From the NCBI RefSeq assembly GCF_000516985.1, contig NW_006917095.1:2485077-2549076 (forward strand): a stretch of DNA of 64,000 nt. Direction: 5' to 3'. The translations under genes and the position numbers were made by a program. This document shows, piece by piece, positions 1-64,000 of the stretch. The stretch is from Pestalotiopsis fici W106-1 (Eukaryota; Ascomycota; Sordariomycetes; Amphisphaeriales; Sporocadaceae). Every line of letters starts with the position of its first letter. Position 1 is the first letter of the stretch. The notes beneath the pieces were generated by a model that ran no database searches, was not told where the DNA came from, and saw nothing but the letters and a program-made list of their open reading frames with translations.

Positions 1-182
1 TGTATTGTTAGCAGAGCGAATATGTTGCATACAAGCATAAACACTTGCCTGTAGATGAACTTGTTGTCCAGTCTGAAGCTGAGGATAAAGTTGACAAGCT
101 GCTCTTGGATTTGCAGTCTCGTGTCATCGTTCTGTGGAGTAGAACTAAAGACAGAAACAGAGTATGCAGATTGACGATCCAT
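1..182 (-). CDS. MCM5: MCM5 replicative helicase subunit, 5' end only
   Basis: The start codon is the ATG read on the minus strand at 182. Forty-four codons follow to 49, and the gene then leaves the window. The encoded N-terminus (begins MDRQSAYSVSVFSSTP, ends FRLDNKFIY) matches the start of fungal MCM5, which in yeast also has the FRLD..FIYRDQLR block. MCM5 is one of the six subunits of the MCM2-7 helicase, loaded at origins in G1 in the nucleus. The first exon appears to end inside the Arg codon at 49, and the next bases on the minus strand are GCAAGT, so the first intron would be a GC-AG intron; a GT donor two codons further on would give FIYRQ and breaks the family pattern. The gene is divergent from VPS54. 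Only the first exon is visible, so everything else is inferred. Confidence 0.8.
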   Translation of the reverse strand, partial: MDRQSAYSVSVFSSTPQNDDTRLQIQEQLVNFILSFRLDNKFIYRQVFMLVCNIFALLTI

Positions 183-863
183 TTTGTTTGCAAGAATTAG
201 AAGGAAAGAAAAATAACAACTCAACCCAGATTCCCGCTTCAGTTCAGTGACAAACTGAATCTGTTTGTGTTGCGAAGGATTGAGACGATGGGTTGTGTGT
301 AGACGTAGGAGGGGCAGTCAGAGGGATGGGAAAGCGCTTGAATGGGTTGAAAGTCAATCTCGAAAACCGCGTCTTTAGCGCTGAACGCGACACGCGTAAA
401 GTGCTTTAAGTGTTCGCATGAAGCTAATCCCAGAATGGATGTCTGGTGTTGGTGGCAGGTACCCAAGTACCTCTCAATCTGGCCAGCACTAAGGCCAAGC
501 CAGGAGCACTGGGGTCCCTGGGGGTGCGAGATGCATTGGTACGGTTGAGCTGGAGCGCTCCGGTAGCTTACAAGGTGGCTTGTAATGTAGGAGCAGCTAC
601 GTCTATTCTCGGGACCAGAGTTACACATATCATCGCTGCTGTTTCTCGTTATACACTGCGACAAGAAAAGCCTTTCGTGTCGCCCTCCAGCCCTTCGTTC
701 AGCGTCGATCGCTCCTCGCGGCGACTGCTCTGGTCGCTCAATCGCACTCCGAAACAGCTATGATCTCCCGGTAGTCTCGAGAGGCTATTGTCGACCAGCC
801 ATTGGGCCTACATAATACTTTCGAGCGGCATACACGCCCGGCCTCTCTTCCGACGCTGCCGCC
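183..863. other. Shared upstream region of MCM5 and VPS54
   Basis: This 680-base stretch separates two divergent genes and holds no convincing coding sequence; reading frames inside it lack any family resemblance. Apart from the MCB-like pair near 385 to 397 no clear element was recognised. Confidence 0.6.
385..397. promoter_or_regulatory. MluI cell-cycle box (MCB) upstream of MCM5
   Basis: A perfect ACGCGT hexamer lies at 392 to 397 with a near copy (ACGCGA) at 385 to 390, about 210 bases upstream of the MCM5 start. ACGCGT is the binding site of the MBF G1/S factor in yeasts, and MCM genes are classic targets. Function here is inferred from sequence and position. Confidence 0.5.
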
Positions 864-3800
864 ATGTTTTCTAATCGCGAGGCCCGCTTGTCCATGGACA
901 GCTTGTCGTCACCGCTATCGTCTCCCAAGGGTCGCGGCGAGTTTCCCTTTCACCGACAGGGCTCGGTCTCATCGTTTACGGCTGGAAGACGAGGTTCGAA
1001 CGCAAGTTCGATACATTCTATAGGAGGTCATCTTGATACCGCGAGTAGTTGGGGCCAGCCGGTCACTGAGAGTGGCCAAAATGCCATATCTACTCTCCTG
1101 CAGCCCCCTATTGTCCGAACCGGCTTATTACCACATACAACTGCTCCGGCTTCCAGCGCGCACAAACCTCCGACGGCAAGGGATATACCCCCAGTAACCC
1201 TGACCAACATACCGCATATTGATGCTTCTGAATTCAAACCGTACTTGTCACAAGTGGGCGCTCTATACGAACAATTGCGCCGAGTGAAGGAAAGCGAAGA
1301 GGACGGGTCAGATCTGGTGTTCAGGCGAAAGTCGGACTTGACAAACTTCGCAGACGACGGTCATCTTACCCCTGGCGCAAATCGTGGACGGCCGACAAGT
1401 TCTCGCAAGCCATCAAATGCATCGTTAACCATGTCACCAATGGAGTCACCCCAGATGCGCCGTCGATCCAGCTCAGGTTTCGGAAGAAGAGCTGTACAAG
1501 GACCGCCACCGCTCAACACTATTCCGAATGTTTACTTTGAAGAGGACTTTCATCTGGAAAACCCTCGAACGTTTGACGTAGTTAGCGAGCGATCCGAGGT
1601 GGTTCGACAAGCATCAGGGTCGACAGATGACAAGGCGATGTTGAATGGGAATGCTAGCGCTCCTCGGAAGGCCCTCGCTACCAATGCAATTCTCCAAGAA
1701 AAGTTGTCATGGTACATGGACACCATTGAAATGCACCTCATCAACTCCATATCAACTGCTTCGACCACCTTTTTCACTGCGCTTGGTTCTTTAAGAGAGC
1801 TCCACTCGGAAGCTGCAGAATCTGTGGACAGGATCAAGACATTGCGAAAAGAATTGGAAGCTTTGGATCACGAAATTGCTACAAGTGGTCTGGAAATAGT
1901 GCAAAAGCGTCGTCGGAGGGAGAACCTACAACAACTGAATAACGCTATACAACAGCTCCGTGAAATTGTAGAGGCTGTTGCGGTGTGCGAGTCTCAAGTC
2001 GATGCAGGAGAAGTGGAAAAAGCACTTGAGAGCATTGAAGGCTTGGAGAATTTGATGGCTGGGCGGAGCAGACCGATCATTGCCGGCTCCAAGCCAGACT
2101 CCGGGCTACCGTTGATGGACTTGAGGGAAGCGACTGCACTCCAAGGAGTTACAGGCGACATGTCGACTCTCCGGTACCGTATTGGAAAGGCGTTTGAGTC
2201 CAAATTTATTGACATACTGCTTGGGGATTTGAGACACCACATTGATACTATCTCAAGTCACGAAGTTTTACTTCGATGGAGCTCTTCTGCAAATCGGTCT
2301 CGGGGTGGTCATAAGAGGGACACGTCGAAGCCGCCGGCTTATTTGAGCTCGATTGACAAACTGCGTGCAGATTTGATGCCCATACTCTCTGGCTTGCATC
2401 AGTCGAAGCATGTCACCACGGCTATAGCCTCTTATCGCGAGGTTGTCCTACGTGAAATCCGAAGTCTCATTCGGCGACCACTACCAAGTTCAAACGACGA
2501 TGACAACATGACCATTAATTCGACATCCACCTCAAGCGTCAGTAGACTCTCACAGCAAGAGAAATCCTCCATCCTAGCGCGAAACTTGAGAGCATTGGAC
2601 TACCAGGATGCCGAAGATCTCTACCAGAAGATTTATATAAGTGTTACCGAGACACTGCGGAGACTGACTACGCAGGTCAAAGTCCTCTTTGACGTCGCCA
2701 GTTCCATGGGACAAACACCGGATCCAGATCCCATGTTTGGCCTACGCTCTCCACCTCCTTTGAAATCGCCACCGCTCAATAGCGCAAACCGTGAGCTGCA
2801 GGAAGACATCCACTTGACCATGGACATGGCAAATCTTCTGGGTCAAGCTGTAGACATTGCGCAAGAGAAGATTGTGAAGGTGCTACGGGTCCGAGCTGAA
2901 CAAAGCACACACCTGCCACTCGTTTGGTTTTTGCGGTACTTTACCTTGAATCTGTATTTTGCCAACGAGTGCGAATCCATATCCGGCCGCAGCGGTACCT
3001 CGCTAAAGACAGTGGTCAATACACAAATTAAGGATTTCATCCAATATCATGGCGATTCGGAGAAGCAAAGTCTTGTACAAGGAATGGATATTGATCAATG
3101 GAGCGCCAAAGACTTTGCAGAAAAGGATACCGTTTTACTCGAACGCATCCTCGATTCTAGCACCAAAGATGCCGAGGCGTGGTCGGTGGGCAAGGATATT
3201 TGGAATCCGTACACAGAAGCGGCTCCGGCGACGAATGGACGACCGCGGTCCGAGTCAAATGGCGGAGCACCAAAGGAGAAAACTCGAAGTGCGATCATCG
3301 AAGGAGAATCCTTCATATTGCCAAATTCAGCCATCCTATGTCTCGAGGGCATGTCGCATTTCTTGCACCTGACAGCGGGCATTCCCTCCATGGCCCCGGA
3401 TATTTCGTCTTCTCTGATTGCTTACCTACAACTGTTTAATAGCCGCTGTACTCAATTGATCCTTGGAGCTGGTGCCCTCCGCTCTGCAGGTCTGAAGAAT
3501 ATCACCACTAAACATCTAGCATTGGCATCACGGGCCTTTGCATTTGTATCAACACTGATCCCGCACGTCCGAGAATTCGTGCGGCGGCATGCCGGCTCTG
3601 GACCGAACGTCAACAATGCCTCCGTATCTGCTTTGATGGGCGAGTTCGACAAGGTGAAGCGACTATACCAAGAGCACCAGAACAGCCTCTATGACAAGCT
3701 TGTCGAAATTATGAGCGGCCGTGCGGCAGCTCATACCAAGACGATGAAGGCAGTGGACTGGAACAAACGACTTCCGGATGATGGCCAGATTGGCGTGAAT

Positions 3801-4259
3801 GCTTACGTGGAGACCTTGGCCAAGGAGACTGTCACATTGCACCGCGTTCTCACCAAGCACTTACCTGAGGACACGGTGCGCCTAATCATGGCGCCAGTGT
3901 TCGAAAGTTATAAGACTCAGCTGGGTAGGGCGCTGCAGGGGCATGAGGTCAAGGAGGAGAGCGGTGTCAAGCGGTAAGCTATCTCATGTCGACCGTACGA
4001 AATCTTGCATAAACTAATATTGGTCATCTTTAGCATGGCATACGATATCAATTACCTCATCACCCGCCTCTCCAAGATCGAAGGGTTCGGTGACACTGGA
4101 GAATATCTCCTAAATATCGTCAATTCCAAGAAAGTAGACTCGCCACCTCCAGCTGTACCGGAAAAGGATAGCTCGGAGGCAAAAGAAACCGACGGGACGA
4201 AGACAGACGAAGGGGCAAATGGCCAAGAGCCTGAAAAGAAGGACAGCGACTCTAATTGA
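864..4259 (+). CDS. VPS54: VPS54-type subunit of the GARP tethering complex
   Basis: Two exons: 864 to 3973 and 4034 to 4259, with a 60-base intron (GTAAGC...TTTAG) that splits an Arg codon; 1111 residues result. The protein has a Ser/Pro-rich low-complexity N-terminus of about 200 residues. A helical region follows (residues about 270 to 400, with the run IKTLRKELEALDHEIATSG) typical of the VPS54 N-terminal coiled coil. The long C-terminal domain contains the block KAVDWNKRLPDDGQIGVNAY and ends in an acidic tail. VPS54 with VPS51, VPS52 and VPS53 forms the GARP complex, which tethers endosome-derived vesicles at the trans-Golgi network. The start at 864 (GCCGCCATG) has a good context. The second exon supplies the conserved end of the domain (YDINYLITRLSKIEGFGD). 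The assignment rests on recognised family similarity. Confidence 0.88.
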
Positions 4260-4555
4260 AAAGGATATGGAGAAAAGAAAAATTCATTATGTTTCTAGCA
4301 CTAACTGGCGTTCTAGAAGGGTCGACAATGCCTCCCTGTGGCTGATCGTTGTTCCATTTACGTGCGGGCTGTTCAAGTGACAAGGCAAACTAGATTTCTG
4401 TCAATCACGCATGTCAGATAAATATTAGCGCCAATGTTGGGTGCTGTTCTCTCAATAACACCTTGAAGTATTTTGTTTAAGATTGAGAAACGTTTAAATG
4501 TATCATTGTCTTTATTATGTGCTTTTCCAACTCTGGGGATGGAGGTGAGACATGT

Positions 4556-6589
4556 CTAGTTGAGCAGCAGATTCCAGAGCGCATCCTTTTCGACATAGTC
4601 GTGGTGGATGATGTTGACCAGCCACAAGTCCTGTAGAGTGCCCTCGAGCAGCTTGGCGCTTTCCGACTCCTTGCCGTAGACCTTGGCCCACTCGGCAAAG
4701 ATGCCAAACGCCTCCTCGCTCCAGGCCCGGAAACTGACCTCTTCGATAATGGTGGGCGTGACAATCTCCTTGCCGGGGAACACGCCCCACGTCACGGCAT
4801 TGGTGCTCGCCTGCCGCACCTGCTGGCCCTCGAGCCCGCCCGTCATGTCCGACGACACAAAGTCGCCCTTGGCGTTGGCGGCGTAGAAGCAGACGGTATC
4901 CTGGACCTCGGAGCTCTGCAGTTTCTCGTAGAGAACCTTCCACTCGGCCGAGGGCACAAAGAACTCGACAAAGGCCTTTTGGAACACAAAGCCCTGCGTG
5001 GGACCCCAGCCAAACGTCGGGTCGGTCGACGGGAGGCCGTTGATGGCGGGCTGCGACGCCACGGTCCACCAGCCCTTGGTGTTGAGCTGCAAGAGTTGCG
5101 GAGCAATCGTGTTGGTCTCGGCATTGAGGTCCTCTTCGCTCCACGGTATCGCCTCGAGCTCGCCCTGGAGGTGTTTGACAAAGAGATTGCTAATGTCTTC
5201 CCGCTTCGTGGGATGGCCCCAGAGCTTGAGCGCTTGCGCATTGGTTACGTGCAGCGTTGGGCCGTAGCCGTCAATCTCTCCGTACGCTGGTGATCTAGCA
5301 TCACCCCATCGACCGTTGGGAAAGTCATCCCACGTTGCCTCCCGTCCCAGGACTCCCTCTCCTTCGGAGATGGCAAGAGTGTTGGCGCGCGTGTTGATCG
5401 GCTCGGCAGGTATGCTGGCGTCGGCTGCGCTCGTTTCGTATTCGGGGTGCGATAGTGGTCGGTCACTGACAATGACCCGGTTGCGAGGGTCCGAACCGAT
5501 CGAAGAGTGTCGGCGCGAGCTGCGTCGAAGCGAAGCAACAGCCGTCGAATCGTGGGCGGAGCCATTAACCTGGAGAGTCGGGACGGAGATGAGATCATCC
5601 ACCACGGCCTCTTCTTCGAGATCGTCAGGAGTGGTCGGGGGAATCAGGTCGCTTCTCTCGATGATGAAGGAAACCGCCTTTTCCAGGTTCAATGTGTAGA
5701 AATGGAAGCCGCGTGGGCCCGGGGTTCTACTCTTGATCGCCTTGACCTTTTCAATGATTTCACTGACAATGTCCACACCAACGCTCTTGACCTTTTCGTC
5801 ATCCTTCTTGACGGCGTCCAGACGAGCCATCAGGTGATCCGGGATTCTGGCGTGGCTGAGCTTGGTAGTTCTCTTGATCATCTGATAGCTCTGAATAGGC
5901 ATGAGACCGGGCAGGATCGGAACATTGTTGAAGGCGCCGCTCGGGTGCTCTCTCAGTGTGCGCTCAAACTTTTCATAGGCATCCGTGTCAAAGAAGAGCT
6001 GGGTCATGATAAAGTCGGCGCCAGCCTGAGTCTTCTCAACCAGGTAAGGAAGATCGTGCTCCAGGCTCTGGCCCATGGGGTGACTCTCATCAGCGTGGCC
6101 CTCTGGGTACGCGGCGACACCGATACAGAAGTAGTCGCCATAGTTCTTCTTGATGTATCGCACTAGATCAATCGCCCACACGAACCCCTCGTCGATAGCG
6201 TTTTCCGGGTCCTCGTTCGGGTCTTGATACTCGGCCGCCCGGGGCGGATCGCCTCTCAATGCCAGAATGTTTCGTATTCCCAGAGCCTTGGCATCCTCCA
6301 GAGCGCCATCGATCTGCTTCCGGCTCATGTTGGTGCAGGTCAGGTGCAGACAAGTCGTAAGGTTGAGTTCGCGCTGGCATATTTCGGCGAGCTCGAGGGA
6401 CTTGCTGGCAGTCGATCCTCCGGCGCCCCAAGTCACGTTTACAAACAGCGGTCGGAGGGCGCGAGCCATGCGGTCGAGACGGTCGCGCAGGTTGGAAAAG
6501 CCCATGGCCGTCTTGGGCGGGAAGAATTCGAGCGAGAAGTAATTCGCATCAGCCGGCAGGGCGGCGATCTTGTCGGTGATTTTCTCCAT
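4556..6589 (-). CDS. MET12: Methylenetetrahydrofolate reductase, MET12 type
   Basis: A single uninterrupted frame of 677 residues. The N-terminal catalytic barrel (residues 1 to about 300) shows FSLEFFPPKTAMGF, VTWGAGGSTA, HLTCTNMSRKQI, NILALRGDPPR, YFCIGVAAYPEGH and GADFIMTQLFFDTDAYEKF, the folate and FAD binding landmarks of the family. A Ser/Arg-rich linker (about 350 to 420) leads into a C-terminal regulatory domain with ATWDDFPNGRWGDARSPAYG, which matches the yeast MET12 paralogue rather than MET13. The enzyme reduces 5,10-methylene-THF to 5-methyl-THF in the cytosol for methionine synthesis. Fungi usually keep two such paralogues, and this would be the minor one. The gene converges with VPS54, leaving about 300 bases between the two stops. 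Confidence 0.92.
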   Translation of the reverse strand: MEKITDKIAALPADANYFSLEFFPPKTAMGFSNLRDRLDRMARALRPLFVNVTWGAGGSTASKSLELAEICQRELNLTTCLHLTCTNMSRKQIDGALEDAKALGIRNILALRGDPPRAAEYQDPNEDPENAIDEGFVWAIDLVRYIKKNYGDYFCIGVAAYPEGHADESHPMGQSLEHDLPYLVEKTQAGADFIMTQLFFDTDAYEKFERTLREHPSGAFNNVPILPGLMPIQSYQMIKRTTKLSHARIPDHLMARLDAVKKDDEKVKSVGVDIVSEIIEKVKAIKSRTPGPRGFHFYTLNLEKAVSFIIERSDLIPPTTPDDLEEEAVVDDLISVPTLQVNGSAHDSTAVASLRRSSRRHSSIGSDPRNRVIVSDRPLSHPEYETSAADASIPAEPINTRANTLAISEGEGVLGREATWDDFPNGRWGDARSPAYGEIDGYGPTLHVTNAQALKLWGHPTKREDISNLFVKHLQGELEAIPWSEEDLNAETNTIAPQLLQLNTKGWWTVASQPAINGLPSTDPTFGWGPTQGFVFQKAFVEFFVPSAEWKVLYEKLQSSEVQDTVCFYAANAKGDFVSSDMTGGLEGQQVRQASTNAVTWGVFPGKEIVTPTIIEEVSFRAWSEEAFGIFAEWAKVYGKESESAKLLEGTLQDLWLVNIIHHDYVEKDALWNLLLN

Positions 6590-8191
6590 CTTGTCAAGGT
6601 CGGATAGATGTTAGAATACTCGAATTGACAAGAAAGAAAGATTTGGATTGGTATAAATCGGTTATCAGGGCGAGTTGGGTCGGTGGTCTCCTAGTTCTCC
6701 TGGCAGCGCAAGTAACTGCCGATGCTCAATTGTGCCGAAATCGGCTAACACTCAGCCAAGTAGACGAACTTTAGGACGCAAAACTGGTCCTCCGAGTTCA
6801 CTTCGCGGTCGAAAGCAACTGAATCTCGCGTGACAAGAAACCAGCAAGATTTATGTAGAAAAATCTCAGCCCGTCGTCATTGTGCAACGGGGCTTCGGGG
6901 CGTCATTAGCTTGGACCAGACAAATTCCACTGCTCCCAGAAATTGCCCCGCTACCGGCGTGATCGGCCGCCACAAACCGCGTCTCCGGTCAGCATTGAGT
7001 TGATTGAGGCACTGGGCCGTCGGTATGTAGTGTTGGCTATGCCGGCCCCCCCTGTCTGCCATGAACTCACCAGTGACCAAGGTAGTTTTAGTCGACAATT
7101 TAATACAAGATCAAGTGCCGTCACGAGCGAGTTAACGCAAATGGCCCGAAATAGTCCTTTCAGGAACCAACTATAATCTTGGCCCTAAGTATTCTGCATC
7201 AATAAGTTCTGGGATATGGGGTCAGACTCCATCATCCATGCCTTGTGAGTTCATTGTAAGGAGTTGTCCATGTGGTAGGGAAAGTTATGAGCCAATGTCC
7301 TACCAGAAGCACAATCTTGGGGACCGCATGAAGGCGCAGACTGGCACTATGGAGTATAAAGACGCCATTTCTGCCGGTAGCTGCTGTCGTGTCACTCGCC
7401 CGTTTTTGTGCGACATGCCAAACAGCTGTGGCTCGTGTGACCGGCATTGGTTGTTGTCTCATAGCCAATACAGTTCGGATCATCTAGGCCAGCTCGATTG
7501 ACCAAGAAAGATGCAGGATTTCGCCATACCTCTGTGATGGGGCCAAGCAATGCCCACAAGCTGGAACGGGACCCTTTTTACGCTGTTTTTGGTTCATGCT
7601 TTAATTGTGCTTTTGGAGGAATGACGAGCAAGTGATCGATAGAATCTATATAGCCGGACTCCACAGAGTTGAGTCGAAGTCGAATACATCAGTTTATAAA
7701 GAGTGTCTATATGATACATTGTGTAGAAGGTCTTTGACAAGGAATATAGAATTCAACATGACCTCTCGCTGATTGGCCCGGACCTGGAGCTATCTTGCAT
7801 GGCGACTAGCCCGACTAGCCCACACACCGTTATTGATCCCTTGCTCATCCGAGACTAGAAAGTCGCTGGAGATAAGGCACCATTCAATCCCCATTTGTAA
7901 GCCGTCAGCTCGTAAGAAGGCGACATCCACCAAGGGTCATGATATGATACATCCGTCTGCCCCCCAGATGCGGGATGCGCCTCCGAATGGAGAAGCTCCA
8001 TCCTCGGAATCTAGGTTAGATCTATTATCCGTTGGTTGAGATACAGACTTTCTTAACCTTTTTGTCTGCATCTGCCTGAATCCATTTCCTATGAGAACGA
8101 CCTAATTTGCCCATCTTGATTCTTGACATCACCTGCGTCCATCTCGTCTGTTCTAGCTGCTTTGGCTTCGTGATAGTTATTGTTGCCCATC
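6590..8191. other. Intergenic region, no gene recognised
   Basis: About 1.6 kb between two divergent genes. Short frames occur on both strands but none resembles a protein family or has a spliced extension. It presumably holds both promoters; no specific element is claimed. Confidence 0.5.
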
Positions 8192-10222
8192 ATGGAAGAG
8201 GCCCAATGGATCGAGCAGCTTGCGCGAGGCGAGTCCTCCAAGCCGCTGCCCAAGGACATGAGCCATCACTACTCAGAGGTGACCAAGAGGCGCACGCCGA
8301 GCAAAATGAAGGAGTACTACAAGTACTTTCTGATCCCCGGCATTGGACAGCTCGCTGGAGGTATGCTCTCTGTTATCGCCCCCGCCTTGGCATCTTTGCG
8401 ATAATCATACTGATAACCGTATTACCACGCTTCCAGGTCTACCGCATAGAAGCTTCTTCCCTTACGATACCCTCGAGGCGCAGGCGGCAAAACCTGAGAG
8501 ATTCACGCCCTCGCCAAACCACCCAACCGCAGACTCCATCTCGTCGCGATTGGAATCCACCTCCATCTCGAGTCACAAGAAGTCCGACCCGTCCGCCGCA
8601 TCGCACATCACTGTCCCGGCGCTCGCTACTCCCTCCGATCCGCTCAAGAAGATTGACTTGGCAACGGCTCTGCAGTATGGCCAGGCCAGCGGCTACCCAC
8701 CACTCGTCTCATTTCTCAGACAATTTGCCCGCGAGAACTTACACCCCAATGTCCCGTACCGAGGCGGACCCGAGGTGGTCCTCACAGTCGGCTCGACCGA
8801 TGGCATGTCCAAATCGCTGGAGTTGTTCACAAACATATGGAACGAAGGCAAGGACGACATTAGCGAGCGGCCGGGTCTCTTGAGCGAGGTCTTCATGTAC
8901 GGCAATGTCCTCAGCCAGGCGCAGCCGCGAGGCGTACAAGTCGTGCCCGTGGAAATGGACGAGGGTGGCATGGCTGTGGACGGCCCTGGAGGACTGGAAG
9001 ATGTCCTCGCCAACTGGGACCCCGCCAAGGGAAAGAGGCCGCACATGATGTATACTGTGACGTGAGTAAATTTCCTTGCCAATTCCGTGTCTATCAATTT
9101 GTTCCATGGGTCCACTTCTAACGCCTCAATACTAGTATGGGTCACAACCCGACCAGTGGTGTACTGTCCCTGGAGCGTCGCAAGGAAATCTACGCCGTCT
9201 GCAGCAAGTACGATGTGATCATCATTGAGGATGATCCATATTGGTATCTTCAGTACCCTTCGGCCATCGTCGAGGAAGCCAAGGCACGTGGCCTGCCCAC
9301 GCCCAAGCCCGAGATGGCAAACACCTTGGCCCGGACGTCTGGATATCCTTATCTGGACTCGCTAGCCCCGTCATTCCTCAACATTGACATCGATGGTCGT
9401 GTTGTGCGTCTTGATACTTTCTCCAAGACTGTCGCCCCCGGTTGCCGTGTCGGATACATCACCGCGTCTCCCGAGATTTGCGAGCGCTTTGTCCGCATCG
9501 GCGAGACGGGTACCCAGGGACCATCGGGCTTTGTGCAGTCCATGCTCGCCGAGATTCTGATTGGACATCAGCCCGAGGCCACGTCGCGCTTCCAGGTGGC
9601 CAAGAATCAAAACACCTTTACCGGCTGGAACGTCGACGGCTGGGTTCGCTGGCTCGCTGGACTGCGCGGCATGTACGAGCGTCGCATGCAACGGATGAGC
9701 TCGATTCTCGAGGAGGGCGCCTACCAACTCAAGCAGAGCACGCCGTCCCGGGACGCCGACTCGGACTGGGGCGTCATTACCAAGACGCAGCTGTATGATT
9801 TCGACTGGCCCCGCGGTGGCATGTTCCTGTGGTTGCGCATGCGCTACGAGACGCACCCGCTGTGGAAGGCTGTGGGCTCGGCCGGCAACGTCATCAACGG
9901 CGTGGCCCTGTCGACGGCGCTCATGATCTTTTTGACGCGCAAGCCTTACCTGGTGCTGGTGAGCCCGGGTTTCATGTTCAGCGCCACGCCCGAGATTCGG
10001 GAACAGAGAGGCTGGGCCTATTTCCGGCTCTGCTTTGCCGCCGAGTCGGAAGAGAATATTGATCGCTGCTCTGAGCGCTTCGTGGCTGGCGTGCAGCAGT
10101 TTTGGCGCATCAAGAAGGTCAAGGACCTGGAAGAGATTCTGGCCGACGGCCCGGGTGGTTCATCGGCGAGTACACTGGATACCGATGGACTGGTAGACTT
10201 GTCGACACCCATGGGATGTTAG
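8192..10222 (+). CDS. Aromatic amino acid aminotransferase-like, PLP fold type I
   Basis: Three exons: 8192 to 8360, 8437 to 9061 and 9136 to 10222, joined by 76- and 74-base GT-AG introns. They give 626 residues, longer than the roughly 500 of ARO8. The start is the ATG at 8192 (CATCATGG). Exon joining restores the family blocks GGLPHRSFFPYDTLE and YTVTMGHNPTSGVLSLERR. The latter carries the Asn-Pro-Thr-Ser-Gly motif. Later come IIEDDPYWYLQYPS and DTFSKTVAPGCRVGYI, where the Lys in SKT should hold pyridoxal phosphate. Relatives transaminate aromatic and other amino acids or 2-aminoadipate. An insertion around residues 400 to 450 and an extended C-terminus account for the extra length. The exact substrate cannot be read from sequence. 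Confidence 0.85.
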
Positions 10223-11043
10223 AGATTCTTGTATAAGCATACGTGTAGCTTCACAATTACAATATTAAATTGTCACCAAATTTGGCCACGCTGGCGTATC
10301 AGTAGCACTTAATAGTGACAACCTTGATAATGTGAAACAATACCACAAGAAAGTGATCGTCATTTTCACCAATAGCAAGTGCCACACAACATCGACACGT
10401 ATAAATTCAGGAACAGTATTTTGTACAACTCTTATTCTCCTTCTATCTACAACTAAAAAGAAGAGAAGATGCCAGCAGCCGAGAAGTACAGAAACTGCGG
10501 CGGACTAAAGCGCAAAGAAAACGCACAACAACAGACTTTGGGGAGAAATTGATCTCATGGGGAGAAAAGATAGACGCCGATGCCGGGAAGGTAAAAATCG
10601 AATCCGAGTCTAGACACGATTCTCAACGACAATTTTGTACAACGAGTCTCCTAGACCTTTAAAGGTCAATGGCGAGACGGTGGAAAAGTCCAAGCGCAAA
10701 GCTCACTTTCCTATAATGCGAGTTGGAAACAGGAGAAATGTAACCTGCCGAGGGTTTCCTGGGGGTCAGAACGAAACGATTGGTATATGCTTCCTTCATC
10801 AGAGGAATCGCAGAACTGAGAATATACTCAGATGAAGGACAAATGCAAGACATTGCTGGGTCGTGTGTATCGACTGGTGTGTGTGTAGTAGTGCAGAAAG
10901 ACGTAAAGGGTGTTGTCGAACCCCTGAGGTACCCTTGATGAAAAAAGGCTTTGCGAGATGCCGTTAGTTGAGAGATGAGACTAGTAGCTCGAACACAGTC
11001 CAATGCATAGGACCAACAGGAAGATGGCATTCAGAGAGGAATT
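10223..11043. other. Convergent 3' intergenic region
   Basis: About 820 bases between the ends of the aminotransferase and the Myb-like gene. No coding or RNA feature was recognised. Confidence 0.5.
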
Positions 11044-12466
11044 TTAGACCTCGCCATCACCGTAGTAATCACCCTGATCATCAAAGCTGGTGGCCCAGTC
11101 GTCCTGCTGGTCGGCGGAGGGATAGGCCGAAGAGGGGAGGGGCAGGCCGCCTCGCTTGCTGGGTGTCGAGGTCAGGTCGAGGAAGTCGCCGGTGTTAGTG
11201 GTAGAGTCCTCGAACGGATCCTCCTTGATGGCCTTCTTGGACTGCTTGGGAGTAGTGGCGGCAGCACGCTTGGCGGTGGCGGCTTTGGGGGGACCATTGG
11301 TGGTCTTGCGGGCGGCAGAGAACTGGCTACCGTCAATCTCCATCAGCTCGTCCTCGCTCTGCTCCGTGGTGTGAGCAACAGGGTGGGAAGGGCCGGCGGA
11401 CCAGGTAGCACCATCACCGCCGCCAAAGATGGATCGATGAGGAGTGGGACCGTTGTTGCCCTGAGCATCGCCAGGCTTGCCGTAAAAGTCGTCGGGCTTG
11501 TACATGGCCTGGGCTCGGGCCTGATTCTCAGCCTGGGTCACAGCATAAGGCTGATGGAAAACGGGAGAATCCAGGTCAGAGTTAGTGGTGCTGTTATCCA
11601 CCGTATAGGCTGGGTTGCGCTGAGCACGAGATGGGAACTTGGAAGGAGTCTGCTGAATGTCCAGCTCATCGAAATTCTCCTCGGGCGAGTCAATATCGCT
11701 CTTGATATCATCATCCAAGCTGGGCTCGCGCTTGACCTGCTTGCGACCGCGGCCACCCGTGGTGGCTGCTCCATTAACAGGGGCCTGGCGCTTGCGGCTG
11801 GTGGCGGGAGTGCTGGGAGCCGATCGTTGGGTCTTGGCCTTGCCCTGCTTGCCACCCTTTGCTGCAGTACCGACAGTAACTTGAGTAGGATCACCGCCGG
11901 TGCTGACAGCGTCTTGCTGGGCCTTGCCAATGGCCTTGACCTCACGGAAGTGGAATTCCAGTCCAGCGGGGGTGGACTCGCCAAAAAGCTTCTGGATCTC
12001 TATCAATGAAAAAAAAGGTTAGTATACTCGTGTAGATAATTTTTACAAGCATCAACGGCAAGAACGCAAAGCCATACCGGCTTTCTCAACAGGAAGGTTC
12101 ATGGGGTCTTTGCCCTGCTCGACGCATTTTTCCTGAAGTTTGGCTAATTGCTTGATGGGTCGGAGGCGGTGGTCGATCGCGGAGTGTGTGGCATCGGATC
12201 CCATGTGTCTTGCGATCTCTGGGATAGACTCATCAGCCTACGATCACCCAACGCGTGACTCTGCCTGAAAGTGAGGGACGGATGGCCCAAAGGAGGTACG
12301 GCGGGAAGAAAGAAAGAAGCATCAAACAGAAAAGGTTGGAAACATCACGATGAAAAATTAACTTACCCTTGTAGTCGAGTCTGGGCTTGGCAGTTGCGAT
12401 GACGGCTGCCAACAGGCGAGCCTGAGCTTCGTAACTGCGGAAGTTTGTGGTGGACTTTGAAGCCAT
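11044..12466 (-). CDS. Myb/SANT-like basic nuclear protein, hypothetical
   Basis: Minus-strand exons are 12466 to 12367, 12218 to 12078 and 11999 to 11044, with introns of 148 and 78 bases, giving 398 residues in a consistent frame. The first 85 residues (YEAQARLLAAVIATAKPRLD, then EIARHMGSDATHSAIDHRLR) look like a short helical DNA-binding module of the Myb/SANT type common in fungi. The rest is low-complexity: Lys/Arg-rich stretches (SRKRQAP, GRGRKQVKRE) that could be nuclear localisation signals, acidic patches (SLDDDIKSDIDSPEEN) and a C-terminus rich in Ser, Asp and Gly. No enzyme motif is visible. A chromatin or transcription role is inferred only from composition and the N-terminal module. 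Confidence 0.7.
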
Positions 12467-14892
12467 CTTGGTGGAAGATGTGTTGTTGGAGAAATGGGAT
12501 GTGTTTTGGGTTGTGATGAAACACGTCTGGTAGTTGGTTGGTTGTTGTGTTCAGCGCGTTGCAGAATGCGTTGCTTAGGAAGAAACTGGGTAGGAAGGAG
12601 TTGCGCTTTAGAGAAAGAAGCGGGATCAGTAGATGCTTTGAAAGGTTCTTGAGCAGTGAGTGAGGTGAAAACTATGAAATGGATGGTTGGTTGCGTGCTG
12701 CAGGAAGTTGCAAGCACTGCCACGCAGACGACAAGAGCAGAAATTAGAGATACTCGTGGAAAGTATCAGACGAAAGGAGATGGTGGTTGAGAGGTTTGAT
12801 GGGATTAGCCAACAGGGTGGGTGCACTGGGGAGGATGAAACCTGAATTCTTCTTGGTTGTGTAGACTCACAATTGTTGCCTTGGTCCTTGTAATAACAAA
12901 AATAGACTTGTCAAGGGCAGAAGCCGAGGGTTTCCTGCTTGTTCCAGTGTAGAAGAAATATTTATCAAACTGGCAGATGAAACAAGCAAGAACCGTGGTT
13001 TCCTGTTGTATTTACAAATGCACAAAGACGACGATCATGACGAAGACGACGAAGGGAAGGGGATGTTGACACCAGCTCTGTCGTCGGTCACGTCGTCGGT
13101 CTCGTTGATAGACTATGAATACGCCAGAAGAGCAACTGCATTTAATATGCGGCTACAGGAAATAGAACAGCAATGTTCCTGAAGAGTTGTGGAATTATCG
13201 TCCGGACGATGAGATTGATATGGCGACACTTGAGACGATTTCTCTACTTCAGCTTACAATGTGAAAGTCAGTGTCTGATATAGCGGTAACTGGACGAAAG
13301 CAAGTCAGTAATGCACAGTCCTGGATGAGATCTCGTGTGAATAGATTTGTGGAAGCGGCCAAGGTGTAACGAAGTGGTTACTACCTATACTTCAGTTTTT
13401 GCTACTTGTTCAAGTAGCATATCTAGTGACCATGAGAGCGTGTCGTCGAGGTCACGAGGTACAGACAATGCAATTCCCTCCGAGATTCGGCACACGTCCA
13501 TGGATGTTGTGTGAAAATAGTTCTAGGCAGCTTTTCCATGTTCATGGCTGGCGACTTTGCTCGCCAAGACTATAGGTCCCAGATATTTGGGAAGATCAAG
13601 TTGAACCTCGAAGCCTGGCCATGCTTCGAAATGGGAAAGGAATGGCCATGGATGATTCAACGATCGTCGCCACTTCACTTGAGATGCGATGAAAGCGGTC
13701 GGCCATGTGCAAGTCCAGAGTTCTTGAAGTCAGTCACTTGAAGCTCTCGGTAGATGCACAAGCAAGCAGACTTCCATGGGCGAGATTTCATCAAGAACGG
13801 AAGAGCTATATGGAGCCAGCTTGGCTTTTTAAATCATTGGACGACTCTGGCCACCACCAGACGAAAGGGGACAATGAAAGGCTGGGTATACTCACTTGGA
13901 CATGGACTTTGCCGGCATATAAATGGCTGTTGAGATTGGTCAATTCAACTTACAAAGGTGGGAGAGCGCAATATCATGCAAAGCACCTGACTGAATGAGT
14001 CTGCTTCATTAAAAACGATAATTTGCCACTGAATTGATCAAATCGTTGAGCCTGCAACTTGTTGGTGGCACTTTCGTGCTATATAGCAAATCATCAGCTC
14101 AGACTGTTTATATCTCCAGACTCATTGTTTTGAGTGGGGCACGTGGAAGTTGGGACATTGTGCACTTACAATTGACCTGAGACTGATCTAGGTGACAGCC
14201 GCAATTGAAGGCATGAATATATCGGCGGGTGTCTAGATTATAACCGCTTCAGCGGCTCAAGCAAATCTAGAAAGAAAATCAGACAAAAAGTCAATGAGAT
14301 GCAGGGTTGGGTCGAGTTTCTAAGGGTTTTCGGCAAAGGGGTGGCTACCGTTGATAGGCCAACTGCCCAAAAAAGGCCCCATACAACCAATGAACGTGCG
14401 TGCAGAGCTGTTATGGAGTAACATTGGAAGCCTGAACTCGCGGCACGTTTTGGCTTACAGGGTCAATCACGTTTACATATAAAAGATTATCGACTTCCAT
14501 AGTGATGATATCTTCCATCTGGTTAAGTTCTGGTATACTCACATGAGTATACGGCATGCTCACAGCAACAATTCAGCTTGCATGTCGTGTCGTGCACTAC
14601 CGCGTATTAACTCTTTGCTCACGATTGATACCACCCATGAATTCAGCTGGGTGGTCGCGAAAAGCAAACCTCGAATACTACCGTACCCTGACAGGAACCA
14701 TGATGATGAGGCATAGTCTGCAGGCATTTTAAGCTAATCCATTTCTTTACTTGCGTGATTGAGTATTTGCCCGCGTAATTTGCATCATATCCACCAATAA
14801 ATACTGCCATCACAATGGTTCTGCATGGTCACAATAAACATAAGTCTCCAATGTCGTTTCTATTCATGCATCTATTCGTATCCTACGTAATT
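12467..14892. other. Long gene-poor interval
   Basis: About 2.4 kb with only short unsupported frames. The first 500 bases probably hold the promoter and 5' leader of the Myb-like gene (pyrimidine-rich on the coding strand). Nothing else was recognised; no tRNA-type B box was seen. Confidence 0.45.
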
Positions 14893-15854
14893 CTAGTACG
14901 CCTTTTCGCTCATTGGGGTTTTCCTTCCCGTGGGGGTCGACCGACCACTGTTCATGCTCAGTTGGTGGGGCTTCAAGCCAGCATAAGGCCACTGCCGTGC
15001 GAGCACTTCCGGCTCGTGGTCTCCGTAGATCATGTACTGGAAGCCTAGACCCAAGTCGCATGCAGCCTGGAACATACCGCAGATCTTGAAGGACCAGGGA
15101 ATCTCGGTAGTCGAGGTAAAGAACCAATACATCTTGAGCGCATCACCCAGAATCCAGCTGGCCAGGAGAGATACGCGGAACCCTCTGCTGGACTTGGATC
15201 TGTAGTTGGCAAGAAGTTGGGGCAAGGGCAGAGTTGCCTCGACCCCAAGACCGATTATTCCAAGAAAAGACCAGTATGTAGGGTACAGCGAGTCCATTGG
15301 CGCAACGATCAGCTCGAGAACGGTCAGGGTGATGAAGAGGTACAGCAGAAACTGCCAGTAACTGTTGCTTGTCAGTGGGTGAATTCCTCGTTGGAACGGG
15401 TCGAGCGGCCACTTACGGCTTTGGCGATCGCCACTGCCAAAAGTTGTACGGTCTCTTGAAGCCAAAGCCCTCCTTTGCGCCGGAAAACGGCAGGCCAGCA
15501 TCTCCACCTCTTGTAGACGGGGGCGGTCGGGTATCGAGGGCAATCTTGAGCAGAATGACCTGCATGAATATGTTGACGAATGCCTGGATGAGCAACGCAT
15601 TATCGTATTTGGCTCCGAACCAGTAGAATACCCTTGATTGCGAGTTAGATTCCTGTTGCGCAAGTTCTCAAGAGCTCGCGGGCTACACACCTGAATATGC
15701 ACGCCACCAGCATGATCAGGGGAATGTCAAGCGAGAAGCCGGCACTGGAGCGCTTCTTGTGCATTGACATGGCCTGATCCGTGTACGAGATAATGGGCGA
15801 CGAGATGAGGAAGATTGGCGCGGCAAAGCCGGCCAAGGCTTGGAAGAAGGGCAT
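14893..15854 (-). CDS. PQ-loop repeat membrane protein, ANY1/SLC66A2-like
   Basis: Minus-strand exons 15854 to 15691, 15632 to 15417 and 15361 to 14893, with introns of 58 and 55 bases, give 282 residues. Hydrophobic segments appear throughout (FLISSPIISYTDQA, PLIMLVACIFRVFYWFGA, LLIQAFVNIFMQVILLKIA, FLLYLFITLTVLELIVAPM, SFLGIIGLGVEATLPLPQLL). The second PQ-loop is seen as LPLPQLLANYRSKSSRGFR, and SPIISYTDQAMSMHKKRSS is the first. This layout matches yeast ANY1/CFS1 and human PQLC1/SLC66A2, membrane proteins of endosome and Golgi linked to phospholipid asymmetry and antagonism of flippases. A Thr/Ser-rich tail (GRSTPTGRKTPMSE) ends the protein. The ANY1 orthology is likely but was not tested. 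Confidence 0.82.
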
Positions 15855-18219
15855 CGTGGACTCGGAGGGACAATGGATCTGTCGTCTTGAACTTCGGCTT
15901 CGGCGGACGCGGGCCTATGATTGAGACCAAGCTTTGTCGCTTGTGGTATTGAAGAGAGGAGGAGGAGAAATACTGCGTAGACAACTATTATGCGCACTCC
16001 ATACGTATACAATGACAAGAGAACAAGCAAGTTCTTCTTCTTTGCAAGACGCGACAATGTCTAGTGTAGAAGATCGGACAATAGGAGAAGATGTAAGCCC
16101 GAGGGTGAGAAACCGTGGTCCCGAGGTCCCTGAATCAATTCTCGCCGTCGTCCCTCTGAAGATCACTAAAAAAGAACCCAGGGACTGACTATGACTGGAA
16201 TGCGGAATGGATTTTGGGTGGATCGCGGATATTTGTCGACATATTTTTTTTTTCTTACTCTCCTCGTCGCCGGTCCGGATCATCCCCAATAAAGGGGACG
16301 CGCTCAACTTGACAGGGTTGCCATTAGATGGCTCGAGGCTTCGGTTTATGCTGTTACGCTGCATGCATCTTCTCGTTGGTTGTTCGCTGCTTTAGTGGAT
16401 ACGGCGGTCCGTTTAGCAGCAAGCTCGCCAACTCGCAAGCTCTTGATTTCGCCGATTACCTTAGTACCTACCTAGCACCACGACCTAGCCTAATCAAACT
16501 AGAACGACTGTCTGCATCCGGGATTCGATTCAGGGGGTCGGTGTTTTTTTTTTGTTGATCTCACAATACTGTATGATTACAAGATTGACCTTGAAGTATC
16601 CATGGATTTCCAACTGATTACAAGATGCCATGGAATTGAAAAACAACGACCATAACATGTATGAGCTCACAGCATTCTTCAAGGTTAAGTAACAAATCCA
16701 GATTTTTACAAAAAAAAAAAAAAAAAAAAAAAATCTCGGGGGTCAGCGGCAGCTTGCCAGAAATAGACTCAAGGTTATGCGGAACACTACACCGAACTCT
16801 TTGTCGCATCCGTCAGACCCCCAAGGCACTCCCAGCACCACCTGTCTCGGGCGCCGATGCCAGGCCAGGTAATTGGAGAGCAATAGCAACAGCTATTATG
16901 CCTTGTGCCACTACAATCATCATGGCAATATGTGCTTGTTTGCGAAACGACAGGGCAAACATATCGAGGCAAAGTTACGGGGCCAGGACACCAACTGTCT
17001 GTCGCCTTGATTCTAGGTATTGCCATGCTTCACGTACACCAAGAGCTTGGAGAGGCGCTGAGCAGGGCTGAAGCAAACTGTGAGTGATACCATCCTCTGT
17101 ACTTGTGAAATGCTAGAAACGTTTGCCACATTCGTTCATGTTTCTTGCACCGGCCCGGCTCTTCCACGTGGCGTCGAAGAACGGATCGAACAGCGGTTGG
17201 TTTTAGTGCCCTTTTCCTTCCCTCCCTGCTAATTTAAGCTTATAAAACTCCTGACCGACGCTCGGTACTGGTCATCAATCATATGCCATTGGGCTGTCAG
17301 CACCAAGAGGCCTTGCACTTCATAGCTTCTTTCCGGCAAAGGAATATCTACCATTTGATGCATTGTCACTTGATGCCAAGCTATCGAAAAGATCTTGAAG
17401 GACTCAGAATGGAAGAGAGATCAGCTCTAGCAGCCAGTGATTGTGTCACAAGTTCAATACATGTCAGCAATTATTCTTGCCTGCACTTACATGCATCTGC
17501 CTAGGAGCTCGGCAAGAAGCTCCTTTTCAGCTCGTGCACAAGACACTCACCATGCGACACTCTGCATTGTACATGCGAGATCGCCAATCCGTTTGAACAA
17601 TTTCCAAGTTTTTGATCTTGCCGCAATCTACACTGCCAAGTTGCTATCCCATCAGGCATCTGGATAGTGAATGACATTAATGCTGTGGTAATCTACAGAG
17701 AACAGACCAAGTCATAATCACATACTTGGGTTAGTTGGATGGAAAAGCAGATCTTCAGCCATATCACGACCTCCATCATGGCCTACTTAGTAGGCTTGCA
17801 TTAGTGGCAGTAATAACATGGTGCGGCTTGCAGTCGCTATAGAGAGCTGACCAATCTCAACGCAGCTGACTATACGCCATTCGCTAGTCTTGTCAGTGCT
17901 CGTATTCTCGTGGAATTCATCCTCACGAGATATGGAAGAATCAAGGACCCAACGCATCTCGGCGCCATATGACTGCGAGCGCCCTTTGGCGACATGATGA
18001 CTGGCGGCGGCGTGGTATTCGTGTATCAATTGCGGTTATTTCAAGTCAAAGCATCCTCCACCTAGAACGATATTAGCTGTGACTCTAGTTGCTTTCTTCG
18101 CCTTAGGATTAAGGAAATTGATGTACAAGTGTCAGTCTCTCATGATTAGATGACCTAGCCCAAGCTGCTTATACCCAAACTCTGCGACTGAAGGAAACTT
18201 GTCCGACCTTGATGTTACC
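15855..18219. other. Gene-poor interval with a 24-base poly(A) run
   Basis: About 2.4 kb between divergent genes. It holds only short unsupported frames and homopolymer runs: 24 consecutive A at 16710 to 16733 and shorter T runs near 16240 and 16545. No gene or RNA was recognised. Confidence 0.45.
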
Positions 18220-21200
18220 ATGAGGCCCATAAGCCAACTCTCAAGCAATCTTCTCATGCTCAGCGCATTTGTCAGAGGAGATCCGATTTGGCCATCGGTA
18301 AATGACGAGCTGGAAGAAATCATGTACCAAGTCAAAGGATTCCAAAATCGCGGCTTTGGTGGTACTGTGATCCCCTGCTCAAGTGAGGCATCAGGACCAG
18401 GAAGACAGAACGCAGCAGAGTGGCTACGCACTGGCTTCCACGATATGGCGACTCGCAATACTTTCTTTAACAGAGGCGGACTGGACGGCTCTCTCCAATA
18501 TGAGGTTGGTCGAGGGGAAAATACCGGTCCTGGTTTCAAAACAACGCTCAAGTTCATGTCCGACTACTATTCGACTCGTTCGAGTGTCGCCGACCTGATT
18601 GCCCTCGGTGTCTACTACTCGGTTCGCTCATGCGGAGGGCCAGCTATCCCAGTTCGTGGTGGCAGGATCGATGCGACTGCTGCTGGCGATATGGGTGTTC
18701 CACAACCCGAGAACAGTGTTTTCAGTTTTCAGCAGCGATTCCTCGGCATGGGCTTCGATAGTACCGAGATGATACAGATGACAGCTTGTGTGAGTCTTGC
18801 CATTCGTCGGGTACACTATTCGTCTCACAGCGTATAGGGCCATACTCTTGGAGGCGTACACACATCAGAGTTTCCAAACATTGCACCAGCAAACTCGCCG
18901 AATGGAGAGGCTGCTCTGGACTCGACTGTGGCCGTCTTTGATAGCAAAGTTGTGATTGAGTACCTGGCCAATACGACGACAAACCCATTGGTTATTGGTC
19001 AATCACAGACAAATGGTAGAAACTCTGACGCAAGAGTCTTTGCTTCGGATGGGAATGCAACTGTCCAAGCCATGTCCGACCCTTTGGCCTTTCAAAGCGT
19101 ATGCAAGACTGTTCTGCAAAAGATGATTGACGCCGTTCCTCCCAACGTCGTTCTCACGGATCCTATTGCACCGTACTTTGTCAAGCCCGTGGGACTACAA
19201 CTCACATTGGAGGGCGGGGCGACCATGATGACGTTGGGAGGCATGATTCGTGTCCGTACTACAGGACTCGCCGCTGCTCCTTTGAGTGTGACAATATTAT
19301 ACAAGGACCGGAATGGGGGTAGCGATTGCATGTTGGCGGGATGTGCCTATACGATAAGCCAGCAAGGCATTAGTTCTGGATTCGATGACATGTTTGCCTG
19401 GTATCAATTTGGGGGTGGTTTCAGGATTACAACTTTGGCTGGGATTTCCTCCTTTATCATTGTTCTCAACTTTGCCGACGGTACAAAACAGACTTTTGAC
19501 AATAATGGTGCTTCATACCAGATACAAGACGGTGTTCTTCTTCAGAAACCTCAGAGCTGTCTCCTGCAGACAACTGGGGCGCTTACAGTCACCGCAGCAG
19601 TGCGCAACGATCGCAGTGCGTTGCCTGTGAACTTGATAGTCTACCAGAAAACTGGCAGCAACAGCAATCCAGTGGCCACCTTGAGCAACGCAACCACACC
19701 CATGACGAAGGGTGCTTGCGTGGGGCCATATACTCTGTATACAGCCAACTATCAGATTCCGGACGCCAGCCTTTCGTACTCGGCCAAGATTGATGTCATC
19801 AGTGGAGCGGGATCAGATGTTCTGAGGGACGATTTCAACAAGGCAACTGAATTGGGTGGTTCGTGCGATGCCTTTTCCGCTCCACCTGCTTCACTCTGCA
19901 CAACTGGACAAGCTGGAACGACGTCGGGCACCAGCTCTACAACGTCAACCTCAATAAGCATCACATCTTTCGCATCCTCTTCTACGAAGCTGTCTTCCAG
20001 CACAATCTCCTCTTCAAGTTCACTCACTAGCTCTTCTAGCTCAAGCTCTGCGACTGCCACAGGGCCTATCCAGAAACAGAGCCTCGGGACTTATCAGCTT
20101 CTCGGCTGCAAGAAGGAGCCAAGTAACGCTCGAGCACTGAGTGCGGCAAGATACGCATATGATGGAATGACCTTGGAGTCTTGCATGAAGAACTGCACGG
20201 GCTACAACTACTGGGGAACAGAGTTTGGCCGTGAATGTGGGAAATTCTGGCCTGACCCAAAAAAGTTATATTATACTGATCTGTAAGCAGGTTATTGCGG
20301 CAACTCGATAGACTCCAGAAGTGAAGATGCAGCCATAACTGAGTGCAATATGCCCTGTTCGGGGGACGCTACGGAATACTGCGGCGCCGGAAATCGAGTC
20401 GAGGTTTATGTTGCAACAGCGACCCCTACTGCTTCACTGGCTCGCAAGCCCACCGTGTCACCATACTCGCGCCTGGGTTGCTTCACCGAGGTTGCTGGTC
20501 GTGCTTTGACTGGGACCCGATTTGCAGATGATGCCATGACTTTGGAGTTGTGCGCAGCTAAATGTTCAAGCTTCTCATACTTTGCCACCGAGTACAGTCG
20601 CGAATGTAAGTCACTCTATAACAAAAATTTCAACTAGATCAGTGCTCATATGATCGACCAGGCTACTGCGGCAACATTCTCGATTCCAGGAGTATCAAGG
20701 TGGCTGATGGTGAATGCAATATGGTTTGTGCGGGCAGCATTTACGAGTACTGTGGCGGCAGTAACAGACTCGAACTATATGGCCTGTCTACGATACCCTC
20801 ACCAGGCTCAACTACAGTGACCAGCTCTTCAATTTCATCCACCATCATGAAGACAACAAGTAGCTCCACTACTATACAGTCTTTGCTTACATCCGTCTCA
20901 AGCCTGACGTTCACCACCTCTCAAAGCTCCAGCACAACAATATCTATACCCGTTTCTAGCATCTCCTCGCAAACTTCAAGCAGCACCGTAACAACTCAAC
21001 CAACCTCTGGCTCTGCAAAGCCGACATCGAGCGCATCAAGTAGCTCTTTGAGTAGCACTTTCACCAGCACCTCATCGATCACCACCGGTACCGGCAGTAT
21101 CAGCACAAAAGGCAGCTCGACAGGCAGCGTCACATCCTCGCCGTCCACAACCACCGCCTCTTCTCTCCAACACATCCCCACCGTGGGCAACTACACGCTC

Positions 21201-21971
21201 CAGGGGTGTCGCAAAGAAGCCACCAGTGGCGTCCGCGCCCTCTCGGCAAAATCAACAAGCTCACCTACGGGCATGACTCTCGAGACGTGCGCAACCTTTT
21301 GCTCGTCTTACCACTATTTTGGCACCGAATACGGCGGCGAGTGCTACTGCGGCAACACTCTAGCCAGCTCCTCTAACGAGGCAGCCAGCCCTGCGGACTG
21401 CGGCATGGTCTGCACCGGAAACCGGTATCAGTACTGCGGCGGGCCGAGCCGGCTCGAGCTCTACTACAGCAGCAGCGCAACCTCTGACGGGCCCGGACAG
21501 CCCGCGATGGTGAGCAGTGGCGGCGGCGGCGGCGGCATTTGGAAATGGGACGGTTGTCGCACCGAAGCTGATAACCACGTCCGGGCGCTGACGGGTCGGT
21601 CGGTCAGTGCTAATGACATGACACTTGAAAAGTGCGCCGCCACGGTAAGTCATATCCGTCCTTGACTTTCAAGACCTGTTGTGGGCATGGAATGAATAAT
21701 ACTACTTTCTCCCGAACGCTCTGCCTCCCCAGTCCCCCTTTTCTTTCACAGGTCTCCTAGAGGAACGCTTACTGACTCTGGCAATTTTACCCAGTGTGCT
21801 GGTTTCAAGTACTTTGGGACTGAATATGGACGCGAGTGCTACTGCGGTAATAACTTCAGCGCAGGGAGCAATGAAACTGATGCTGCAGATTGCAACATGG
21901 CCTGCAGCGGCAACTCTGGAGAGTTTTGCGGGGCGGGCAATCGATTGAGTGTCTATGCCACTGGGTCATGA
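18220..21971 (+). CDS. Secreted haem peroxidase fused to four WSC domains
   Basis: Five exons (18220-18789, 18838-20236, 20291-20605, 20662-21644, 21795-21971) encode 1147 residues. The start ATG at 18220 begins a weak signal peptide (SNLLMLSAFV). The peroxidase-like part (about 30 to 330) has a distal site in EWLRTGFHDMAT and a proximal His in MTACGHTLGG, restored by removing a 48-base intron. A beta-rich region follows. Then come four WSC modules, each with a Cys pattern ending in ECYCGN and CxxxC..YCGG, separated by Ser/Thr-rich linkers (about 590 and 780 onwards) likely to be O-glycosylated. WSC modules bind glycans. Fungal proteins pairing an ascomycete peroxidase with WSC repeats are known, and a role at the cell wall or on plant polymers is inferred. 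Two introns fall at the same point of the Cys codon of WSC 1 and WSC 2. Confidence 0.8.
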
Positions 21972-22538
21972 AATTTGCAGTCGAATCGGCAACGGCACGC
22001 AAATGATTTTATTCGTTTTGTCCAAGTACCTTGTCCAAAAGATATGCAGAAACACAATTAATTAGTTTACGCCATGTAATTGAGAAACGATTGTCAATGA
22101 CCAAGAGGCTGGCTGCAATGCAATGGTATATGGAACATTATCTATCTAGAACGCCGTCCTGTTGACCAAATATGAGTTGAAACAATCCTACACGAAAGTA
22201 CCCCTTCATGCCAAGTGCTGGAATTCAAACCAAGAAAGGAAAAGAAACAATGTGGCTATGTACCATGGAGACTCCAAGATGCCGATTCCAGATACTCCGA
22301 CGCCATAAAGATACAAACAATGCTATCTCGGGCGCAAAATTTCTGCGTCTTTTTTCCTCCTGCAAATCTTCATATGTGTGTGCCGGGATCTGATCATCCG
22401 GATAAATGAGGCTTTCTCTTTTTCTTTTTTCTTTTGTACAGCTCGCAACCGTGGTTATCCCTACCACGGCCACATCTTATATCCTACACCACGGATCCAC
22501 GATCCCCACGAGGGCGGGGCCTTTTCAACCCGACGGAG
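21972..22538. other. Convergent 3' intergenic region
   Basis: About 570 bases between the WSC peroxidase and the kinase; nothing recognised. Confidence 0.5.
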
Positions 22539-24683
22539 TCACATGTTGGGCCAACGAAGTCTGAGACCATCAACCCAACGGCTGTATAGCACATCTGATA
22601 GCTGCCGACAATGCTCCATGCCCGGCTGCGGATCGCGTCCTGGGTACTTCTCACCAATAGCTGCCTTTTCCTTATCCGTCGCCGGCTTTTCAGGGCTCCC
22701 ACTTATATCGGAGATCACGCTACCCTGGCGTCGGCGGTGAGACCTAAGATGTGGGTTGTTGTTTGCAAGGACAAGCCTGGATGGACTCTGCTGAGGCTGC
22801 AGTTGCATCTGGCTGCGATCGGTAGTCGGCGTGTTACGAATAATGACCGTACCAGCTGGCGTTTCGCTATTGAATGAACCACGGCCTGTGCTAACACTCG
22901 ATCTCAAGTCCGAATCAGATTTTGGAAGGAATGTGTTGGAGAGTTTGGTATCTTGAGCCACCGAGGCCATCACGCCTTGCATCATATGATATGCGCCTTC
23001 TGGATCAATGGCATTGAGTCCGGCAAATGCATCCGAGAATCTTGCGAGCGCCTCTCTCTTGGACATGGATGAGGTCTGGGCATGGAGTTCGGCAAGCGTG
23101 GGCTCCACTGCCTTGGAATAGAGACGGCGCCCAAGGATGGCTTCCTTGCTACTCGCTTCGACCGTTTTGGGCTGCCTGTTCTCGTCGGAGAACACATCAT
23201 CGTCATCAGGCCAGGACATATGACCCGAAGTAGAACTATCGGAGGGAACTCTCTTGAAGAGACGCTGCGAGGAGCCCGAGTTTCCGAAAGACATATCAGG
23301 CTGTAGCGGCTTTCTAAGTGCTGGCCCAGGAGGAACTCTCATAGAGCTTGTGCCAGTGTTCTGTGCCAGCGATGGCCGTCTCCGTGTGGTAGCTTTTCTG
23401 ACAGTCGATGGTTGGGCTGGTGATGATGGCTGTAGGGGTGCGTCCTTGATATCGAGTCTCCGCAATGCTTCATCTGTCGAGAATATGGACGAAGGCTTTC
23501 TGGTCTTGGCGGGCGTCTTCCTAGGCGCAACTGATCTAACCGTGTCAAAGAGCCACTCGTCCTCATCGTCCCTAGGTGAGATACTACGCAGTGTCTCTTG
23601 ATACATGGCTCGGTTTCGCTTGTTTGTCCTGGATGCGTCGTATGCTCGGCGGCGCTCAATAAGCTCTTGTAGCGCCTCAACCTTGCCGGCGTATCGAATG
23701 AACCGGTGCTTGAGCATGTCTTTGGCAGATGGCCGCAAGTCGGGATCCTTGACCAAGCACCTCGTGACGAAGTCCTTGAAGTCTTTGGAATAATTACCCT
23801 CGAGTCGTGGGGGCGGGTTCTTGGGAATCTGAAAAAGGGCCTTCATGGGGTGCAAGTCGGCATTAGGCGGCTCTCCACAAGCCATCTCAATGGCTGTTAT
23901 ACCCAACGACCATATATCCGCCTTGAAATCATAGCCTGCTTGCTGAATCACCTCGGGTGCCATCCAAAAGGGAGTACCAACGAATGTGTTGCGTTGCGAC
24001 TTGATATTGGTCAGCTGTGCCGCGACACCAAAGTCGGCCAGCTTGACCTTGCCGGTTTCTGCTAGGAGGATATTGGCGGCTTTGATGTCGCGATGAATCT
24101 TGCCCTCAGCATGAAGATACTCGAGACCTGTAAGCAGTTCACGGCAGATGATGGCAATGTGTGTTTCGCTGAAGCTGGAGGGTTCGGGTTTGAGCTAATG
24201 AGTAAAGTTTGGTTAGTATGGGACCAGCGCCGGCGGTAGGACTATTGGAGATGTACCAAATCTAAGCAAGATCCTCCGCCCAGGTACTCCATGACAATCC
24301 ATAACTTGCTGCCGCGTAAAAAGCTGGCTTTGTATTGTGTCACATGGGAGCTGGCGCATGTGCTCAAGACTGAGATTTCGGCTTGGATATCTTGGATGTC
24401 ATCGTCGGTGGACTCGAGATCGATCTGTGTAGACAAGGTCAGTAGCTGAAGTATAATAGCGGTGGGTTGAAGTCATACATGTTTGATGGCGACAACTTCA
24501 CCTGTGGCCTTCTCAATGCCTTTGTACACTACTCCAAAGCTGCCACCTGCCAAGAGATCAATTAGTGAGCTACTCGTAAGACAAAAAAAAAGTTAGGGTC
24601 CTGCGAATGGTCGCAAGCGGTGTCTACTTACGGCCGAGTTCCTCCAGAACCTGGTAGTGGCCTGCGATAGCTTCGTCCGCCAT
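22539..24683 (-). CDS. Germinal-centre-type Ser/Thr kinase (STE20 group, SID1/MST-like)
   Basis: Minus-strand exons 24683-24632, 24546-24479, 24424-24257 and 24194-22539 give 647 residues. The kinase domain is N-terminal: [11 protein letters not shown] (18 to 27), catalytic Lys 39 in [22 protein letters not shown] with Asp about 132, [10 protein letters not shown], and the STE20-group signature [20 protein letters not shown]. The remaining 370 residues are Ser/Arg-rich with a compact helical segment ([20 protein letters not shown]) and a C-terminal block ([19 protein letters not shown]). A short N-terminus with an adjacent catalytic domain is the germinal-centre layout. In fungi such kinases act in septation and morphogenesis networks (SID1 in the septation pathway, MST-1, POD-6/NAK1). 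Which orthologue this is needs a tree. It lies in a housekeeping neighbourhood. Confidence 0.87.
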
Positions 24684-26593
24684 GTTGTCAAGAGCGAGAG
24701 CGCAAAGCGCTGTTGTTTACGAAAAGCACAACAATGGAGAAATTGGTGATGAGCGACAACGATGAGTCGGGTTCGAACGCAGTGGCAGCCAGGGAGCAGG
24801 CGAAGGAAAGAAAACAACCTGCACGCGCACACGACGACACCAACGACAGAAGCAAAAAAGAAGAGATTTTGTTTCAGAGAGGCGTTTGTGCAGCTCGAGG
24901 TGCAGGTCCGGTGGTGATATTGAATCCTTGGACGGGGGACCCGTTGCTGGGAGACGATTTACCTATGTATGTACCTACTGTGTAGGTACGTATGGTGCCC
25001 GCAAGCTTGGACCAGTAATATTTTGACTTTAGTGTACCTAATCCTGCCGTTGGGTTGCGACTAGCGAATTGGACATCAGCTCATGATCCGTTTGCAATGA
25101 AAAGACGAAGAAGCCAAAAGATTGTTCTTTAGCGATTTCACGATTGATGTCATTATGGATTACATGGCATATGAGTTTTTTCCTACGTAGTTTGGTCGGC
25201 AAGACCACATTACGACGACTACATGACTGGGAAAAGGGCACTGTTTCTTGCAAAGACAGCAGCACTTTTGAGACGAATGTTTGTCTTACATGCCAGTGGT
25301 GTGAGTTGATTGGTGCCTGGCCCTGAAAACAGAAAAGCAACTTTAGCGCGCCCGGCCTTAGCAAGGGTCCCTACATTAAGCAACCCGGCATCAATCGATC
25401 TGACGGCCAAGGTGGACTCCCCAGTGCCCACCCCGGATAGAGATAGGCAAGAAAATAGGGCGTCCTAGGCCGACTGGGGTTTGCAAACAGAATTCTCATT
25501 GGCAGAGGAGAGCTCATAGTCCCCGTTTTGGGCGCCTTCAGCACACGCTTGGCAGACTTCTAGAGAGTCTCTGGCAGTTCAGGCTCAGCTGAACTGCCTG
25601 ATCATAGGTACTTGCAGGGACAGAAAACTCGTAAAAACCCTGCCACACAAAAATTATCGCCCACAAACAATATGGAATTGAACTCTTTTTAAGTAATTTG
25701 CCGTCTGGCCATCTCGCTCAAACAAAAAAGAAGTAAAAGTTCAAATTCTGTGACTGAATGTCTCGGATCGTACTGTTAATTAGAGTTCAACGGCAGTGTT
25801 TTGGTGACCGACGTCACCTCTGCTCCAAAACACTTTACCTAGCTGAGTTAGGCCCGGGGGTCCCGGCCAACTGGAGCTTGTCGCCCTCAGCGAGTGGCTT
25901 TAGGTGGGACATATCCCGATCGGAGCTGTCTCACAAGCGTCACCCAGCAACGCCTAGAAGTAAACAGGAGGGGCATCGTAGCATTTCAAAATTCGGTTCG
26001 GCTACAGGTCCAGGGCCACCCAGCTACCATTCTATGTACACTACGAGCCGCATCGCGATAACATCGAGCACCATTAGCACTCTGCGATCCCAGCGTCTCC
26101 TCCCCCCCTCCCTCTCCACTGCCAACGCAAATCACCAGCGCGGCAGTCCCCAATTGCCAATCTTGCAATCTTATCGCCCATTGCCTCACGATCGATCGCG
26201 GTTAATCTTTTTATAACAATTGGCACGGTTCAATCATTCTTTTTGCTCGCAACCTCGAAACAACACAGGCCACACACTATTGCGCCTAGTGTTGTTAGCT
26301 CGTTGGTCCACCCCCATCGCCGGCCAACTTCATCCAACGTTGCACGTTTAATCTTTTGCTCTTCACCGCTTGAGGCTCGTCATCCCGAAGTCGAGTTCAC
26401 TTTGACCGCTCCTGGTGTTGTGACGTCTGCCGTGCCAGACTTGCTATTCCCACTTCTTCTCCAGCGCGTTTGCAGGGCCGCTATTATTATTATTACTACA
26501 ATATTGACCCGCTCGTCGACGCACCGCACAACACGTCCAAACTGGCGTAGAGTACGCAACTGCACTCGAGACGCGTTGATACATCGCGCAAAG
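24684..26593. other. Shared upstream region of the kinase and CYK3 genes
   Basis: About 1.9 kb between divergent genes. Open frames near 25758 to 26216 lack family resemblance and probably lie in the CYK3 promoter and leader, which is pyrimidine-rich near 26100. No discrete element is claimed. Confidence 0.45.
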
Positions 26594-29500
26594 ATGCCTG
26601 CGGCGCCGCCAGTTCCTATGCGGTTTCCCTGCTGGTGCAGAGCTGTATACTCGTGGGGAGGAGAGGTAAGTCTCCTTGCTGTTGTGCCGCATTCCTGCTG
26701 CAATCCTCCGATCGCTGACACTAACAATCTTGTTTTCCTACAGTCGCAGCGAGATCTTGGCTTCGTCGAGGGTGACTTAATAGAATGTCTGAACGCGGGA
26801 GACGGCTCATGGTGGACGGGAAGGCTGAGGAGAAACAAGACGGTCGGCATATTTCCCTCGAATTTTGTTGAGGTCCTACCAGAGAACTTCCGTCCGGTCA
26901 GCAGGTCAACAAGTCCTTTGACGTCTAGTAACACGCCGAGTCCGACGTCCGGCATAATGCAAAAGACCAAGTCGAAGCCCTTCCGGAAACCGTTCGAGGC
27001 ATACGCAAAGGCGCCTCATTACACAACTGCCAAACAGCCCGAGATCATTCGCGACATGCCGCAACGCCAAAACTCTCACAACTCCTTCCAAGAGCCGCAG
27101 CGCCAGAACTCTCGCAACTCCTTCCAAGAGCCACCGCCGAGAACGCAACGCCTAAATTCTCACGCCTCGATCTATCAACAAACAAATCTTGTCGACGAAA
27201 TGGGCCGCAGACCATCCGCGCCCGAGATGCATGGATATGGCTCAAGAGCGCCATCGCCAGCACCCTCAATGTCCAATTATGGCCAGGCCTACACACAACG
27301 AGCATACTCGCCCGCGCCGCCTATGCTGAACCAGGCATATTCGATGAGAGCTCCTTCGCCAGGACCAGGCTTGCAAATGTCATTTTTCGGAGCGCGAGCG
27401 GCATCTCCACAACCACCGCCTTCACCAATGCAACATGGGTCAAGAGCCCCGTCACCTGCTCCGTCCTTTAGCTTCACACCTTATCGTCCGGGTGCCGAAC
27501 GGAACTCACCTCCACCGCCAGCTCCACCCCCGCATCGCTCTGCTCCCTTGAGCAGAGGGGGTTCCAACGCTTCATACGATGCTAGACCTCACACGCCAAG
27601 AGCTCATTCGCCGGTACCGCCTTCGCCGGGCGGCGAGGGCTTCACCCCGTCGCCCCTGAGGGAAGCCATGGATGGCGTCATGGAGCAACTTGATGCGCTT
27701 GGAATCAATCATCAAAGTGACTCGCCAGAACCGCCTCTGGACCCGTGGTCACCAGAATCCTTTGACATGGTTCACCACCGCTCTAAGCGGAAAAATCAAA
27801 GCCAGATGAGACCTCAAACCTCGATGGGTGTTGCGCTACAGGATGAAGGGTACGAAACGCGCAGTGGCGGATCGTCGACAGAAAACACCTTTCACAGCAG
27901 TAGTTATCGTGATGACCCTCATCAGCTTCCTCAACTGAGCAACTATGTAGAGAGGATGGAATCACGCCTCAAGAAAATGCATCAGCACAGTTCCAGCTTG
28001 AGTGTGCTTGAGGATCACCATGAGATGGGTCCTCCCCCGCCGCCAAAGAAGCATGGATTTGACCGACCGAAATCCGCCATGGATGAAGGGGAGAGAAGAG
28101 TGCGGAAGCAGAAGTCTTCATACGACATGGGCCGCCAAGCACTGAATCGCACGGCCACAACAAAGACCACCTCGACCGAGGCTACCAACAGCAGCAGTAA
28201 TACTCAAAGCACCAATCACAGTCTTATGAGTGGCGTTTCAGCTGGTGGGATCAGTGCAACCAGCGCAGGAAGTTTGGCCCGTAAGAATCGTAATCGAGCT
28301 CAAAGCGCCCTCGGATATCGCACGGCCGAGGAAGCCCTGCTTCCAGAAGATCGCCCCACGACACCGTTCTCTGGCATATCTTACCATCCGAGTCATTCAA
28401 GTAGTCAATTTCGGTCTCAATCTCAGGCTGGCTTTCATGATGATGGAATTGCATCGATTGGTGGTCTTGTCTCGCCTAGCGCCGTCAAGCCAAAGAGGTC
28501 GAATTTTATTAAGAGAATCCTCGAAGCAACAAAGACGGGCGTTGCTAGCGGTCGTAGCACGATTGCTGGCGTGTCCACCTCGGCTTCTTCCTCTCCAGTC
28601 CGGCCTAGTGTAATGACAGCTATCTCTGGAGGTGCTAGCAGCATCAATCTTACGAGAGAAACGACAGCACGGGATATGGGAATGTCAGCTGGGGTTGATT
28701 GGGTACAGGTCCGCCGAGACGTCAACCGCTCAAACACTTTGAGCAAAAACGAGCGCAACGAGCGAAGAGATCGTTGCCAGATGTTGGACTACCCTGCCAT
28801 TGATCCTGTCGAAGAACTGTATGAGAGTATTGAAGGCGATGAGGATGCAGAAGGCTTGCCAGTTCGGAATCCAACGGACTATCAGAGCCTCAACTTGAGT
28901 CAGGTCGATAAAAACTCCCGCTTCATCAAGAGTCTACCACCTATGACGACGGCTATCACACTGGCAACAACTTACGTCTGTCGTCCGTATCGAAGCGAGG
29001 TCCAACGACTTCGTGCTATTTTCATCTGGGTAGCTGAAATGATCAATTGGGAGGAAGACTTTGAAGGAGACGTCGACACAAGAAGAGTCATCATGACCAA
29101 AAGGGGATGTGCAGAAGAATATGCCGCTCTCGTTCATGAGATGTGTGAAGCCGTTGGTATTCACTCAGAAGTCGTCCGAGGCTACCTCAAAACACCTGGA
29201 GAGGTTCCCGAGACGAGCATCATGCCTCGTTCCAATCACTGGTGGAATGCTGTGCTTGTCGACGATGAATGGCGCATCATAGATTGCTGTCTTGCATCCG
29301 CATCGAACCCGCGCCGGGCACTGTATTCTAGTTCCCCCAATGTCAATGCCGATGGGTGGTGGTTCCTCGCTCGGCCAAGCGAGATTTGCTGGACGCACGT
29401 CCCCGAACACCATGCTCAACAACACATCTGCCCACCAGTGCCGCATGATGTTCTTCTCAACCTGCCTGGCGCCTGCCCACCATATTTCAAGAACAATCTG

Positions 29501-30370
29501 GCCATGGTTGATTATAATACATCGCTGACACGTATCGAGGACCTTGAGATGGTACACATCAAGTTCAACGTACCCGCAGATGTCGAGGTAGCCGCCGAGG
29601 TTGAAGTTCGTGCCTATTCCCGCGACAGCGATGGAGACTTTTTCGAGTCTGGTGATGTAATCAAGAAGCGCGCTCTAGCTCAAGCAGAGTGGTATAATGG
29701 AGATAAGCGATACACCATCAAGGCTCTCCTTCCGGGAGATGAGGGCTCGGGTGTTCTCAAGGTCTACGCTGGCAAACGTGGCCTGATGCACAGTATAAAG
29801 GACATCCCCCACCCCCTAGCATTTGCGCTTCCCATCATCCATACGGGCGAGAACCCTCCATATGAATTTGTTACTCGACACCCGACGCCCCATGCTCAGA
29901 GGCACGACATTTATGTTGTTCAGCCACAATGCCAAAAGCTTGCCCTGAACAATACCTTTGTCTTTGCCATTCGTCAGCATCCCTCGACGGCTGCTGGCGC
30001 GCCTTCCAGCAATCCAGGTGGTACTAGTCCTATCCCCTTCATGAGGCCTGGAAGCGCAATGAGCATGGCGAGCTCGCTCCCTAGTAATGCCAGTAGCAGT
30101 GGCTATGGCGGGGGCCCAATAAACGGAAAGAAGCCGGCCAAGCTGGCGATTCAGACGCCCGGTGGAAAAATTCTTCGCTTGATGCGCAAGGAAGAGCGCC
30201 GAGGCATGGGTGTAGGAAGCAGGAATCTCGGAGAAGAGGAGGAAGTCAGCGACGGCGGTAGCTGGGAGACGATCATAAAGTGCTCCGAACGCGGTGTCTG
30301 GCGAGGTCTAGTCCTTGCCGACCGGACTGCAAAGTGGTGCGTCTTTGCGGAATGGATCTGTGTGGGCTAA
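26594..30370 (+). CDS. CYK3: CYK3-type cytokinesis protein (SH3 plus transglutaminase-like domain)
   Basis: The start is the ATG at 26594. A 78-base intron (26666 to 26743) lies inside the SH3 domain; because its length is a multiple of three the frame also reads through it, but removing it restores the SH3 core (CRAVYSWGGESQRDLGFVEG, then GDGSWWTGRL and VGIFPSNFVEVL). The product has 1232 residues. A long Pro/Ser-rich middle with repeats such as RAPSPAPS and RQNSHNSFQEP follows. The transglutaminase-like domain (about 890 to 1010) has KRGCAEEYAALVHEMC, NHWWNAVLVDDEWRIIDC, giving a possible Cys-His-Asp triad. CYK3 acts at the bud neck or septum to promote primary septum formation after contractile ring closure. 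The match in domain order and length is good. Confidence 0.87.
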   Translation: MPAAPPVPMRFPCWCRAVYSWGGEVSLLAVVPHSCCNPPIADTNNLVFLQSQRDLGFVEGDLIECLNAGDGSWWTGRLRRNKTVGIFPSNFVEVLPENFRPVSRSTSPLTSSNTPSPTSGIMQKTKSKPFRKPFEAYAKAPHYTTAKQPEIIRDMPQRQNSHNSFQEPQRQNSRNSFQEPPPRTQRLNSHASIYQQTNLVDEMGRRPSAPEMHGYGSRAPSPAPSMSNYGQAYTQRAYSPAPPMLNQAYSMRAPSPGPGLQMSFFGARAASPQPPPSPMQHGSRAPSPAPSFSFTPYRPGAERNSPPPPAPPPHRSAPLSRGGSNASYDARPHTPRAHSPVPPSPGGEGFTPSPLREAMDGVMEQLDALGINHQSDSPEPPLDPWSPESFDMVHHRSKRKNQSQMRPQTSMGVALQDEGYETRSGGSSTENTFHSSSYRDDPHQLPQLSNYVERMESRLKKMHQHSSSLSVLEDHHEMGPPPPPKKHGFDRPKSAMDEGERRVRKQKSSYDMGRQALNRTATTKTTSTEATNSSSNTQSTNHSLMSGVSAGGISATSAGSLARKNRNRAQSALGYRTAEEALLPEDRPTTPFSGISYHPSHSSSQFRSQSQAGFHDDGIASIGGLVSPSAVKPKRSNFIKRILEATKTGVASGRSTIAGVSTSASSSPVRPSVMTAISGGASSINLTRETTARDMGMSAGVDWVQVRRDVNRSNTLSKNERNERRDRCQMLDYPAIDPVEELYESIEGDEDAEGLPVRNPTDYQSLNLSQVDKNSRFIKSLPPMTTAITLATTYVCRPYRSEVQRLRAIFIWVAEMINWEEDFEGDVDTRRVIMTKRGCAEEYAALVHEMCEAVGIHSEVVRGYLKTPGEVPETSIMPRSNHWWNAVLVDDEWRIIDCCLASASNPRRALYSSSPNVNADGWWFLARPSEICWTHVPEHHAQQHICPPVPHDVLLNLPGACPPYFKNNLAMVDYNTSLTRIEDLEMVHIKFNVPADVEVAAEVEVRAYSRDSDGDFFESGDVIKKRALAQAEWYNGDKRYTIKALLPGDEGSGVLKVYAGKRGLMHSIKDIPHPLAFALPIIHTGENPPYEFVTRHPTPHAQRHDIYVVQPQCQKLALNNTFVFAIRQHPSTAAGAPSSNPGGTSPIPFMRPGSAMSMASSLPSNASSSGYGGGPINGKKPAKLAIQTPGGKILRLMRKEERRGMGVGSRNLGEEEEVSDGGSWETIIKCSERGVWRGLVLADRTAKWCVFAEWICVG

Positions 30371-31371
30371 GCAAGCCTCGACTTGCTTCCCATCCAACTT
30401 CAAAAGTGCTCTATTCGCAACTACCCATCGTCCGGTCGCCAAAAGGTTCAAAAAAGGTATCAAAGTTTAATGGTTGACTGGCTGAATCGGCTGGATATCC
30501 CTCAGCATATGACGATTGCATGTCACGGCGGTGTTCGTTTTAATATTTGTGGATTTTGCGCGTTTTGCATCCTGCGATTTGTTTGACATGATTTTGGAGG
30601 GTTCATGTTCTGTTTGGAGTTGAAAGGAGCCTCGTACTGGACCACTGGTATATGGAGACACACGGCCGTGTTCCTGTTATGCATTGCACAAACGGCGTTT
30701 ATATTGGCAAACGTGTAAGATAGATAAGAACAAGTAATGTTGAAGCCGATACATCATGACACCTCTTGGTGAAGTTGAACTCATTGTAAACTATTCCTGA
30801 TCGATCTCGCGTGTTTGGCTCTTTCTTATCTTCCTACACTAGTATCACGAAGCAGTGCAAATACAATATATCGCATTTAGCCACGTCAACTTCTGCTTTC
30901 GCATTGGGGAGGGGATCGATGCCAGGCTGTACCGGCTACGGAATGCATTCCCGTAGCAGCTTGTTTGATGTTGAGGCAGGCCAGCATTTCGTACTACTAG
31001 ATTAATAAATGTTCATGCTCCAGAATCAAGACATTGCGATAGTCCAGATGCAGAATCACTGATATGCTTGGAGCTGCATAACGTGTCTTGAGACCCTACA
31101 TTAGCTGGCACGGTTAAACTGACAAGCGATCAGGTCCTATGGTCAGGTGCATGCACATGTGTGGGGTCATCGGAGCCACGGCCGCTACCCGCCATGTACC
31201 TGTGACCGCCCCATTCCAATCCCGTCCGACCATGGCTACCTGCCTACTGACCGAACTTGGCGCACATGAAAGACCTTCCCCCCAACCTCTTCTCTTCAAC
31301 TCCAAGAAGGTCCTATATTAGTAGGAGCTCGGAGCGACATCTTGAGTCTCAAGCAAAGGCCGCGACCCGGA
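30371..31371. other. Intergenic region
   Basis: About 1 kb between two tandem plus-strand genes, holding the CYK3 3' end and the permease promoter. Nothing else was recognised. Confidence 0.45.
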
Positions 31372-33150
31372 ATGGAGGCGGATCCGCATGAAGGAAGCAG
31401 CCTGTTAGCGCATGCTGATAGCAGTGCCAACACCGGCCACACGACCAAGGGAAGCAATCACAATGGCAAAGGCGACGAGCACGCCCTTAAGCCTCGCCAG
31501 GCCATCAAGGCTTATCCGATGGCGATATTCTGGACTTTGGCCGTCTCAATGACCGTCATCATGGAGGGTGTATGTTTGCCCGAGCTATTCTGTGACATTC
31601 TTGCTGCCAATGTTGCTAACTCTATCGGGTGCACAGTATGACACGATACTGTAAGTTCTCAAGCCCTGTGCTGCTCAAGACGAGTCTCATGAGATAATAA
31701 CATTTCTGGCAGCATCGGTAACTTTTTTGCTTATCCGACGTTTGCAGAAAAGTACGGCAACAGGATAGATAAGCATGGCCATCATCAACTATCGGCACCA
31801 TGGCAAGCTGCGTTGAGCAACATGGCCGGCATCGGATCTTTCTTTGGTGTTCTTATCAACGGCCATCTTGTCCATCTTTTCGGCCAGAAACGCGTCATTA
31901 TTGGTGCCCTGTGTATGCTATCCTGCTGCATTTTCTTCACCTTCTTCGCGCCCACGATTCAAGTACTCGCTGCTGGCGAGTTCCTTTGCGGTCTACCCTG
32001 GGGCGTCTTTGCGTCGTCAGCTCCTGCCTATGCGAGTGAAGTCCTGCCCTTGAGTCTGAGGGTATATCTGACAAGTTGGACCAACATGTGTTTCATCATC
32101 GGCCAGCTGATCGCCGCGGGTGTGCTGGCAACCCTAGTAACAAGGACAGATGAATGGGCCTTTCGTATTCCTTTTGCTATCCAGTGGATCTGGCCTGCTT
32201 TCTTGATACCACTGCTCTGCTTTGCACCCGAGTCGCCGTGGCATCTTGTTCGAAAAGGCGAGCACAAAAAGGCAGAGCAGTCGCTTCTGCGTCTAAGAAG
32301 GTCCGACCTTGTGGACAAAAGTGAGGTCCAAGAGACTTTGCGAACCATTATCCGCACCGACAGGCTAGAGAAGAAAATCACAGCTGGTACGAGCTACTGG
32401 GACTGTTTTCGCGGCGTTGAACGACGGAGGACTGAGATTGCGTGCATGGCGTTTGCTGGTCAGATGTTCTCTGGTCTGGCGTTCGCGTACAATTCGACAT
32501 ACTTCTTCCAGCAGGTCGGCTTGTCACCAAGCCAAACATACAGACTGAACATTGGAGGTACCGGAATGGCCCTTGCGGGTACTGTGGTTTCCTGGTTTAC
32601 ACTCATGCCATACTATGGCCGACGGAAGATCTTTCTGACTGGCATGTTCGCATTGTTCTTGATACAGTACATGATTGGAATCTTGAATTTCTGGACAGAT
32701 AATGGCACAGTTGCCATGACTCAAGCCGTCATGTGTCTGGTATGGACTTTTGTGTTTCAGCTCTCCATCGGGCAGCTGGGTTGGGCTCTCCCTGCCGAGG
32801 TTGGATCCACAAGACTGAGGCAGCGCACAGTCTGCCTGGCGCGGAACACTTACTATATCGCCTTTGTCATTGCCCAGACGCTCCAACCATTTTTCATGAA
32901 CCCGACGCAATGGAACATGAAGGGTTTTACTGGCTTCTTTTGGGGTACTACGGCATTTCTGACTTGGCTCTGGGCCTATTTCCGATTACCAGAAACTAAG
33001 AACAGAACATATGAGGAATTGGATTGGCTTTTTGCTAATCATACGCCGACAAGAAAGTTCGAGACGACCGTTGTTGAAATTGAGGACGATGATGATGATG
33101 AGTACGGGGGTGCGGAACCGCATGGCGGCCAAGCTGAGACTAGTGGATGA
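31372..33150 (+). CDS. MFS alpha-glucoside (maltose)-type sugar permease
   Basis: Exons 31372-31569, 31637-31650 and 31713-33150 give 549 residues. The middle exon is only 14 bases and restores EGYDTILIGNFFAYPTF, the first-helix block of MAL-type transporters (compare GYDT). The first ATG in frame is at 31372. Family signatures: GQKRVIIGALCM (loop 2-3), the PESPWHLVRKG motif after helix 6, YYGRRKIFL after helix 8, and PETKNRTYEELDWLF at the end, as in fungal alpha-glucoside:H+ symporters. About twelve hydrophobic helices are visible. The C-terminal tail is acidic (EIEDDDDDEYGG). It sits alone, with no maltase or regulator nearby, so the sugar is unknown. Confidence 0.88.
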
Positions 33151-35406
33151 AAGCAAAGTTAGAAGTACATGTCGTTCTGTTTTTAGTATTCTCCGAGGGC
33201 GCCAGACCGTCGATAGTATCTCAGATTGTTCGGCTTGTTCATGATTGAAGATCAAAAGTTAATTGCCGAACTTCCGTTCACTTCCTTCATGAGGACATCC
33301 CATGCGCTGAGAAAGTAAAAATGATCCTTGGTATATGGGAAACTTGGTCGTATCAATCTTTAAACTTATCTTGCGTTTCTCAGAGTGTTGGGAACACCAC
33401 ATCGACAGCATAAGTCCACTGATGGTGTGCCGTACGGATCAGCAGAAATTCCGACTGGCCGGTGCAATGATTCCGCAAAGCCGATTAACAAGACGGTTTC
33501 GAATAATTCCGCTGTGCCGGGTGATGGGAATATTAGCTAGACATTTCGCTGGCTCTAGGGTTTCGGTCTTCGAGCTTGCATTCTCGTTTCTCTTTTTTCT
33601 TTTCTTTGGGGTTGTGTTATTGTAATATTTGTCCTGATAATCTATCCATCGACGACCGACCAGCACTTTGATTTTCACACGCTCTTCCTGTGTACCTCAC
33701 ATGCGTACGATCAGACAACATACGATACTCCAATTGGTCTCATGCTTTTGCCATATGTCTACAAAAAGCCCTAGCTACTTCATAGCCACAGCTGATGCGA
33801 CTGTTCACTACGTTTGCCACTAAGGTACAACGATGAAGATGATATATTTCCAATCATGCCTCATCGACTACGACCCGATAAATATCACCATTTACGGAAA
33901 GACGACGACCAAAGTAAGGCCTTTTGCTAGCATATATTGATTAACGCATGATACGAATAGCTCTAAGGTTAGAGGTCTATAACTCAAGAAACGCACATCG
34001 ACTCCATATGGCAGCAAATAACGGTGGTGGAAACACCTTTCCGATCCTCAGATTTTTATATCGTCTACAACCCATCAAATTGCAAGGCATGATAATCGCC
34101 TTACCGGAATTGAAATTGAGCTTTGTCAAAAAGCAGTACCCTGGTTCTATGAATGAATCCTTTGTCGGTAGTTCATCCTTGATGGATTTAAGGTCATGAA
34201 GTTGGAATGACTATACCGATGAATGAACATGGCTAGGATAACGAGCACTAATATACATATGGGCCCTCAATGAGATCGGCGAAACGTACTAGAGGCAGAG
34301 TGAGGATGGCGAGTGGGTTCTGTTGCTTTTCATAAATATATAGTACGACTGTTTTTGGATCCCAGCTAAGGCGGCTTCCTTGTATTTATGGCAAGCTGCA
34401 CGTCTTCAGTTGGACAATCGAGCTGTGATATGCAATGGATCTCTCTAGGATCACAAGAAACTCGGTGTCTTTGCACAGGCAGGCAACATCGGTGATGCTA
34501 CAGCTTGAGTCTTTTAGGCTCTCAAGGTTAGACTCGACGGCGCAGGATGGAAGATGAGAAATTACATCCTCGGATGATGACAATTGTAAGTTATGTAGGT
34601 GATGGGATAATGATAGCTAAAGGTGTGCACAGCCAAAGCCAGATGACAAAAGGACCGAAAATCGTGAATCGAGTCGGGCTCTCGGAGTCGGACAAGCCGG
34701 GATCATTTGCCTTGGCGCCTTGGATCCACCTCTAAATTACCGATGACCTATCTTCAGTTCTGAGGTGCTATGCGTCGAATACAGGCACTCGGTTGCTGCC
34801 AACAGGAAACTTAACGCATTGTAGAATTGAGGGGCTGACCGCATGGCTCAAGACATGGTTGCTCTCTGCACTCAAGCTGCTCAAACTTGTTGAAGTCTGT
34901 CTCTCATACTGTACCTATCTCGCTGAGTTGGATCGAAACGACGGAGGACGAAGTGAGCGGCTATAAGTTGCGCTCCATAATCAAATAGGTCACATATCAT
35001 AAGAAAAGTAGACACAACTCAGTAATATCACAATACAATGAATGCATCCCTTTCCTCCAAGGCCATTTGAAGATATTCAAGAACTGATCAAACTGGGCCA
35101 TAATTATGAATTATCCGAGGAATGACTGTTTGATTTTCAGCTTTTGATCTGCTTGAGTCTTAAGCAGCTCGATTCAAACGTGGCCATCATCATGCTGTCA
35201 CTCCAGCTAGCCAAATAAGATGACGTAAATTAGGATATGAAATTGTCTTGAACCTGCATATTTCACAAAGTGAGCGAAGATCGTGAGAATCGGTTGTTCA
35301 GTAGTAAGTAGTCAAGAGTAAGCGAATCATAATATAGAACAAAATTAAAAATGAATCAAGGGGACTACGAGCCATGGGTTGCCTACAGCAAAAAAAGATG
35401 GGCATC
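33151..35406. other. Gene-poor interval left of the tRNA-like repeats
   Basis: About 2.3 kb with no supported gene. It is moderately AT-rich and marks the passage from the housekeeping block to the accessory region. Confidence 0.45.
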
Positions 35407-35504
35407 CTCCCCCGCCTGGACTCGAACCAAGAACCTCCTGATCTCTACTAAACAGTCATACTGTTATATACAAGTCAGGCTCGCTACCATTGCGACACAA
35501 GGGA
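35407..35504 (-). tRNA. tRNA-like gene, possible tRNA-Thr(TGT) with 26-base intron, copy 1
   Basis: Read on the minus strand it folds as a cloverleaf by eye: acceptor arms TCCCTTG and CGGGGGA (two G-T pairs), D arm TCGC/GCGA with loop AATGGTA, anticodon arm CCTGA/TCAGG, and T arm CTTGG/CCAGG with loop TTCGAGT, a perfect RNA polymerase III B box. The anticodon loop reads CT-TGT-A followed by 26 extra bases just 3' of position 37, the canonical eukaryotic intron site. Mature length would be 72. Oddities: a T-A first pair and a G discriminator are not usual for tRNA-Thr, so identity is uncertain and a pseudogene is possible. Confidence 0.6.
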
Positions 35505-35509
35505 CAGTT

Positions 35510-35709
35510 TTTAAACCCACTGTTTGTTAAGAGTACCCGGTTTATCGGTGCATATAGAANNNNNNNNNNNNNNNNNNNNNNNNNNNNNNNNNNNNNNNNN
35601 NNNNNNNNNNNNNNNNNNNNNNNNNNNNNNNNNNNNNNNNNNNNNNNNNNNNNNNNNNNTTTAAACCCACTGTTTGTTAAGAGTACCCGGTTTATCGGTG
35701 CATATAGAA
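35510..35709. repeat. Identical 50-base sequence on both sides of an assembly gap
   Basis: Positions 35510 to 35559 and 35660 to 35709 carry exactly the same 50 bases, beginning TTTAAACCCACTG and ending GTGCATATAGAA. The 100 N between them (35560 to 35659) are a conventional gap of unknown size. The block is the spacer downstream of the tRNA-like copies; a diverged version also follows copy 2 (from about 35872). Confidence 0.9.
35560..35659. other. Assembly gap of 100 N
   Basis: One hundred consecutive N. Because the flanks are identical, the true sequence may be a collapsed tandem array of the tRNA-containing unit, or no sequence at all. Confidence 0.97.
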
Positions 35710-35769
35710 TACTGGATGAATACTGCTACTAAGAAATATAGTTGCCTATAGCAAAAAAAGATGGGCATT

Positions 35770-35867
35770 CTCCCCCGCCTGGATTCGAACCAAGAACCTC
35801 CTGATCTCTACTAAACAGTCATACTGTTATATACAAGTCAGGCTCGCTACCGTTGCGACACAAGGGA
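35770..35867 (-). tRNA. tRNA-like gene, possible tRNA-Thr(TGT) with 26-base intron, copy 2
   Basis: A near-identical second copy in the same orientation. It differs at a few loop positions (T loop TTCGAAT, D loop AACGGTA) that do not break the stems, while the acceptor, anticodon stem and intron are unchanged. The A-rich block 5'-AGCAAAAAAAGATGGGCAT and the spacer are shared too, so the whole unit was duplicated. If the gap is spurious the repeat period would be about 211 bases. Confidence 0.6.
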
Positions 35868-36707
35868 TAGTTTTAGACCCACTGTTTGTTGAAAGTACCT
35901 GGTTTATCGATGCATGTAATATACCGAATGAATACTGCTACCAAGAAAAATAGTTCCTTTGCAGCATTCCAGGAAACATTCCAAGATTTAACCGTGATTG
36001 ACCCAACAGGAAAGCGTATCTAGAGGTTCCTTCGAACCAATTCTGCACGGCATAAGTTTCCTCCTTTATTGCATAACACAATGAGAACACAGGAGAGAAT
36101 ATCACTTTCTAAGCCTTGATCGCACACGACCTCCAAATGGACTCATGCCTTCTTTCGTATGTAGTATAAGTATTCCAAAGATATGGCATCATGCTCCTCT
36201 CTTACACATGATGTTTCTGTTCTGCTATATGCCTTAGCGGTACACCATCCTTTGCTAGAGCCCCTATGAAAAGCATGCAAACAAGCTGTAGAGTCTATCT
36301 ATCTATAATCATGCCCTAGCCTGTGTTTAGGTCCGAACATCTTCCTTCCTTCAAGCGATGAAGTCATCACCATCCCAGGCTGATTAATGAATTTATCTCA
36401 CCTGAGCCGATATGTGAAGGGGGGACTGAAGACGAGATGATCGAGCAAGCATTGAAAGATGTCTGAGTTGATCTCTAGTCTACAAAAGAGAGGCGCTGAA
36501 GAGCGAACTATATACCCACGCAGGTGATCTGCGGTGGGTACTGACTACGTCAGTGCGACAATGTATTTTGTCTGAATGTGGCTGGCTATATTAAGCAGCG
36601 AACATGGCATTTGCTGGATGTTTTTCAAGTGGGGAAAAGTCTTGGAATACTCTGATTGCTGTGCGTATTTGAGAACTTTCAGTTGAGTGGCAATGGTCTT
36701 CAGACCT
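35868..36707. other. Intergenic region before the aldolase
   Basis: About 840 bases without a recognised gene; the first part continues the diverged spacer of the tRNA-like repeat. Confidence 0.45.
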
Positions 36708-37752
36708 CTAACTATCAGAAGTCTCTGTTCTAGTTGCTGGGCGACGGAATAAATCGCGAGCCTCCTTCAAATCATCCTCCATCTTCATCAGATGGAAAAC
36801 ATCTACCGTCATTATAATGAATGACAGTCTCTCGGCGAGTTTCTGAAGCGGCTGGATAGTACCCCGCAATACTTCAAAACAATGTCCCCCGACAGGTTTG
36901 TCGTGTTTCTTCGCTATCTCGAAGAATTTCTCCCGCGCCTGGATCCATTCCGGCTCATCGCCCACTCCAAGATTGGCGGGAAAGTTCATGCTGACTCGCG
37001 CATCGACTGATCCAAGCCAAACGATGTCGATTTCGGGAACTTCGGTCAATATGGCATCAAGGTTATTGATCCCTAAAGATGTTAGCCATCGAATCTTGCA
37101 CAAGCAAGGTATGTCATACCTTCAAGAGATTCAATCTGTATCATCACTGCAGCCTGATCGTTCAGGCCCTGATGCAAATCACGTCCAGGTGTCAAAGACA
37201 TATCTGCCAACTGAGGCATTAATCGGAAGGGTGGTACAGATCGATTGCCATTTGACCTTGTGCCAAATTTGGTACTGGCCATGACATGTTTCGCCTGCTC
37301 GACAGTCTCAACCTACAAGACAGTGTTATCACTCATGTCAGATTGTATACCCAAGCCATATATTGGATTTTCAGAACCCCTTGGATCGTGTCACATACCT
37401 GTGGAACAATGATGCTTGCTCCGGCATCCAAGGCATAGCCAATATTGGCATGGTCATGTCCCGGCACTCGCACCCAGGGGATAGTGCGGCCTTGACTCAT
37501 GAAGATAGTTTCATGGACCATTGTTGTCATGGTTTCGACATTGCAAGCAGTATGCTCCCAGTCGATCCAAACACAATCAAAATTCATCGGTGCAACCGCA
37601 CGTGTAATTGGAATGGAGCTCAACCCAGCATAGTAACCGAGAAGTGGTGGGATTCTCCCTTTGTAGGCATCCCGAACAGCATCACGTGCTCGATGGGGTT
37701 GAAAGAAAGACGGTGCGGCGTAAGCCAGCATGCCCTGCGACGAAGTATCCAT
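36708..37752 (-). CDS. HpcH/HpaI-family aldolase
   Basis: Minus-strand exons 37752-37399, 37312-37120 and 37072-36708, with introns of 86 and 47 bases, give 303 residues. Family blocks are FDCVWIDWEHTACNVETM, GYALDAGASIIVPQVETVEQA (restored across intron 1), IQIESLEGINNLDAIL (restored across intron 2) and DIVWLGSVDARVSMNF, which correspond to the metal- and pyruvate-binding regions of class II 2-keto-3-deoxy-acid aldolases. These enzymes reversibly split or join pyruvate (or an analogue) with an aldehyde. The usual GPxDLS near the active site is replaced by GSVDAR, so substrate or activity may differ. It is divergent from an MFS gene and shares promoter elements with the isocyanide synthases, so it probably belongs to that locus. 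Confidence 0.85.
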
Positions 37753-38329
37753 CTCTCTCAGACTTGATTTGAATGTAATTCAGGAGTGCAGAATATGGAG
37801 AAGTTTTCGATTATTTTCATGCGTCGAAATCGAGTCTTTTTACTCTGACGATGGTCCAGGTTCTGATCTGGTATAAGGACCTTCAACAATCGACTTTTAT
37901 TGTCGACTACAGACCATTCGAGCAGTTGAACGACAAGGCCTGGAGATATGAGATAGGGGTTAGATATGAATAAGTTCCGAAGCCGACCGCGAATCGGCAA
38001 TTAATGAGCATTGGATGATTCTCCGATAATTGCGCTCGGGACTTTACAGAACAAACTCAAATTTTGCTGTGGGTCTGCACCAGGCAAATAGTCGATTGCA
38101 CTTACGCGGCATACAAGTCGATGCCGACCAGTCGGTCTTTATGAGCTTAGATGATTGGGCAGTCACCACGTATCTTGTGCATATCGTGGTTTGAATTTGT
38201 CATGCAAGCGAAAGGACCGCCACACTTTTGTTTACAAGAAACTTTCATGTCTGTCTTTCGATTCCACAACTCACCGAGAATCCATTTTGTTCTATTCGGA
38301 GACAACAGAAACCCAATCGTCACTAAACC
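37753..38329. promoter_or_regulatory. Divergent promoter 1 with two TCGGRACTT elements
   Basis: The 577 bases between the aldolase and the MFS transporter contain AAGTTCCGA at 37972 to 37980 (TCGGAACTT on the minus strand) and TCGGGACTT at 38036 to 38044. The same element recurs in the two other divergent promoters of the locus. A regulatory role is inferred. Confidence 0.5.
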
Positions 38330-39646
38330 ATGAAACATCACAGACAGCCACCCCCAGTCGAAAAAATGATTCATGGAAGTCTTTTTGCCTGGATGCAAGT
38401 TGTATCAGGACACCTAGTGATATTCAATTGCTGGGGTTATATTACGTCGTAAGTGAACCATCTCTATACCGCTAAATTGTCGACTTATGACACTAGGTTC
38501 GGGCTTTTCCAACAATATTATGTTGAAAATGGGACGGGTTCAGCTTCTCAGATCGCGTGGATTGGGTCTCTACAAATGCTTCTTCTCAATATCATTGGGC
38601 TTTTCTCAGGACGGATAGTCGACCACGGATACCTTCGCCATTCTGTGACTCTAGGCTGTTGTCTTCAGGTGCTTGGTGTTTTTATGACAGCATTGTCCAC
38701 AAAGTACTGGCAGCTAGTTCTCGCGCAGGGTATATGCAGCGGTCTCGGGCATGGTTGCCTATTTGCGCCCACGATTTCGAATATTTCAGCCCATTTCAAG
38801 GAACGAAGGGCATTAGCGGTTGCATTAGCAACGTGCGGTGCTTCAACTGGAGGCATGGTGTTTCCAGCTATTGCTTATACCTGTCTGCCATCTTTAGGCT
38901 TTCGGTGGACTGTTCTCATCATGGGCTTTGTCGTCACGTTCAATGCTGCTATAATTATATTCTTCACCAATAGTAGCAACGAAATCCGAAAGCCGCAGTC
39001 TCTCATCGATCTGCGGGCGTTCAAAGAGCCGCCATACTCACTTTTTGCCTTGTGCGCGTTTTTCTCGCTGTGGGGCTTATATTTCGCATATTTTTACGTT
39101 AGTCATCTGGTCTTGAACACACTCGCTTTGCTAACAGCTTAGGTCGGAATATACGCACGTACCGTTTTACACTTCTCCGCAAAGCAATCCTTATTAATCA
39201 TTATGGCAATGAATGGCATAGGCGTTGTTGGACGAGTAGCTGCAGCACTTTTGGCAGACAAATACTTCACGCCTTTGAAATTGCTGATTCCAGCAATGGG
39301 GGTCAGTGGAATCTTGCTGATCTGTTGGAATTGGGTATCCTCGACTCAGGGACTATTTGGGTGGGCCTGTACATATGGGATGGTGGCAAACACCGCTCAA
39401 AGTCTCTTCCCGGCCAGCGTTGGCGACTTGAGCCGGGACCGGACGCGCCTCGGAACAAGAACAGGAATGGTCCTAGCTGTGACCGGTATTCCTTGCTGCT
39501 TCGGACCACCACTGGGTGGATTACTCGTTGAGATCAACCATGGCCACTACCTCTACGCACAACTATTCGGGGGGCTTACTTTGATTATTGGAAGTTTGGT
39601 TTTCTTGACAGCTCTTTTTTATCGAAGAAGAGATCAAAATAGATAG
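38330..39646 (+). CDS. MFS transporter, monocarboxylate-porter type
   Basis: Exons 38330-38448, 38497-39097 and 39143-39646, with introns of 48 and 45 bases, give 407 residues. An in-frame stop just upstream supports the ATG at 38330, unless an undetected earlier exon exists. The first helix (SLFAWMQVVSGHLVIFNCWG) and the join SFGLFQQYYVENG match the fungal MCT family, as do GLGHGCLFAPTISNISAHF, HFKERRALAVALATCGASTG and the late GFVVT and GPPLGGLLVE segments. Roughly eleven to twelve hydrophobic helices are visible, with a short N-terminus. Such carriers are common in fungal metabolite clusters, and export of the product or uptake of a precursor acid is inferred from position. Confidence 0.83.
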
Positions 39647-40551
39647 CGGGAAGAACGTGAATCATGAAACTCTTTTCACTTGAATATTATTCTCGTAAGT
39701 CATGGGTCGATTCAGCGGTAATGAGTATCCATGCTGCTCGAGGTGTCAATTGCCATGGGCGCATATCAACAATAAGGGCCAACTCGGTCATTAAGAGAGT
39801 ACCAGAACAATCAGGTAGGACAAAAGATGGGGGTTTGCTAATTCATGTTTTCACACCAACAGTCTGGTTCCTAAATAGCAGTTTCGAGTCGCTCTATTGA
39901 CACAGACAAGTCCTCTAGAGACTACTACGAGCGCCTTCAATGTTCACTGTTGTGGATTGTCTTGTAGGTCCATTATTATGAAAAGGGGAAATTAAATGGG
40001 CATCGGGCGGGTTTCTGGCAAGATCTTGGATCACTCATGTGCCGTCGAGCGCATGGAAATTTATATGCGACTTTCAAACAAGTCTCCATCTACGAGACCT
40101 CAAAGTGTCTGTACACTCTGGTACGGTCCATTTAGGACCACAGGGGTCCTTCAATTCCCCATAGATCTTGTGTGACGTTATTTTCTAACATGGACCCTTT
40201 TCATAACGAAATTCCCTGTGCCCTATTCGGTGAGCTATCTCCTAAATGTTTGATTCCTTATTATTCTATTCATTTGCTCATATAGCCCCGGATTGTAGAG
40301 GCCTCCCAGGCAATTTTAAGACACTAAATGGCGAATTCGAGAAGATGATGGTAGCAGGAGAACATAAGACTCCGTGTTCTCGAGACTACTGACAGCGGGC
40401 GAGATTGTCTGAAATATCAAAGAAAAAATCTAAATGTGTTTTCTAGCTTAGCAACCCTATCAATTCTCCAGGCCAATTTCGTACAGCTTCTCGTATTCAG
40501 ACAACAGCCGCATTCGCCACATACACGAGAGCCGTGTCAATGTTTCCTTCG
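39647..40551. other. Convergent intergenic region
   Basis: About 900 bases between the MFS and isocyanide synthase A genes; a 78-codon frame near 39664 has no family resemblance. Nothing else recognised. Confidence 0.45.
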
Positions 40552-41852
40552 TCAAGAAATATCAAAACCGCGAAGCTGTATGGTACCGAACCGCAATGCA
40601 AGGTCAACCAATTTGCCTTTGGAATCGTCATCCAGTTTCCCATTTTTCTCATCTCGATCCAGATTCGTAACAGTGACAAAACCTCCATAAGCATGGCTTA
40701 TCTCGACACGACGATTCCAGCTAAACATGGGATGTTTTTCTCGAACCAGGTATGGCGAAGAACCCCGGCTGATTATTTCAAACTGCTCAGTGTCGCGGAA
40801 CTGACTCGAGTGCCCGGTCTGAAACCTCCCATCTGCTCTGACCAGAACGCAAGAGTGCCAAGGCATCATACCGAACTCATCGGGTTGAGGAATCAAGGGA
40901 ATCGAGATTTTTGATGCTCCGGTTGATCGATGGATTGAAAGTCTTATATGGTCTGGGAACCGAGACGATAGAACTTGTTCATAAGCCTATAGATATTAGC
41001 AGTCATACAATGCCATCAGGTGGAGGAAACGTACCAGTAGTCTTTGCATCATCCGCTTTGCTACTTCTTGTGTTTCGCTTTCATACTTCGCCGGGGAAGC
41101 TTTGATGACAGGGTCAACCTCAGGCCCCCATCGAAGGTCTTCAAATGCTGACTTCACATATTGTTGGTATGTTAGCAGAGTGTCGGGGTCATTTTCGATT
41201 TTCGCCTGTAGCTGATCGCGCGTAAGAGTGAGGCGCTTCTCCATTTCCTGTCTACACACGTCGGCAACTACCAAGTACTCTTTCTTTGATAGGGAGTCGC
41301 CATCGCCAAGGCCCAGGACATCGAATAGCCGGGTGAATTTGATGTGAGTACATCCCTTCTCCTTGGCCATCTGGCGAAGCTGGAGCCCATAGTCGTAAAA
41401 GTCGCTGTCAGGAATTCCTAGAAGGTCTACATAATACAAACACCGATGTTAATGTTCTGCCGAGTAGGGACTGCAGGGTATATCCTACCATTGTACACTG
41501 GACCGTCAGACACAAGCGTCAATTCCACTCCCATTGGATATATTTGAGCCAAGCTTGTGCAGAGATGATCCAAGCGTGCCAATCCTAATTCTTCACCGAA
41601 ATCGGCGTTGCCACTCAACACCTTGTCCAAGTTCGGGTTTTTCCATGGGAACGCCGGTAGCAACAACTTAATTGGGCGTCCTGAATTTTGCGAATTGAGG
41701 ATTGTGGTGCGAATAAATCCTTCGTACGCAGTCGACAGCTTCGTTTGTAGATGGTCCTTGGACTCAGAGATAGCAGAGAAGGAGCGGAAAACATGAAGGA
41801 TATCCTCGACAAGCAGTTCTGAGGCGGGTAATATTCTCGGGGTTGTATCCAT
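40552..41852 (-). CDS. Isocyanide synthase A (DIT1/PvcA family)
   Basis: Minus-strand exons 41852-41489, 41426-41035 and 40986-40552 (introns 62 and 48) give 396 residues. The family core is clear: [50 protein letters not shown] (joined across intron 1), [29 protein letters not shown] (after intron 2), [10 protein letters not shown] and SPYLVRE. PvcA, IsnA and fungal XanB convert an amino acid amine to an isonitrile with ribulose-5-phosphate; yeast DIT1 makes a formyl-tyrosine precursor. An in-frame ATG at 41936 would add 28 residues, but a TATA-like TTTATAAAGG at about 41961 to 41970 lies too close to it, so 41852 is preferred. It is divergent from synthase B and clearly different from it in sequence. 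Confidence 0.87.
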
Positions 41853-42551
41853 GTTGTCTGAAAGATGAAATGACGATAATTGACGTGGAATTGAACAGAA
41901 TGAGTGCAGTAATTGAGAGCTTGCAAATCGTTCCATGATTTTCCTGTCCAGGATGATGCTCCTTTATAAAGGATATAACTAGATTTAGATGGTGACAGAA
42001 ATTTCAGCACGGAGGTAGCGTACCCGCAATTCACTACAACAAACCAAGCTCGAAGAATGCTCTAGTCTCACCAGTCAATTCGGAGGTATGAGTTGATGCA
42101 CCAATAGGACGCAAGCGTGCGAGCAGTCCAGTCGACATCTGTTCACGGTGTGGGGCCCCGCATTCATACTCGAGTGTGTTCCTTGCATGATGCTTTCCGG
42201 AGGCTGGTCGGAACTTAAGGATCTCGGATGTTAAGTGATTTTGAACATACTGGGAGTGATGACGATGTCGGCATTACATCGTACAGGGTCTTCATAAAGA
42301 CGGATGATTTCGGCGATTTGTCAACGCTGCGCAGTCGGAACTTTTCTGGGGCATCGGCCACTTGGAGCATAAACTGGATGAGCTCAATGTTCAATATTCC
42401 ATGCTACAGCCACTATATATTATAATAATATTGAGTGATAAGAGGCACTGTTACTCTAGTAATCATACGACATCTCATATTCACAGTTCAGAACATTCCA
42501 TACTGCTAAGTACAAAGCACAAAACATTTTGTATCAATAACTTGAACAATA
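41853..42551. promoter_or_regulatory. Divergent promoter 2 with two TCGGAACTT elements
   Basis: The 699 bases between the two isocyanide synthases hold TCGGAACTT at 42208 to 42216 and 42335 to 42343. A TATA-like sequence for synthase A is at about 41961 to 41970 and an AT-rich block (near 42413 to 42440) could serve synthase B. Confidence 0.5.
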
Positions 42552-43889
42552 ATGGCAGTCCAGGCACCTCGACTCGGCCATATCGCCACTCGCTCTGATG
42601 ATGAATCTCGCTTTCCTATAGACTCGGAACAAACCATCAAACGTATCGGAACCTATCTTGCAGAAGTCGACAGAGTGGTTGGATTGATCATGGATATTCT
42701 CGAGAAATTCAGCCTTGTCGAGCCAGGAAATACCGAGTATGTTGGCAGAAAGGTGTTTTCGCCAAGAGTCAGGCGTCATGTCATTTGTGGGCATGAGATA
42801 CCAATGGTACTTCCAGCGTTTCCATCGAAGAGTATCAACTTCCGAGACAAAGTACTCGGAACTTTGCCTGACCTGGGCGAAGAGCTAGCACTGGATAGAC
42901 TCAACGATCTTTGTTCTCAGATACAAAAGATATACCGACCAGGCGCGATGGTGCTCATCGCAACAGATGGCGCTTGCTACAATGGTACGCACACGCATTT
43001 GATCAACCCAGCATTCACTAATCGAATTGAACAGACCTTACTGGAGTGAGCGACTCGAATCTTTGGGAGTATGGGGCCACACTCCGTGCCATGGTCGCCA
43101 AGAAGGGGTACCATTGCATCAAGTTCGCACGTTTCATGAATCTCCTGGGATTATACACGGAACCCGTCATGACCAAAGAGACCTTTTGCCGTCTTCTACA
43201 ACCAAGCCGCGAGAGTTTGATGCAACGATACCTCCCTCCCAATTTCGACGTCAATGTTTGCATCAGGGAAGATCCTGATTACCATGATACCTACAATGCA
43301 TATGCAAGATTTCTGAAGAAAGATCTTGCATTCGGTGCGATTAGGGACGCAATGACAAGCGGCAAGAAGTACAAGGCAAAGGTTAATCAGACTGCAAAGG
43401 ACATGATCACCCGTGGCGTGGTAAGTTTTCACATGAGGGTACGTACCTGAGCCAAACTAACAAAATTTGATCTAGGCCTATGCGGCGCTGATCCGCGAGC
43501 AATGCCCTGAGCATGTCCGACTTTCCATCCATCCTTCGACAGGACTCACCAAGATATTCATAGCTCTGGTCCCGCAGCCGGGCTCCGTTTCAATGAGTCC
43601 GTGGCATTGTGCTGTGGCCGTGGATGTACAAGGGAGGTTCAAAACTGGACACAAGAGCGTTTGGCAAGAAACGCATGACTTGGTGTACAAGTCTAATCGC
43701 CCGTACTTCTTCCGAGAGCGTTCGGACTTGTACAATTGGGAGGCAAAGGTAGACTTTGACCATCTTTACGACCGCAAGCTTGTAATTCGCAACATGGCAG
43801 ACAAGCCCCATGAACTCTCCGAGTCTGATAAGGGACGGCTGGCCTCCCTCATTGCCCTTCAGGCTCAAGTCACTTTGGAAGGGTTTTAG
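42552..43889 (+). CDS. Isocyanide synthase B (DIT1/PvcA family)
   Basis: Exons 42552-42984, 43035-43420 and 43476-43889 (introns 50 and 55) give 410 residues. Core blocks are MVLPAFPSKSINFRDKVLG, PDLGEELALDRLNDLC, VLIATDGACYNDLTGVSD (restored across intron 1), CIKFARFMNLLGL, HVRLSIHPSTGLTKIFI, MSPWHCAVAV and RPYFFRER. Both introns sit at the same protein positions as those of synthase A, so the two genes share an ancestor with that structure. Expected activity is isonitrile formation on an amino acid in the cytosol. The usual SDG before the first intron is TDG here, and the N-terminus is about 20 residues longer than that of synthase A. No P450, oxygenase or methyltransferase of the xanthocillin type lies next to it. 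Confidence 0.88.
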
Positions 43890-45029
43890 GGAAAGAATTT
43901 GGAAGTTGGTTCATCGAATGCAACATTTGGAAGCACACCAGTCTTTACCGCCAAAGTCCTGATTGAAGTCAGGTTGAACGTTGGTAGTGTGAAACGGCGG
44001 GTGAATACCACAATCTAGCAAGTAAATTTTCAGTACAATCTTGGATGCATTCATGTAGTTAGCATACAGCAGTACTATCCAGTCATTACCGCCAACTTTC
44101 ACTACTGCCGGATGCGCTTGATGTTTGAGGTCTTTCCTCTTCTGCAGAAGTGATGCGCGGTTGAGTGATGAGTGATTATTGCACCAGGATCTATATTGAT
44201 TTTACCTGGGACGGTACCGTCATACAAGCGACTTGATACACCGGATTCGGCGCAACAAGAAATCATCCCAGGGGCTGGAGACTGTGAGTCGACTTAGCTC
44301 GGCAATTACATAGGAACAAAGTAAAGCATCGTTGTGTTCAGTGGGGTGCGTGCCACTCCAAATTCCATTTGAGTGTGCCAAGATGGATCCTCGTGCGTCA
44401 AGTTACCCATGACGAGGCACCACAATGAACATCTGGGGCTGTTCGAGGTCTTTCTGCGTACTGTCGAGATTTTACACCGCTTGCGACACAGTCGGTCCGG
44501 AACCCCCCGAATTCGACATGCAAGACTTAAAGACGATAGAGCTGCCATGCTATGCCTAGCTGATACCACGATCGTCCCCAAGTGTATTTTCATCAAAACA
44601 TGAATAATACCTGAAGGAACGAGTGTTAGTGAGCCTAGAAGTAATATGTCCTTGCCTCGATAACGAGGCTCTGCGAACGATGCTCTTTACATTAGTTTTT
44701 GATAATAACTTTTACCCCTAGCTATTTCTTGAGTAACGACCTGCCAGTCTACTCGGAGATCCACGTCATAAGATAACAACCCCAAAACTTGCGGCAGCGA
44801 AAGATGTCCATATTGCCCTATCAGATCTATACTCCTGTTCGAAAATGCCGACCATTTCTCTGAATCATACAAGTGTTTTGAGGGAAGCTTGAACGAAGAG
44901 AAACTAATAGTTACAATCAAGGCCATCATGACACGTCAATTGATACCACGGACCAACTGATATAATTTAGGAAAACTGAAATCGATCTATTTATTGATAA
45001 CACGAAGGAAATGGAAAATTTCGCTTAAT
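43890..45029. other. Interval with unassigned frames, possibly a decayed gene
   Basis: About 1.1 kb between the ends of synthase B and the A-T-R enzyme. Minus-strand frames at 44929 to 44687 (80 codons) and 44596 to 44306 (96 codons) follow each other, but neither resembles a family known to me and no convincing splice join was found. Confidence 0.35.
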
Positions 45030-48000
45030 CTAATAGCCCCATTGCTGAAGCCATAAGTCCATCCACTCTGGACTGACGTGCACGAGAGATGACAAGGTCT
45101 TACTTCTGGCAACACTCAGACCCGTTTCGAGTGGCACGCTTTGCGAACCCGACTTCAACGACTCAAAGAAATCCAGGAGCTTCAAACCAGGAAGTTCTTC
45201 AGGGCCGATTGTCATGTTCTCATCATGTACTCGACGCAGTGCATCTACCCATTCGTTCCAAGAAAGAATCTTCAATGACTCACCGAGCCGTTCAGCTACC
45301 ACAGGTACCAGCTCGGACCATGTAGTGGTATTCGGGTTGATAGCATGATAGAATCTTACATCTTTGGTATGCGATGAGGTTTGCGACGAGAATTGCCCCG
45401 TCGCCATGTTTTGCTCAAGACCAGCAAGTTCAATAATGACGTCCGCCAATATATCCACAGGAATCCAGTCGATTCGATTGAAATCTCCAAGAGATGACGG
45501 TAATATGCCGAGATTATGAGAAGTCGAGATGATCTGTTTTAATTAGTTTCAAATTACAGAATACTGAACGGGGAGGATGACTTACTGTAGGCAGCCACTC
45601 ATTTCTATTCCATTGACCCTCGCCCGTTCTCACGGGGCCTGCTATTTGACCAACGCGACATATAGAAGCGTTGATACCAGTTCTAGCTACAGCGTCTTGT
45701 ATGATCATCTCACAGACTGTCTTCGCACAGATGTAGCCATTGGAATCAATCTCATCGGAGTGAATCGGGGCCTCAGGGATCGTTGGAGCGCCGCGGACTT
45801 GTGTAGCTACTCCTATGGTAGAGATAAAGAAGAGACTTGAACTCTTCCTGGTACTCTTGCATAGATCGATCAGACGACGTGTGCCTCGAATGTGAGGCTC
45901 GAACGATTCAAGGTCCCAATTGAAGTTGACGGGCCATTGGTTGTCTAAGGAAAGTCAGTCTAATCCCTGCTTTGAAATACGTGTACCTACGAATGACATG
46001 CGAGACCTCATGAAGCAATTCACTGTAGTCTTCAAATCTCAAGCCAAAATACGGCTTGGAAAGGTCTGCGTGAAGAAATTTGACTTTCTCTTTTGGAAAA
46101 TCCGTACCAAGCCCGCGACATATGTTGACATCAGTCTGTAGTCTGAGACCGACTTCCGCGCGATTGAGACAGTAAATTGTCGCAACATGGTCCAAAGACA
46201 TCAACCTGGCAAGGATGTATGAGCCCAAAGATCCCGTACTTCCCGTCAGCAACACTGTGATGGACTCGCCCCTTGGGCTATAGAACTCTCTGAGGCGAGC
46301 CATTTGGCGTTGCATATCACGCTTTTGAATGGGGGACCCTGCCGAAGAGCCAATGGGCTGCCCCATTCTCAATATGTGCGCTAAGAACAGGGACAGACGT
46401 TCGATGGTTGGTTCCGTGTAAATGGTTCTCGAAGAGATTGCTGTCGGTTCGATTCCTTTGCTCGACAGCATGAGTCGAAGCGACTTCGTAAGGCGCAGCA
46501 CGAAAAGTGAATCAACTCCAGCCCTAAACAGGTCGTCTTGAGGTGAAAGATCTCCATACCCACTTCCAAGGCTACCAACAAGTTCTAGGAGAGAAGATTG
46601 GATATCTCCCAAAGAGCTAAAATCAGCACTTTGAATGATCTCGATTGCTGATTGAACTAGTTCCTGTTCCTTGTATAGACTGTCGATATCACCAGCGTAC
46701 ATCTGCAGCGTAGCTCGCCGCTTGATGGTGCGTTTGTCGGTACGTAGAAATGGCTTATCCGGCCGGGTGAACATGATGTAATCTTTGCCAATAGTACCAT
46801 ATGATGGCGATAACTCGTTGGCCTGTTGTACGAGGCCATAGATTGCATCCACCATTTCATTCCTTTCCGAAAGATTGCGGACTTGGGAGTTCTTGGGCTC
46901 AATCAGAAGGCCAGCCTGGAACTTGCCACTACCAATGACAAGACAGCCGGCAACGTTCGGATGAGAACTGACAAGCGTTTCAACAGCGGAAGGCGCAAAC
47001 TTTTGCGCGTTAGACAGAACAATCAGTTCATCTGCTCTCCCCCGGTAGATCCAGTGATTCGGTTTCGTGGGATGCTTCGCATAGAGGTCCTTGAGTGACA
47101 TTTCATGAACGTCAGAAAAAGTGTGGAACAATCCCTGGAAGAGATTTGCATGCTCGTTCTTGACAACATGATGCTCGTAAAGCCCTGGTTCGATTTCGCG
47201 GAATTCAAATCCCGACCATGGGTGCCAGCAAAAGTAGATCCAGTCCTCGCGATCTGGCACAAGATTTCCGATGAAAAGACCCTCCGTAGTCCCGGTAAGA
47301 TTGAGTACGCGTACCACGCTGTTCACTTTGGAGGCGGGAGCATAGCGAACCGGCCCTCCAGATGCGCATATCAACTTCGAATTGGCGAATTTATCAATCA
47401 CATCGAAACTCTCGCCTATTTCATCGACAAGAGAGGGCACAATATTCCAGATATCGACAAGGCCCTGTTCGGCCAATGATGCGATAAAATCGACGTTTGG
47501 GATGATACTCGAGGGGCCAATGATGCCGTGCGTTTCATAGAAGTTGTTCATCAAGAGATTGAAGACCATTCCAGCACCCTTGATAGTAGTTAGCAGTCTG
47601 TATTATTTCCGGCCTAAAGTGATATACTGACATGGTAGAAGGGAAACGCTGAATATAGCCTATCTCCCGGGCTCCACAGCGACGTCCAAGGCTTCATATC
47701 ATTGTCTCCTTCGACCGATGGAAGCAATCTGACTGCATCCACTGTGCTCAGAAGTCCATTATTCCACCTAATCGGTTTAGGGAGGCCGGTTGTGCCCGAC
47801 GTATGTAGAATGCAGAAAGGATCCTTTGATGCGTCTTTCCAGACCTTTTCATATGGGAAATGAGGCACAGGGTCTGCTTCAAGCAACTCAAAAAGACCTG
47901 GAACATTCACCACCACCATTTCCCTCTTCTTTAGAATTTCAGACACGGCTGAGAATGTCGATGAGGCGTTCATCCAGATTTTGCAATCAGTATCCTCCAA

Positions 48001-48333
48001 CAGGGCCATGTTGCCATCCAAGCTGTTTCGAGGCGAGAGCAACAACGCTTGATATCCTGCCTTGATACAGGCAAGCACAACCATCACGTATCGTATGTCA
48101 TGTGGCCCGATATATGACACGGTTTCGAAGGTCGAGCTACGACCCAGATCTGCGGCCAGTTTCCACGCAAGGGTGTCCACCGCATTGGCCAGTACACGCG
48201 CGGTGACATGATGCCAACTCGTCAGTTGCGGGTCGAGTGGAAATGAGTACACAATGCGCTCTGGTGAGCTCTTGGAACGATCGTCCACGATCTGGGGTAT
48301 CAATCTCCGACCAAAACTGTGAGTTGCGGTCAT
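45030..48333 (-). CDS. NRPS-like adenylation-thiolation-reductase enzyme
   Basis: Minus-strand exons 48333-47632, 47578-45991, 45944-45586 and 45533-45030 (introns 53, 46, 52) give 1050 residues. The adenylation domain (1 to about 540) shows HTSGTTGLPKPI, NLTGTTEG, IYRGRADELIVLSNAQK and TDKRTIKRRA. The carrier domain has DDLFRAGVDSLFVLRL with Ser about 591 for phosphopantetheine. A LYS2-type thioester reductase follows: LLTGSTGSLGSYIL (about 679), VIHNQWPVNFNWDLESFEPH (restored across intron 2) and an SDR-type YICAK pair. Such enzymes load a carboxylic acid and release it as aldehyde or alcohol using NADPH. There is no condensation domain. Next to two isocyanide synthases, an isocyano acid is an attractive but unproven substrate. 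Confidence 0.92.
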
Positions 48334-49045
48334 ATTGGGTATAAGTTTCGGTGCTCTTTGTTATTGAGATAAGAGGAACAGTTCAACAATGAAAGAACAA
48401 TTCGTCATTGAGGGTGCTGAATAGACACCAATTTAAATCTGATTCCTTATGACTGGACATCTATAGATTATCAAATAGTTATGGTTTTTACTCGGGACTT
48501 TTGTTTTCGAAGCCTGTATCTTCCGGTATCAACGGAGTCACTCTTGTGGTATATCTGTAAGTATTGCATATTCTGTAACGGGCAAGATACTAGACTTGAT
48601 ATGCGTAGATCTATAACGGAAGTTTATTTCACTTCTTCATTGATAATCATTGTTAAATGCCGCCATTGCGTTCTCCCTTCATCGGGCTTTTTCAATGGTA
48701 TTGACCGGCCTTGCCAAGATCGAGTTCAATATACTGCCAGGATATGGACCGGGGGTCATTGTTCCCCGAAAGTTTAAATTCTTAAATGCCGATGGAGAAG
48801 CCGGCGGAAGCCGGTGGAACCGCCTCGATACTGAACACGTCGGGCGCTCAGCCGAGGTGCCGTGTGATGTGACGCAACGGACAATACGGATAGAGCCAAT
48901 CCTAGTCTCTCAGAAACCCCAGACGCGGTCTGGACACTTTCAATTCTCCCTTCCACCAAAACACACGGTGCTATAATCCATGATTAAAGAGTACTATGGC
49001 TTTTGTCTCCTCACTCAGCTTCTGCAAACCAGTGAGAGCACTGTT
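48334..49045. promoter_or_regulatory. Divergent promoter 3 with one TCGGGACTT element
   Basis: The 712 bases between the A-T-R enzyme and the hydratase-like gene contain TCGGGACTT at 48492 to 48500, the same element as in promoters 1 and 2. No gene was recognised inside. Confidence 0.5.
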
Positions 49046-49842
49046 ATGCGCGAGCAGAAAACCAACCTCTTGGCCATCTCAAAGTCGTCCAATGTCTTGG
49101 TATAGAGATATGCACCGTTCAAGTAAGAATATAGCCAACATCGCCATGTTAGAGTGAATTTGCCGTCGCTAACAATAGTCGTCAAGGTCAGCCTGTGAAT
49201 GTTGGCGTCGTTCTGTTCCCGGCCTTCCAAGCGCTCGACGTGTTTGGTCCTCTGGATGCACTAAATATATTGTCGCGATCCCACTGCATGAACTTGCACA
49301 TGATTGCCGAAACGATGGATCCTGTAACGACAGCACTACTGCCGTCGCCTCATCGGGCGGCTTCACAATTTAGTCAACTCATCGTGCCAACTTGCACGTT
49401 CGAGACTGCGCCATCGCTTGACCTCCTCATAGTCCCTGGTGGACAAGGAACGCGGGATCCGAAGATTTCCAAGGCCGTCTCGTTTGTAACAAGAGTTTAC
49501 CCGTCGCTGCAACAACTCATTGCTGTCTGTACTGGCGTTGGAATCGCGGCACAGGCGGGAGTGCTGGATGGCAAGCGCGCCACAACAAACAAACTCTCAT
49601 GGGATTCTACAGTAGCTTTACGCCCAGAAGTCGATTGGGTTTACCAGTCCCGTTGGATTTGTGACGGAAACATATGGACTTCTTCGGGTATTAGTGCAGG
49701 TATTGACGTGACTCTCGCATGGATCGAGTCAAGCTACGGTGAAACAACCGCAACAGCCATCGCAAATAGGATGGAGTATGTACGGGCCACAGATCCCTCT
49801 CAGGACCCCTTTGCTACGCTATACAAGAAGGAGACGAGTTAG
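49046..49842 (+). CDS. DJ-1/PfpI protein, probable isocyanide hydratase
   Basis: The conserved frame has no ATG of its own before residue VNVGVVLFP. A proposed first exon (49046 to 49099, 18 codons) joins through a 53-base GTATAG...TTAG intron to exon 2 (49153 to 49842), giving 247 residues. The core aligns well with Pseudomonas isocyanide hydratase: FPAFQALDVFGPLDAL carries the Asp equivalent to its Asp17, IAVCTGVGIAAQAGVLDGKR the nucleophilic Cys (residue 144 in this model) and its Thr neighbour, and GISAGIDVTLAWIES follows. That enzyme hydrates an isonitrile to an N-formamide. In this locus self-protection or tailoring of the isonitrile is the likely role. Related DJ-1/PfpI proteins of unknown function are common in fungi, so context carries part of this call. 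Confidence 0.75.
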
Positions 49843-50051
49843 CCATTTCAATTGCTTTTGTTCAAGTTCGGAAAGATAGCAAAAACACTAGCATGATGTT
49901 GTGCGTTGCCTACCACGTTCTCGCTGGTTCTCCGACTGTGCTTCTGCCACTTTCAGATTGAGTGAACTTGTGTATCGGAGGAGTGGAGTCTGAAGTTTCG
50001 ACCTGAATTGCCGAAACTATTCAGAAGTATATAGATAGTCATATCAAAGTC

Positions 50052-50230
50052 ATGCAGGCTACCACGGAACTCTTGTCAGCTTTCATTATGGCAGTTGGCT
50101 TGATCAGCGCCATCATGTGTGTCATCTTGGATATCCTGATGCCCAAGGACTCTAAGTGAGTCTTGTCTTGGGGTAGTCTGGACTTCGGTTCATTATACAT
50201 CACATAAACAGAAACAAGGTGGCAAAGTAG
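50052..50230 (+). CDS. Possible 40-residue single-pass membrane peptide
   Basis: An ATG at 50052 opens a frame (MQATTELLSAFIMAVGL...) that is strongly hydrophobic through about residue 30. It would end at a TGA that coincides with a GTGAGT donor; splicing 50156 to 50211 (56 bases, ending AACAG) extends it to LMPKDSKNKVAK and a TAG. Plausible intron and membrane helix are the only evidence, and there is no recognised family. Confidence 0.3.
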
Positions 50231-53200
50231 GGCTTTGTGGGGAATCTTGGCAAACTACAGGCCGTCGCAGAGACCGAAGTGAAGGACGGCATCAGAAAAA
50301 GGCAGGGGGTTTATGCAAATCAGTGTCTAGATCTTGTGAAGGTTGGAAGAACTCATGGTAGACTGTGGCTCGCGGTGCACAAACTTGCGCAGCACGTGGC
50401 ATGAGGCTGCAATTCCACGTGCAGCTAGAACGCACAGAAGCGGATACACCTAACGATATGCAATCGCACAGGAGGACTATTGTTGACTGTATGTTTACCT
50501 CCGATGAGATTGACGCGCTCCAATTGCCAGAACGTTGCTTTGTTGGCTGATTTCCGTAGCACTGTCATAGGGGAGTATCCAAGCTTTTTCGCAAGAGATC
50601 TATCTATTCAGTGACCTGCGATCGTTTGTGTCATTATATCGTGTAACTTCTATCTTTTGTGATCCATGAATATGATAAAACAATCTTGTCTAATTGCAAA
50701 AGGATGATGGTGCTCGTTACTGCTGAGCAGGTTCTCCTGACAATCGTAGGTTTTTACATGTACAAGGAAGCTGAGGTTTCGTGGCCACAGAATTAAGTAT
50801 TTCTTTTCTTTTAAAGATACCTTGCCGATAATAAGTCGGCTCGGCGGCATCTTAAGAAACTACGCGTATCACTCATGGGCCACTAATTTCTAGTGGTGTG
50901 AGCGTGTTGTCCGCCAAGTTCGGCGATTTTGACTCCATAGGTAATATACACCCAGGGAAAACCACGTGTCATCCAGACGACAGCCGTTGTACTGTGGGGA
51001 CGTAGTTTCTAAGATGCAACTCGGTGTAAAGGATCGTTAATATCTTTGGTTTCATTGTTCAAGCCCGCAAGGCAATAGCCCAAGGCCAGCTGTTCTTGAG
51101 CGATAAGATAGGATAGAGTTTTGCTCATACGCACATTCTGACGTCTATCTATTGCTGTGCATATTTCCCCACAGGATATATATAGGACAACACAAGTGCC
51201 GATGATAAACTACGCTACATCAAAGAAAAATTGCGACCGGGGTATTAGTCACACACCTCTGATCCGAAACAAGGAAGGAAAATTGGCGGAAAATGTGCGG
51301 GAAAGGGCTGGTGTAGTGATCCCATTAATGCCAAGCAAAAGCCTGGATCGGTTTTGCAGGGTTCTTTCGTAGATGGATCTTGCGGGTAACGAGGGGATCT
51401 GTAGGCTCTTTCGCCCGTCCAATTTTATACCTTGTCTGGACGTCCATTGATAGTCGGAGGCAAGTTTGTAGTACTGATTGGCAGTCTTGGGCCGGCGCGA
51501 AGACATTCGTTCTGTATTCAGATTTTAAGGTTTGTTTAGGCAGGGGATCCCTGAAGGCGGGCAATCCCGAGTCCCGATAATATAATTCGACGTCGGCATT
51601 TCACAGGAAGATACGTAGCATGCGTTAGCGCTCGGTTGCTAGACAAGACAGGTGCCATATCATATACCTTAGTCAGCAGATAAACTCTGCACATTTCCAC
51701 GAACATGTATTATTTCATATATATTTACCTAGAATTAGACTAGTAGTTCCCCTTGCGCAATAATGTGGCAGAAAACAATTCAATCTCGGAAGATTCTTTA
51801 TCCATGCCTTGAGAAAGGCATATAGCTAATTCGTGACTAATCCCCGGCCCGCTTATTAGACTTTTCGGGTAATCCCGCAGAAGTGAGGTATTGTGGTATG
51901 ATGGGTAAGTAAAACGTCCCTGGTAAGTATTTTGGAGCCACTTGTGCAGCTCTTGTGCACGTCTTGTGCGTGTTTTGGCAGCTATCGAGTGGGCGCCCCA
52001 TCAGATCTGGTACTTGACCAGGGGTGTTTTATTTACGCCTGCAACCACAAAAGCTTCGAACGGGACGCAGCGAGTTCCAGGCCTTGCAAATCCTAGAAGC
52101 CAGGATTGCCATCAAGATAGATAGACAGCAACGAAGTCGAACCACACAGGGGGATCATCCGCGATTCAGACCAAAGACCGCGCGGACTCAGGCAACGTGA
52201 GCGTCCGTATGTACAAGACCAAAATTAAGCGAAGCCCAAGCCGAGCCAGGGGTCCGGCTAGGAAGCTAACCTAGGAATCTTCACCTGGACAATACACAAG
52301 AAGTGATTATGACGACAGGTGCTACCATGGTAGTTTCAGCATCCTACCCCGGATGCCCAACGACGACCCGAGGTAGCCAAGACTTATAGCGTGCTGCAGA
52401 AAGCAAGGCTTTGGAATCAGCTTCCCCCGGATATGCGGCCGCATTTGCCCCGGCTTCTCCGTCTCAATCTCATTGGCGGGAAGGCTTTGGCGAAAGCGAA
52501 ATTGTGATTGCACCCGCCCTTTGGCCAATCACCTCGAAACAAATGATATCGTTGGCCTTGCTCTTCTCAAAGACGCAATCCGGGAAAATATTAGTTGATT
52601 AGATCTTCAAAATATCGGACGATGGTCGACTTTCAAATGAAAGCCCTGGAGATTTAGACTTCATTTGCAGAGGCGCACCCTAACCCATTGGCAAGGGTGC
52701 CGGCCAGTGGGTCGATAATAGACAAGGTTATTTACCCCTTTGACTTTGTCTTGTGATCGCTTAGAACGAGATGCGGTGATTGAGTGTTCTACTATGGCAG
52801 GCGCGCATCGCTTCAATTCTTGGCGGTGATATCACAAACCGGAGAAAGTACTGCGAAACGGTGGGACCGTTACAAGCTTAACAAAGTTGGTCTACCGATC
52901 TCATTCTAAGAATCCAAGTGCCGACGCAGAGTGGACTGCCAACTCTAATACTATCCGCATGACTTAAGTTTCTATATATCGACAAATAGACTGCGATTCG
53001 CCAACGGCCGACTGGAAAGTTTCTGATATGTTCTCATCCGTTGACTCAACTAAGTGTGTGTAGTCACAGCTGCGTTGTTTCGAGTATAATCCATACCAAG
53101 TTGTCTCTTGCCCAAAGATCTGGGGGTAAGTCAAGGGATTTCTGATGAATTTCCGACGCCTTAAAACTAGGGTGGCAAGTGGTTGAGATGGAGATCGTAC

Positions 53201-53984
53201 GATCACCCTAGAAAGTTCCTAATGTGCCTATCCTTCCAATTGCCAAGGCCATAATAGTTAACGGCGATTTGACAATTGCTTTACCCTTTAAGGCGGAGGA
53301 AATGGTCCAAAAACCTAATTACTAAGGATGAGTCAAGTCCTTTTAATGCATTAAAAAGAGAAGTCTAATGCTAAACATCTAATATTTGTAAAAAAGAGAC
53401 GAATGAAAGGGGATACCGTTATCCACGTGCATTCCTTTAAATAATAACTAGGTAGACTTTTATATTAGGAGATAAACAAAACACCGTGGATTACACAGGC
53501 TCGCTTAATTACACAATCGTATATAAGCTTATAATGCATAATGTTTATAAGGCACCCTATTACATTAATTAGAGTTTGCTAATTTTGCCCCTTAGTGTGC
53601 CGGTCCGCCTTGTTCGAGACCTTAGTGGATAATAATGCCAGATGCTGGTGTAATAAGGGTTTAACTCAAGTGCCAAGAGTATGGCAGTAGCCAGGCGCAA
53701 TCATTATGGTTAAAGAGAAGACACGCAAAGGACTCGGATTGCCCAACTAGGAACCGCTGGCATCGTTTATCGTTTGAGGCATTGAAAACCTTAATCTTCA
53801 TCAAAGGTTCACTCTGCGGCATTTTTATTTTGGGTTTAGTGGAAGAAGTTGAAGTTCGAAGTGCAAGGAGAAAGCTATATTAATAGAATCATAACCTGCT
53901 AGAAATTCACTTTTCCGCGCGTCGTAATTTGTTGATTGTACATATACATCACTTAACTCGAAAGAGTACCTATTGTCAATTCTT
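50231..53984. other. Long gene-poor interval, AT-rich toward its right end
   Basis: About 3.7 kb with only short frames. Around 53230 to 53600 the sequence is visibly AT-rich with many TTA/TAA words (TTAATTA, TATATAAGC), as expected for an old repeat-induced-mutation relic, but no repeat partner was found in this window. Confidence 0.45.
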
Positions 53985-55274
53985 ATGGAAGACGACCATG
54001 CGAATCCTTCCCGTCCCAATGGCAAACGCGTTGCCTGCGATCGCTGCCGTGGACAGAAACTGCGATGTCTCCGAACGCACGACAATCCTGCAACTTGCCA
54101 GAGGTGCATACGAGCCTCAGTACCCTGCATGACTGATTTCTCAAGACCTCTGGGAAGACCTCCGAGCAAACGAACAGGCCACATAAATGACAACAATTTA
54201 GAGACAAGTGGTGACTCGCCTGCATCAGCTGGGCAGCTCCATCTGAGCGACCGAGAGGCTGATAGTGGTGGCATTGAATATCTCGAAACGGCCATGTCCG
54301 AAGACCCTTTTGACGCAGAAAGCCTCGCAAATTTTCTCAGTAATGAGAGCCCCCTACCACCAGTTCACTTTGATACTGCATCCACACCGAATGGATTTGA
54401 CCATTTCAATGGTGATATTCTGTCGCTATTCAATCTGTTATCAAAGGACTTTTCAACAGAGTGGCCCGAGTTCGAGCCGACCAACAAGCTAGATAACGCT
54501 GAAAATCTTTCTAATGCATTTGACGAAGTCACCGATATTGGGATTCAGATATCCGATATCCACCTTCGGATTTCAAAGCAGCTCGTCTTGGTGCGGCAAC
54601 TCCCCTGGGATAAAGAAACGATACTCAAGTTGCGCTGTTCTGAGGGCAGCAATACCTTTAGGCAACCGCATCAAATTGAATCGGTGGAGGAATTCGATCC
54701 CATGACAAGTACTATGTCTCTGATTTCAGAGTTCACGCAACTCACCAAAGGTTTACGGGAACCAAACAAAGACGATAACCGAAGATTCTCCTCAGCTCAG
54801 CATTTAGCGAACCCTTCACGGTTTATGGACAATGCCAATCTCGCAACAATGCTTTCGACAAATAACAAACTTCTATCAATTTTCGAATACATCCTGTCGC
54901 GCGCTATATCCGCACTATCGGACGCTAAACGGCAAAATTCCACCATTCCGCTAAGGCCTTTGCTGTCACTTGGAAAGTACGAGGTTTCACCCCAAATCGA
55001 ACGAAGTATTGTCGCAAGACTATTATCAAATCTAGTCAGTCATGAGATTGGTATGCTTGAGCGTACTTTGGGAGTTCCCCCAGACTGGGCTGTAATCCCT
55101 CAGGACTTCAAAGACGACTACCGTGGGTCAGCTATGCTTGGTGGAACGCGAGGTGAGACAATGCTCAAGGCGATGAACGTAGAGGAGAGGGACGGAACGG
55201 ACTCAAGCGATCGGAAGGACTGTATAGTAGACCTTCTCAGAAAGAGAATTCATGAGCTCGGACAGATGATGTAG
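53985..55274 (+). CDS. Zn2Cys6 transcription factor, AflR-like layout
   Basis: An intronless frame of 429 residues from the ATG at 53985. The N-terminal binuclear zinc cluster is complete: CDRCRGQKLRC (C-x2-C-x6-C) then CQRCIRASVPC (C-x2-C-x6-C) at residues about 22 to 50, followed by the basic segment RPLGRPPSKR. The remainder is acidic and Ser-rich, with a helical C-terminal region (KLLSIFEYILSRAISAL; PLLSLGKYEVSPQ; MLERTLGVPPDWA) like the AflR-type regulatory domain found in cluster regulators. Such proteins bind CGG half-sites in the nucleus. The TCGGRACTT elements of the isocyanide locus contain CGG, so it is a candidate pathway regulator, but it lies about 4 kb to the right of the last core gene. 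Confidence 0.85.
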   Translation: MEDDHANPSRPNGKRVACDRCRGQKLRCLRTHDNPATCQRCIRASVPCMTDFSRPLGRPPSKRTGHINDNNLETSGDSPASAGQLHLSDREADSGGIEYLETAMSEDPFDAESLANFLSNESPLPPVHFDTASTPNGFDHFNGDILSLFNLLSKDFSTEWPEFEPTNKLDNAENLSNAFDEVTDIGIQISDIHLRISKQLVLVRQLPWDKETILKLRCSEGSNTFRQPHQIESVEEFDPMTSTMSLISEFTQLTKGLREPNKDDNRRFSSAQHLANPSRFMDNANLATMLSTNNKLLSIFEYILSRAISALSDAKRQNSTIPLRPLLSLGKYEVSPQIERSIVARLLSNLVSHEIGMLERTLGVPPDWAVIPQDFKDDYRGSAMLGGTRGETMLKAMNVEERDGTDSSDRKDCIVDLLRKRIHELGQMM

Positions 55275-56302
55275 ACAAGACTCGCCAATCATTGATGGCT
55301 TACAGTCAAGAGGAATACATATGTATATATGCAGATGTTGTAGTACCTTACCCACTATTAGGCTAGTTCATAGTGTGGAGCTTCACATTTTGTTCAGCTA
55401 GCATAGTGGTCTGGTGCGATAGCAGATGCTGTCTTTTAGGGCACTGCGATGCATTGATGCTTTCACTATTCATGATATAGCGAGCGTGTTTCAGAAGCTT
55501 CGAGTAATATGACGCAAATGCGTTCCGCCGCTGTAGGAGCTAATAGCTGACTGAATGAAGTCATAATACCAGCCAGCTGATTGCATGGGAGTAATGGATT
55601 TGAGCTGGCACGATTGCGCAATCACTAGGCCTAGGTAATTTATTCGATAGACTCAAATCAAATCATATGAGCCCTGTTCGTATATATTCGGAAGATCGTG
55701 ACGGCAATCACCTGGTTTAGCAAATACAATTACAGAGAACTAGCAAAACCATGCCGAACTGTGCCGAACTGTGCCGAACCTCGATTCGTTATAGCGAGAC
55801 TCGGAGGTTTTGCGAAGAGACTCGGAACTTAGGAAAGCTAAAGAGGCCAGCGGTACGAAATATCCCTCCGGAAGGTATTGTTAATCACGCCAGAGCAGTA
55901 ACGCGGCGCGCGCGGCCGAATACTTGGTCCCCGACAACTAGGAATTAGAGCTCCGAACAAACAGTCTAGAGCCAAGTGTGAGGGTAACGGTATGGCGAAG
56001 AACACCCGACAGTGGGAAGGGAATCACACAGCAATGCGCTGATAATGCAGCTGGTACAGGGAGTCGTCACCTATGTGTGTCTGCTGGCCCGATGATGATG
56101 ATTGTCCACGACACACTATTCCGATGAGCTAGAACCTCCAAGCCTTCATCCGAGAAAACACCTCGATTCACAAGATAAAATAGCTCGGAAGTAATATATC
56201 GTTGCATGCACCTGTCATTTCTATTCCAAACGACGAGTTGATATGCATTGACTTAATGCCTTTACTGCCGTACTGAGATTGAAGCATCAGCAACACGCAA
56301 TC
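55275..56302. other. Intergenic region containing an LTR fragment
   Basis: About 1 kb between the regulator and the monooxygenase. A triple ten-base repeat (TGCCGAACTG type) at about 55751 to 55780 borders the LTR-like fragment listed next. Confidence 0.5.
55791..55936 (-). mobile_element. LTR-like fragment, 5' half of the LTR
   Basis: On the minus strand it starts TGTCGGGGACCAAG and shares a closely matching block (CGTACCGCTGGCCTCTT, CGAGTCTCTTCGCAAAACCTC) with 61918 to 62012 on the plus strand. Similarity stops at the CGCTAT end. The GC-rich portion (GGCCGCGCGCGCCGCG) seems lost or mutated in the other copy. No coding remnant is attached. Confidence 0.55.
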
Positions 56303-58405
56303 ATGACTTATTCTTCGTCGTACCAGTGGGATGATGAACCTATCCGGCCCCTTGATGCTGACAGCACAATCGGCTGGGCCGGTGTACCGTTGTCGGACAC
56401 GCTGGGGTACTACGGTGTCATTAAGCGGCCGCAGCTCCCTACCAATGACATTTTGGGATTTGTCCCAGATTATCTGTCTGTGGACGTTAATCGTTTGGTT
56501 GATTCATTTCTCCCGGCTTTCGCACAAGCTCTCGAAGCTCAAGATGTGGATGCCATCCTTAGCTACATCCATGACGAAGGCTTTTGGAAGGACGTGGAAC
56601 TGCTCACTTGGGATATCCGTGCACTTGCAGGTCATGAGAACATCAGGCCGATGCTTACGGAGAGACTCGCCAAAACCATGATCAGCAATGTCCGCATCAG
56701 CCCGCATATACCTTCATCGTTGGAGACTCTCGGGGAGGATTTATCCTTCGTTTCTTTCCATTTTGAATTCGATTTCAAACATGGCACAGGCGTCGGAGTC
56801 GCACAGCTCAGCCCAATCAAGGCCAAGACTGATGCAGCAACCGAGCTGGCCGATATAGACTCGTGGAAATTATACACGATTGGGACTGCCATCAGTACCG
56901 TTGACGGATGGGATGCTGAGACTGGCGACAGGATGCGAAACAGAGAGGCAAGAGTTCATGATCCCTTGGGTAGGGGTCGCAACTACCAAGAGCTAAGAGA
57001 AGACGAGCGTGAATACAACAACGGCTGCGAGCCGACGGTTGTAATTATTGGAGCCGGACACGCTGGTCTCGCCATGGCTGCAAGGTTGAAAGTTCTCGGG
57101 ATACCACATTTGATAATCGAAAAAGAAGGCGCGGCGGGACAAAGCTGGAGCAGTCGCTACGCCTCGCTGTCTTTACATGGACCTACCTTCACAAATCACA
57201 TGCCGTGTCTGGCATTTCCTCACTGGTTCCCAGAGTTTCTACCCGCACAACAGCTATCCAAATTTCTACATCACTACGCCGAAATTATGGACCTCAATAT
57301 TTGGACCAAGTCCAAAATTGACGGTGAGAACGCAGTCTACCATGAAGACGAGGGGAAATGGACCATTTCAGTCGAACGCGAAGACGGTAACAAGCGCATA
57401 CTCCATCCCAAACACCTTGTGGTCGCTACTGGCATCTCTGGCACGCTTCCCAACGTTCCCGAGATTCCAGGCATGAGTGACTTTGAGCAATCTGGAGGCC
57501 TGATTGTTCATTCATCCCGTTTTAGAATAGAATCTGACTGGGTCGGTAAGAAATGCATTGTTGTTGGAGCCGGGACTTCCGCTCATGACGTCGCGTACGA
57601 GCTGAATGAGAATGGCTGCGAGGTAACCATGATCCAGCGGAGTGCGACACATGTCATGTCTATAGACAGGAGCGTTCGGAATTTCTTCAAATCCCGCGAA
57701 AACACAAACCGCCCGGGAGGTCTTACAGTAGATGTCGTGGACCGTTCACTTTACCTCAAGCAGCCGTATCCGGTTGAGTATCAGCTCCTTTGCCGTGGCC
57801 AGAAAAAGGCTCGAGAGCTCGACGCCAAGCTCCTGCAGTCGTTACGGGATGTCGACTACCGCCTCCACGACGGATATCACGGCGGGGGTTCTTACTCCAT
57901 GTTTCCCTTCGACCAGGGTGGTTTCTATTTTGACAATGGCTGCTGCAAGCTCATAGCAGACAAGAAGATTGCGCTCAGACATTCCGAGATAGATCATTTC
58001 GCGGAGGGAATTGTTGTCTACAAAGATGGTACCAGCCAGGAGGCCGACATCATCATCTTTGCCACAGGCTATATGCAATCCAAAAGCCCAATCCAGGCGC
58101 TTATGGGTGATGAGATGGCGAGAAAGTGCCACGAGCGGTGGGAGAAGGGCAATGCGCTCTTCCTTGGACCCGAGGGGGAATCGATCATCCATTTCTGCCC
58201 GCTGCCACAAAAAGGCCTTTATGCCATGCACCATCAGTTTTCTTTCTGCCGATTCCACTCGGCACGGCTCGCGCTTCGTATCAAGGCGGAAGAATTAGGC
58301 ATCGACGTAATGCCCTATCAAGGCAAGCCCATTGGGCCGCCAAGTACTGCAGCTGGGCGTCAACCTCGACCACCTAAGACTACACAAGAAGTTAGCATTC
58401 ATTAG
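56303..58405 (+). CDS. Flavin-containing monooxygenase with N-terminal NTF2-like domain
   Basis: An intronless frame of 700 residues from the ATG at 56303 (ATCATGA). Residues about 50 to 190 look like an NTF2/SnoaL-type fold. The flavoprotein part has an FAD-binding VVIIGAGHAGLAMAARL (about 250), WSSRYASLSLHGPTF, VVATGISGTLPNVPEIPG, a second dinucleotide motif VVGAGTSAHDVAYEL for NADPH (about 421) and FATGY near 580. The layout resembles fungal YUCCA-like and indole-pyruvate-type monooxygenases. It could oxygenate an N, S or carbonyl centre. It sits between two LTR-like fragments in the same orientation and lacks a TCGGRACTT element of its own outside the LTR, so membership in the isocyanide pathway is open. 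Confidence 0.88.
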   Translation: MTYSSSYQWDDEPIRPLDADSTIGWAGVPLSDTLGYYGVIKRPQLPTNDILGFVPDYLSVDVNRLVDSFLPAFAQALEAQDVDAILSYIHDEGFWKDVELLTWDIRALAGHENIRPMLTERLAKTMISNVRISPHIPSSLETLGEDLSFVSFHFEFDFKHGTGVGVAQLSPIKAKTDAATELADIDSWKLYTIGTAISTVDGWDAETGDRMRNREARVHDPLGRGRNYQELREDEREYNNGCEPTVVIIGAGHAGLAMAARLKVLGIPHLIIEKEGAAGQSWSSRYASLSLHGPTFTNHMPCLAFPHWFPEFLPAQQLSKFLHHYAEIMDLNIWTKSKIDGENAVYHEDEGKWTISVEREDGNKRILHPKHLVVATGISGTLPNVPEIPGMSDFEQSGGLIVHSSRFRIESDWVGKKCIVVGAGTSAHDVAYELNENGCEVTMIQRSATHVMSIDRSVRNFFKSRENTNRPGGLTVDVVDRSLYLKQPYPVEYQLLCRGQKKARELDAKLLQSLRDVDYRLHDGYHGGGSYSMFPFDQGGFYFDNGCCKLIADKKIALRHSEIDHFAEGIVVYKDGTSQEADIIIFATGYMQSKSPIQALMGDEMARKCHERWEKGNALFLGPEGESIIHFCPLPQKGLYAMHHQFSFCRFHSARLALRIKAEELGIDVMPYQGKPIGPPSTAAGRQPRPPKTTQEVSIH

Positions 58406-59565
58406 TAGCTAAGGTTGAATGAATTACTGCAAGAATACGAGCTCAAACTCCTATAGTCCGGGCTTCCCACTTCCCTCTCTGATAGAAAAGTAGACAAGGT
58501 ACCTACGTAGCTGAGCTTTCAACATTTGGTCAACCCCTTACCTTACTTTTTATACCTTTATCCACTTGAACAATGTATAATATCTGGCTGGGGAAATGAA
58601 TAGACATTTACGAAAGCGCTCCTAGGAAGTTCATCATTTCTATGCATAAATAATGCTGGACTCTGCTGACCGTCATCCTGCAAATAAACCTAATCGTCAT
58701 CCCTTTTTTACTTCCTCGGCCTGCTGACTACGTGTCTTCCTAATGCTCAATATAACTTCTGTCCCTTGCCTCCGCTCCAATAAGCCCGGACACCACTTAA
58801 CGCTGGGTCCTCTAAAGCATAAAATACTTAAAATTTCCGCTACCATTTGAACGGGCTGATGATCTCTGACATAGCTACGGCCGGCTGGCTGTTTAATGTG
58901 TTGGTCAATGGATGAAACAACTAGTTACCTAACTACCCATAAGAGCCTATCTTACCCTTCTTTCCTATGGCTAAATAAAGCTATACGCATATTGGGATAT
59001 TGTTGGTGACCTTCCCTTGTATCTTTCCTTTTGAACCCCCCCTCCCTCCCTTTGGGCTGGATCTATCCCCAGACCAGCTTAGCGCCCTGTCCTGCTGTGA
59101 GCTTCCCTCGTCCTTTGACGATGCCATCGCCAGCGGGTCATGGTCGGGGGAACACCATGATCCCGCGGTCGGAAAGGCTGGCGATTTGACTCGTGGGCCG
59201 CCCGCGCCGTGATTTGCCAAAGGATCGACTCGTAGCCCTGGACTTCCCCTGCTGTCAAAATGATGTCTATCCTGTGAAAAGATATGATAGGTATAGGTAA
59301 TAATTGTTATATTAGTCGAGTTATTCAAATTTAATAGAGGCTGGATGGTCAAAGATATATACATATGTGGAGAAGTGCTCCACTTATTCCCACCTTTTGA
59401 CATACCCCCCCCTTGCCGTCATTCTTCTCACTTCTGTCGCTCGCCGAATTTTCATTCATACATTGTAGATATCGATTGTCATGGCGTTTCAACCAACCCT
59501 AGGCCTAACGAATCCGTAGAAAAGTCCTTACTTCTGTGTAAAAAAAAAAACATCGTCAATGTCAT
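58406..59565. other. Interval with retroelement leader-like sequence
   Basis: About 1.15 kb between convergent genes. A minus-strand frame (59139 down to 58981, starting MASSKDEGSSQQD) rich in Ser, Gly and Lys lies directly downstream of the LTR-like fragment at 59273 to 59400 and might be the start of a gag gene. No pol sequence is visible. Confidence 0.35.
59273..59400 (-). mobile_element. LTR-like fragment, 3' half of the LTR
   Basis: The minus strand matches 62021 to 62139 of the plus strand: both contain GTATATA..CTTGACCATCCA, ACTCGACTAAT/ACTCAACTAAT and end ATCATATCTTTTCACA. After that CA terminus the two copies diverge abruptly, as expected at an LTR end. Confidence 0.55.
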
Positions 59566-61527
59566 TCATGTGTAAAGTCTTGGTCCGGTTGCGACAGGTC
59601 GAAGAAGTCCTGCCTGCTCAAGATCGTCGACCAGACTTGCAAGAACATAGTCGCAGCCTCGTGCCATCCTCAATACCACAGTGACTGGCAGGTACTCGAT
59701 CTGCATGGAGACAGTACTGTTGTAGGGGACTTCTCCAATCGGCACAACGATCTCAGGGACGCCAGCGAAATTTGCAATGGCCCAGTCATCCAACCCAAAT
59801 GGTGGTCCAGTGGGCGCTGCTGTGTATTGGTTACGATACGACGGCAAGCCGTTGCCCCAGATATAGGTGTAAAGACCCTCTGAGCAGGACTCTGGGTCGG
59901 AACGCCCATACCCTTCTGTCTCCCACCATGTCGTAAATGTGGAGATATTGAAGAGAGCCTGGGCATAAATCTCCTCAGTGACATTCGCTTGGGCGTATCT
60001 CCAGCGGGATAGCGGACCTGGGTTTATAAACGGCTGGCGGCCGTCGTGTACAGCGGCATAGTCATCCAAGAAGGGTTTCCCAAGTAGGCGCCACTGGTCG
60101 TGCGACACGTAGGTTCCGTATGTCAGATATAGCATATCAGCCAGACTATCTGTGTCGGCCTCGTGCGTACTTGACCAAAGCTCTGTGTAGTTGGCTGCAG
60201 TGGACTTGACTTGCAAGAAGCTTTCGAGCGAGAGAATCCAATCGTCGACCATGGATAAAACTTCTTCGGAAGCACCAGCTGAGTTCCGACCAGAACCGTC
60301 GTTTCGCATACGGTAGATCTTGCTCGGATAAGAGGTGTAATTGGATGCCATGGTCTCGTAATACACCTGGGTGACCTTGGCCCACAAGCTACCGCTCCGC
60401 GCGAAAATGCCGGCCGTGTCAGAGACAGGACTCAGTGGGATGACATGGTCCATAGAAATGGCACCGGTAGACGGTCGGTTGCCAAAGATACCGTTGGCGC
60501 CTGCTGGGCCTCGCATGGAGCCGCCAGTATCACTGCCAACCGCGAGATCAAGCCACTCGTACGCAGCAACACCAGCACCGGGTCCAGTCGAAGACCCGCC
60601 GGGAATCTGATACCCATCGCCCCTCGGATTGAAGGCAGCGTGGAGGTCGACCCAATCAGCTGTTGGGCGATCTCCGTTGGCAAACTGGACAGTACCCATC
60701 TTTCCAACCAAGACGGCGCCAAGGTCGATCAGGCGCTGCACGGACGGGGCAGTTGCATTCTGGGTACCGTACAGGTAGAAGTACGCTCGACTGCCGCCAC
60801 TTGTTCCTACTCCCTTGACGTGAAAGATATCCTTGACACCAAAACGAAGACCAGCTAGCGGCTGCTCTGGTGTCGCAGTGTAGTATAGCCTCGATGGAAC
60901 CGCGATGCTTTTTGCCATGACGTTTTCCAGAACTGCTGGCAGAGACTTAAAAGCCCCAGCCTCGTCACTGACGACACCTTGGACAAATGCAAGGTAGTCG
61001 TCATTGTATAATCTATGGGCTTTAAATATGCCACCAGTGCAGGTCGAGACGAAGTAAGGACCTTTCGCGATATTCAAAGGCGGGATGTACTGAGCCCGAC
61101 CAGTCAAATCGGCAGCGATATTGCCTGAAGACATCAGCAATGAGGTGTTAGTCCCGTCCAGGTACGGGCCCAAGCGTGATATATCGACACCCCAGGTCTG
61201 GTTGATGATGGACCTGATGTATATGCTGTATAGGAACGCGGGTTGGAACACATCATCCTCGATATCATACTGAGCTGTCAAATTGGCGAGCTCCTCTGAT
61301 TCGACTTGACTAGCGGACGTCTCGAAGACCGTCAAAGGGTAGAAGTCGCTGTCATCGTTGACTGACTGAGCACTCATGATCTGATGGTAAATCTCTTTGC
61401 TTATCTGACCAATAGGCTTACTGCCCACGTAGTATGGAATGCCAGCGAGGGTCACGACCGCGCCATTGTCGACGGGGCCTGCTTTGGCGACGCAGGTCGT
61501 GAGGAACAGTAGGAGAATGAACAACAT
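59566..61527 (-). CDS. Secreted amidase-signature hydrolase
   Basis: An intronless 653-residue frame. It starts with a clear signal peptide ([18 protein letters not shown]). After an N-terminal domain of about 190 residues seen in fungal secreted amidases, the amidase signature fold shows Lys 232 in [11 protein letters not shown], the Gly/Ser stretch [12 protein letters not shown] (Ser 313) and [13 protein letters not shown] with the probable nucleophile Ser 337, a Ser-cisSer-Lys triad. Several N-x-S/T sites support secretion. The reaction would be hydrolysis of an amide to acid and ammonia or amine; the substrate is unknown. It lies between two inverted LTR-like fragments, and a link to the isocyanide locus (for example cleaving a formamide) is speculation. 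Confidence 0.85.
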
Positions 61528-61859
61528 TTTAATGATCGGACAAGTGTCTGGATTATTGATAAATCACTGTCTGGAAACCCAGAGTATCTATACCCCCCAG
61601 ATGTACTCCCTTTGGCATTCCGACGGGGATATCGTTAGAGGCTGGTAGCCGCAACCGATTGCTCAAAGATTGAACGAGGGTTTTGCGCGTAGCTACGAGG
61701 TGCCACTAACATAACTTACTGACAGCACAGTGGATTAAGTAGATACCAACCAAGTCTTGCGGCTCTTATCGCTGGAATAGTACCGGCGAGTCGAACGGAG
61801 GTTCGGCTCGGCTACATCGTCCGAGTGCTTGGCATGAGATAGCCCACTACTTCCGTAAA

Positions 61860-62139
61860 TGCCGACATGGTATTTACAACACGTTAAGCTAGGGTCTCTC
61901 GCACTTGCAAACATCATGTTGTTAATAACTTCCGAATGGATGTTACGTACCGCTGGCCTCTTCAGCTTTTCTAAGCTCCGAGTCTCTTCGCAAAACCTCC
62001 GAGTTTCGCTATCAAAGTGTATGAATAAGTGGGGCGCTTCTCCACCCATGTGTATATCCTTGACCATCCAACCTCTGTTGGATGTGAACAACTCAACTAA
62101 TACAACAACTATTACCCATACCCATCATATCTTTTCACA
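61860..62139 (+). mobile_element. LTR-like element, most complete copy (possible solo LTR)
   Basis: About 280 bases bounded by TG (61860) and CA (62139). Its left half matches 55791 to 55936 and its right half matches 59273 to 59400, each in inverted orientation, so it joins what the two other fragments show separately. The left boundary is uncertain and no target-site duplication was identified. Confidence 0.5.
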
Positions 62140-62189
62140 GATTGAGCACGATTGTGCTCGTTCTCTATAATTTTTTGGCTGCACGAAGT

Positions 62190-63240
62190 GATTGCCGTCA
62201 TGATATTTTCGATAGAGCGTGCACCCCCGCGCAAAACCTCATGTTCCACAAGGACAGTTGTTCCTTGTTGGCAACAGCTATTGGCTTGGATACTCCTTCT
62301 TCCTTTGCGAAAGAATATGAGCGACTTACGCTTGCTTGGAACACGCTTGCGTACCGTCACCATGTGCTCAGAGCCCTCGCTGTGAAGGTTGAAGATAGTG
62401 GTGGCATGACTTATAGACACCATGCCTGGCTATCGACTGGTTTGAAGAAAACCCTAATGTCTTTCTACACATCCAAGCTGCGTTGGTGGATAGAACCTCT
62501 TTGGCACATGTCAGGGAAGATCTCATTTCTATCTTGACCGGAGGTATCCCAGCACTGCGCTTACCTTACCTAAATTACATTTCTGCCCTTGGAACACACA
62601 ACAATCAACAGACCTGAGGCTTTTAGCACCAAGCTTCAGCGAATGTCCCGGAGTTGACTCTTCAAGCATTCCACGACGGCGTTCTCGAGCATACACAACA
62701 ATATATTTGAGGACAAACTCCCCATTCAGACTACGAGATTGGAACCGGCGTTGTGGTAGCTTTGCAATCTCAAGACGGGCTCTAGTTTTCACTGCATTTA
62801 ACCATGTTCTCAACCTTCACTGCCAAAGTGGCACCGGCGCCACAGTCTTCTTGTTCAACGGCAGAAACCGTACAATCGACAGTCACGATACCGTGGTCGG
62901 TTTTACAGATTAGGATCACCCCCTCAGACTGAATCTCCAACCTGAAGCCTCGGTACTACAGGACCATCAATCCACCGACGAGACAGACATTCAGTCGTCG
63001 TCTCACGCCTATGTTGGCCTTGCTGAAATTGCATCCAAGCATGATTTTGCTGCATCGATTTTCAAAGTTGTTGTCTCAACAGAGGATACGTTTGAGACTT
63101 CAGGCAACAACCCGCCAGTGACTATCAGAGTGTCATTCGGAGATGCTGTGCCGATTTCCGCTTACTATGACACTGGAATCACTGGTACCAAGATCACAGT
63201 TCAGGAAGTTCTAAACCAAGTTGGGCGGCAAAGAAACTTT
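62190..63240 (+). pseudogene. Decayed NRPS condensation-like domain
   Basis: Plus-strand pieces in successive frames read like parts of a fungal condensation domain in the correct order. The first has FAKEYERLTLAWNTLAYRHH followed by VLRALAVK (about 62300 to 62400), the second FNHVLNLHCQ and FNGRNRTIDSHDTVVGF (about 62800 to 62905), and the third SSHAYVGLAEIASKHDFAAS and YDTGITGTKITVQEVL (about 62995 to 63215). Stop codons and frame changes separate them and no catalytic HHxxxDG is visible. I read it as a broken gene; the family call is by eye and moderate. Confidence 0.4.
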
Positions 63241-63904
63241 TTTGTAAATAATCAAAGACTATCAGAAAAAGTTTGCAAAAGTCATAACGACTTTCTAGTG
63301 AATGGATCCACTCGCCGCCAAGATATCCTTACGAGTTTCTTGTCGGCAGCACAGAATCAATTGGCGGCGTACTTTATTTGGACCACGGAGGTTGTAACTC
63401 CGTGCTTCCGAGTCAAGACACTTGATCTCTATATTTCTGGCACCATATACCCAGAAGTAAAGGTAAAATGTTTGACCTTTACGAGATCGCTAATACATTA
63501 GGCATGCTCGGAGCAACGGGCCAATCTTGGAGCGAAGCAACAATTTCACCGAATCGTGGAGTTTGCATTGCACCATGACATCCCGATAAGGAAGGTCCAG
63601 GGTGCACTACAAACAGCTACGTCTTGTGCCTCTAATCTACCATTCTTTTCATCGACGAAGAGAACAAAGTCCACAAGATTGACAACAATTCACCAGAGCA
63701 AAGAAGAAACAGTCCTTTTTCCCCTCTCGAATCTTTCCCCATGTCTCTACATTTCCTCAACGAGTCTTGAAAAAAGAAAATGTGTAGCGGCGAATAGTCG
63801 TATAACAGAAGCGAATCAGTCATGTGAGAAGCGATTACTTTCGATAGCCGGTCCAACATTTGAGTTTTCATTTACTGCTACTATTAGTCTTTCTTCATCT
63901 CGTC

Positions 63905-64000
63905 ATGCATCGACTTCTTTTGATACTACTAGCCCAAAGCCTCCTGGCTGCGGCTCAGACCTCGTTCAATTCGGACGGCAACCCAATTTTATCCGATGGG
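63905..64000 (+). CDS. Secreted enzyme, 5' end only (possibly GH43-like)
   Basis: The ATG at 63905 opens 32 codons to the window edge. They encode a strong signal peptide (MHRLLLILLAQSLLAAAQ) followed by TSFNSDGNPILSDG. That opening resembles the start of fungal GH43 glycosidases (arabinofuranosidase/xylosidase type), but the visible part is too short for a firm call. Confidence 0.5.
   Translation, partial: MHRLLLILLAQSLLAAAQTSFNSDGNPILSDG

What the first reader, a model, noticed from the sequence alone, without database searches (positions are those of the whole stretch)
36708..49842. A compact fungal isocyanide locus with two different isocyanide synthases
Seen: two DIT1/PvcA-family genes, an A-T-R NRPS-like enzyme, an HpcH/HpaI aldolase, an MFS carrier and a DJ-1/PfpI protein with isocyanide-hydratase residues, within 13 kb. 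Known: PvcA/IsnA/XanB-type enzymes make isonitriles; the xanthocillin cluster combines one synthase with a P450 and a methyltransferase, and the Aspergillus crm gene fuses synthase and NRPS modules. Inference: this set, with two stand-alone synthases, a separate carboxylate reductase and an aldolase, does not match either described arrangement that I know of, and may make a new reduced or chain-modified isonitrile.
Basis: partly seen in the sequence, partly recalled or inferred. Interest (0 to 1): 0.92.

Follow-up and report, generated by a model that had tools for sequence, protein, structure and literature searches.

The report
Fungal isocyanide cluster with paired synthases
A fungus that lives inside tea plants carries six neighbouring genes, two of them sister isocyanide-making enzymes, that probably build a reactive metabolite; paired enzymes of this kind are already known in fungi, but the neighbouring carboxylic acid reductase suggests an aldehyde- or alcohol-bearing product not yet described.

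Summary
Window 36708-49842 of Pestalotiopsis fici W106-1 carries six intact genes: HpcH/HpaI aldolase, MFS carrier, two divergent single-domain isocyanide synthases (ICS-A, ICS-B; 699 bp apart), an A-T-R carboxylate reductase (CAR) and an isocyanide-hydratase-like DJ-1/PfpI protein. Two-ICS fungal clusters are already in print: A. fumigatus ICS4G (icsA/icsB) and gene cluster family GCF 1, whose two ICSs form two clades from one ancestor. My tree shows that pattern, and in 9 of 12 species showing both (P. fici included) the two lie on contigs of equal length. So the pair is an old, conserved module, most likely GCF 1. Both enzymes keep the 13 charged residues invariant in 29 other ICSs. The CAR is a divergent relative of Neurospora NcCAR with its motifs intact, apparently missing from the published list of 13 P. 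fici CARs. The aldolase is the weak part: an extra copy of a widespread family, with no linkage to the pair in the three other species I could check. Best model: alpha-isocyano acids are made, one is reduced to aldehyde or alcohol and exported, and surplus is hydrated. New variant of a known kind.

The parts
36708..37752 (-). HpcH/HpaI-type aldolase, 303 aa, exons 37399-37752, 37120-37312, 36708-37072 (PFICI_08074); membership in the pathway doubtful
   Evidence: Model; Pfam PF03328 7e-20; 100% identical to PFICI_08074; best solved relative macrophomate synthase 1izc, 5.9e-32
38330..39646 (+). MFS carrier, monocarboxylate-transporter-like, 407 aa, exons 38330-38448, 38497-39097, 39143-39646
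   Evidence: Model chosen among 30 splice combinations; PF07690 3.3e-34; best two NCBIfam models are an L-lactate and a monocarboxylate transporter, both below cut-off
40552..41852 (-). ICS-A, single-domain isocyanide synthase, 396 aa, exons 41489-41852, 41035-41426, 40552-40986 (PFICI_08075)
   Evidence: Model; PF05141 5.3e-85; PvcA 3e59 3.4e-28; keeps 13 of 13 charged columns that are invariant in 29 other ICSs
41853..42551 (.). 699-bp divergent intergenic region shared by ICS-A and ICS-B, candidate bidirectional promoter
   Evidence: Gene models; spacing; promoter function inferred
42552..43889 (+). ICS-B, single-domain isocyanide synthase, 410 aa, exons 42552-42984, 43035-43420, 43476-43889 (PFICI_08076)
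   Evidence: Model; PF05141 3.9e-87; PvcA 3e59 4.8e-28; keeps 13 of 13 charged columns that are invariant in 29 other ICSs
45030..48333 (-). A-T-R carboxylate reductase (NRPS-like), 1050 aa, exons 47632-48333, 45991-47578, 45586-45944, 45030-45533
   Evidence: Model; Pfam; R domain vs NcCAR 8aep 6.1e-81; tree and motifs
48980..49842 (+). DJ-1/PfpI protein, isocyanide-hydratase-like, exons 48980-49099, 49153-49842; start codon uncertain
   Evidence: Model; PF01965 1.1e-13; InhA 1.5e-18, best hit 3mgk 4.9e-35
53985..55274 (+). Zn(2)-Cys(6) transcription factor, 4142 bp beyond DJ-1; candidate regulator, membership unproven
   Evidence: Motif; PF00172 7.6e-07; spacing; the automatic model had a wrong first exon

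Best explanation
A biosynthetic gene cluster built on an old, conserved pair of single-domain isocyanide synthases. Shown by sequence: two sister ICSs with the family's invariant charged residues, an A-T-R carboxylate reductase with intact motifs, a monocarboxylate-type MFS carrier and a DJ-1/PfpI protein, in 13 kb. Inferred: each ICS turns the amine of an amino acid into an isocyanide with ribulose-5-phosphate as carbon donor; as neither ICS carries a fused dioxygenase and none was seen in the neighbours scanned, the carboxylate survives. The two enzymes differ at several otherwise conserved positions and probably take different amino acids or act at different steps. The CAR then loads an alpha-isocyano acid on its carrier domain and reduces it to the aldehyde or on to the alcohol; the MFS exports the product and the DJ-1 protein hydrates surplus isocyanide to formamide. 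The aldolase is either a local recruit that extends the aldehyde with a pyruvate-type donor or a neighbour without a part.
For: Domains and intact frames. PvcA homology of both ICSs. Of 48 columns at least 93% conserved in 29 other ICSs (one of them the first Met), 13 are charged (K, R, H, D, E) and invariant, and both P. fici enzymes keep all 13; ICS-A departs at S72N, G80S, P83A, I101L, G210Q, F214S, A300L and R329S (that Arg is 28 of 29 elsewhere), ICS-B at V142C (22 of 22 in its clade) and G233A. ICS-A and ICS-B clades: 100/100 and 94/87, together 92/87. In 9 of 12 species showing both, P. fici included, A and B lie on contigs of one length; tags are consecutive in P. fici, Fusarium decemcellulare (NM208_g5974/g5975) and Lecanicillium saksenae (NLG97_g5215/g5216). 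CAR motifs intact and placement beside NcCAR 88/94, not starred; the two characterised members of that clade reduce aryl-aliphatic, aliphatic and a few heteroaromatic acids (PMC9605436, passages), and NcCAR can over-reduce aldehydes to alcohols (PMC10168641, abstract and passages). CrmA makes 2-isocyanoisovaleric acid, detected free in small amounts (PMC9381783, passages), so a free isocyano acid is a real fungal intermediate. Isocyanide hydratases occur in 21.1% of ICS clusters.
Against: No metabolite, expression or enzyme data. CAR, carrier and DJ-1 linkage to the pair elsewhere untested. The DJ-1 protein is closer to an uncharacterised Clostridium ThiJ protein (124.7 bits) than to InhA (70.7 bits), so hydratase activity is a guess. 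ICS-A has lost one Arg and one invariant Ser of the family. The pair A+B as one clade is supported at 92/87, short of the tool's star. In 3 of 12 species A and B show different contig lengths. Aldolase not linked elsewhere. The substrate of the CAR may be another acid.
Confidence: 0.55

Rival explanations
1. A plain member of GCF 1: the two ICSs, carrier and hydratase make the GCF 1 isocyanide; the CAR and aldolase are unrelated neighbours or lineage-specific decoration of minor effect.
For: Two-clade pattern matches GCF 1; the aldolase shows no linkage to the pair in the 3 other species checked; the genome has many CARs (15 PF23562 matches), so one beside the pair is less striking.
Against: The CAR lies between ICS-B and the hydratase-like gene, 1140 and 646 bp away, with intact catalytic motifs.
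Confidence: 0.25
2. The aldolase and the CAR form a chain-extension step: the CAR makes an alpha-isocyano aldehyde and the HpcH/HpaI enzyme adds a pyruvate-type donor to it, giving a 4-hydroxy-2-oxo acid bearing an isocyanide.
For: HpcH/HpaI enzymes are aldolases that join an oxo acid to an aldehyde (family knowledge); the D..EH, R, E and D residues align with those of HpaI 2v5j (their roles recalled); the nearest solved relative is macrophomate synthase, recalled as a fungal secondary-metabolism enzyme; the cluster copy is a divergent extra copy beside a native-looking one on C8.
Against: The family is widespread in Sordariomycetes, I saw no role for it in the isocyanide papers read (0 occurrences of aldolase in PMC10153163), and it is not linked to the pair in the 3 other species checked.
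Confidence: 0.15
3. The extra aldolase copy is a self-resistance gene: a spare, insensitive version of a metal-dependent enzyme that the isocyanide product inhibits by binding its metal.
For: The genome holds another copy on C8 whose nearest rows are Truncatella and Seiridium (3-row set 97/93), and the cluster copy is a long-branch extra (end branch 0.85).
Against: I know of no essential role for this family; no inhibition data; membership in the cluster unproven.
Confidence: 0.05

Closest known systems
GCF 1 of Nickles et al. 2023 (PMC10153163, preprint; sections 20, 21, 31 and passages seen)
   Same: Two ICS enzymes in one cluster (GCF 1 is named among the monodomain-ICS families), forming two clades from one common ancestor; broad but discontinuous distribution
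   Different: Core genes of GCF 1 are in a figure and supplement I could not see; whether it has an A-T-R reductase or an aldolase is unknown to me; aldolase and reductase have 0 occurrences in its main text
A. fumigatus ICS4G (icsA/icsB), Lim et al. 2018 (PMC5974471; passages)
   Same: Two ICS-domain genes in one cluster
   Different: IcsB carries a fused dioxygenase; tags AFUA_4G01370 and AFUA_4G01420 are not neighbours; here both are single-domain and adjacent
crm (CrmA) clusters, Won et al. 2022 (PMC9381783; passages)
   Same: An ICS acts together with an adenylating NRPS-like part; the route goes through 2-isocyanoisovaleric acid
   Different: CrmA is one fused protein of ICS, AMP-binding, carrier and transferase domains; here two separate ICSs and a separate A-T-R reductase
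xan (XanB) cluster (PMC5974471; passages)
   Same: ICS family enzyme
   Different: XanB is an ICS-dioxygenase with a P450 partner (XanG); neither ICS here has a dioxygenase domain and no P450 was found in the genes scanned
NcCAR-type fungal carboxylate reductases (clade III of PMC9605436; passages)
   Same: A-T-R architecture, intact motifs, nearest relatives in the tree
   Different: Divergent (36% to the closest P. fici paralogue; 41% to the NcCAR R domain); substrate unknown

Membership tests
DIT1/PvcA isocyanide synthases (PF05141) | Full-length PF05141 domain and family-invariant charged residues | tested here: met
   13 of 13 invariant charged columns kept in both, but ICS-A lacks one invariant Ser (Asn) and one 28-of-29 Arg (Ser)
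DIT1/PvcA isocyanide synthases (PF05141) | Forms isocyanide from an amino acid and ribulose-5-phosphate | not testable with these tools
   Needs enzyme assay
GCF 1 | Two ICS backbones in one cluster, in two clades with a common ancestor | tested here: met
   (A+B 92/87, not starred); pair 699 bp apart
GCF 1 | GCF 1 core gene set | not testable with these tools
crm | Fused ICS, AMP-binding, carrier and transferase protein | tested here: not met
   ICS-A and ICS-B carry PF05141 only; A-T-R enzyme separate
xan | ICS fused to dioxygenase, P450 partner | tested here: not met
   No PF02668 on either ICS; no P450 in the nine genes between 36.7 and 61.5 kb that were scanned with Pfam; genes left of 36 kb were not scanned and the gene finder can miss genes
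A. fumigatus ICS4G | One single-domain ICS plus one ICS-dioxygenase | tested here: not met
   Both single-domain
Fungal carboxylate reductase (A-T-R) | A, T and R domains with catalytic motifs | tested here: met
   T by its Ser motif only
Isocyanide hydratase | Asp and Cys-Thr residues of InhA aligned | tested here: inconclusive
   They align (roles recalled), but the better hit 3mgk has them too, so they are not diagnostic
HpcH/HpaI pyruvate aldolase | Catalytic and metal-binding residues of HpaI | tested here: met
   Alignment to 2v5j; roles recalled

The most novel reading that the evidence does not exclude
A fungal route in which two sister isocyanide synthases feed a dedicated carboxylate reductase to give an alpha-isocyano aldehyde or alcohol, possibly extended by a recruited macrophomate-synthase-like aldolase: a new way to diversify fungal isocyanides, and a first function for the ICS-A/ICS-B module.
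Probability: 0.3. Interest if true: 0.68.

Novelty: new variant of a known kind. Interest (0 to 1): 0.42.

Why it matters
Isocyanides bind metals and some are antimicrobial, and few fungal ICS clusters have known products. The paired single-domain module is seen here in Sordariomycetes, Dothideomycetes (Boeremia) and Eurotiomycetes (Penicillium antarcticum), and ICS-B alone in a leotiomycete (Hyaloscypha; classes recalled), and I saw no product for it in the papers looked at. A compact locus with two ICSs and one reductase in a culturable endophyte makes the question why two synthases are kept directly testable.

Tried and rejected
Horizontal origin of the aldolase: the cluster copy sits near Hypocreales rows, but holding it with the Xylariales rows is not rejected (p-AU 0.123), so no claim. 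Cluster extension to an amidase: two Colletotrichum entries (P0029, P0060) are merged amidase+ICS-A models, and the window has an amidase at 59566-61527, 43% identical to P0060; but a P. fici paralogue on C1 matches better (377.7 against 340.7 bits), so orthology is not shown. Copper control: the Mac1 core TTTGCTCA (from passages of PMC11563359) occurs 5 times in 64 kb, 3 of them between 36 and 62 kb; no test against chance was made and no claim follows. One ICS being dead: not supported, since no invariant charged residue is lost, though ICS-A has lost an invariant Ser and a 28-of-29 Arg. Literature searches for this arrangement; one search found 0 papers with both isocyanide synthase and carboxylic acid reductase; one search found 0 with PFICI_08075; the P. 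fici genome paper PMC4320822 has 0 occurrences of isocyanide or dityrosine in its main text, and PMC8403587 has 0 of isocyanide, isonitrile or DIT1. Only open-licence full text was searched. No structure prediction was run.
Full report
Where it is. The window is C5:2485077-2549076 of a 51.7 Mb, 20-contig genome. My ICS-A, ICS-B and aldolase gene models match Pestalotiopsis fici W106-1 proteins PFICI_08075, PFICI_08076 and PFICI_08074 at 100% over their full length, so this is that fungus, an endophyte of tea (start of the abstract of PMC4320822).

What is there. A simple splice-aware gene finder, trained on long open frames of the window, recovered five of the six genes; the MFS gene was modelled by hand from its splice sites. 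Order: aldolase (-), MFS (+), ICS-A (-), ICS-B (+), A-T-R enzyme (-), DJ-1/PfpI (+), with gaps of 577, 905, 699, 1140 and 646 bp. The consecutive numbers 08074 and 08075 for aldolase and ICS-A suggest that the public annotation lacks the MFS gene between them (inference).

The two synthases. PF05141 matches three genes of the genome: this pair, and an ICS-TauD gene on C16. Among chosen hits the pair falls in two clades, ICS-A (13 rows, 100/100) and ICS-B (15 rows, 94/87), which together form one side of a branch (92/87, not starred) against 17 other fungal ICSs (a quick 72-row tree with two bacterial rows as outgroup gives 99, 92 and 94). Twelve species show both enzymes among the named listed hits (83 of 83 for A, 120 of 173 for B); in 9 of 12, P. 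fici included, the longest contig has the same length for both, and in 3 (Dactylonectria, Colletotrichum siamense, Penicillium sp. DV-2018c) it does not, which may reflect different strains. Locus tags are consecutive in P. fici, Fusarium decemcellulare and Lecanicillium saksenae. Both enzymes keep the 13 charged columns that are invariant in 29 other ICSs; ICS-A departs at eight conserved positions, among them an invariant Ser (Asn) and a 28-of-29 Arg (Ser), and ICS-B at two. So both are probably active, with different pockets; this is inference from sequence.

The reductase. The R domain matches the Neurospora crassa CAR R domain (8aep; 6.1e-81; identity of 8aep from PMC10168641). With 12 other full-length A-T-R enzymes recovered from the genome (14 loci fetched, 2 gave only short frames), the cluster enzyme is sister to NcCAR and its two P. 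fici relatives (88/94, not starred; the NcCAR row holds the R domain only), with the adenylation, carrier (GVDSL) and reductase (TGxxGxxG, YxxxK) motifs intact (motif names recalled). Li et al. 2022 list 13 P. fici A-T-R enzymes by locus tag (passages); none lies between 06834 and 08544, and the tag of this gene should lie just after 08076 (inference), so it seems to be missing from their list. Their clade III, with NcCAR, reduces aryl-aliphatic, aliphatic and a few heteroaromatic acids.

The aldolase. Relatives are widespread in Sordariomycetes (484 hits, 120 listed). P. fici has a second copy on C8 whose nearest rows are Truncatella and Seiridium (3-row set 97/93), while the cluster copy is a long-branch extra; a native duplicate is not rejected (p-AU 0.123). 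In the three other ICS-pair species with a listed aldolase (F. decemcellulare, C. siamense, Stachybotrys elegans) the aldolase contig differs in length from the ICS contigs; this is weak evidence, since rows are clusters and assemblies differ.

How it probably works. Shown: the genes, their intactness and their kinship. Inferred: amino acid to alpha-isocyano acid by each ICS; carboxylate kept, since no dioxygenase is fused to either ICS and none was found in the nine genes scanned; reduction by the CAR to aldehyde or alcohol; export by the MFS; hydration of surplus isocyanide to formamide by the DJ-1 protein. The fate of the carboxylate is what sets this locus apart: in xan-type enzymes the fused dioxygenase consumes it (recalled), in crm it is esterified (fumicicolins are esters of N-formylvaline), and here a reductase is the plain candidate to act on it.

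Known or new. Two-ICS clusters are known. I found no paper joining an isocyanide synthase with a carboxylic acid reductase (open-licence full text only). The verdict is a new variant of a known kind, of moderate interest, because product and CAR linkage elsewhere remain untested.

Noticed in passing
window 59566-61527 (-) and proteins P0029, P0060: An amidase gene about 10 kb past the locus resembles (43%) an amidase that is merged with ICS-A in two Colletotrichum gene models; a closer P. fici paralogue exists on C1.
   Followed up: partly
window 53985-58405: A Zn(2)-Cys(6) transcription factor and an FMO-like oxidoreductase lie between the locus and the amidase; they could form a second small cluster or an extension of this one.
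   Followed up: partly
window 35407-35504 and 35770-35867 (-): Two tRNA genes, each 98 bp long against a 71-position model (probably intron-bearing), found by Rfam but not by ARAGORN with the bacterial code, flank the locus on the left.
   Followed up: no
L024 (G000:C16:82000-91900): The third ICS gene of the genome reads as an ICS-TauD fusion, apart from this locus, beside a gene that looks like an FAD monooxygenase (by eye; not scanned).
   Followed up: partly
L025 (G000:C8:75500-78500): Second copy of the locus's aldolase family, 78% identical to Truncatella angustata.
   Followed up: yes
window 45030-48333: This A-T-R enzyme seems not to be among the 13 P. fici carboxylate reductases listed in PMC9605436.
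   Followed up: partly
ICS-B residue 142: All 22 ICS-B clade members examined have Cys where 28 of 29 other ICSs have Val, next to the conserved DG motif; possibly a substrate-related change.
   Followed up: no
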